Shown: piece by piece, positions 1 to 33,808 of the stretch
How the letters are laid out: each line of letters opens with the position of its first letter
Numbering within the stretch: the stretch's first letter is position 1
Assembly (NCBI GenBank): GCA_903942355.1
Contig: CAJAOR010000207.1
Coordinates: forward strand, 1-33,808
Origin: an uncultured Chlorobiaceae bacterium
GTDB lineage: Bacteria > Bacteroidota > Chlorobiia > Chlorobiales > Chlorobiaceae
Reading direction: 5' to 3'
Length of the DNA stretch: 33,808 nt
Translations under genes and position numbers: made by a program
The notes under the pieces: model-generated
The model's database searches: none
What the model was told of the DNA's origin: nothing
Seen by the model: only the letters and a program-made list of their open reading frames with translations

Positions 1-2
1 CA

Positions 3-71
3 GCCCTGTCTTTAGTCGGTTATGAGCTCCTGCAAGTGGCTTCATTTGCGATAACGACACTTATCACATGA
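3..71 (+). CDS. Possible 3' end of an upstream membrane protein gene (partial)
   Basis: One plus-strand frame is open from the window edge to a TGA at 69-71. It translates to a hydrophobic tail ending AITTLIT. This would fit the last helix of a membrane protein that begins outside the window. Only 22 codons are visible, so the family cannot be named and chance is possible. Confidence 0.3.
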   Translation, partial: ALSLVGYELLQVASFAITTLIT

Positions 72-277
72 ACACAGCCATGAGCATCTCCATTTTTTAC
101 TCAAAATTTCGATTTTTGTGGCTATCATGAATTATTCAGGTTAGTAATCGTAAATATTACGTGGACGAAATCATGAAAGCTTTCGTCTCCCCTTTATTGC
201 TGTAATTCGTTTGCATTCAGGAGGATAAAAAATACATTGCATAAATATAGGACTCCCCAATATGGAACAGGAACTCA
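72..277. other. Leader region of the ClC gene
   Basis: This AT-rich stretch separates the possible upstream gene end from the ClC transporter. No ORF or convincing structured RNA is visible. An AGGA-type ribosome binding site (in acaggaactca) lies directly before the ATG at 278 and supports that start. Confidence 0.4.
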
Positions 278-2161
278 ATGAATGCTTTTTTCAACGGTAA
301 TAACCATCTGAAACGACGTTTCATGGCAATCATGTATCTGCTTTTACGAAAAAGCCGATATTTCAAAGGAACGTCTCAACAATACTTCCGCCTGACCCTC
401 GATTATATACTTGTTCAGCTCAATCTTAATCAGGACATCCCCTTTCTTTTTGTTGCTGTATGTGTTGGCCTTCTGACTGGATATGTGGCGGTGGTGTTTC
501 ATGATGCCATCATGATGATCAGTACAATGAGTTTTTCCGGCCTTCGTTCTTTCGGCAAAACCATGGGCATTGATAAATACTGGATGGTCATTCTTCCATT
601 TATTCCCGCTCTGGGCGGGCTCCTTGTAGGGTTGTATAATGCTTTTGTTGTGAAAGCCAGGCCTGGACACGGTCTTGCATCAGTGATCAAGGCTGTCGCC
701 CAGAATGACGGTGTGATCAGCAAGAAATTATGGTTTCATAAAAGTATAACCTCAGTTATAAGTATCGGTACAGGGGGTGGCGGTGGCCGGGAAGCCCCTA
801 TTATTCAGGTTGGTGCAGCAATAGGCTCAACGGTTGCCCAGCTTCTGAAGTTTTCGCCAAATAAAACCCGTACTCTCCTTGGTTGTGGTGCCGCTGCTGG
901 GCTTGCCGCTGTTTTCAATGCTCCCATAGGGGGCGTAATGTTTGCCATTGAAGTTCTGCTGGGCGATTTCAGTGTCAAAACTTTCAGTCCTATTGTGATA
1001 GCAGCTGTTATAGGCACGGTTCTTTCAAGAAGCTTTCTGGGCAACAATCCAACATTTCAGGTTCCTGAATACTCTCTTGTCTCAAATACGGAACTCTTCT
1101 TCTATTTTGTACTCGGTATTCTTGCAGGACTCTCAGCAGTAATGTTTATAAAGACCTACTATGGCATAGAGGAATGGTTTCATAGAATTGAAAAAAAATG
1201 GAAGATACCTGTATGGGCAATGCCGGCAATAGGCGGACTCATGAGTGGCTTGATCTGCATGTGGCTCCCTGGTCTTTATGGATTTTCCTATGAGGCCATA
1301 AACCAAGCTGTTCACGGTAATGAAAGCTGGGTCAATATGATCGGGATATACATATTCAAGCCGATTGTGGTCGGTCTGAGTATAGGCTCAGGAGGATCCG
1401 GCGGTATGTTTGCTCCAGCCATGAAAATGGGTGCGATGCTTGGAGGAATGTTTGGCAAGGCTGTCCATATTTTGTTTCCGGCATTAACCGGCCCCTCAGG
1501 AGCTTATGCTCTTGTAGGAATGGGGGCGTTAACTGCCGGTATCATGCGGGCTCCGCTTACCGTTATTCTGATTCTTTTCGAAATCACCGGACAGTACGAA
1601 ATCGTGCTGCCGATCATGTTTGCATCGGTGACCTCTGCCCTTATTGCCCGTCTCGCTTATCGCCATAGCATGGAGACCTACGTTCTTGAAAAAGAAGGTG
1701 TCAAGGTCGGTTTTGGTATTGCCCTGTCGGTTGCTGAGCATATCAGCATTGCTGAAGTCACGAAAACAGATTTTGTGAAATTCAGTATTACGGAAACCGC
1801 AACGAACATGATAGATGTATTTTTTAACACCCCTGAATCAAGTTTTCTGGTTACCGGTCATGATGGAAAATTTTCAGGAATCATTAGTCTGGATGAAATG
1901 AGGATTCTTCTCAAACAAGATTCCCTGATCGGATTGATTGCTGAAGATATTGTAAAAAAGGGTGTGCCCGTACTTTACAATAGCACCAAACTTGATGAAG
2001 CGCTAAAATTATTTGAAATAACTGATTACAATATGCTGCCGGTTCTTGATTCCGAAAGCGGAATGTTACTTGGTGTTGTTCGTCAGGAAGAGGCCTTTGC
2101 TTATTACCGCAAGCAACTCAATCTGTATGGCTCGGATCCGTATGAGAATCCTGCATCCTGA
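278..2161 (+). CDS. ClC-family chloride channel/transporter with C-terminal CBS-like region
   Basis: A 627-residue inner-membrane protein of the ClC family, which moves chloride or exchanges Cl- for H+. The family's conserved loops are visible: a GTGGGGGREAP segment at about residues 164-174, with the gating-type Glu in GREAP, and GSGGSGGMFAP at about 370-380. About ten hydrophobic segments fill residues 45-480. The last ~130 residues are soluble and end with the pattern of paired CBS domains (for example DYNMLPVLDSESGMLLGVV), which usually bind adenine nucleotides and regulate transport. The ATG has a good AGGA ribosome binding site. The gene converges on the DUF389 gene with only 24 bp between stops. 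Whether it is a channel or an antiporter cannot be decided from sequence. Confidence 0.93.
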   Translation: MNAFFNGNNHLKRRFMAIMYLLLRKSRYFKGTSQQYFRLTLDYILVQLNLNQDIPFLFVAVCVGLLTGYVAVVFHDAIMMISTMSFSGLRSFGKTMGIDKYWMVILPFIPALGGLLVGLYNAFVVKARPGHGLASVIKAVAQNDGVISKKLWFHKSITSVISIGTGGGGGREAPIIQVGAAIGSTVAQLLKFSPNKTRTLLGCGAAAGLAAVFNAPIGGVMFAIEVLLGDFSVKTFSPIVIAAVIGTVLSRSFLGNNPTFQVPEYSLVSNTELFFYFVLGILAGLSAVMFIKTYYGIEEWFHRIEKKWKIPVWAMPAIGGLMSGLICMWLPGLYGFSYEAINQAVHGNESWVNMIGIYIFKPIVVGLSIGSGGSGGMFAPAMKMGAMLGGMFGKAVHILFPALTGPSGAYALVGMGALTAGIMRAPLTVILILFEITGQYEIVLPIMFASVTSALIARLAYRHSMETYVLEKEGVKVGFGIALSVAEHISIAEVTKTDFVKFSITETATNMIDVFFNTPESSFLVTGHDGKFSGIISLDEMRILLKQDSLIGLIAEDIVKKGVPVLYNSTKLDEALKLFEITDYNMLPVLDSESGMLLGVVRQEEAFAYYRKQLNLYGSDPYENPAS

Positions 2162-2185
2162 CTGCAAAAAACCGTGAAAAACAGC

Positions 2186-3493
2186 TCAGTCGAACACCGT
2201 TCTTAAGCTGTCGTTCTGAAGTCTTACCTTGAGCCAGTCAATAATCTTCTCTTTTTCACTATCCCCCAGGGGAGTTGATGTGGAGACTACAACAGAAGGC
2301 ATTTTTTTTGCCTTATACCCTTCTTCAGTATTGAACCGGTAGGTTTCTGCGAAGAGGCATGCCGAGACCATTGGAAAAAGTGTCCTTAGTTCCTTCAGTA
2401 GAACAAGTCCGGTATAACTGCGCTGTTGAACGCTATCCTGCTGGCGAGCATTTTGCTGGAGTAAAAGGGAGAGACGGTTGATTTCAGATTTCAGCCGTTC
2501 GGTTTCGCTGAGCTGAGTGGATAGGTCGCTAAAGTTAAGTCCTTGCTGATAATTCAGGATTACATTTCCCAACCCGAATTCTACCGCTCGCTTTTTGAGC
2601 TGGGCCTTGTCTTCATCCGTCAGCGTCCGACCGCCATAAATCAGGGTAATCGTTTTGTGCTCGGCATTGATTTCATGACGTAAAAGATAATCTCCACGGA
2701 AAAGGCTGACACTACGGATAAACTTTCCGGAGTTTTCCATAAATCCCTCATTCTGCACAAGCACGTAACCAAAATAGATACTTGGAACAAGAGTAATCAA
2801 AATCACTACGGTTATCAGGCGGTTGATGCGCACTTTTTTTGCATCGTCAATAATGTGCTTGATCGGAAACGCCATAACTTTTGAAAAGACGACTGTTGAA
2901 ATCCCTATAAACACCACATTGATTGCAAAGAGATAGATTGCTCCGAAAAAAAATGGTAAGTGAGCGGTTGCCAGACCATAGCCAGCCGTACAAAGAGGAG
3001 GCATAAGCGCTGTAGCAATAGCGACACCCGGCACAACATTGCCCTTCAGCTTTGTAGTAAGGGAAATCGTGCCGGCAAGCCCGCCAAAAAGTGCGATCAG
3101 GACATCGTAAATAGTTGGACTTGTTCGTGCAAGCAGTTCGGAATGGGCGCTCGAAACTGGACTGATGGCGAAGTACAGCGTTGAGGCGGCCAGACTTGCC
3201 AGAACAGCATAGGAGAAGTTCTTGAAAGCCTTTCGAAGCAGAGGGAAATCGTATGTTGCAATACTGTATCCCATTCCATTAATTGGGCCCATCAGTGGTG
3301 AAATAAGCATGGCTCCAATAATGACTGCTGTAGAGTTGATATTCAATCCAACAGAGGCAAGAATAGTGGCAAATATCAGAACCCACAGCCGGCTGCCCTT
3401 AAAAACGATCTCACTTTCAACCGCGTTGTGGATGACATCGAAGGTTTCAGCATCCGGCTGTATATTAAATGAGTGCAAGATCTTTTTAATCAT
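2186..3493 (-). CDS. DUF389 (TIGR00341-type) membrane protein
   Basis: A 435-residue protein with the hallmark DUF389 stretch, including STAVIIGAMLISPLMGPING at about residues 54-73 and a later ATALMPPLCTAGYGLA. About five to six membrane segments occupy residues 35-255. The remainder is soluble, with a Leu/Gln-rich probable coiled coil at about 325-355. The family's molecular function is not established. The gene is divergent from the antiporter at 3736 and convergent with the ClC gene, so it is probably transcribed alone. Family assignment is firm; function is unknown. Confidence 0.88.
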   Translation of the reverse strand: MIKKILHSFNIQPDAETFDVIHNAVESEIVFKGSRLWVLIFATILASVGLNINSTAVIIGAMLISPLMGPINGMGYSIATYDFPLLRKAFKNFSYAVLASLAASTLYFAISPVSSAHSELLARTSPTIYDVLIALFGGLAGTISLTTKLKGNVVPGVAIATALMPPLCTAGYGLATAHLPFFFGAIYLFAINVVFIGISTVVFSKVMAFPIKHIIDDAKKVRINRLITVVILITLVPSIYFGYVLVQNEGFMENSGKFIRSVSLFRGDYLLRHEINAEHKTITLIYGGRTLTDEDKAQLKKRAVEFGLGNVILNYQQGLNFSDLSTQLSETERLKSEINRLSLLLQQNARQQDSVQQRSYTGLVLLKELRTLFPMVSACLFAETYRFNTEEGYKAKKMPSVVVSTSTPLGDSEKEKIIDWLKVRLQNDSLRTVFD

Positions 3494-3687
3494 AACGGGG
3501 ATTTTTGGTATAGAAATCTTTCTTTAGCATCACTGATGGAGTCCAAGGGTTGCAACACGCTGCCTGGTCGGAGTTATTTCCAGGCATTCTGATTTACAGC
3601 TGGAACTTTATTATACGCTCGAAATGACTTTGGTGATTGAGCAAGTTACCAACTTAAGCTATTGTCAGGAAATCGGAGTATACTTAT

Positions 3688-3703
3688 AGAAATCAGGATT
3701 TCT
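3688..3703. promoter_or_regulatory. Small palindrome upstream of the antiporter gene
   Basis: The sequence AGAAATC-AG-GATTTCT has perfect 7-bp inverted arms and lies about 33 bp before the ATG at 3736, inside the divergent intergenic region. Its position suits an operator, but no regulator can be named. Confidence 0.3.
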
Positions 3704-3735
3704 CCACATCATGTTTTTTGCAGAAGATATTGATT

Positions 3736-5199
3736 ATGAAACAGACAGGACGGTGTCTACTCTTATTTGCACTTGTGTTTGCAGTACCGCTGGCTATAAG
3801 CGGGACACTTTTTGCTGAAGCTCTTGATATCACAGCGGTGGCTCCCGTTGTTGTAACATTTCGGAATAATCTCCCGCCGATCTGGCTTGTTACGCCTTTT
3901 ATCGCTCTTCTCGTTATAATAGCAACTGGCCCGCTTTTGTTCCATCGCTTCTGGGAGCAACACTATCCTAAGGTTGCTGTCGGATTGGGGCTGGTCGTGG
4001 CGTGTTACTATGGCTTTATGATGGATCATGGGTTGCATGTGCTGGAACATACCCTTGAAGAGTACCTTTCATTTATTGCACTGATAGCATCCCTGTTTGT
4101 GGTTTCCGGTGGAATACTAATCAAGATAGAGCGGAGAGGAACCCCTGTTATTAATGCGCTTTTACTCTTTTTTGGAGCCATTATTTCAAATCTGGTCGGA
4201 ACAACCGGAGCGTCCATGCTGCTCATAAGGCCTTATATGCGAATCAATGAAGGTCGTCTCAAACCATTTCATATTGTCTTTTTCATTTTCATTGTCAGCA
4301 ACATTGGTGGTGCACTTACTCCTATTGGAGATCCACCGCTTTTTCTTGGCTATTTAAAGGGGGTCCCTTTTTTCTGGGTGTTTCCTAAAATATGGCTGCC
4401 GTGGGTCATTACTGTTGCGGGTCTTCTCCTCATTTTCATCATTCTTGATGCCAGGGCGGGAGCTGGTGATATGAAGGGTGCAGAAGCAAAAGGCGGTGTG
4501 AGGATTACAGGTAGAAGAAATTTCTTCTTTCTCGCGGTGATCATTGCAGCAGTTTTTCTTGATCCAGCAGTAATAGAGGGAGTTCCGAGTCTACAGGAAC
4601 TTTTTCATGTGCCGTTCGGGATCCGGGAACTGATCATGTTTATGGTTGCTATTGCTGCCTATAATTTCTCAAATCCTGAGGCATTCAAGGGCAATGAATT
4701 CAACTTTGAGCCCATCAAGGAGGTTGCTTATCTTTTTATTGGCATCTTTGCCACCATGATTCCAGCTCTTGAACTCATCGGAAACTACGCTTCATCTCAT
4801 GCATCTGAATTTTCTGTATCACGTTTCTACTGGTTGACCGGAGCTCTTTCCGGTGTACTTGATAACGCTCCTACTTATCTGAATTTCTTTGCCGGTGCGT
4901 TAGGAAAGTTTGGGCTTGATATCGCCACTCCAGAAGACATTAAACTCTTTGCTGGTGGCGTTGGCTCCCCGCTTCAGGGGGATGTATCCTCAGACATTTA
5001 CCTTATGGCGATCTCGGTTGCGGCGGTCTTTTTCGGGGCAATAAGCTATATCGGTAATGCCCCGAACTTCATGGTAAAAAACATTGCTGCTCAAGCAGAT
5101 GTTGACGTACCTGACTTTCTGGAGTATATCTACAAATACTCGCTTCCGATACTGATCCCGTTTTTTGTGCTCTTGTGGGTCCTTTTTTTTTACTATTGA
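3736..5199 (+). CDS. ArsB/NhaD-superfamily sodium:proton antiporter-like permease
   Basis: A 487-residue polytopic membrane protein with about 11-12 hydrophobic segments; the first could act as a signal anchor. Characteristic motifs are NLVGTTGASMLL, ALTPIGDPPLFLGYLKGVPF and GVLDNAPTYLNF. These are typical of ion-transporter-superfamily permeases annotated as Na+/H+ antiporters or CitMHS-type transporters. The expected role is Na+/H+ exchange, though citrate or another anion cannot be excluded. The ORF track begins at a TTG (3718). I prefer the ATG at 3736, preceded by AGAAG and giving a normal hydrophobic N-terminus. A 16-bp palindrome lies just upstream, and two small genes follow on the same strand. 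Confidence 0.85.
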   Translation: MKQTGRCLLLFALVFAVPLAISGTLFAEALDITAVAPVVVTFRNNLPPIWLVTPFIALLVIIATGPLLFHRFWEQHYPKVAVGLGLVVACYYGFMMDHGLHVLEHTLEEYLSFIALIASLFVVSGGILIKIERRGTPVINALLLFFGAIISNLVGTTGASMLLIRPYMRINEGRLKPFHIVFFIFIVSNIGGALTPIGDPPLFLGYLKGVPFFWVFPKIWLPWVITVAGLLLIFIILDARAGAGDMKGAEAKGGVRITGRRNFFFLAVIIAAVFLDPAVIEGVPSLQELFHVPFGIRELIMFMVAIAAYNFSNPEAFKGNEFNFEPIKEVAYLFIGIFATMIPALELIGNYASSHASEFSVSRFYWLTGALSGVLDNAPTYLNFFAGALGKFGLDIATPEDIKLFAGGVGSPLQGDVSSDIYLMAISVAAVFFGAISYIGNAPNFMVKNIAAQADVDVPDFLEYIYKYSLPILIPFFVLLWVLFFYY

Positions 5200-5231
5200 G
5201 GGTCTGCCAATAACCAATAACATTTGAGACA

Positions 5232-5618
5232 ATGAAGAGCTTTATTGCTGCAGTCAAGAACGGTGAAAAGGGGTTTGTGATCAAAAATTCTGTTTTTCTG
5301 CCTTTTCACTGTGAGATTATATCCATCTGGATTGGCAAGGAGATGTCCCTGCTATCAGCTCCGGATCAGATTACTGATCTCTGTGAATCCGAGCTTATAG
5401 GTGTTCGAGCTGGCGACTCTTTTACCAATTTGGTGTTTAGGAAATGGAATAATCTTGCGAAAGAACTGGGCCATGATAAGGGGCATATTATTTTGCATGC
5501 CGCAGAAAAAGGTTCTGATATTTTTATAAGCGAAAATCTCCATTACATCCGGATCAGTTTTCAGGATCACAAGAAAGAGGTTTCTTTGGAAATTATAGAT
5601 AATCCGTTAGATCTTTAG
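5232..5618 (+). CDS. Hypothetical protein, 128 aa
   Basis: An unrecognised soluble protein of 128 residues, 32 bp downstream of the antiporter on the same strand and only 12 bp before the next small gene, which suggests co-transcription. The sequence has mixed charged and hydrophobic content with no membrane segment and no recognisable catalytic motif. There is no strong ribosome binding site before the ATG at 5232. An internal ATG at 5343, beginning MSLLSAPDQ, is an alternative start. No function is assigned. Confidence 0.6.
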   Translation: MKSFIAAVKNGEKGFVIKNSVFLPFHCEIISIWIGKEMSLLSAPDQITDLCESELIGVRAGDSFTNLVFRKWNNLAKELGHDKGHIILHAAEKGSDIFISENLHYIRISFQDHKKEVSLEIIDNPLDL

Positions 5619-5630
5619 GAAAGAATCAAA

Positions 5631-5897
5631 ATGAATAAAATTGACAGAATCACTGGCTTTCTTTATTGCATCGTTATGCTGAGTATGACAATGTTTCCGC
5701 CCTTTATCATAGGAGCCCATGAATGCATTAGGTATTCGTTTATAATCAACTACCGCATCACAGACTGGACTTGCCTGATAGACACATCACAACTGTATAT
5801 CCAGTACATTTTCGTTTCCATAATTGCTGCCGCAGTTATACTGGCAAGCGAATCTCTGAGTAATGAAGCCGTTCGTGGAGCCAGAGTAAAGAGATAG
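5631..5897 (+). CDS. Small two-helix membrane protein, hypothetical
   Basis: An 88-residue protein with a good ribosome binding site (AGGAAAG, about 7 nt before the ATG). Two hydrophobic segments are visible at about residues 8-29 and 55-74, and the tail is basic (RGARVKR), which suggests an N-in/C-in inner-membrane hairpin. Two Cys residues (about 32 and 48) lie between the helices, where a disulfide would be possible. It follows the 128-aa gene closely and is probably in the same transcript. The family is not recognised. Confidence 0.6.
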   Translation: MNKIDRITGFLYCIVMLSMTMFPPFIIGAHECIRYSFIINYRITDWTCLIDTSQLYIQYIFVSIIAAAVILASESLSNEAVRGARVKR

Positions 5898-6095
5898 GAG
5901 GTTCTATAAGCTTATATATTACTCGGATTGGGAAATGAGAGCTTTGAACCGGGGTGGAGTCCCTATAAATGACTTCAAGGTTTTTAAGCACTATTCGAAC
6001 AAAGTATTATCGTGAAAGATCCGAAACTGGTTCGGTCAAAAACTTTTTTTTGTTATCCACGCTTTTATGGGACTGTGCAAAATACCCGGCAGCAA

Positions 6096-6884
6096 ATGAA
6101 GCCAATTATTATGCCCATCAAGTTTGCAAGACGCCTTTCAGGAAGTAAACGATCCACTGAATCGAACAGACACCTTGGTTTCACGCTCGCATTTGTTGCT
6201 GGGTCGACAAATGCAGGGGCATTTTTAGCTGTCCGCCAATACACGTCACACATGACTGGAATGGTCTCATCAATGGCTGACAATGTGGTCCTCGGCAACA
6301 TAGATCTTGCGTTCAGTGCATTTGGTGGCATTATCGCTTTCCTCTCAGGTGCCGCAACAACTGCGGTCATGGTTAACCTTGCCAGGCGACGGCATATGCA
6401 CAGCGAGTTTGCATTTCCTCTCTTGCTTGAGGCCATCCTCATGCTCTGTTTTGGCTTGCTTGGCACACAACTATCAAAAATCGAAGGAATGTTTGTCCCG
6501 GTTACCGTAATGTTGCTCTGTTTTATGATGGGACTTCAGAATGCTGTTATAACGAAGTTGTCAAATGCTGTAATTCGAACCACTCACCTTACCGGTATCA
6601 TTACTGATCTTGGGATAGAACTTGGCAAACTGTTTTACTGGAATCGGTATATATCGGAAAAAGAGCCTGAGGTTCTAGCAGATCGAGACCGCATACTGGT
6701 GCTTACAATTTTAACGCTGTCTTTTTTCGGTGGTGGGGTCATAGGAGCTCTAGGCTTCAAATTCATTGGATACGCGCTTACTATTCCTCTTGCCCTTCTC
6801 CTTGTCCTTTTGGCCGCTGTACCAGCAATCGATGATTTACGCGTATATCTACAAAGATTTCAAGAGAAGAAACCGCACCTATAA
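6096..6884 (+). CDS. DUF1275 (YoaK-type) membrane protein
   Basis: A membrane protein matching DUF1275. Visible signatures are AFVAGSTNAGAFLAV, a TSHMTGMVSSMADN motif and, in the second half, FMMGLQNAVITKLS followed by RTTHLTGIITDLGIELG. The paired HMTG and HLTG motifs are the family hallmark. About six to seven hydrophobic segments are present. The ORF track starts at a GTG (6012), but its first 28 residues are basic and unlike the family. I therefore prefer the ATG at 6096, with 6111 also possible. The cellular role of the family is not established. This is the last gene of the chromosomal-looking part before the integrase. Confidence 0.82.
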   Translation: MKPIIMPIKFARRLSGSKRSTESNRHLGFTLAFVAGSTNAGAFLAVRQYTSHMTGMVSSMADNVVLGNIDLAFSAFGGIIAFLSGAATTAVMVNLARRRHMHSEFAFPLLLEAILMLCFGLLGTQLSKIEGMFVPVTVMLLCFMMGLQNAVITKLSNAVIRTTHLTGIITDLGIELGKLFYWNRYISEKEPEVLADRDRILVLTILTLSFFGGGVIGALGFKFIGYALTIPLALLLVLLAAVPAIDDLRVYLQRFQEKKPHL

Positions 6885-7036
6885 GAGTACCTTCAGAATT
6901 GTCGACTAACAGCGGCGCATTCCCGAACTTCCGTTTTGCTTATCGTTAAAAAAAGCATAAACTTTCAACAGTTTAATGTTGATAATGTATTTTATCATAA
7001 CTAAAACTAAGCACAGAAAACAAACGAACAGGTACC

Positions 7037-8005
7037 ATGACCGACACGCTTCCGATCCTCGAAAAACGGACACTTTCAGCGCAAGAGTTTCATGCTTTGA
7101 AGGCAATGCCACCGGAACTCGAATGGTATGCCAATATCCGGAGTGAAAAGACCCGCCGGGCGTACCGTAACGACGTGAAGGAACTGTCCCGATTTCTCGG
7201 CATCACGGAACCGGAAGAAATGCGAATTGTGACAAGAGCGCACTTGCTTGCTTGGCGCACCGATCTTGAACAACGTAACCTTGCCGCCGCCACTATCCGG
7301 CGCAAGCTTGCTTCGATCTCTTCCCTGTTCGACTACCTCTGTGAACAGAATGCTGTACTGCATAATCCGGTTCTTGGGGTGAAACGCCCTGCGGCCAACA
7401 ACAACGAAGGAACGACTCCTGCTCTTGGTGACAGTCAGGCAAGAATGCTGCTTGATGCACCACCTGCGAATACTCTAAAAGGAAAACGGGACAGAGCAAT
7501 TCTCGCTACCCTGCTCTACCATGGGTTGCGCCGAGAAGAACTTTGTCGTCTGCAGGTTAAAGATGTGCAGCAACGTAGTGGTGTGCTGCATTTGTGCATC
7601 CACGGTAAACGGGAAAAGATCAGGTTTTTGCCAATGCATCCGATGGCTCAGAGGTTGATTGATGAGTATCTTGAAGCTGCCGGTCACCGTGACGACCAGA
7701 AAGGCCCACTTTTCCGACCGGTAAAAAACAATATCAGCGGTACACTTGATAAGCCGCTTGACCCTCAAGCAGTATATACCTGTATTATCCGGAAATACGG
7801 AAAAGAAACGGGCATTCTCGCAAGTGTGAACGGGTTCTGCGTACACTCGTTACGGTCAACAGCGGCAACGAATGCGCTGGAACACGGGGCTGATATCGGA
7901 AAGGTGCAGGAGTGGCTTGGTCATGCGAATGTGTCAACAACTCGGCTCTATGACAGAAGGAAAAGCAGGCCTGAGGAAAGCCCAACGTTCAGGGTGAAAT
8001 ATTGA
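7037..8005 (+). CDS. Tyrosine recombinase / integrase (XerC/D-like)
   Basis: A 322-residue site-specific recombinase. An N-terminal SAM-like core-binding domain (about residues 25-115, including [15 protein letters not shown]) precedes the catalytic domain. Catalytic boxes are visible: Arg I in [12 protein letters not shown] (about 160-171), HSLRST (about 269-274, His and Arg II), and [15 protein letters not shown] (about 295-309) with the nucleophilic Tyr. The length suits Xer-like or element-borne integrases. An AGG ribosome binding site lies just before the ATG. A decayed copy of its last ~235 bp lies at 11645-11879 in the same orientation, so the gene belongs to a mobile module rather than being the housekeeping Xer. 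The AAA/HNH pair lies immediately downstream. Confidence 0.92.
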
Positions 8006-8138
8006 TTCTTAATCTTCGACAAACAAAATATCAAGCAGGGTAAAGACGTAGTAATATCATATCTTAGAAAGATACCGTGTTATCCGCCATGAAAATATGG
8101 TAGAAATAAGTATCAAACGGGCATGAAAAAAGCTCATT

Positions 8139-9482
8139 ATGATTAAACATCTGAAAATGACCAATGTCGGACCGGCTCCAAAGATGGAACTCGAGTTCGG
8201 CAAAAGACTGAATTTGATTACAGGCGATAACGGCTTGGGCAAAAGCTTTTTGCTGGATATTGCATGGTGGGCTATGACTCGCATATGGCCAGCAGAATTG
8301 AACCCTAAATTGACCTCTGGCAAGGTGGCTTTGCCCACAGATAAAAGGCAAGAAGCCGAAATCGATTTTTCGTTTTCAGCGGTATCGAAAACAAAGGGCT
8401 ATATCAGCACATTTGAGCCGCGAGGACAAAGCTGGACTGTCCAGAAAGGTCGTCCGGCAAACCCCGGACTCGTCTTTTATGCGATGGCTGATGGAAGCTT
8501 TGCTGTTTGGGACCCGGCCCGGAACTACTGGAAATCGAAAAACCCTGACCAAAGTAAAGAAAGGCCTGCCGCTTACGTGTTTAGTCCGAAAGATGTTTGG
8601 GATGGACTGCAAAATCAAGATGGGACGTGGCTTTGCAATGGTTTAATTCGGGACTGGGCTGGCTGGCAAAAGGAAAAAGGAAGAGCCTTTGAGTCTTTGA
8701 TCTCTGTACTTGATGTTTTGTCACCCGCATCAACTGAAAAAATTCTACCGGGATCGTTAATACGCATTAGTCTGGATGATGTAAGGGATATGCCTACATT
8801 GAAAATGCCGTATGACCAAGAAGTAGCAGTAGTTCATGCTTCATCGGGTATGCGTCGAATTATTTCGCTTGCCTATTTCCTTGTCTGGTGCTGGGAAGAG
8901 CATGTAAAAGCTAAAGAGTTATTGGGCGAGGAACCTGAGACGAATACAGTTTTTCTGATTGATGAAGTCGAGTCGCATCTGCATCCCAAATGGCAACGGA
9001 CGGTGATTCCTTCCTTGATGAAGGTGATAAAGCAATTGACCAAGTCCCCTGATATCCTATTGATAGACGATACCGATCCAGAGCATCCCCTTCATACATT
9101 GATGATATCCGATGTTCAACTTATAGCCGTAACCCATTCCCCTTTGATCATGGCTTCTGTGGAACCCCTGTTTGACGAAAATCAAGATGCTTGGTTCGAC
9201 CTTGATCTAGTCTGTAACAACGTCGAGCTCACACACAGACAGTTTGTCCGGCAAGGAGATGTCCGCAGTTGGCTCACCAGCGAGGCGTTTGATCTTAAAT
9301 CCGGCTATTCGATTGAAGCTGAAACAGTTCTGGAAGATGCTGCTCTGGCGTTAAGTAACGAACATCTCAGTAAAGACGAAGCACTCTTACTGGAACAACG
9401 CTTACGGGCAGCCCTCTCTGATACTGATCCATTCTGGATGCGCTGGCGGTTTGTGGCTGAAAAGAAAGGATGGTCGTTATGA
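8139..9482 (+). CDS. AAA-family (ABC/SMC-like) ATPase, first gene of an ATPase-HNH pair
   Basis: A 447-residue ATPase of the AAA_15/AAA_21 type. Walker A is GDNGLGKS (about residues 29-36). A signature-like SSGMRRIISLAY lies at about 235-246. Walker B is VFLIDEVESHLHP (about 271-283), and an H-switch AVTHSPLIMA at about 330-339. There is no long coiled coil, so it is a compact enzyme like the OLD and PtuA groups. It overlaps the HNH gene by ATGA, which implies translational coupling and a shared complex. In the Septu (PtuA/PtuB) phage-defence system an ATPase of this type partners an HNH nuclease. The layout fits, but membership is an inference. The adjacent integrase suggests it arrived as cargo. 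Confidence 0.88.
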   Translation: MIKHLKMTNVGPAPKMELEFGKRLNLITGDNGLGKSFLLDIAWWAMTRIWPAELNPKLTSGKVALPTDKRQEAEIDFSFSAVSKTKGYISTFEPRGQSWTVQKGRPANPGLVFYAMADGSFAVWDPARNYWKSKNPDQSKERPAAYVFSPKDVWDGLQNQDGTWLCNGLIRDWAGWQKEKGRAFESLISVLDVLSPASTEKILPGSLIRISLDDVRDMPTLKMPYDQEVAVVHASSGMRRIISLAYFLVWCWEEHVKAKELLGEEPETNTVFLIDEVESHLHPKWQRTVIPSLMKVIKQLTKSPDILLIDDTDPEHPLHTLMISDVQLIAVTHSPLIMASVEPLFDENQDAWFDLDLVCNNVELTHRQFVRQGDVRSWLTSEAFDLKSGYSIEAETVLEDAALALSNEHLSKDEALLLEQRLRAALSDTDPFWMRWRFVAEKKGWSL

Positions 9483-10078
9483 TTCATGTTGACGCACAAA
9501 CCGAGCCGGATTCGTTCAATTCGAATGTCCGGATAAAGGGACTTGCTTGGCTCCAAGAAAAGACTATTCCTCTTGATAAACCGCTACCGCCAAAAACTGA
9601 TATTGAGCCTTATTGGCGCTTCTGCCTTGATGATTTGCATACAAATTACAACGGTTGCTGCGCATATTTAGCCGTTTTTTTCGAGCGGGTCACTGGTGGT
9701 GGTTCAGTCGATCATTTTATTGCTAAATCAAAACGGGCTGATTTGGCTTACGAGTGGAGTAATTACCGCCTTGCGTGTTCTCGCATGAATAGTCGCAAAC
9801 GAGAATACGACGATGTACTTGATCCTTTCGAGATAGAAAATGAATGGTTCCGTCTCAAACCGATTACCGGAAGAATCTATCCCAATCCAACATTAACCTC
9901 GGAGCAGCAGAGAAGCGTTCAGATAACGATAGAACGACTGAATTTGGATGATGCCGGATGTCGGGAAATACGAGCTCGGCATTATCAAGAATATTGTGAA
10001 GGTGAATACACTGCGGCATTTTTAAGGAAACGTTCCCCTTTCGTATGGTTGGAAGCCCAACGTCAGGGTTTGCTATAA
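9479..10078 (+). CDS. HNH endonuclease, partner of the AAA ATPase (PtuB-like)
   Basis: A 199-residue protein with an HNH-type core: GCCAYLAVFF, then SVDHFIAKSK and YEWSNYRLACSRMNSRK at about residues 74-107, supplying the His, Asn and final His/Lys-type positions. The ORF track starts at 9470. I choose the ATG at 9479, which has AAAGGA 8 nt upstream and overlaps the ATPase stop codon as ATGA. The overlap and the ATPase partner point to a two-gene defence module of Septu type, with the nuclease as effector. The C-terminal half (about 120-199) has no recognisable motif. A Tn3-type inverted-repeat remnant begins 50 bp after the stop. Confidence 0.82.
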   Translation: MIHVDAQTEPDSFNSNVRIKGLAWLQEKTIPLDKPLPPKTDIEPYWRFCLDDLHTNYNGCCAYLAVFFERVTGGGSVDHFIAKSKRADLAYEWSNYRLACSRMNSRKREYDDVLDPFEIENEWFRLKPITGRIYPNPTLTSEQQRSVQITIERLNLDDAGCREIRARHYQEYCEGEYTAAFLRKRSPFVWLEAQRQGLL

Positions 10079-10127
10079 GGGGTCTGTTCCTTCTCTTTAT
10101 TGACGGATTCCAGCATATCCCATAATC

Positions 10128-10165
10128 CTTAACGGGCTTTAAAATCCGTTTTCTGAGGCGATCCT
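10128..10165 (-). repeat. Decayed Tn3-type terminal inverted repeat
   Basis: The 38 bp here match the terminal repeat at 17602-17639 at 31 of 38 positions by eye, including the run CTTTAAAATCCGTTT. The outer end points right (toward 10165) as in the intact element, so any former transposon body would have lain to the left. No matching partner repeat was found in the window. The terminal GGGG is degraded, so this end is probably inactive. Confidence 0.65.
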
Positions 10166-10269
10166 TTCCTGCACATGAAAATGACTTTGATAATAAGTAC
10201 AAGATATTATTGCATATTTATGGTGCGAAGAGTGTAAATGCTTTATCTGCATTTATTTATGGTCCGTCT

Positions 10270-11076
10270 TTATTGCTTGTCAAAAGTAGTGTTTACTATA
10301 TAATACCAATCATCATCATCTCCTAAACGATCGGTTATGTTTTCTTTATATTTATTAGCCATTTCGCCTAATACACACTTAACAATTTCATTGAGTTTAT
10401 TCCGATTATTGTAATAATTGCCAATATTTTCATTGTCAAAAATATTGGTTTTAATGACCTTAGTTTGGATTAATTGCCGCCATTGTTCTGAGTGATTATT
10501 TTTCTGTAAAGAAACATAATTATATTTTTCAATTGGCAAGACTATATCAAATATATTGATATCATTATTAGAATATTTAAGAACATTTAGGTTTAGTGCA
10601 ATAATGGATTGCATAACTCTGTTTGGAATATAATAATAATATTCTTTGGTTTCATTATCTATTGTTTCAAATAATTTATTCTTATCCCAATATAAAATAG
10701 AGTTAATCATGGCTTTCAAGCCACATGTCTGTATTTTAATATTGAAACCAACTTGAGCTGTTTTAAAAGCAGATAACCCAACAAGCAATGCTACTATATT
10801 ATTAGCATCATTTAAAGATAACCCTTCCTTAGATACTTTTGCTATTACACATCTAAGCAAATCCGCATCTACTAACCCAGTATAATATTTATGAGATAAT
10901 TTCAGAGCAGAGCCGATAAGAGATGGATTTATAGAACCAAAATCATGAATTAGTTTCGCTGATATTAAGTTACTTGGAGATGTATCAAGACCATTTAAAA
11001 ATTTAGTTAGTAAAGTTTCATTTTCAATTATGACGTATGGATCGTAAAACCCAAAATGATTACAATAGAATTCCAT
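10270..11076 (-). CDS. AT-rich hypothetical protein, 268 aa
   Basis: An unrecognised, probably soluble protein. Its DNA is much richer in A and T than the neighbouring genes, and the protein is rich in Asn, Ile, Tyr and Lys (for example YYNNRNKLNEIV). This points to acquisition from a low-GC source. No catalytic or nucleic-acid-binding motif is evident. A short acidic stretch (GDDDDWYY) lies near the C-terminus. It faces the HNH gene and stands between the recombinase and its decayed copy, so it may be cargo of the same module. No function is assigned. Confidence 0.6.
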   Translation of the reverse strand: MEFYCNHFGFYDPYVIIENETLLTKFLNGLDTSPSNLISAKLIHDFGSINPSLIGSALKLSHKYYTGLVDADLLRCVIAKVSKEGLSLNDANNIVALLVGLSAFKTAQVGFNIKIQTCGLKAMINSILYWDKNKLFETIDNETKEYYYYIPNRVMQSIIALNLNVLKYSNNDINIFDIVLPIEKYNYVSLQKNNHSEQWRQLIQTKVIKTNIFDNENIGNYYNNRNKLNEIVKCVLGEMANKYKENITDRLGDDDDWYYIVNTTFDKQ

Positions 11077-11201
11077 TTTATTATGTCTTTTTTATTCATA
11101 ATGCAAGAATATAATCATTAGATGTGGTCGACTATTTCGCGGATTATAGAATTGCAACCTACCATACCGATTAAATATAGCCTACAATTTATTTCTTCAA
11201 C

Positions 11202-11348
11202 CTATTGCACTGCCAGAATATCAAGATCGATCCTGCTGATACGTTCAGCAATCTGAATCGTATGCTTAAGGGGTTTTCCTTTGACCAGCTTACCGAGTAA
11301 AGTAAAAACCTTGAAATCCGCCTCAGTGAATTCGTAACTGAAAGTCAT
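11202..11348 (-). CDS. Possible small protein, 48 aa
   Basis: A short ORF too small for the track runs from ATG (11348) to TAG (11202) and encodes MTFSYEFTEADFKVFTLLGK followed by a basic amphipathic stretch and IDLDILAV. The composition is protein-like, with an even mix of charged and aliphatic residues. An AGGAAAG lies about 12 nt upstream. It could be an intact small gene or a remnant. No family is recognised. Confidence 0.35.
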   Translation of the reverse strand: MTFSYEFTEADFKVFTLLGKLVKGKPLKHTIQIAERISRIDLDILAVQ

Positions 11349-11644
11349 GGCCAAAGTCGGCTTTCCTACCCCAATGCCTCAATAGCTCCTAAAAAGTTAA
11401 ACCGTGAAAACAGGTTATTGAGATTGAACGTGTCGACCTTTATGAATATGGCAATCTTGCCGATAGAGTTATAGACGTACTACTCTGGCTATAACGTATA
11501 TATTTAGCAGGTAATTACAAAATATTCACAATCATAAATGGAGGATTTCAAAATAATATTTTGAGTTATTACTGTATTATATTATGTAGGTAGGGCTACG
11601 CAGGCATACCCCGCTATCGCTCAGTTTTTTTTAAGCGACCCCTT
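11349..11644. other. Non-coding junction region with a Tn3-end-like terminus
   Basis: No complete gene is visible. One plus-strand frame (about 11404-11484) reads IEIERVDLYEYGNLADRVID before a stop but has no start codon and may be debris. The right edge carries AAGCGACCCC at 11633-11642. This is the complement of GGGGTCGCTT, the outer ten bases of the transposon repeat at 12881, and it abuts the point where the integrase remnant begins. Confidence 0.4.
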
Positions 11645-11879
11645 TATACCTGTATTATCCTGAAATACGGAAAGGAAACAGGCATCATTACCAGCATGAA
11701 TTGTTTCTGCTTATACTCGTTGCGGTCAACGGCAGCAACGAATTCTCTGGAACACGGCGCTGATATCGGAAAGGTTCAAAGGAGTGTGGCTCGGTCATGC
11801 CAATGTTTCAACAACACGGCTTTATGACAGGAGGAAAAGCAGGCCGGAGGAAAGTCCGACGTTCAGGGTGAAGCACTGA
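11645..11879 (+). pseudogene. Decayed 3' third of the tyrosine recombinase gene
   Basis: These 235 bp are closely similar to 7775-8005, from TATACCTGTATTATCC to the stop codon, in the same orientation. The copy lacks the first two thirds of the gene and has four extra bases around 11777-11793, which break the frame before the LGHAN box. Its HSLRS box reads YSLRS, so the catalytic His is lost. It is a relic of a second integrase copy and, with 7037-8005, brackets the ATPase/HNH/AT-rich block. Confidence 0.9.
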
Positions 11880-12041
11880 ACGACCGAGAAAGACGTCTAT
11901 CAGAATTAAATCGCAATAGTTTAAGCGACTGCACAAATCAGTTTACTAAACCGGCCACCCAGATTAACACGAAATTGGATAGTAGTGGCGTAACCGTAGG
12001 CTTCACATTGCAACGGATTAGGTGTAACGGATAATGAGATG

Positions 12042-12078
12042 CAATTTAAATCTCTTAATTTCTAAAGAGGATTGAAAC
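12042..12078 (+). repeat. Solitary CRISPR-like repeat
   Basis: The stretch contains CTCTTAATTTCTAAAGAG, with 5-bp inverted arms, followed by the tail GATTGAAAC. A short hairpin followed by ATTGAAAC is the usual form of the 3' end of many type I and III CRISPR repeats. Only one copy is present and no cas gene or spacer series follows, so it is an orphan relic or a chance look-alike. The exact 5' boundary is uncertain. Confidence 0.4.
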
Positions 12079-12174
12079 TCTATTTTCTTACGCTACCCGT
12101 CTTACTCATTGGGAATGCCAGCCTAGAAAGGAAATCGAAAGTTCGTTATTCAGAACAAATATTATATAGAAAAC

Positions 12175-12936
12175 ATGAGCAGTCCAACGCTGAAAACGAT
12201 TAAACGGCTTTTTGCGGAGTCCGGAAACCAGTGCGCTTTTGCCGGGTGTAATGAACTTTTATGTAATGATGCCGGAGTTATTGTTGGTGAAATCTGCCAT
12301 ATAAAAGCAAGCAGAACAGGGGGCCCTCGATATGACTTCAACCAGACAGCAGAAGAGCGAAATGCATATGATAACCTAATTCTCTTATGTCCTACTCATC
12401 ATACATGGATAGATTCTAATCCTGATGAGTTTTCTGCTGAATCGCTTATCGCGATGAAAAGTGTCAAGAAAACGTATGCTGCTCACCCCGAAACAAGCGA
12501 AGATGCTTTGTATGCCAAAAAGCTCTTGGAAAAGTTTCTGCGGCAATCCCCTGCACAAAATATCATGATGAATAGCCCTGGGGCTATTCAAGCACACACG
12601 GTAAATCTTAAAACGACAATGAAAAACGTGATTGTGGCACCAGCCCCCAATACAATAGGGAATGACCAAAGAAAAAGCCGGTATGTCGAGTACTTGATAG
12701 AGCGCTACAACAAATTCGCTAGCACACATTACGCCGGAGCGAAGCCATTTTCATACGGAGCAATAGGGAGCAATATCGTATCGAAGTTTGGGTCAAAGTG
12801 GAGAATGCTGCCAGTTGAGCGATTTGAACAGGTGGCCTCCTATCTACAGGATAGAATATCAAAGACAAAACAGGCTAAATGGGGTCGCTTCAGGAAACGG
12901 ATTTTAAAGTACGTTAAGGAATCGGTAGCGGTCTGA
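12175..12936 (+). CDS. HNH endonuclease-like protein, 3' end replaced by Tn3 sequence
   Basis: A 253-residue ORF with a zinc-type HNH domain at the N-terminus: GNQCAFAGC (Cys20, Cys25), EICHIKA (Cys41, His42) and [15 protein letters not shown] (Cys72, His75, His76). Residues 90-170 look like a linker, and 170-235 form a second, Lys/Arg-rich domain ([25 protein letters not shown]). The transposon begins at 12881. The last 18 residues are translated from its inverted repeat and tnpA 3' region, overlapping tnpA convergently. Without the insertion the frame would continue at 17645 to a TGA at 17712, giving about 257 residues. The catalytic domain is intact, so the chimera might still be active. 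The weak ribosome binding site leaves the start moderately sure. Confidence 0.8.
12876..12880. repeat. Target-site duplication, left copy (TAAAT)
   Basis: TAAAT directly before the left inverted repeat is repeated directly after the right inverted repeat at 17640-17644. A 5-bp duplication is standard for Tn3-family transposition and shows one undisturbed insertion. Confidence 0.9.
12881..12918 (+). repeat. Left terminal inverted repeat of the Tn3-family element
   Basis: The 38-bp repeat begins GGGGTCGCTTCAGGAAACGG and ends ACGTTAAG, the usual form of Tn3-family ends. The tnpA stop codon (12914-12916) lies inside it, and the HNH frame reads through it. Confidence 0.93.
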
Positions 12937-15880
12937 GCGCTCTGAAATGCCCCTCTTTGCCCTTAAAGCGGTTGCGCCATACATAATCACCAGTCAGGTT
13001 GATGTGTTCCCATCCTAAAGGCGAGAGGTTTTGCAAGAGGAGCTGATCCACTTGTCGTCCTTGTTCTTTCCATGATTTGATGATACGATCCAGATACACC
13101 GTATTCCAGAGTGCAATTGCCGCAGTCACTAAATTCAACCCACTTGCCCGATATTGTTGTTGCTCGAAACTGCGGTCACGGATCTCACCAAGCCGGTTAA
13201 AGAAGACTGCACGAGCCAAAGAGTTGCGAGATTCACCTTTGTTCAGCCCTGCATTCACCCTTCGTCGGAGTTCGACATTTTGTAGCCAGTCCAGAATAAA
13301 CATGGTGCGTTCAATGCGGCCAAACTCTCGTAAAGCTAATGCCAAACCGTTTTGGCGAGGATAACTGCCAAGTTTTCGAAGCATCAGAGAAGCTGTTACC
13401 GTTCCTTGTTTTATCGAGGTCGTCAGTCGTAAAATATCATCCCAATGACTGCGGAGATGATTGATGTTCAGCCTGCCACCGATCAATTTTTCAAGTGCCG
13501 GATAATCAGCCGTTTTTTTCGGCACATAAAGTTTTGTCTCTCCCAAGTCACGGATACGGGGAGCAAATCGGAATCCCAGTAGGTGCATCAATCCAAAGAC
13601 ATGATCAGTGAAGCCTGCGGTATCAGTATAGTGTTCTTCGATCCGTAAATCCGATTCGTGATAGAGCAGTCCATCAAGGACATAGGTGGAATCGCGGATA
13701 CCGACATTAATAACTTTAATGTTGAAGGGTGCGTATTGATCAGAGATATGGGTGTAGAACATCCGTCCAGGTTCAGTACCGTACTTCGGATTAACATGTC
13801 CGGTACTTTCCCCTTGGTTACCAGCCTTGAATCGCTGCCCATCCGATGATGATGAGGTCCCATCACCCCAATTTTGGGCAAACGGATGCCGAAGTTGAGC
13901 GTTGACCAGTTCGGCAAGAGCTGCGGAGTATGTTTCATCTCGGATGTGCCAAGCTTGCAACCAAGAGAGCTTTGCGTATGTCGTGCCCGGACAGGATTCT
14001 GCCATTTTAGTCAGTCCAAGGTTTATCGCATCTGCTATAATTGCTGTCAGGAGTAATGAGGTATCCTTAGCCATGTCGCCAATCTTGAGGTGCGTGAACT
14101 GTCGGGAGAAACCTGTCCAAGCATCTACTTCCATAAGCAGATCAGTTATTTTAATATGTGGCAGGCACATTGCAGTCTGCTCAATGAACAGCTTTGCTGC
14201 TATGGGGACGACGGTGTCCTGCTGCGTGATTTTCAGACCGGATTCATTGATCACGGCATCGGGCAAATCGTTGGCCTGAGCCATGCTGTTTACAGTCCTC
14301 AGTTGTTGTTCCAAAAGACCCAGACGATCATGCAAATATTGATCACAGTCGATGTTGATATCAAGCGGTAATGTTCCAGCCTTTCTGAGAATATTGAATG
14401 TATCGGCAGGTACAAGGTATTCATCGAAGTCTTTGAACTGGCGTGATCCCTCAACCCACATATCGCCGGAACGGAGAGCGTTCTTCATTTCCGACAGAGC
14501 GCATAATTCATAATAGCGCCGGTCAATTCCCTCACCGCTGAAAACCAACTTCTCCCACCGCTTTTTGATAAAGGTAGTGGGTGCATCCGATGGTACCTTT
14601 CGGTTGTTATCAGCGTTCAGGGTGCGAATAACCTCAATGGCATCAAGCATATTTTGTGCGGCCGGTGCTGCTCGCAATTTCAGAACATTAAGAAATGCTG
14701 GAGCATAGCGGCGCAGCATACTGTAACTTTCCCCAAGACGATGCAGGTAATCAAAATCTTCAGGCTGAGCAAGTTTTTCCGCATCAGTCACGCTTGTTGC
14801 GAACGCTTCCCAAGACATGACTGACTCAATTGCAGCAAAGGCATCCCCACCATTTTGCCTCGCAGCAAGCAGGGCTTGACCGATCTTGCCGAAGAGCCGA
14901 ACCTTGTCATTAATCGCCTTACCAGATTCCTGAAAATTTTGCTGATGCCTGTTTTTCGCTGCGTTGAAGAGTTTACCGATGATTCGGTCATGCAAATCAA
15001 TAATTTCATCAGTTACGGTGGCTGTACCTTCCAGAATCAGAGCAACCAGAGTTGCATAGCGCCTGAGTAACTCAAACCTGGTCAAGTCGGCTGGTGTCAT
15101 CTGACCACCTTCTCGAGCGATCTTGAGAAGGCGGTTTTGATGGATCAGACGATCAATCCCGTTCGGCAGATTTATTGCGTGAAAGGTTTTTAGACGCTCA
15201 ATGTGTTCGAGCATGTGCCGTGAATTTGGTTTTGCAGGTGACTGCCGCAACCAGGCCAGCCAAGTAATCTGACTCTCTGGTCTTCGCTGAAGCAAGTCAT
15301 CAAGACGCTGACGGTGCTCGTCCGAGAGTGGATCGGTTAAGGCCACATAAATGCGTTTATTTGCACGAGTGATGGCTTCAGCACAGATGCTGTCGATAAC
15401 ATTCAGCGATGGCATGAGAATGAGCTGACGGCGTAGACTATCAAGTAGTTTTTCAGCCAACACAACACCCTTATCGGTTTGCCATGCTAACTCGTCTAAC
15501 GCCTGTAAAGAAGGACGAAAATGCCTATTAGTAAATGACTTGAAGCCAAAAACTGATTGCAATTCTATTAAATGCTCTCTCCGTGTTTCTGCCCGTCGGC
15601 CATACTTCTCCCACACCTCCATTTTTACATTAAGCTGTTTTGCAACAATACGAAGCAGTGGAGCAGACGGTTTGACATCTGGAGGTATTATCATTCCAGG
15701 ATAACGCATATAGCAGAGTTGCACGGCAAATCCCAAGCGATTTTCAGCACCCCGATGCTGACAAATAATTGACAGTTCCGAATCATTGAATGTATAGTGC
15801 CGGATCAACTCATCTTGAGTATTCGGCATAACCAGCAAACTGTCGCGTTCTGAAGCTGAAATAACTGAACGACGTGGCAT
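12914..15880 (-). CDS. tnpA: Tn3-family transposase TnpA
   Basis: A 988-residue transposase, the full length for the family, which cuts and joins the element ends in replicative transposition. The N-terminal DNA-binding part includes [18 protein letters not shown]. The RNase H-like DDE core is recognisable: Asp in SSSDGQRF (about 679), Asp in [13 protein letters not shown] (about 752) and Glu in [16 protein letters not shown] (about 881). Other family blocks are [14 protein letters not shown] and [16 protein letters not shown]. The frame is intact throughout. It is divergent from the resolvase, with the res-like region between them, as in the classical Tn3 layout. Its stop codon is within the terminal repeat. 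Confidence 0.97.
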
Positions 15881-15899
15881 TGATACTCCTCTTAGAAAC

Positions 15900-16030
15900 G
15901 AGGGTTTTTGAGAATACTTTTCAGTGAAGGAACAAGCATTGAAAAATAAGGTGTTACGATTCTCAAAAACAGTTCTTGAAATTAATTCTTAATATATTGT
16001 ATTTTAAATGAGTATTGAGAATACAAAAAG
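15900..16030. promoter_or_regulatory. Putative res recombination site and divergent promoters of tnpA/tnpR
   Basis: The AT-rich intergenic region has three related blocks: TTTTTGAGAATAC (15905-15917), its inverted form GATTCTCAAAAAC (15958-15970) and TATTGAGAATAC (16013-16024). Such repeated half-sites are expected for resolvase binding subsites and for autoregulation of both genes. Subsite boundaries are inferred. Confidence 0.65.
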
Positions 16031-16041
16031 GAAATATAGAT

Positions 16042-16599
16042 ATGCTTATTGGTTATGCCAGGGTTTCAACACAGGATCAAAATCTTAATCTTCAGATTGA
16101 TGCTTTAAGAAAGGCTGGATGTGAAAAGGTCTTCGATGATAAAGTGAGTGGTACACGGGCCGAACGCCCCGGACTTACCAAGGCACTTGAGCTGATGAGG
16201 GCGGGAGACACGCTTGTTGTCTGGAAACTTGATCGACTTGGCCGTAGCGTCAAGCAACTGGTTGATCTGGTCGCCGGACTTCAGAAACAGGGAGTTCAGT
16301 TCAAAAGTCTTACCGATGCCATCGATACCGGCACACCATCAGGCCGCTTTTTCTTTCACGTCATGGCAAGCCTCGCCGAAATGGAGCGGGAACTGACGGT
16401 TGAGCGTACTCGTGCAGGATTGGAAATTGCCCGCCAACTTGGCAGGAAGGGTGGCCGCAAGCGCTTGATGACTGACAGTAAAATTCATTCAGCAAAAAAG
16501 TTGCTGGCTAACGGGGTTCCGCCTCGGGATGTCGCAAAAGATCTTGGCGTATCTGTTCCGACGTTGTACCGATGGATTCCCGCATCCAATAATTCTTAA
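16042..16599 (+). CDS. tnpR: Serine resolvase TnpR
   Basis: A 185-residue serine recombinase that resolves transposition cointegrates at res. The N-terminal catalytic motif IGYARVSTQDQN carries the nucleophilic Ser. KLDRLGRSVKQL and GRFFFHVMASLAEMERE match the catalytic core and long E helix. The tail GRKGGRKRLM and the HTH-like PPRDVAKDLGVSVPTLYRW bind DNA. The ORF track begins at a TTG (16015). I choose the ATG at 16042, which has AAAAGGAAAT upstream and gives the standard N-terminus. The resolvase of a Tn3 element also often represses tnpA. A TATAAT sequence lies just after the gene (16615-16620), before the permease. Confidence 0.94.
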   Translation: MLIGYARVSTQDQNLNLQIDALRKAGCEKVFDDKVSGTRAERPGLTKALELMRAGDTLVVWKLDRLGRSVKQLVDLVAGLQKQGVQFKSLTDAIDTGTPSGRFFFHVMASLAEMERELTVERTRAGLEIARQLGRKGGRKRLMTDSKIHSAKKLLANGVPPRDVAKDLGVSVPTLYRWIPASNNS

Positions 16600-16711
16600 G
16601 GCGCTTTAACGTGGTATAATGTTAAGCCATGTTAACGTATATATTAATTGATAGTTAATTGGTCAATACTTTTTACTATTTGCTGTTTTATTGTATTCAT
16701 TCTGCAAATCG

Positions 16712-17506
16712 ATGTATATGCAACAAAAACATATTTACGGCTTTCTTGCCGGTGTTATTATCGGAACTCTTGGTGGCTTGATTGGACTTGGTGGGGCCGA
16801 ATTTCGACTTCCCCTTTTGATAGGCCTTTTTGCATTTCCTGCTCTTGATGCTGTGATTCTCAATAAAGCAATGAGCCTGGTTGTTGTTGCTTCAGCTTTA
16901 CCGTTCAGGGCCAGTACGGTTTCATGGCAGGCTATTGCGGATAATTGGCTTGTCATTATCAACCTTCTTGCCGGTAGCCTTATCGGTGCATGGCTTGGAG
17001 CGGGCTGGGCAACCATACTCCGTTCGGAAGGGCTCTACAAGATCATTGCCTTTCTCCTGCTCGCTATTGCCTGTGTCTTAGCAGGAAGCCATCTGGTGCA
17101 TGGCTCTGGCAAGCCTTTGCTGGACAATGCTATTGCTTTGGCAATATGCGGAGTACTGGCAGGCTTTGTAATTGGTGTTGTTGCTGCACTGCTTGGTGTA
17201 GCAGGTGGAGAACTGTTGATTCCAACGCTGGTGATTTTATTTGGGATCAATATCAAGTTAGCTGGCAGCCTCTCCCTTGCTATCAGCTTGCCGACCATGC
17301 TGGTTAGTTTTACTCGCTATAGCCGTGACAGCAGTTTTTCAGTTCTTGGGGCTAACCGGCCTTTTCTCTTTATCATGGCAGCAGGATCGCTCTGCGGCAC
17401 CTGGATTGGCGGGAGGTTGCTTGGTATTGTTTCAGAGTCTGTGCTTATCCCAATGCTGGTCTTGCTTCTTGTTTTATCTGCAATCAAGGTCTGGAAACAC
17501 AAGTAA
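16712..17506 (+). CDS. TauE/SafE-family permease, transposon passenger
   Basis: A 264-residue membrane protein with about seven to eight hydrophobic segments. The two-fold repeat typical of TauE/SafE (formerly DUF81) is visible: AGVIIGTLGGLIGLGGAE near the N-terminus and AGFVIGVVAALLGVAGGELL at about 154-173. The family exports or imports sulfite, sulfoacetate and related anions, and substrates differ among members. The track starts at TTG 16691; ATG 16712 (or 16718) is preferred. A possible TATAAT lies at 16615-16620, so it may have its own promoter. It is the sole passenger of the transposon and would travel with it. In a sulfur-oxidising host a sulfur-anion transporter would be plausible cargo, but the substrate is unproven. 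Confidence 0.88.
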   Translation: MYMQQKHIYGFLAGVIIGTLGGLIGLGGAEFRLPLLIGLFAFPALDAVILNKAMSLVVVASALPFRASTVSWQAIADNWLVIINLLAGSLIGAWLGAGWATILRSEGLYKIIAFLLLAIACVLAGSHLVHGSGKPLLDNAIALAICGVLAGFVIGVVAALLGVAGGELLIPTLVILFGINIKLAGSLSLAISLPTMLVSFTRYSRDSSFSVLGANRPFLFIMAAGSLCGTWIGGRLLGIVSESVLIPMLVLLLVLSAIKVWKHK

Positions 17507-17601
17507 TTGAAAAGATGAAATTGAGGCTGGTGTTCTCAACAGTGATTGACTTGTATCTTGTTTGGTAGGGATGGAATTGCTGTTGATTAACTCGAACAAT
17601 G

Positions 17602-17639
17602 CTTAACGTACTTTAAAATCCGTTTCCTGAAGCGGCCCC
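17602..17639 (-). repeat. Right terminal inverted repeat of the Tn3-family element
   Basis: The reverse complement begins GGGGCCGCTTCAGGAAACGG and ends ACGTTAAG. It matches the left repeat at 37 of 38 positions, the sixth base being C instead of T. Confidence 0.93.
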
Positions 17640-17644
17640 TAAAT
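17640..17644. repeat. Target-site duplication, right copy (TAAAT)
   Basis: This is an exact copy of the five bases at 12876-12880, directly following the right inverted repeat. Confidence 0.9.
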
Positions 17645-17712
17645 GCAATCAAAGCAAACAGTATCCTTCATTCTCCACCTATGACGAGTACTGCATAAAG
17701 CATGGATTTTGA
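17645..17712 (+). pseudogene. Severed 3' end of the HNH gene
   Basis: If the transposon and one TAAAT are removed, the HNH frame continues here as CNQSKQYPSFSTYDEYCIKH followed by GF and a TGA at 17710-17712. This restores a protein of about 257 residues. The fragment has no start of its own and is now separated from its gene by 4.8 kb. Its end overlaps the ATG of the next ORF by 11 bp, an operon-like arrangement. Confidence 0.85.
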
Positions 17713-18117
17713 TGAATTTTTAGCTGCATTGCCAATGTATCAACGTCCACACTGCTCTATGATTGCAAGAAAAAAGCCAGAAGAGAAGCTCTACGTTCAG
17801 TGTGACAAGATCAGCCTCCCCAAGAGGGAAGGCATCAGGCTTGAGAAGTGCCTTTTTTGGTTAATCACAATCCCGCATCATCATGCCGCTTTCAGGCCAA
17901 ATGAGTGTAAGAACAGGCATACCTTTTCAATGAAGTCCAAGCAGTTATCCGCCATCTTGATCGGTGGTATTCGAAAGCCGATTTTAATGGCGTCAATATG
18001 TCTATTTGTAAGACAATATCTAATCAACTCCCCCGAAGCATAGCGACCGGGTATGAGTTCATTTTTCAACCATTCATTCATGAAGCGGAGCTTCGGGGAA
18101 TTCAACCCAGAGATTAA
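17702..18117 (+). pseudogene. Frameshifted gene of unknown function, downstream partner of the HNH gene
   Basis: The first frame starts MDFDEFLAALPMYQRPHCSM and continues to about residue 70 (AAFRPNECKN). After about 17915 the protein-like reading moves to another frame: QAYLFNEVQAVIRHLDRWYS and so on to RGIQPRD and a TAA at 18115-18117. The track's single-frame ORF (17702-18043) therefore seems to follow the wrong frame after the break. The rebuilt product would be about 137 residues; no family is recognised. Its ATG overlaps the ancestral HNH stop, so the two were probably one operon. A sequencing error could mimic the break. Confidence 0.5.
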
Positions 18118-18181
18118 ATGGGACTCAGAACTGCACGGTATTGCTGCTTTAGTGTCTGGGGAATTATTACCTGATATGACA

Positions 18182-20185
18182 CTATATTCCCAGCTTCTGA
18201 AAAAAAACTTTGTTGCGCATCTTTGCATCCTTCAGAACTTTGTCCCAGCTAATGACTTCAAGATACAAATTGATATTATCCCTCCATTGAAACCACCCCG
18301 AACGGTCAGGCATTGGTTTGAAGTCTTTTTCACGTTCAAGCCATGCTTCGACTTTTGAAGTCAAATCACAAACCACATATCCATAGAACGGGGTGTTATC
18401 CATAACTTGAATCTTGCGTCCTTCGGGCGTTTTATACTTGCCGTCTCTGATGTTGTTGACGTAACGCACAATCTGTTGAACAGGATCTTCCTGCGAAGAT
18501 GGGTTTACAAAATCATCTCGTTGTGGCTTCTTGAACTCAAAGATTGTGATAGGATTACTCGCTTCATTGTCCTCACGAAAAAGAACTCGCTTATTGTAGG
18601 CAATAAGGTCTGGGCGATCTGTTTTCTTTCCATCCAGAGGGATATCGGATGAGACATACGAGCAGAAATTCATTCGTTCATCAATTATCCAAAGATGATG
18701 ATCGTTAAAGGAGGTGATTTCTGTGTCGCCCTTTCGCGGGAAGATAATATCGTGTACTCTGCCCTCTGCTGAATAAGTGCCGGTATCATCAATCTCAAGA
18801 CTTTTGCCAAAAATATCCAGTATTTTACGCCGAAGTGCAATGTAGTGGATCAAGTCGTTTCTGCTCGTATCAGAGATTTTACTAACAATCGCAAGGATAC
18901 TATCCTGTAATTTCTCGAATTTGCTTTCCGCCAGCAATTTTTTAACATCATTTTTGATTTCGATTTCTTGCGCAAACTTTTCTTTCTGAAGCCGAATTTC
19001 AATTTCCTCATTTGATGGGTTATATGGCATCCCACTCAGATCAATCTTACTGAGGATATTCTTGTGCCATGGAGCTTCTTCGTCAACATAGCACTGCACG
19101 CGCTCTTTTTTCTTTTCCTGTCTAAAGGTGATATCAGGGCCAATAGCTTCTTTGGCTGCAGTTGCGGCTTCGCGCTCTATCTCAGTTTGGGATATTCCAA
19201 GAATAAGATCCATTTCAATTTGGAACTCGAATCCTCCTCGCTCCAATGATACATTCCGGTCGAGGTAAGCACTAAATACATAAGCTTTTATAATATAGTT
19301 GCGCTCGCGATCAATCTCGCCAGTTCCATCCTTATCATAAAATTCATCTTCAAACTCTGGGATGTATTTGTGAATCGGATTTCCCGAGACTTCCCGTTTG
19401 TGAGCAACAAGGCTGATCCGACTCTTTTGATTCTTCGGAGCATAGAGTTTGAAAATCCGGACGTGAAACTCTTCCTCAGTATCCGTGGCATGTAGTTTAA
19501 ATATTTTTTTATCAACTACTATTTCCTGTATTACGGCAGCAAGCTCATTGTTGATAAAATCATTTAGTCGGATCATGCCGCTCCCATCCTTTTCCGAAAG
19601 GACAATCTCTGGGCAAATGTAATCCTCTGTAATGAAGTATGGGAGCAGCCGCTCGAACAGATTTCGTGCTATCGTCGAGAGTTTCTTGTCGAAGAAACGG
19701 CCTTTTTTCAAGATAGATAAGGTCACTACGGTACCAGATTCCTGCTGTACACTTGCCTCAACCTTTTCGTTAACGATAATGTCGTTGTCCTTACCCATAG
19801 AGAAACAACGGAGCTTGAGTATGCTACCATCGCAGTAGACACTCCTGACATGAAGATCCTCAAAGTATTTGAGGCAGGTAAAACGGCCAAAGCCTTTACC
19901 GCCTTCATCGATCTTAAGGTCGGTATAGAGGGTGTCAAACGAGTTACAATTCTCATCCGTAAAGCCTATTCCGTTATCCTGTATTTCAAAGCTGCAAACA
20001 TCAGGAAGACTATTATCGAGTTTGATCTGATGGCTTCTTATTGCACGGATAGAGACTTTTCCTTGCATCCTGCTGGCAGCGTCAATTGCCTGAATGGCGT
20101 TAACGGTCATCTCAACAACAGGCGTGTACACTGTGGTATTAGCCCGGATGTTCTCTACCGCTCTTTTGATGTTGACGTTGCTCAT
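18182..20185 (-). CDS. GHKL (HSP90-like) ATPase with C-terminal PD-(D/E)XK-like nuclease
   Basis: A 667-residue protein with an N-terminal GHKL ATPase fold: the N box with Glu25 and Asn29 (VVEMTVNAIQAID), the G1 box DNGIGF (70-75) and the G2 box GGKGFGRFTCLK (95-106). A middle transducer-like part and a Glu/Lys-rich helical stretch (about 385-440) follow. Near the C-terminus PDLIAYNKRV and ITIFEFKKPQRD (Asp about 526, Glu-x-Lys about 549-551) form a PD-(D/E)XK-like nuclease signature. ATP-driven conformational change coupled to DNA cutting would be a natural defence mechanism; this is inference. It lies 98 bp downstream of the restriction-modification operon on the same strand and converges on the frameshifted HNH partner gene. 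I cannot match it to a named system. Confidence 0.8.
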   Translation of the reverse strand: MSNVNIKRAVENIRANTTVYTPVVEMTVNAIQAIDAASRMQGKVSIRAIRSHQIKLDNSLPDVCSFEIQDNGIGFTDENCNSFDTLYTDLKIDEGGKGFGRFTCLKYFEDLHVRSVYCDGSILKLRCFSMGKDNDIIVNEKVEASVQQESGTVVTLSILKKGRFFDKKLSTIARNLFERLLPYFITEDYICPEIVLSEKDGSGMIRLNDFINNELAAVIQEIVVDKKIFKLHATDTEEEFHVRIFKLYAPKNQKSRISLVAHKREVSGNPIHKYIPEFEDEFYDKDGTGEIDRERNYIIKAYVFSAYLDRNVSLERGGFEFQIEMDLILGISQTEIEREAATAAKEAIGPDITFRQEKKKERVQCYVDEEAPWHKNILSKIDLSGMPYNPSNEEIEIRLQKEKFAQEIEIKNDVKKLLAESKFEKLQDSILAIVSKISDTSRNDLIHYIALRRKILDIFGKSLEIDDTGTYSAEGRVHDIIFPRKGDTEITSFNDHHLWIIDERMNFCSYVSSDIPLDGKKTDRPDLIAYNKRVLFREDNEASNPITIFEFKKPQRDDFVNPSSQEDPVQQIVRYVNNIRDGKYKTPEGRKIQVMDNTPFYGYVVCDLTSKVEAWLEREKDFKPMPDRSGWFQWRDNINLYLEVISWDKVLKDAKMRNKVFFQKLGI

Positions 20186-20283
20186 CGCTAGAATAATCTA
20201 TCGTTATTAAATAATATGACGCTGCTTCGAATCCTCGTAACTATATTATATAATTAATATTTATGAAGTGTTTTAAATAACGA

Positions 20284-23200
20284 TTATTCTGGTATTGGTA
20301 CCGCACGAACAATCGCCAGATCGTTTTCTGAAAGCGAGAAAAGTGCGGAAACACGGGCCTCGATCTGTTCTTTCAGATTAGCTGCGTTACGCATGAAGAC
20401 TGTACGCTGATGAGGTGTTCGAGCTGAGTTCGCAGCATTATTGGCAGCAAAGATCTTTTCCACCAAATTTCCTATAGAAATTTGTTCGTCATCAGATGCT
20501 ACCGGGATTGGAAGATGTTCAATATACTGTTTCCCATGTGAGTAATAACCGCCACGAAATGGACTCGTATTTATACGAACAAAGGCTTCGCTTAATGGAT
20601 GATTTAATACTGCAAGCAGATAGAAATTGCTGAAATTGGCTCCGGGTTTCGACCTGATCATGTAATAGGGGCCATTACCCCCGCCTGTCACCATGATATT
20701 GGCGTCATCATATGCATAGCGCGCTTCGCGAGAGAGAATCGGCAAGATAATCTTTGGCGTAGAAAATTTTGTTAAGCTTTGCGACCGGCCAAACTGATAA
20801 AATTGCCTCTCGGAGACAATCCCGCCTTGAATATTACGGCGTGCTAGTTCCTCCTGACGAGCGCAAAGATATGCCCAGCAACCCGGATAGTTCCGAGCCA
20901 TCGTCTCTGGTTGAATCAACCGGTATGAGTTATGAATGCCATCGCTAATCAATTCATAGGGGAAAATCATCCAGGCATTTGCCTGCGGCCGGGCATAGTT
21001 TAACATTTGGACATCGAGCAAACAGGGACGAAGAAGCGCACGCTCAATTGGCCAATTTCTATTGTTCCAAGAAAGTGAAACTGTGGACAAGTTTTCTTCA
21101 ATACCTGTAAAAATATATATCTTATCCGCACTGGTTTGTACACCAACGAATATTTCAGCAACTTGGCCGAGTTCATCAGGGCACGTTACACGAACACGCC
21201 CGAATAGTTCATTGGTATCTGCATCGGCAAACTGCCAAGTATCTTCCCCAAATCTATTTGCCAATACATTTAAAACTTGACCTGGTGTACCATAACGCCA
21301 AGTTTCAAGTTTTTTCACCCGCTCGACTCGAACGGAGTCTTGACCATGGCGATCTAATACGAGAATACAAGTATAATTTGTAACCTGTAGACCAAAAACT
21401 TGCTGAATACCAAAATGCACGATTTCCTCCAAAAACTTATCCGCCACAATAAGTCTCCGGAGGGCACGCCCAGCTTGGATCGTCATGAATTTATGCGGAA
21501 TTATTACCCCCAGCCTGCCGCCAGTTCTGAGTAATGTCAGTGCTCGTTCAATAAAGAGAGCATATTTATCAAAATTATCTTGCCGTGCAGTCAAATATGG
21601 GGATTGTTGGCTCTTGTAGAATTTCACCTCCTCTGGTGAATACTCCATCATATTTTGAATCCGTATATAAGGTGGATTACCAACAATCACATGAAAACCA
21701 CCCTCCTCCATTTCAATAGGAAACGCATTCCTCCATGTAAATGGATTAATCTTTTCCTGTAACTGAGGAGGCAAAGTACCACATGAGAATGTCCATTCAG
21801 ACTGACAGACTAAGCTATTTCCTGCAAAGATAACATTATCAAGTGATGGTAGCACGGGAATACCGTCTGTGGCCACAAAGTCTTGTAACCCAGTCGCAGT
21901 CTCATTTTCAATAAGTTTAAGCAAAAGGCTAAAACGCGCAACGTCGGTAGCATTGGGATCAATATCAACACCACGAATATGTTTTTGCAGAATCCGCCGC
22001 TTTTCTGCAAAAGTAAGATTCCATTTGCCAGCGGTTCCCTCGTAGATTGTCCGACCAATATGGTTTTCGGAATTATCAGAAAGATACCATGTTAAGTAAT
22101 GATTCAGGATAGCTTCATAAACCGACAGAAGAAACACGCCGGAACCACAACATATATCCGCAACGGTGAACCCGTTCAAATCAACTGGACTTTTGCCGGA
22201 TAAAGATGGCTCCAAAGTGCGCTCAACAATAGCATCGACTATGTAACGAGGAGTTGGCACTACCCCTCCACTATCGCGCAGCTCTGGCTTGTAGATAATT
22301 TCAACTGCACCATCAACAACAGAAATTACCTCACCAAGAAACTGCTCATAAATTTTACCAAGCACTTCAGTCTCAACTACTGAAAATGTATAGGGGCTTT
22401 TGGGGTAATATAGTTCGATGATGATTTCTTGCAGAACGTTGTCACTGATTCGGACTCCTAATGGATCATCATCAATCAAATGAAAAAGTCCGGAATCATA
22501 AAACTCATCTGCCCGACGGAGTTGAGCAATAAGTGCATTGAAGGTATTACTAGCGGGTAAGTTCTTCAGTGTTTCATAACGCTCAATGTCTCGATCTTCG
22601 CAGATGCGCAAAAAAACAATCCGCAACAGAAAAAGTTGAACCACGTAGGTAAGTTCTGTTGGTCCAAGACCCGGAGTATTTGCAAAAATATCCGCAGCTA
22701 ATCGCTCCCGCCATGATCTCACTTGACCAAGAAAGAAACCATCAAATTGTTCAGTCCCTTGCCGTGAAGGGTTATTAGCAAATCGAGCATCAAAGTCACC
22801 GGAATAGACTGCTTGACGTGATAGCATAGCCCAAAGTTCCTCAAAACGCTCAGGGAACTCCTTATATGGGACTAAAAGTATCCGAGCTACATGCACTTCA
22901 TCAGAGCCGGTAGGCTTAGGTAAACAGTCGTATATGGCCAATTGATAAAAATTGGTCAGAACCACTATCGGTAAATTTGCTGAGTACCCATAGCGTCTTG
23001 CCTGAAATGCGGCTTCACGGTTTTTGCCAATACGAACATGAGGCTTTTTTGCCTCAACGAAGAACTTCCGCTGTCGCGCTAAGCGTAATTCGTAATCCGG
23101 CTTTTTTGAAATAGGCTCTTCGTCAACATCGACAGTAGCTTCTTCGATAACTTCGCGTAAAGCGAGAGCATAATTATTTCTATTGTAAACATCCCAGCCG

Positions 23201-23349
23201 AATGCTTCAAGTAGCGGTGTAATAAAGTCTGTACGGGCTTGAGTTTCGTTGTAGACTGATCGCAAATAATCTGCTTCATGATTCTGAAATTTCCGGACCA
23301 GCTCTGTAACGTGTTCTAGTGCGGTGGCTTTGATGCGCTCTTCTGTCAT
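20284..23349 (-). CDS. Type IIG-like restriction-modification enzyme (Eco57I/TaqI-class methyltransferase with N-terminal nuclease)
   Basis: A 1021-residue fused enzyme. The N-terminal nuclease has KKPDYELRL (Asp85) and FFVEAKKPH (Glu99-Ala-Lys101), the PD-(D/E)XK pattern, preceded by LLEAFGWDVYN as is common in type IIG enzymes. A helical segment at about 200-330 leads to the SAM-binding motif I VADICCGSGVFLL (about 395-407) and the catalytic GNPPYIRIQN (about 557-566), which specify N6-adenine methylation. The C-terminal ~350 residues look like a TaqI-type target-recognition domain, including GGGNGPYYMI. Its ATG overlaps the stop of the upstream methyltransferase (23346-23349). Such enzymes usually both cut and methylate one asymmetric site; the recognition sequence is unknown. 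Confidence 0.92.
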   Translation of the reverse strand: MTEERIKATALEHVTELVRKFQNHEADYLRSVYNETQARTDFITPLLEAFGWDVYNRNNYALALREVIEEATVDVDEEPISKKPDYELRLARQRKFFVEAKKPHVRIGKNREAAFQARRYGYSANLPIVVLTNFYQLAIYDCLPKPTGSDEVHVARILLVPYKEFPERFEELWAMLSRQAVYSGDFDARFANNPSRQGTEQFDGFFLGQVRSWRERLAADIFANTPGLGPTELTYVVQLFLLRIVFLRICEDRDIERYETLKNLPASNTFNALIAQLRRADEFYDSGLFHLIDDDPLGVRISDNVLQEIIIELYYPKSPYTFSVVETEVLGKIYEQFLGEVISVVDGAVEIIYKPELRDSGGVVPTPRYIVDAIVERTLEPSLSGKSPVDLNGFTVADICCGSGVFLLSVYEAILNHYLTWYLSDNSENHIGRTIYEGTAGKWNLTFAEKRRILQKHIRGVDIDPNATDVARFSLLLKLIENETATGLQDFVATDGIPVLPSLDNVIFAGNSLVCQSEWTFSCGTLPPQLQEKINPFTWRNAFPIEMEEGGFHVIVGNPPYIRIQNMMEYSPEEVKFYKSQQSPYLTARQDNFDKYALFIERALTLLRTGGRLGVIIPHKFMTIQAGRALRRLIVADKFLEEIVHFGIQQVFGLQVTNYTCILVLDRHGQDSVRVERVKKLETWRYGTPGQVLNVLANRFGEDTWQFADADTNELFGRVRVTCPDELGQVAEIFVGVQTSADKIYIFTGIEENLSTVSLSWNNRNWPIERALLRPCLLDVQMLNYARPQANAWMIFPYELISDGIHNSYRLIQPETMARNYPGCWAYLCARQEELARRNIQGGIVSERQFYQFGRSQSLTKFSTPKIILPILSREARYAYDDANIMVTGGGNGPYYMIRSKPGANFSNFYLLAVLNHPLSEAFVRINTSPFRGGYYSHGKQYIEHLPIPVASDDEQISIGNLVEKIFAANNAANSARTPHQRTVFMRNAANLKEQIEARVSALFSLSENDLAIVRAVPIPE

Positions 23350-25061
23350 ACATTAGAACTTATAGGGGTTTTCCTACCTCTTCGCTTCCTGGCCATACGA
23401 CGATCTCGCATCTTTATCCAGATATCACGCAATGAATTACATTCGACCTCGGACAGCCCCATGTGCCCTCTCAACACAATCCGCGCGTTCTCTTCAAGTA
23501 CATCATCAAGTCGCCCAGAACGAATGAGATGATCGGACTCTTCTAAGGCCATAGCACCATTTAGATTTGCTGGCATCAATAAGCGCTCAGCTTCTTTCGG
23601 TTCGAGTTCTAGAACACCACCGCCATAGCTACGACCTTCGATTTCAGCAGAAGCTGCCGTCATCCAAGTATAGGTATTAGCAATGACCTGTTCTGGCTTA
23701 CCTATCTTACAGGTCATACGGTGAATTGTATCGGTGGATGTCGCGTTGGCTTGATTTAAAACCATACGAGGAAAATCATAAATCTGCCGGAATACAAAAC
23801 CATCAGGCGCCCAGACAGATGGGACTGAATACCATGGTTCGCGTATAGAACATTTATACCCATTATTTACGAGATTATATTCACCAAAGCGAATATAACT
23901 CAACAATGCATCATTGAGCTTGCCGTTCTGAGTGGGAGTAATATGGAGAAGATGTACACGATCATCAGCAGCAGAAAGGTTTTTCCAATCAATGCAACCG
24001 ATCTGCACCCCTTTTAAATGGGTAGAACGAGATACCAATGGAATCGTATAGCCCTCAAGTCCTAGCTGAACAACTTGAGAGCTTGTGAGAACAAAATATT
24101 CGTTTTTTCCGGTTACAACTCCAACATTCACGCTAGCATATTTCGATAAATTTGCGGTTGAAGATGAGTCGCGCAGCTCTCGCATAAATGCGATTTCGGA
24201 TCCAGAGAGAAAGTATTTCAACCATTTTTCGTTATCGTGGCGGATAATCTTCGGCTGTGCATCGGCCAACACTAATTCAGGTATGAAATTTGTAATCTGA
24301 GCAACTGTCCCCACTTCTGTCATTGTCACCCTACAGGTATTCGCCTCTGTTGCTTGAGGAAGTGCTCCGTCAGCTAGTAATAGAACCACTTCTTGTTCAG
24401 CATTTTTAAAGAATAGTTCATTGCATGCGACGATATCGATTCGCTTAAAGCGGTCAGTCAAGAATGAACGCAGTTGTGCCGCATAGCTAACTTGCAAAAG
24501 CTCTGCAGGAAGCACCAGCGCTAGACGGCCCCCGGTTCGCAAACTAGCGACGGCTGCAACCACAAACGGAACCCAAATATTGGTTAGCCGATTGGGGCTA
24601 AGGCCCAATTTAACCATGATTTCCATTGCTAGACTACGATGTGGCTCAGGAAAACTCTGGTAACGAATGAATGGTGGATTTCCAATAACGACATCATAAG
24701 CTGGTTGTGGATTTTGTATCCACCAGCTAAAGAAATCACTTGTCGTCACTACTTCGGAATTATATATCCCAAGTTTCTCGTGCAGTCTTGTGCGGGCACG
24801 ATCCGCTTCTTCTGCATTGATCTCAATACCTTTTAGGCTGTGTGAGATTGCCTGAAAACTTGACCCAAGGTTAATAAACCTATCCATTGCCGCTTCCAGA
24901 AAAACACCATCCCCGCAACTAGGCTCTAAAACTCTATTATCTTGTGACCGGATGGCCCACTGGCAAAGCCAGGATGCAAGATCAATGGGAGTATAGTAAC
25001 CTCCACGTAGTTTATCTAGGCTACCAGCTGTAAACCGATTATTTTGAAGTTGATTTCCCAT
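23346..25061 (-). CDS. N6-adenine DNA methyltransferase (Eco57I/TaqI class)
   Basis: A 571-residue methyltransferase with SAM motif I VLEPSCGDGVFLEAAM (residues 44-59) and catalytic GNPPFIRYQSF (127-137). It has no nuclease motif. The opening KLRGGYYTPIDLASWLCQWA is the usual N-terminal helix-and-YYTP element of this class. The C-terminal half probably holds the target-recognition domain. It ends with a basic tail (RRMARKRRGRK). The gene is coupled to the fused RM enzyme by a 4-bp overlap. It may methylate the second strand of an asymmetric site or protect the host before the fused enzyme is made. It begins with a 1-bp TAATG overlap to a small upstream ORF. Confidence 0.92.
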   Translation of the reverse strand: MGNQLQNNRFTAGSLDKLRGGYYTPIDLASWLCQWAIRSQDNRVLEPSCGDGVFLEAAMDRFINLGSSFQAISHSLKGIEINAEEADRARTRLHEKLGIYNSEVVTTSDFFSWWIQNPQPAYDVVIGNPPFIRYQSFPEPHRSLAMEIMVKLGLSPNRLTNIWVPFVVAAVASLRTGGRLALVLPAELLQVSYAAQLRSFLTDRFKRIDIVACNELFFKNAEQEVVLLLADGALPQATEANTCRVTMTEVGTVAQITNFIPELVLADAQPKIIRHDNEKWLKYFLSGSEIAFMRELRDSSSTANLSKYASVNVGVVTGKNEYFVLTSSQVVQLGLEGYTIPLVSRSTHLKGVQIGCIDWKNLSAADDRVHLLHITPTQNGKLNDALLSYIRFGEYNLVNNGYKCSIREPWYSVPSVWAPDGFVFRQIYDFPRMVLNQANATSTDTIHRMTCKIGKPEQVIANTYTWMTAASAEIEGRSYGGGVLELEPKEAERLLMPANLNGAMALEESDHLIRSGRLDDVLEENARIVLRGHMGLSEVECNSLRDIWIKMRDRRMARKRRGRKTPISSNV

Positions 25062-25264
25062 TATGTCATAGCTCCTACCGTAAGAATCATAAGCAAATCG
25101 TGAAAATGAGCGAGAAAGTACATAAGATTAAGCTCAATGAGCCTAACTAAATCAAAAGCAGAACAACTATTGTCTTTATGCAAGAGCTCATAAATCTGCT
25201 GAATACCTTGGTTAAGCTGAAATATACGAGAATATCTCGGCGATCTATAACTGCTATTTTTCAC
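25061..25264 (-). CDS. Possible small leader protein of the RM operon, 67 aa
   Basis: A 67-residue ORF starting at GTG, whose TAA stop shares one base with the methyltransferase ATG. It is basic at the start (MKNSSYRSPRYSRIF) and hydrophobic in the second half (LMYFLAHFHDLLMILTVGAM). The position suggests a coupled leader or a controller, but no helix-turn-helix is evident. A stop lies a few codons before the GTG in the same frame. Its 5' part lies opposite an open frame leading into the umuD fragment, so chance cannot be ruled out. Confidence 0.4.
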   Translation of the reverse strand: MKNSSYRSPRYSRIFQLNQGIQQIYELLHKDNSCSAFDLVRLIELNLMYFLAHFHDLLMILTVGAMT

Positions 25265-25290
25265 AAACTCAAGCAGTTGCTACTCCACTC

Positions 25291-25446
25291 TGGGCCTTCT
25301 ATCCCGTAGACTTAACCCCAACGCTTGAGTTGCACCTTGCAGCAACAGAAGTCTCTGAAGGTTTCCTTTCTCCTGCCAACGGCGATCACGAAATAACTCT
25401 TGATCACAATAAAACGCTCATCAAACACCCAACAGCTACCTTTTAA
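25291..25446 (+). pseudogene. umuD: umuD gene fragment
   Basis: One frame reads FYPVDLTPTLELHLAATEVS, then EGFLSPANGDHEITLDHNKT and LIKHPTATF before a TAA. This aligns with residues ~14-62 of the intact UmuD at 26312 (FFTPDFSTLLELPLAG, GFPSPAEEYVEIALDLNKEL, IKHPASTF). The copy lacks a clear start and the whole catalytic half, so it is inactive. It is too diverged to be a very recent duplicate. It lies between the RM operon and the SRAP gene. Confidence 0.75.
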
Positions 25447-25467
25447 GCACAACCAAAATCTGGGCTA

Positions 25468-26148
25468 TTACTCAATATTCTCTATACAGTTGCTGCCCTG
25501 ATAGCGGGCATTGTTGACCTGTGTTGATACAGGATACATATCCAGAATGCCATTATCAGCGGGAGCCAGCATCTTCGAAAGATTTACCGGATCAGCTTCA
25601 AGCCACGTTTTCCAGTTTTCGGGTTCGAGAATTACTGGCATTCGGTCATGGAGAGTTGCAATCTGCTCATTTGCCGCAGTGGTGATAATGGTGCATGTAG
25701 TGATTTCGGGCTCTTCGGTATTCTTTGGCTTCCAGGTGTCCCACAGTCCGGCAAATGCCATGAGCAAGCCATCCGCCCGGTGGATGTACCAGGGTTGCTT
25801 CTTTGCACCGTCGATGCGCCTCCACTCATAAAAGCCGCTTGCTGGAATCAGGCAGTGGTTCCGCCCAACCAGATGCCGGTAATAGGGTTTCGAGACCAAT
25901 GATTCAGCCCGTGCGTTGATTGGCCTGATTTTGGGAAGTTCTTTGGCCCAATGGGGAATCAGCCCCCATCGTGCTGAGGTGATCTGATAAGGCTTATGGC
26001 TGGCCTGCAGGATGATAATATCCGTTTCCGGAGGGATGTTGTAACGATTCGTCTGGGGGTAATCCTGATTCTCTTCAAACGGAAGCTCCAGTTGGCGAAG
26101 AAGATCAAGAAAATATTTCAGTTCGTAAAACCCGAATCGTCCGCACAT
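25468..26148 (-). CDS. SOS-response-associated SRAP peptidase (YedK/HMCES family)
   Basis: A 226-residue SRAP-domain protein. YedK/HMCES proteins form a covalent DNA-protein crosslink with abasic sites in single-stranded DNA through Cys2, shielding them until repair. The start is fixed by MCGRFG, whose Cys2 must be exposed after Met removal. The long ORF in the track extends 113 codons too far upstream. Further family blocks are NRYNIPPETD, ARWGLIPHWAK, INARAESL, CLIPASGFYEW (catalytic Glu) and LHDRMPVIL (active-site His). The gene is divergent from umuDC, with a 163-bp shared intergenic region, consistent with joint DNA-damage induction. Confidence 0.95.
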   Translation of the reverse strand: MCGRFGFYELKYFLDLLRQLELPFEENQDYPQTNRYNIPPETDIIILQASHKPYQITSARWGLIPHWAKELPKIRPINARAESLVSKPYYRHLVGRNHCLIPASGFYEWRRIDGAKKQPWYIHRADGLLMAFAGLWDTWKPKNTEEPEITTCTIITTAANEQIATLHDRMPVILEPENWKTWLEADPVNLSKMLAPADNGILDMYPVSTQVNNARYQGSNCIENIE

Positions 26149-26275
26149 ATTTTCCCCTCTTATTTCCGTTGACAAATATTCATGCTCATCACACTCTCTG
26201 TGCAGTAATATAGAACTACGACGAGGTATATGGAATGGCGGCCGCTCTTTTAACCAACTTCCCTTTTCGTCTTCA

Positions 26276-26287
26276 GAATGTATATTC
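26276..26287. promoter_or_regulatory. Candidate SOS operator in the divergent SRAP/umuD region
   Basis: GAATGTATATTC, with GAAT and ATTC as inverted arms 4 bp apart, lies 24 bp before the umuD ATG. The spacing resembles the GAAC-N4-GTTC LexA type, but the LexA motif of this host is not known to me, so this is only a candidate. Confidence 0.3.
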
Positions 26288-26311
26288 CGGTAATGAAAAC
26301 ATGGAAAAACG

Positions 26312-26764
26312 ATGAGACTCACCAGAATACATGCTGGCCCGGTGCTGGACTTCTTCACACCGGACTTCTCAACGCTGCTTGAGCTGCCGCTTGCTGGCAC
26401 TGCTATTGCTGCGGGCTTCCCCTCGCCTGCTGAGGAGTATGTCGAGATCGCGCTTGACCTGAACAAGGAGCTGATCAAGCACCCGGCATCCACCTTTTAT
26501 GCCAGGGTGAAAGGTGACTCCATGGTTGATGCGGGCATTCAGGATGGCGACTTGCTGGTTATCGACAAGGCCCTTGAACCGAAAGAAGGTAGTATTGCTG
26601 TTTGTTATCTTGATGGTGAGTTTACGGTGAAGAGACTGGCTGTGCGGGAAGAGTGCGTGTACCTCATGCCTGCCAATGCAGAGTTCAAGCCGATCAGAAT
26701 CACTGAAGAAAATGAGTTTCTGGTATGGGGACTTGTCGCTTATGTGATTCACAAACCACGGTAA
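26312..26764 (+). CDS. umuD: UmuD-like SOS mutagenesis protein (LexA/S24 autoprotease)
   Basis: A 150-residue S24-family protein. RecA filaments trigger self-cleavage to UmuD', which joins UmuC to form translesion DNA polymerase V. The expected cleavage site is AIAAGFPSPA (Ala34-Gly35). The catalytic Ser70 lies in VKGDSMVDAGI and Lys107 in FTVKRLA. These positions are each ten residues beyond those of E. coli UmuD, so the protein has a slightly longer N-terminus. GGAA precedes the ATG. umuC follows after 24 bp in the same operon. A broken umuD copy lies nearby at 25291-25446. Confidence 0.96.
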   Translation: MRLTRIHAGPVLDFFTPDFSTLLELPLAGTAIAAGFPSPAEEYVEIALDLNKELIKHPASTFYARVKGDSMVDAGIQDGDLLVIDKALEPKEGSIAVCYLDGEFTVKRLAVREECVYLMPANAEFKPIRITEENEFLVWGLVAYVIHKPR

Positions 26765-26788
26765 CCACGGCGCTGGAGATCAACCCCT

Positions 26789-28066
26789 ATGTTCGCTCTT
26801 GTTGACTGCAATAACTTCTATGCCTCTTGTGAGCGGGTGTTCAACCCCGCCCTGCGATTGCGCCCGGTCGTTGTGCTGTCGAACAACGACGGTTGCATTA
26901 TTGCCCGCTCTGAAGAGGCCAAGGCGCTTGGCATCCAAATGGGTATGCCGGAATTCAAGTGTCGCCCGCTGCTCAAGCAACATGAGGTGGCGGTCTTCTC
27001 GTCGAATTATGCCCTTTATGGCGATATGTCGTCACGAGTGATGATGACGCTGGCCGCCATTGCACCTGAAATTGAAGTCTACTCCATTGATGAGGCTTTT
27101 CTAGATATGACGAGCTTCGCGCGGTTCGACCTGACAGAGTACGGCAGGCTGATACGCAGGACGGTCAGGCAGCATACCGGCATTCCGGTCTGTGTCGGCA
27201 TGGCACCAACCAAAACGCTTGCAAAAATTGCCAACCGGCTAGCCAAAAAGAATCCGCACTATCAGGGCGTCTGCGTGCTCGCAAGCCATGCCGAGATCCA
27301 GGCGGCGCTTGAGCGAACAAAGGTTGAGGATATCTGGGGCATCGGGCGGCAGTGGAGCAAGGTGCTTCAGGCAAAGCGGATCGAGAGCGCCGCTGACCTG
27401 GCCGCTGCGCCTGCTGCATGGGTGCAGAAGCACCTGCACATCGTCGGCGCCAGAATTCAGGCTGAGCTGCTGGGCAAATCCTGCCTGCCGATGGAGCTGG
27501 TTCGGCCTGCAAAGCAAAGCATCTGCACTTCACGATCATTTGGCCGGATCGTTACCGACCTGGAGGAGCTGCAGCAGGCAGTGGCGACTTTTGCAGGCAA
27601 GTGCGCAGTAAAGCTACGAAAAGAGAACTCGCTGGCTTCGCTGCTTACCGTTTTTATCGCTACCAGTCCGTTCGATGAGTCGTGCAAACGATACTGGGGA
27701 ACCAGGACGGCTTCCCTGCCCTATCCGACGAGTGACTCTGTTGCGATTCTGCAGGCAGCGCAAACGATGCTTGACGGCATCTTTCGTGCCGGTATGAGCT
27801 ACAAGAAGGCTGGAGTAATTGTTAGTGGAATCGTGCCGCAAGCATCATGCAGCACAACGCTTTCGCTCTTTGCGGAGGAAGCGCCAGCTGCTCCTGAGCG
27901 GGATGGCAGGATTATGCAGGTGATGGATGCGATAAACAAACGCTATGGAAGCGGTGCCGTGCGACTGGCGGCGGAGAACTCAGAGAGCTGGAAGCCTCAT
28001 CAGGAGCGGCTTTCGGCAAGATACACGACACAGTGGGATGATATTATTGAGGTGAAGTTAAAATAG
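26789..28066 (+). CDS. umuC: UmuC-like DNA polymerase V catalytic subunit (Y family)
   Basis: A 425-residue Y-family polymerase, the normal length for UmuC. The active-site carboxylates are in FALVDCNNFYASCE (Asp6) and VYSIDEAFLDM (Asp101, Glu102). The thumb carries a helix-hairpin-helix-like VEDIWGIGRQWSKVL, and the little-finger region follows (about 245-350). TLSLF at about 354-358 could be the beta-clamp binding motif, matching the QLNLF-type peptide. It forms the umuDC operon and is expected to be SOS-induced. The high GC content of this gene relative to the AT-rich defence genes around it suggests a different history. Confidence 0.96.
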   Translation: MFALVDCNNFYASCERVFNPALRLRPVVVLSNNDGCIIARSEEAKALGIQMGMPEFKCRPLLKQHEVAVFSSNYALYGDMSSRVMMTLAAIAPEIEVYSIDEAFLDMTSFARFDLTEYGRLIRRTVRQHTGIPVCVGMAPTKTLAKIANRLAKKNPHYQGVCVLASHAEIQAALERTKVEDIWGIGRQWSKVLQAKRIESAADLAAAPAAWVQKHLHIVGARIQAELLGKSCLPMELVRPAKQSICTSRSFGRIVTDLEELQQAVATFAGKCAVKLRKENSLASLLTVFIATSPFDESCKRYWGTRTASLPYPTSDSVAILQAAQTMLDGIFRAGMSYKKAGVIVSGIVPQASCSTTLSLFAEEAPAAPERDGRIMQVMDAINKRYGSGAVRLAAENSESWKPHQERLSARYTTQWDDIIEVKLK

Positions 28067-28106
28067 TGCTGGATGCTGAGAGTGATGAACTCAAATGCTC
28101 CAGCAC
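28066..28106. terminator. Hairpin between convergent umuC and the nuclease gene
   Basis: GTGCTGGA (28066-28073) and TCCAGCAC (28099-28106) are perfect 8-bp inverted arms directly after the umuC stop. The long loop and absence of a clean T-run make intrinsic termination plausible but not certain. Confidence 0.4.
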
Positions 28107-28136
28107 CCGTGCTTGTTCCATAAAAAAGTTGTTCTG

Positions 28137-29018
28137 CTATGCAACGACCAGATATCTATCTGACAAATATTGCTTCCATCTCAATATTTCTTCATTGCCT
28201 TCAATTGCCTGGATGTATCGCTCGTAAGTACATCCGAAGACCTTTTGAGGTTCATTCAGATACGATTGGTATTCCGGGATGACCTTATCGAAATGCTTGT
28301 TCCCTGATGGATAGAGTATAATTGAATAAAAATCGTCAAGTTTATTTTCATTATCAGGACTTAATTGGCACATAGATAAGCCCAGAAGATGGTTTCTCCA
28401 TATCTGCCTCAAATCGTCGCCATGAAGCCTAGGATTATCGGTATCAAGAAATGCCGACGATTGCCGGGTAACCTGCCAGTATCTTGACTGTTTATCTTCG
28501 ACTTTCTTTTTCTCGGTTTTGCCGATTGGATACCCTCTCTCTGTGTACTTTAACTCAATCCCGATGCCTGTTTTCTTTCCCTGACGGTCCGTAAAACTAA
28601 TGAATGTGTCAAATGAAGTGGCATCATCCAGGTAATCACCTTTCGGCTTGGGAGCAAACTCAATCTTGATCTTGTACGGAGCATCGCTCTCCAGGCCAAA
28701 TGCGGTTTTGATAATGTGCTTTGCCAGCGAAGGATCGGTACGAAGCGGAGCAAGCATGTTAAAAGGAATGTGTTCGCTCCGCAGCATATCCCCATCACGA
28801 GATATTGAGTTTTCGGAATACCGCTTCCGAAGCGCCCTTTTAACATTGAGCCCATCGTAATAGTTGTGCAGAGCCTTTGCGTCTGGCTCGGTCAATTTGC
28901 TCCCATATTCGTTGCATTCCATTTGAAGAACGTTGGCTCGATATTGAGATTGATGGAGTCTGGCTGCTGCTTTGAAACTATCGTCAAGAGGGTATGGCTT
29001 ACCGATATCAATCATCAT
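28137..29018 (-). CDS. PD-(D/E)XK-like putative restriction endonuclease (PGN_0703-like)
   Basis: A 293-residue protein. A nuclease signature is visible as SFDTFISF (Asp137), then a beta strand GIGIELKYTE with Glu155-Leu-Lys157, the D...ExK arrangement. The N-terminal basic region (HQSQYRANVLQ, RALRKRYSEN) and the overall length resemble proteins annotated as PGN_0703-type putative restriction endonucleases; this family call is from memory. Two adjacent ATGs (29018 and 29015) can serve as start. It converges on umuC, and the small zinc-protein gene upstream on the same strand is 241 bp away. Three TGTTACG sequences lie in its upstream region. Confidence 0.65.
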   Translation of the reverse strand: MMIDIGKPYPLDDSFKAAARLHQSQYRANVLQMECNEYGSKLTEPDAKALHNYYDGLNVKRALRKRYSENSISRDGDMLRSEHIPFNMLAPLRTDPSLAKHIIKTAFGLESDAPYKIKIEFAPKPKGDYLDDATSFDTFISFTDRQGKKTGIGIELKYTERGYPIGKTEKKKVEDKQSRYWQVTRQSSAFLDTDNPRLHGDDLRQIWRNHLLGLSMCQLSPDNENKLDDFYSIILYPSGNKHFDKVIPEYQSYLNEPQKVFGCTYERYIQAIEGNEEILRWKQYLSDRYLVVA

Positions 29019-29039
29019 GATCCTTTAAAGTTTTTTGAT

Positions 29040-29100
29040 TGTTACGAAACCCTTGGAGCATATGTTACGTACTTAAATTAATGATGATTGATTTGTTACG
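29040..29100. promoter_or_regulatory. Three TGTTACG repeats upstream of the putative nuclease gene
   Basis: TGTTACG occurs at 29040-29046, 29063-29069 and 29094-29100, spaced 23 and 31 bp apart, in the non-coding region before the minus-strand gene starting at 29018. They may be regulator binding sites. The rest of 29101-29259 shows no gene; it ends with a run of A bases that would be a T-run for the minus-strand gene ending at 29260. Confidence 0.3.
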
Positions 29101-29259
29101 GACAGGAATACCACCCCTTTAGATACTTGAGGCCTGCCATGCAGCTTGCCTCAGTTGCATCTGATTAGAATTTACCTCCCTGTCAGAAACCAGATAATTT
29201 CTTTCATTCATCGTTTTGTCTAATAAAAAAAAGAAGCTGACCCTTATCGTTGCAGCAAG

Positions 29260-29481
29260 TCACCTCTGCAGCCTCTCAGCCATTTCCTGAAGCTTCGCAA
29301 TATCTCGATTGATGATGTCGATGGCGCAAGTAGCACAGTAGTGTTCGTTTGACCTACCATCAGAAACCTTCAAGCGCTTGTCGCCACTCATAACACGATG
29401 TGCTGCATTGTGTTGACAATTATGTGCTTTTTTAGCCTCGTCTACCTCCACTCTCTGTAGAATTGATTTCGGTCTAGGCAC
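29260..29481 (-). CDS. Small zinc-finger-like protein coupled to the helicase gene
   Basis: A 73-residue protein starting at GTG 29481. That start has a strong ribosome binding site (GGGAGG six nt upstream) located inside the end of the helicase gene, and the two genes overlap by 8 bp. The track's longer ORF is thus too long. AHNCQHNAAHRV and EHYCATCA give Cys, His and Cys-x2-Cys ligands suited to one zinc ion. A short helical tail follows (IAKLQEMAERLQ). Tight coupling suggests it works with the helicase, perhaps as a nucleic-acid-binding subunit. The family is not recognised by name. Confidence 0.7.
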   Translation of the reverse strand: MPRPKSILQRVEVDEAKKAHNCQHNAAHRVMSGDKRLKVSDGRSNEHYCATCAIDIINRDIAKLQEMAERLQR

Positions 29482-31270
29482 TGAATACCTCCCTTTGTGC
29501 AGCTTCTGACAATTCCGAAAATCTCTCGTTGATGGTATCAAGCTGAGTACGAGTAAATTCGGCACGCCGCCCTACACCAAGTCCTACCGCCGCTGCGATG
29601 TGCCTATCAATCGCAGCCTTCAACACTACAAAGTTCGTTCTCCGGTGACTATGAGTATCAAGGTCAAAGCCAGAAGAGTTTATACCACGAGCATTTAGTA
29701 TCAGTCCGACCTCAGTACGAACACGCATGTCCAAGCTAGACCGTGCTGCTTGTCGTTGCCTTACCCTAGTGGTAGGTATCGGTTGCAACTCCATCACTTG
29801 ACGAACTGCATCTGCAGAATAACCTCGTTCCTGAAGCATACGAATAGCCTGCATAGCTTCGGAATCTCCTTGAATAAGCGGTATTTCCTCTACTGTTACG
29901 CCTGATTGTCCTCGGACGTTCACAGTGTTTATGGCTCTGGCGACAGGCGTTGCTGTAATTTCGTTAGAGTGCGAGAAATCCAGTCCCTCCAAGGGCAGAA
30001 GCTGATCGAAAAACTCTTGGTCAGCCTCGCTATATTCCTGAAAATCCTGCCACCTTTGAGCAACGTTCGCTCCAGCATGAAAAACAACAGTCCCTTGATT
30101 CAAAGAATGCTGACTGTCATTCTGTACGATCACACGCATGATACGTCCAACAAACTGAACAAACGGTGACAGGTTAGAAAAGATGCTGAATACTGCTGCA
30201 ACTGACAAGTATGGATGGTCAAAGCCTTCTCCCAACTTTCGAACTTGCACAATAACGTCCAGTTGATGGTTCTCCAACTGCGAAAGCACTCGGTCATTCG
30301 CGGCTGACGCTTCACGACTGTGAACGTAGTCAGCGCGACGCCCTCGGGCTCGGTAGGCTTCCACGATCTGCCGACAGTGTTCAAAGTTGAGGGCTGACGC
30401 AATAATCTTAACCCTATTATCAGCGGTCTCAGTGCGAATTCGATCAAGTTCGCGTATAGAAGCATCCACGATAGTGTTCAGTGTCTCCAATGAGGTAACA
30501 ATACTCCGGCGGAAGTCGGCGTCCTCCTCCCCAAGACGACGCACCTCTTCCAGCGGAACTACGATCTCCTGATCATCCTCTCGTCGAACATAACTCAATG
30601 TCCGAGGGTTTAGCACGAGAGCCTTTAGGCGTTTGATATAGCCCTCCTGAATAGCCCGAAATACTGGGTATGAGTAGATGATACTGCCAGCCATCCTTTG
30701 ACCATCAGCACGAAGAGGTGTTGCACTCAGGTTGATGATGCGTGCCCTTGGAAATCTTTGCTTCAGGGAATCCCATGTTGCAGCCACACTGTGATGTCCC
30801 TCATCGAAAAGTATGAGATCAAAAAAGTCATCTGGAAGAGAGCTTAGCCATCGATTTTCCTCACCTTGAAGCTGCTGAATGTTAGTGACAACAACATCCG
30901 CTTCATCAAGGTCGCCAAGGTTAGTCGTGGTACCACGAATCTCGACAGGCTCCGGGTATGGCGGAACTGTAAGGACACTAGTTCTTAAGTAGAACATTTG
31001 TGGTTGTGTCGGATCAAAATCTTTGTACAGTTGATCCGCAATTCGAAGCCCAGGCGCAATAACAAGAGTCCTGTTTGCTTGGAAAGCGAAGGGAGCAAGC
31101 GCAATACATCCCGATTTACCACAACCCACAGGCAGAACAATGCCTGCCTCGCGTTCGCATTCTGGGTTCAAAGCAAATTCCTGTAGTGCTGCAAAAGCCT
31201 CTCGTTGAGGAATACGCAATTGCATATTCCCTATGATGGCCGGTTGACGCGTCTCAAAAAAATTACTCAC
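29474..31270 (-). CDS. SF2 DEAD/DEAH-type helicase (type III Res-like)
   Basis: A 598-residue superfamily 2 helicase or translocase. Motif I is PVGCGKSG (residues 47-54), motif II FDEGHH (about 155-160), motif III LSATPLRADG (about 180-189) and motif VI QFVGRIMR (about 374-381), with motif V-like GEGFDHP before it. The two RecA-like domains account for about residues 15-400. The C-terminal ~200 residues contain LQERGYSADAVRQVMELQ, a UBA-like or small helical element, and an uncharacterised tail. No nuclease or methyltransferase domain is fused. With its small coupled partner and the nearby nuclease it looks like a defence module rather than a complete type III restriction system, since no mod gene is present. 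Confidence 0.87.
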   Translation of the reverse strand: MSNFFETRQPAIIGNMQLRIPQREAFAALQEFALNPECEREAGIVLPVGCGKSGCIALAPFAFQANRTLVIAPGLRIADQLYKDFDPTQPQMFYLRTSVLTVPPYPEPVEIRGTTTNLGDLDEADVVVTNIQQLQGEENRWLSSLPDDFFDLILFDEGHHSVAATWDSLKQRFPRARIINLSATPLRADGQRMAGSIIYSYPVFRAIQEGYIKRLKALVLNPRTLSYVRREDDQEIVVPLEEVRRLGEEDADFRRSIVTSLETLNTIVDASIRELDRIRTETADNRVKIIASALNFEHCRQIVEAYRARGRRADYVHSREASAANDRVLSQLENHQLDVIVQVRKLGEGFDHPYLSVAAVFSIFSNLSPFVQFVGRIMRVIVQNDSQHSLNQGTVVFHAGANVAQRWQDFQEYSEADQEFFDQLLPLEGLDFSHSNEITATPVARAINTVNVRGQSGVTVEEIPLIQGDSEAMQAIRMLQERGYSADAVRQVMELQPIPTTRVRQRQAARSSLDMRVRTEVGLILNARGINSSGFDLDTHSHRRTNFVVLKAAIDRHIAAAVGLGVGRRAEFTRTQLDTINERFSELSEAAQREVFSA

Positions 31271-31470
31271 TATAATGCTTTCCTTTTACGAGGTCGATTA
31301 ACTATTGAGTCTTCCTCCAAAAATCAGGAGGCATATTACTGTAAAAACAAACATAATAACACATTATAATCATATAGAATTTCAAATAAAACGGCAAGTC
31401 TGTTTTAATAAATAATAAGAATCAGATCCTTACTTATTACTTTATTTAGGATTAGCATAGATCACTACAC

Positions 31471-31617
31471 AAGGGGTCTTCACGCAACGGAAATAATCGG
31501 GCGCTAAGCCTCATAATTCAGAAGAACACGCTGGGAGCCAATCACCCGATCACCAAAGAGACGCAGGCAAATCTTGCACTGCTCATCTCGGCAAAGCAAG
31601 AACAATCAAAAAAATAA
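31471..31617 (+). pseudogene. C-terminal remnant of a kinesin-light-chain-type TPR protein
   Basis: An open frame without a start reads NNRALSLIIQKNTLGANHPI, then TKETQANLALL and a lysine-rich end (QEQSKK) before a TAA at 31615-31617. The pattern RAL...TLGANHP...NLALL is the signature of kinesin-light-chain-like tetratricopeptide repeats, often found in large signalling or defence proteins. The rest of such a protein is missing. The beginning coincides with a Tn3-end-like sequence. Confidence 0.5.
31473..31508 (+). repeat. Tn3-type terminal-inverted-repeat-like sequence
   Basis: The 36-bp stretch starts GGGGTCTTCACGCAACGGAA and ends GGGCGCTAAG. It resembles the general Tn3-family end (GGGGTC, then ACGGAAA, then CGCTAAG) but differs from the intact element at 12881. 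Its orientation puts a former element to the right. No partner was found. Confidence 0.4.
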
Positions 31618-32221
31618 GCATCAGATTCTTTTTCCTCCTGCCCCATTGAAAGTCTACTCCCCTCTTGATGTTCAACGATACGATTGCCGGTAAAACGTTT
31701 TTGAGAGATACCTTGAAACACTCTCGATCATTTCCTGCACGCCTAAAAGCGGAATATCTTTTGCGCCGTGCTGGAAATGAAGATATTCGGATAGAAATAA
31801 ATATTCACTAAAAAATATCCCGTTCAGCTCCCCTCTCGGCATTTAACGATATGGTATTCAGCCGGAATGCGCCACGATGCGATGCCACTCCGGCAACGGT
31901 TCGCTTTCAGCCGGGTATCACGCAAAGAGGGTAAGAACGATGGCCTCCGCAAAGGTTTAAAAAAAGATGCTGCAGTGGCTACCTTCTTTTTTCAAAAAAA
32001 CATTGCTCTGGCTCAAAAACAAAGCGCCATGATCGGTGTACCGACAAGGCGCATGACAAGCGCTAAAAGCCGGTGTTGTCAGCTTTTTACCAAAGGGAAA
32101 GGGATGCATACCAAGCATGACCTTGGGACAAGCATTGCTGGAGTTGCGTCATGAAATCATGGAGGCGGAAATACACTTCATCATTGGCATTGCGTAGCGA
32201 ATCAACTCATTATGTTGATTA
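31618..32221. other. Non-coding region upstream of the AbiE operon
   Basis: No gene is supported here. The 95-aa track ORF at 31867-32154 has an unusual basic composition and no recognisable pattern. Two imperfect direct repeats (CTCCCCTCT...AACGATA) lie at 31657-31680 and 31828-31851, matching at 19 of 24 positions by eye. Confidence 0.4.
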
Positions 32222-32275
32222 ATGTTCAATTATTTGCTATGTTCAAATTAAATGAACAAAAAATATATTGAACAT
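32222..32275. promoter_or_regulatory. Operator-like repeats at the AbiE promoter
   Basis: ATGTTCAAT (32222-32230) is repeated as ATGTTCAAA (32239-32247) and occurs inverted as ATTGAACAT (32267-32275), just inside the coding region. AbiEi antitoxins are known to repress their own operon through repeats at the promoter, so these are likely binding sites. Confidence 0.5.
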
Positions 32276-33304
32276 AAATTAGCCGGAGACAATGAAGAAA
32301 TCTTTCGGCGGGCTATGGAAGCCCTGAAGACAATCGCTCCACTGGAATACGCGATTGAACCGTGTCACGTCCTTCATGACCAAGGATACGAATTCTTGAT
32401 GAGGGGAAAAGTTTTCGGGAACGCATTCGTCTGGTGCATCGTGGTAAAAAAATATCTTACCAAAACCGACGAACTCCAGGTTCTCGTAAACAGGGATAAG
32501 ATGCCACATCCATTTGTGCTGGCGACAAGATACATTCCCCCTGAGACCGCGGCAAGATTGCGCGATACCGGCATCCAGTTCATCGACACGGTCGGAAACG
32601 CCTTTCTCAATCAACCTCCACTGTTGATTTTCGTTCAAGGAAATAAACCGGAAAAGGAAGAAATCGTTCTTCCCACAGCTCGTATCTTCAGAGGAGTTGG
32701 CCTGAAGATCGTCTACCTCTTTTTGTGCCAACCGGAACTGGTCGAGAAAACGTATCGCGATCTGGCCTGGATGGCGAATGTCGCCTTGGGAACGGTGAAA
32801 AGCACCATGACCGAACTGATCCAGAGAGGCTTCATATTCGACATGGGCAAAAAGGGAAAAAAGCTCCTGGATAAAAAGAAGCTCTTTGAGCGCTGGATTG
32901 CTGCGTATCCCGACTACTTAAAACCTAAACTGTTGATGGGGCGATTCCGGGGTGATGGGGAGTGGTGGAAGGACATCCAACTGGATCCCGCTGTCGCGCA
33001 ATGGGGCGGCGAGGTTGCCGCAGCGAAACTGACCGGATACCTGAAACCTAGCACTGTAACACTGTATGCGGACAAGCATCGTCTCGGAGAGCTCGTGGTC
33101 GCCAATAGACTGATAAAAGACCCGCACGGCAATATAGAGATTCTCGAACGGTTCTGGCCGCTGAACAATGACTTCGGTGACGGCGATACGGTGCACCCGA
33201 TCATCATCTATGCTGACCTTGTCGCCATCGGCGACCAACGCACAACGGAAACCGCAAGAATAATTTATGAACAACATATCGATCAATATTTCAGGCAGGA
33301 TTGA
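32252..33304 (+). CDS. AbiEi-family antitoxin (type IV toxin-antitoxin)
   Basis: A 350-residue protein. The middle portion carries IQFIDTVGNAFLN (about residues 108-120), the D-x-x-GN element of AbiEi-type proteins. A winged helix at about 161-195 follows (YRDLAWMANVALGTVKSTMT), the DNA-binding part used for autorepression. The C-terminal domain should neutralise the toxin. Repeated ATGTTCAA sites lie at its promoter. The next gene is a nucleotidyltransferase that overlaps its end by 38 bp in another frame, the expected antitoxin-toxin order. Identification is by motif and context. Confidence 0.8.
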   Translation: MNKKYIEHKLAGDNEEIFRRAMEALKTIAPLEYAIEPCHVLHDQGYEFLMRGKVFGNAFVWCIVVKKYLTKTDELQVLVNRDKMPHPFVLATRYIPPETAARLRDTGIQFIDTVGNAFLNQPPLLIFVQGNKPEKEEIVLPTARIFRGVGLKIVYLFLCQPELVEKTYRDLAWMANVALGTVKSTMTELIQRGFIFDMGKKGKKLLDKKKLFERWIAAYPDYLKPKLLMGRFRGDGEWWKDIQLDPAVAQWGGEVAAAKLTGYLKPSTVTLYADKHRLGELVVANRLIKDPHGNIEILERFWPLNNDFGDGDTVHPIIIYADLVAIGDQRTTETARIIYEQHIDQYFRQD

Positions 33305-33808
33305 CCCTGAAAGAGTATCTGTTCTGAGAGCGATCACTGACGTTGCCAAGGAACTCAACATAAATTTCTTCGTTGTGGGGGCTTTTGCTCGTGACGTGAT
33401 CTTTGAACATATACATCGGATTTCCGCTCCTCGAATGACGGAAGACATCGACATTGGCATTGAGTTGGCAAATTGGGAAGAATTCAAACGCCTGACTGAC
33501 ACCCTGATCGAGCGCGGGCATTTCTCCCCGACAAATTTACCGCACCGCTTCAGTGCCAGTTCATTTCCAACCCTTGTAGATATCGTGCCCTATGGGGGGA
33601 TTGGCGACGAAACGAAGCGGATCAGTTGGCCTCCAAACCATGACATGATCATGAGTATCCTCGGGTTTGAAGAAGCGTATCAATCAGCATTGAACGTGCG
33701 TTTAAGCAACGAACCGCCTTTGGAGATTCTGGTTCCTTCGATACCTGCACTGGCACTCCTGAAGATCATCTCCTGGGACGACGCTTACCCGGAACGCGAG
33801 CGTGATGC
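33267..33808 (+). CDS. AbiEii-type nucleotidyltransferase toxin (partial, cut by window end)
   Basis: Not in the ORF track because it runs off the window. The first 180 codons start MNNISINISGRIDPERVSVL. The nucleotidyltransferase signature is present: FVVGAFARDV (about 36-45) followed by TEDIDIGIEL (about 58-67) with the metal-binding Asp pair. FPTLVDIVPYGGI and PALALLKIISW continue the usual domain. AbiEii-family toxins transfer nucleotides to cellular RNAs, and some members of this group have been shown to modify tRNA. The start overlaps the antitoxin gene by 38 bp; no later start codon in frame fits better. The C-terminal helical domain lies outside the window. Confidence 0.8.
   Translation, partial: MNNISINISGRIDPERVSVLRAITDVAKELNINFFVVGAFARDVIFEHIHRISAPRMTEDIDIGIELANWEEFKRLTDTLIERGHFSPTNLPHRFSASSFPTLVDIVPYGGIGDETKRISWPPNHDMIMSILGFEEAYQSALNVRLSNEPPLEILVPSIPALALLKIISWDDAYPERERD

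What the first reader, a model, noticed from the sequence alone, without database searches (positions are those of the whole stretch)
18182..20185. GHKL ATPase fused to a PD-(D/E)XK-like nuclease beside a restriction-modification operon
The protein joins an HSP90/MutL-type ATP-binding domain (DNGIGF, GGKGFGRFTC) to a C-terminal nuclease signature (EFKKP). It lies in a defence island and is not a MutL, topoisomerase or histidine kinase. I cannot match it to a named anti-phage system, so it is a main candidate for something little described.
Basis: partly seen in the sequence, partly recalled or inferred. Interest (0 to 1): 0.72.

Follow-up and report, generated by a model that had tools for sequence, protein, structure and literature searches.

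The report
GHKL-ATPase Shedu nuclease beside restriction operon
This gene encodes a single-protein phage-defence nuclease of an already described kind (a Shedu nuclease driven by an HSP90/MORC-like ATPase, as in the V. cholerae protein VcSduA); the new part is that it sits as an exchangeable cassette behind a restriction-modification operon, where a related genome carries the Gabija defence system instead.

Summary
A 667-aa ORF on the minus strand (18182-20185) joins an N-terminal GHKL ATPase with an S5-type transducer (residues 1-391) to a C-terminal PD-(D/E)XK nuclease (about 464-667; E474, D526, E550-x-K552). "Cannot match it to a named system" does not hold. It belongs to the family called paraMORC3 in 2008, of which VcSduA (Vibrio cholerae) was shown in 2025 to stop phages alone and was classed as Shedu type I-D. 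The nuclease half resembles solved Shedu nucleases best (VIA-align Z 9.2-9.8) and matches a Shedu profile (hhalign probability 90, E 1.6e-6; shuffled controls near zero). Vibrio homologues carry E27 and K557 (counted from their MSLH start), the residues proven essential in VcSduA; the window has E25 and K552 there. Context: 28 of 85 close homologues lie within 300 bp, same strand, of a restriction-type gene, and partner types are swapped on the tree. In a same-genus genome the same restriction operon (98.6% nucleotide identity) is followed by Gabija in place of this gene. I propose an ATP-gated clamp nuclease, probably attacking DNA ends, perhaps as a second layer behind restriction. The protein is a new member of a known kind; the exchange with Gabija is the freshest part.

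The parts
18182..20185 (-). GHKL-Shedu (paraMORC3 / VcSduA-type) gene, 667 aa
19013..20185 (-). GHKL ATPase plus S5-type transducer (residues 1-391), HSP90/MORC/SMCHD1/topoVIB-like
   Evidence: AF2 model pLDDT 87; VIA-align Z 18.9 to HSP90 and 18.2 to MORC2; Pfam HATPase_c
18797..19012 (-). long helical linker (residues 392-463, helices 392-419 and 424-462)
   Evidence: secondary structure of model
18185..18796 (-). Shedu-like PD-(D/E)XK nuclease (residues 464-667): E474, D526, E550-x-K552, Q571, Y575
   Evidence: hhalign to Shedu; fold match to 8ti9/8ps4/8ps5/8ti8; conservation
20284..23349 (-). type IIG restriction enzyme-methyltransferase (Eco57I-like, 1021 aa), upstream neighbour
   Evidence: PDLC03604, E 8e-281
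23346..25061 (-). M.Eco57I-like adenine methyltransferase (571 aa), overlaps the type IIG gene by 4 bp
17765..20264 (.). exchangeable cassette: its place is taken by Gabija GajA/GajB in G033 contig C25 (L176)
   Evidence: border alignments
12882..17638 (.). Tn3-family transposon (tnpA, tnpR, TauE-like gene) with 38-bp inverted repeats and 5-bp TAAAT duplication; empty site in L176 (neighbour, not part of the system)
12175..12936 (+). HNH protein at the left edge of the exchange locus, kept in L176

Best explanation
A single-gene anti-phage nuclease of the GHKL-Shedu kind (paraMORC3; VcSduA; Shedu type I-D), carried as an exchangeable defence cassette directly downstream of a type IIG restriction-modification operon. 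Proposed mechanism: two subunits bind ATP through E25/N29 and close like HSP90 or MORC into a clamp around DNA; the S5 domain and helical arm pass the state to the C-terminal PD-(D/E)XK domain (E474, D526, E550, K552), which nicks or cuts the captured DNA. Shown here: domain make-up, motif conservation, homology, predicted fold and cassette nature. Shown elsewhere for VcSduA: both active sites are needed and it protects on its own. Inferred: clamp, dimer, DNA ends as trigger (shown for another Shedu, EcSduA) and a possible second-layer role after restriction has cut phage DNA.
For: GHKL and nuclease motifs conserved in 77 homologues. Model pLDDT 87, N-half like HSP90/MORC2/SMCHD1. C-half model pLDDT 85; the four best structural matches are all SduA, Z 9.2-9.8. 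C-half alignment against Shedu: hhalign 90.1%, score 48.6; 60 shuffled controls at most 14.4; single-sequence controls, other nucleases included, at most 15.5. Position match to VcSduA E27/K557 in Vibrio homologues L132/L133 with PMC12137116. Same locus carries Gabija in G033. Restriction-type gene within 300 bp in 28 of 85 close homologues, 2 of 35 distant ones; 1 of 20 random 20-kb regions held any such gene. Partner type changes at least 11 times on the tree. EcSduA end sensing: PMC12904381.
Against: No phage test here. The window protein is only about 30% identical to the Vibrio proteins, and the VcSduA sequence itself was not in hand. PF14082 (DUF4263/SduA_C) is not reached by HMMER from the window. 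There is a 98-bp gap to the R-M gene, and about two thirds of close homologues have no detected R-M neighbour, so co-working with R-M is not required. Foldseek alone gave no significant hit for the C-half (best E 0.014).
Confidence: 0.9

Rival explanations
1. Obligate subunit of the type IIG R-M: the GHKL protein works only in complex with the R-M enzyme, for example as its motor or second nuclease.
For: Same strand, next gene; other homologues overlap their R-M-type partner in an ATGA fashion (L003, L020, L022, L026, L052, L055).
Against: The same M plus IIG pair exists without it on Mesorhizobium, Xanthomonas, Ancylobacter and Neorhizobium plasmids and in G033. No other fetched homologue has this R-M adjacent. 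VcSduA acts alone (PMC12137116).
Confidence: 0.08
2. Independent Shedu gene that merely shares a defence island; no functional link to restriction at all. (This concerns only the R-M link, not the identity of the protein, so it overlaps with the best explanation.)
For: VcSduA acts alone; two thirds of close homologues have no detected R-M neighbour; the island holds several other systems.
Against: R-M-type neighbours are enriched, on the same strand, often with overlapping start and stop, and renewed repeatedly on the tree.
Confidence: 0.5
3. MutL/MORC-type repair or chromatin ATPase with a housekeeping role.
For: Same GHKL plus S5 fold.
Against: Found in 2 of 101 genomes including its own; no MutL family match; MORC S5 motif absent in 77 of 77 rows; carried on plasmids and viral-type contigs.
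Confidence: 0.02

Closest known systems
VcSduA (Vibrio cholerae WASA lineage), Shedu type I-D; PMC12137116
   Same: GHKL ATPase then PD-(D/E)XK Shedu nuclease in one chain of similar length; catalytic Glu and Lys align (E25 with E27, K552 with K557, by way of Vibrio homologues)
   Different: About 30% identity to the Vibrio-type proteins; separate, well supported clade; lies directly behind a type IIG R-M; own activity untested
paraMORC3 family, Iyer, Abhiman and Aravind 2008; PMC2292703
   Same: N-terminal GHKL plus S5 with C-terminal E-D-ExK restriction-fold nuclease; links to R-M genes; scattered distribution
   Different: Exact sequence membership could not be checked because the 2008 alignment is not held; the Gabija exchange is not described there
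Shedu SduA of Bacillus cereus and E. coli (8ti8, 8ti9, 8ps4, 8ps5)
   Same: Nuclease core fold and catalytic motif
   Different: Their N-terminal parts are not the GHKL ATPase seen here (from general knowledge of these structures; not tested)
Gabija (GajAB)
   Same: Occupies the same place behind the same R-M operon in G033; also linked to DNA ends in the literature (PMC12904381)
   Different: Unrelated proteins (OLD-type ATPase/TOPRIM plus UvrD-type helicase)

Membership tests
GHKL-Shedu (VcSduA / Shedu type I-D / paraMORC3) | N-terminal GHKL ATPase with motifs I-IV | tested here: met
   HATPase_c E 4.7e-7; E25, N29, D70, G72, G74, G98, G100, R101 conserved in 77 rows
GHKL-Shedu (VcSduA / Shedu type I-D / paraMORC3) | S5-fold transducer after the GHKL domain | tested here: met
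   Residues 1-391 of the predicted model align with ATPase plus middle domains of HSP90, MORC2, SMCHD1, Z 16.7-18.9
GHKL-Shedu (VcSduA / Shedu type I-D / paraMORC3) | C-terminal nuclease with E-D-ExK motif | tested here: met
   E474, D526, E550, K552
GHKL-Shedu (VcSduA / Shedu type I-D / paraMORC3) | Nuclease related to the Shedu domain (DUF4263) | tested here: met
   hhalign 90.1%, E 1.6e-6 with controls; top four structural matches are SduA
GHKL-Shedu (VcSduA / Shedu type I-D / paraMORC3) | Direct HMMER match to Pfam PF14082 (SduA_C) | tested here: inconclusive
   No match in the window; 1 of 77 homologues at E 0.14. The Vibrio-type homologues also miss it, so this model does not discriminate
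GHKL-Shedu (VcSduA / Shedu type I-D / paraMORC3) | Phage protection that needs both active sites | not testable with these tools
   Shown only for VcSduA (PMC12137116)
MORC proper | S5-domain motif GhXhhpXXRhl | tested here: not met
   Absent in 77 of 77 rows
MutL | Sequence-family match to MutL | tested here: not met
   No MutL family in Pfam or NCBIfam
Obligate type IIG R-M component | Constant presence with this R-M | tested here: not met
   R-M pair without it in four plasmids and in G033

The most novel reading that the evidence does not exclude
Restriction-modification operons have a swap-in second-stage slot. End-attacking nucleases (GHKL-Shedu here, Gabija in the sister genome) are exchanged behind an otherwise identical R-M operon because restriction cuts supply the free DNA ends that trigger them, giving a two-step relay in which methylation of the host also protects it from the second nuclease.
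Probability: 0.2. Interest if true: 0.65.

Novelty: new member of a known kind. Interest (0 to 1): 0.38.

Why it matters
It places a large clade of unannotated 'ATP-binding proteins' (510 relatives found in species genomes) in a defence family that the PADLOC models used here miss. It also gives a natural experiment: one R-M operon with two alternative downstream nucleases, which makes the idea of restriction feeding end-sensing nucleases directly testable in a laboratory strain.

Tried and rejected
(1) Housekeeping MutL, topoisomerase or HSP90: no family match, MORC motif absent, present in 2 of 101 genomes counting its own. (2) Obligate part of the type IIG enzyme: the R-M pair occurs without it, and no other fetched homologue has this R-M adjacent. 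(3) Direct Pfam or PADLOC naming: no Shedu hit in the window protein; only profile-profile and fold comparison showed it. (4) PDB sequence search with profiles of the whole protein and of the C-half: nothing useful. (5) Foldseek with the C-half alone: no significant hit, best McrC at E 0.014; Shedu came out on top only in the VIA-align second look. (6) E. coli genomes: no near DNA match. (7) Viral contigs with the type IIG protein: none. (8) Promoter and terminator scan of 17400-25600: chance level, so operon membership of the GHKL gene is undecided. (10) The papers defining Shedu types (Gu 2025) and end sensing (Loeff 2025) are not held; I used other papers that cite them.

Full report
Observation. 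The window holds a single 667-aa ORF on the minus strand at 18182-20185. Pfam finds only HATPase_c, E 4.7e-7, residues 23-157; PADLOC finds nothing. The GHKL motifs are E25xxxN29, D70NGIGF75, G95-R101 and GT151-152, and the nuclease residues are E474, D526, E550 and K552. In 77 aligned homologues at 23-79% identity D70, G72, G74, G98, G100, R101, D526 and K552 are invariant, and E25, N29, E474, E550, Q571 and Y575 nearly so. Against the nearest relative (L013, 79% identical) pN is 0.11 and pS 0.80, strong purifying selection.

Structure. The AlphaFold2 model of the whole protein has mean pLDDT 87.4 and pTM 0.74. Residues 1-391 match HSP90 (Z 18.9), MORC2 (18.2) and SMCHD1 (18.0) over about 290 residues, i.e. 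the ATPase plus the middle (S5-type) domain. Foldseek's first hits were topoisomerase VI B subunits. The C-terminal 236 residues, modelled alone (pLDDT 84.8), match best the Shedu nucleases 8ti9 (Z 9.8, rmsd 4.1, 157 aligned), 8ps4 (9.5), 8ps5 (9.3) and 8ti8 (9.2). Other PD-(D/E)XK enzymes (EndoMS, BspD6I) follow at 8.2 and below. The lead is one to one and a half Z units, so on its own the fold says 'PD-(D/E)XK, Shedu first'; Foldseek by itself gave no significant hit. The profile comparison is the stronger evidence: 77 C-terminal rows against eight Shedu proteins (seven found by PF14082, one annotated) give 90.1% probability, E 1.6e-6, with D526 on the Shedu DF, EFKKP on EIKxP and EVISWDKLL on the Shedu TYDELL stretch. 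Sixty column-shuffled Shedu profiles scored at most 14.4 against 48.6, and single proteins of the window, two nuclease domains among them, at most 15.5.

Identity. Iyer and colleagues (2008, PMC2292703) described paraMORC3: GHKL plus S5 plus a C-terminal restriction-fold nuclease with an E-D-ExK motif, linked to R-M systems in part. A 2025 paper (PMC12137116) showed that a V. cholerae protein of this layout, VcSduA, protects against Drexlerviridae phages, needs E27 and K557, leaves the infected culture alive, and belongs to Shedu type I-D. Vibrio-family homologues fetched here (L132, L133), counted from their MSLH start, have the aligned residues at exactly 27 and 557; the window has E25 and K552 (the start choice is mine). 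The window's clade of about 80 close relatives is distinct from the Vibrio-type clade (FastTree). So the protein is a new member of a known kind.

Context. Upstream on the same strand lie an Eco57I-like type IIG enzyme (20284-23349) and an M.Eco57I-like methyltransferase (23346-25061) that overlap by 4 bp; the gap to the GHKL gene is 98 bp. Among 85 close homologues 28 have a restriction-type gene within 300 bp, against 2 of 35 distant ones; all of the listed adjacent partners in the close clade are on the same strand. Twenty random 20-kb regions from other genomes gave a single hit anywhere. Two cautions: the query set for that count was drawn partly from these same loci, and many loci are related by descent. 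The partners differ: Eco57I-type IIG, DrmMI-like IIG, MmeI-type IIG, type I, type III with GmrSD, type ISP, and a DEAD helicase plus GIY-YIG-type (T5orf172) pair. They change at least 11 times among the labelled rows of the tree, and the window and its nearest relative have different partners.

Exchange. The type IIG plus methyltransferase pair occurs without the GHKL gene on plasmids of Mesorhizobium, Xanthomonas, Ancylobacter and Neorhizobium. A genome of the window's own genus, G033, carries the pair at 98.6% nucleotide identity over 4.9 kb (L176 7676-12617 against window 20265-25206). The flank on the other side is also shared (L176 3250-3372 against 17639-17764, 92%, and 2024-3256 against 11645-12881, 90%). 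Between these flanks G033 has GajA and GajB of Gabija (PADLOC E 6e-281 and 4e-247) where the window has the GHKL-Shedu gene. G033 has no GHKL-Shedu elsewhere in its assembly. Both genomes are drafts and partly incomplete, and this is one case.

Mechanism. Shown: two conserved catalytic centres in one chain, a predicted HSP90/MORC-type ATPase fold, a Shedu-type nuclease, mobility as a cassette. Known for relatives: both centres needed and protection without partners (VcSduA); [quoted passage not shown] Inferred: ATP-driven dimer clamp, capture of free ends, nicking of phage DNA. The R-M link may be a relay in which restriction makes the ends, or only shared transport of defence genes; the data do not decide, and I give the plain-neighbour reading about even odds.

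Verdict. Observation confirmed, interpretation partly supported, known kind. Interest is moderate, carried mainly by the exchange with Gabija and the changing R-M partners.

Noticed in passing
window 8139-9482 and 9470-10078 (+): Septu defence pair PtuA/PtuB (PADLOC E 4.6e-182 and 6.3e-75), next to a tyrosine recombinase at 7037-8005; in L176 the shared sequence jumps from the recombinase end to the HNH region, so Septu is missing there.
   Followed up: partly
window 12882-17638: Tn3-family transposon with 38-bp inverted repeats (37 of 38 match) and a TAAAT target duplication; carries tnpA, tnpR and a TauE-like gene; the empty site is seen in L176.
   Followed up: yes
window 28137-29018 and 29474-31270 (-): PDDEXK_13 / REase-ARP nuclease next to a superfamily II helicase: another possible restriction system; the nuclease has no PADLOC match.
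   Followed up: no
window 32252-33304 (+): AbiEi-type antitoxin domain protein near the contig end; the AbiEii partner was not looked for.
   Followed up: no
L055, L059, L062 and 11 further loci, upstream of the GHKL gene: Recurrent pair of a DEAD-type helicase (about 685 aa) and a T5orf172/MUG113 GIY-YIG-type protein (about 430 aa) whose stop usually overlaps the GHKL start; no PADLOC match. Possibly an undescribed three-gene system.
   Followed up: partly
L012 6556-7932: A plain Shedu nuclease gene lies directly upstream of a GHKL-Shedu gene inside a type I R-M operon on a Vibrio fluvialis IncC plasmid.
   Followed up: no

Follow-up and report, generated by a model that had tools for sequence, protein, structure and literature searches.

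An SF2 helicase gene and its small, translationally coupled partner gene, predicted to encode a PARP-like zinc finger

Results

A helicase gene overlaps a small downstream gene

The window—the whole 33,808-nt stretch of Chlorobiaceae DNA that we analysed—carries an SF2 helicase/translocase gene whose 3’ end overlaps the start of a gene for a 73-aa protein on the same strand (Table 1). A preliminary description, drawn from the letters of the sequence, had placed a strong ribosome-binding site for the small gene inside the helicase gene, reported an 8-bp overlap between the two and held that the ORF track misses the true start of the small protein. All three points were borne out. The mechanical ORF list places the start of the small-gene frame 84 bases upstream, at another GTG (29565, 101 aa), and homologues back the internal, 73-aa start instead. 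G-rich ribosome sites occupy the equivalent position in most homologous loci, and the exact overlap recurs in 17 of the 30 loci with a readable start (L004, L009-L011, L015-L018, L020-L023, L026-L029 and L031), the other start offsets being -1, -11, -14 and +4. Promoter and terminator scans returned no matches above chance.

Table 1 Features of the gene pair and its surroundings in the window.
Feature	Position	Strand	Remarks
SF2 helicase/translocase gene	29474..31270	minus	598 aa, GTG start; TAG stop at 29476-29474
Zinc-finger partner gene (predicted)	29260..29481	minus	73 aa, GTG start at 29481
Overlap of helicase stop (TAG) and small-gene start (GTG)	29474..29481	minus	8 bp, GTGCCTAG
Shine-Dalgarno GGGAGG	29493-29488	minus	within helicase gene, 6 nt 5’ of the small gene’s GTG
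PD-(D/E)XK nuclease (PDDEXK_13 / REase-ARP)	28137-29018	minus	just downstream of the pair
SRAP peptidase gene and UmuC-type polymerase gene	25468-28066		1-4 kb from the pair
Type IIG restriction-methylation enzyme and adjacent second adenine methylase	20284-25061	minus	
GHKL-type (HATPase_c) ATPase-domain protein	18182-20185	minus	667 aa; inside defence-rich region
AbiEi-type antitoxin/regulator gene	32252-33304	plus	partner may lie past window end

The small gene is conserved and under purifying selection

Helicase homologues in genome contigs (n = 31; 45-86% identical to the window helicase) came from Nitrospirae, Pseudomonadota, Bacillota, Actinomycetota, Bdellovibrio, Myxococcales and other records. 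In all 31 loci the gene directly downstream encodes a homologue of the small protein, the copy at L030 being frameshifted near its start; the small gene is therefore real, and chance is excluded. Both genes evolve under purifying selection, with dN/dS values of 0.09-0.25 for the small gene and 0.05-0.09 for the helicase, so that the possibility raised at the outset, an untranslated 73-aa ORF, falls away. The Cys/His set that had been ascribed to the protein is likewise retained: C22, H28, C49 and C52 are each present in 29 of the 30 sequences, and H20 and R43 in all 30. Pairwise divergences of helicase and small protein are correlated (r = 0.74; none of 2000 permutations as high), which is the expectation for co-inherited genes.

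Helicase and partner co-occur in both search directions

Since the 31 loci had been picked via the helicase, we also searched in reverse from the small protein. By profile search, each of the 31 whole genomes holds exactly one small-gene copy, at the helicase. All 14 plasmid records with a match to the small protein also have a helicase match at that position, and the two copies that its profile found in 399 Pseudomonadota genomes both sit beside a helicase. The helicase profile, in turn, matched three times in 399 Pseudomonadota, six times in 399 Bacillota and once in 297 Actinomycetota genomes, counts that include the seed genome (one match per phylum), and every one of these matches has a small partner downstream; 10 of 10 close helicases in viral contigs have the small gene. 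Homologous helicases generally lacking the small gene, the outcome that would have spoken against the preliminary description, are thus not what we found: all checkable members have a small gene downstream. The two genes are translationally coupled and obligately paired, and the proposal of a helicase with a dedicated zinc partner gains support from this co-occurrence, from purifying selection and from the confident zinc-finger model described below. No natural fusion of the two proteins was found.

The pair is patchily distributed over plasmids, prophages and many bacterial phyla. It was absent from all 24 other genomes of the window’s own genus and was therefore probably acquired horizontally here; in other genome samples, it occurs about once per 60-400 genomes. 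No close relative of the pair from the Salmonella plasmid was found in E. coli genomes, and phage genome records matched neither the helicase nor the small protein. In several plasmid records (for example, L037, L039, L041, L042 and L048) the small gene is unannotated.

The helicase retains an intact motor core

Pfam assigned the helicase to ResIII (8.5e-25) and Helicase_C (1.2e-06), and its motifs—GCGKS (Walker A), DExHH, SAT and QFxGRxxR—were invariant or nearly so across 28 homologues. The C-terminal region is helical, family-specific and without a nuclease motif, and no nuclease domain was found in the window helicase. Only C50 (within Walker A) and C299 are invariant cysteines in the helicase alignment, and the partner may supply a zinc finger in trans to a helicase without one of its own.

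A structure model of moderate confidence (pLDDT 75) placed RadD as the nearest solved fold, with XPB and an HsdR fragment also among the nearest. Likeness to RadD (YejH) of E. coli concerns the SF2 motor core; full-length similarity is absent, the NCBIfam RadD model (NF053632) scoring 39.6 bits against a cut-off of 720. RadD, a chromosomal repair gene product, carries two cysteine zinc fingers in its own chain, whereas here a CHCC set resides in a separate protein. In RadD, both ATPase and zinc finger are required in vivo, as neither the C437A (zinc cysteine) nor the K37R (Walker lysine) mutant rescues UV sensitivity (PMC9049331). Archaeal XPB-Bax1 likewise joins an SF2 DNA motor, matching in the helicase core, to a separate partner protein; Bax1, however, is a nuclease rather than a small zinc finger.

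With type I/III restriction R subunits and PbeA-like defence helicases, the likeness lies in the helicase core, and the matches are to the motor only; in PADLOC-DB 2.0.0, too, the helicase matched motor regions alone, and the small protein matched nothing. Unlike type I systems, the pair has no nuclease domain in the helicase and no conserved HsdM/HsdS partner; unlike type III systems, it has neither a conserved Mod gene nor a nuclease domain. The misfit with type I or III restriction noted at the outset is upheld by the comparison of loci, across which the pair has no methyltransferase, specificity or nuclease domain as a constant companion.

The partner’s predicted fold resembles PARP-type zinc fingers

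Conservation of the residues points to C22, H28, C49 and C52 as putative zinc ligands of the 73-aa partner, which is predicted to end in a long C-terminal helix. The structure model is confident (pLDDT 92). The best 21 matches in a Foldseek search against the PDB were the Zn1/Zn2 fingers of PARP1 and the finger of DNA ligase III (probability 0.85-1.00); their E-values of about 0.1-1.3 are weak, as is usual for a 70-residue protein. Viral structure matches included proteins named PARP-type. Comparison of the family profile with three PARP-type fingers gave an E-value of 0.004 (none of 100 column shuffles as high), and the profile alignment is colinear, pairing C22 with C21, R36 with R34 and C49-C52 with H53-C56 of PARP1; subsets of the small-protein family did not stand out in this comparison.

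Relative to PARP-type fingers (PF00645; PARP1 Zn1/Zn2, DNA ligase III), the small protein is predicted to share the fold and has in common the order of the four ligands, an I-x2-G-x2-R stretch and Y-[HC]-x2-C. It differs in its spacing (C-x5-H / C-x2-C as opposed to C-x2-C / H-x2-C), in a shorter loop and in being a stand-alone bacterial protein. Pfam zf-PARP (PF00645) matched 1 of 33 members, at an E-value of 0.01 under the gathering cut-off. A zf-PARP search of 200 genomes gave zero matches, its controls included, and is therefore uninformative on absence. No family in Pfam, NCBIfam, PADLOC or PHROG covers the window’s small protein, and a PDB sequence search with the small-protein family returned chance-level matches only. 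From the confident model, the fold matches and the profile comparison, a PARP-type finger fold is likely; support from sequence is weak, and membership of PF00645 is not established. The fingers of PARP1 and DNA ligase III bind DNA at nicks and ends. PARP-1 fingers recognise single-strand breaks (PMC4678113).

Three helicase branches carry two partner types

The helicases fall into three branches. Branch 1, the window’s own, pairs with small proteins of the C-x5-H / C-x2-C pattern. Helicases of branch 2 (about 31-42% identical; Rhizobium, Mesorhizobium, Paracoccus and Rhodococcus) are longer, with an extra N-terminal MerR/HTH_17 DNA-binding domain, and their partner is a divergent, usually unannotated zinc protein, often of C-x2-C / C-x2-C spacing, which is near that of PARP fingers. 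Profile comparison links the branch 2 and branch 1 small proteins (E 1.4e-05). Branch 3 helicases (about 29-34% identical; Bacillus relatives within Bacillota, Leptospira and Pasteurella) are coupled to a different small protein of roughly 104-150 aa without the zinc set (L044-L047, L096, L098-L100 and L125-L129); these proteins have a W-x-R or F-D-R motif in common, and two of them match a PHROG without assigned function (phrog_12848). Similarity between the zinc and zinc-free partner types was not detectable. With partners in all three branches, the rule is thus a helicase plus a small coupled partner, of two types.

Zinc ligands are partly or wholly lost in the partners of L019 (5470-5721), L042 (6842-7081) and L101, beside intact helicase frames; zinc is therefore not needed everywhere, as these few lineages illustrate. 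Separately, a stop codon interrupts the helicase gene of L018 (6001-7806, a Eubacterium MAG), and on the Zymomonas plasmid pZZM404 (L036) the helicase gene is in pieces and the partner lacks its first cysteine.

The pair resides in defence-rich neighbourhoods

At the genome loci, 122 neighbour ORFs gave 229 PADLOC model matches (E 1e-10), compared with 14 for as many ORFs taken from randomly chosen stretches in a subset of these genomes; because PADLOC models are redundant, the ratio overstates the gene number, but the direction is clear. This is guilt by association. Methylases (6 ORFs) and kinases (4) are among the matching neighbours, and integrases, resolvases, BsuBI/PstI enzymes, HTH-peptidase regulators, an AAA-HNH pair like Septu, a ThsA-like SIR2 protein and a DndB-like protein also occur. 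The kinases are PD-T4-6/Stk2-like Ser/Thr kinases (L026, L028, L029 and L031); that of L028 lies directly upstream of the pair, and related actinobacterial loci have similar-sized ORFs upstream.

No neighbour is common to all helicase loci. In enterobacterial mobilizable plasmids of 5.9-6.2 kb, the rep, helicase and small genes all overlap in that order, and beyond the pair these plasmids carry only rep, mobilization and toxin-antitoxin genes. Hence, the pair forms a complete unit. The window’s PD-(D/E)XK nuclease was considered as a third subunit and rejected, being absent from all other helicase loci; it is apparently a separate system.

Discussion

We favour, at about even confidence, a reading of the pair as a two-part machine: a split helicase/translocase that senses DNA breaks or branches and most likely serves as a stand-alone defence module. 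The physical complex, the sensing of a DNA structure (a break) and the anti-phage or anti-plasmid outcome are what we infer. The helicase would be an SF2 motor driven by ATP and akin to RadD, XPB and type I HsdR, without its own zinc finger or nuclease, and coupled translation would provide near-equal amounts of the two proteins. The PARP-like finger would bind the motor, probably via the motor’s helical C-terminal region or the small protein’s long helix, and steer it to DNA bearing an end, a nick or a branch. After loading, the motor would translocate on or remodel that DNA, disrupting replication or packaging intermediates, and a phage or plasmid would be blocked without DNA cutting.

The strongest competitor, though clearly the less probable one, is a RadD-like recombination or repair helper on mobile elements, which would process breaks in the element’s or host’s own DNA instead of attacking invaders. 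RadD and XPB being the closest folds of the helicase, PARP-type fingers belonging to repair proteins and the UmuC-type polymerase and SRAP genes lying nearby in the window all speak for it; the patchy presence of the pair, down to none of 24 congeneric genomes, and its defence-gene-rich surroundings argue against.

We regard two further alternatives as improbable, and to a like degree. The rep-helicase-small order on the enterobacterial plasmids would suit an accessory role in replicating or maintaining small plasmids, with the pair in the operon of the replication initiator, yet rep is not adjacent at most loci, and many loci are chromosomal or on contigs classed as viral. A toxin-antitoxin-like arrangement, with the small protein holding a harmful helicase in check, would account for a small coupled partner, a mobile distribution and two alternative small partners. 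Antitoxin genes, however, usually come first and the partner gene comes second; a zinc finger would be an unusual antitoxin, and at L019 an intact motor persists beside a partner with lost zinc ligands. Very improbable is membership of the pair, as one subunit, in a larger system that includes an adjacent PD-(D/E)XK nuclease or restriction-modification operon: the nuclease follows the pair on the same strand in the window, and directly upstream lie a methylase and BsuBI/PstI endonuclease in L015 and an adenine methylase and DpnII endonuclease in L048, but the nuclease recurs at no other helicase locus, restriction neighbours vary in type and are absent at most loci, and small plasmids carry the pair without nuclease or restriction genes.

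Extending the reading of the pair as a defence machine to all branches, we tentatively propose—as a possibility that we rate below that reading itself—a widespread family of non-nucleolytic immune helicases in which an interchangeable, coupled small subunit would set specificity. Most branches would use a PARP-like finger that senses breaks, and another branch an unrelated helix-plus-strand protein without zinc.

Neither the pair nor its accessions turned up in literature searches, and the main text of the DefensePredictor paper names no helicase-zinc-finger pair, the abbreviation ‘ZF’ appearing in a figure legend. Because the pairing is universal where checkable and undescribed in the sources searched, it is more than a curiosity. 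For annotation, the lesson is that a small coupled gene goes unannotated in several plasmid records. Because one partner fold is exchanged for another, one can test whether target choice is set by the small subunit. If the favoured reading is true, the subunit by which bacteria and their mobile elements aim a helicase would be a separate PARP-like finger that senses DNA damage, an arrangement undescribed in the libraries and papers searched.
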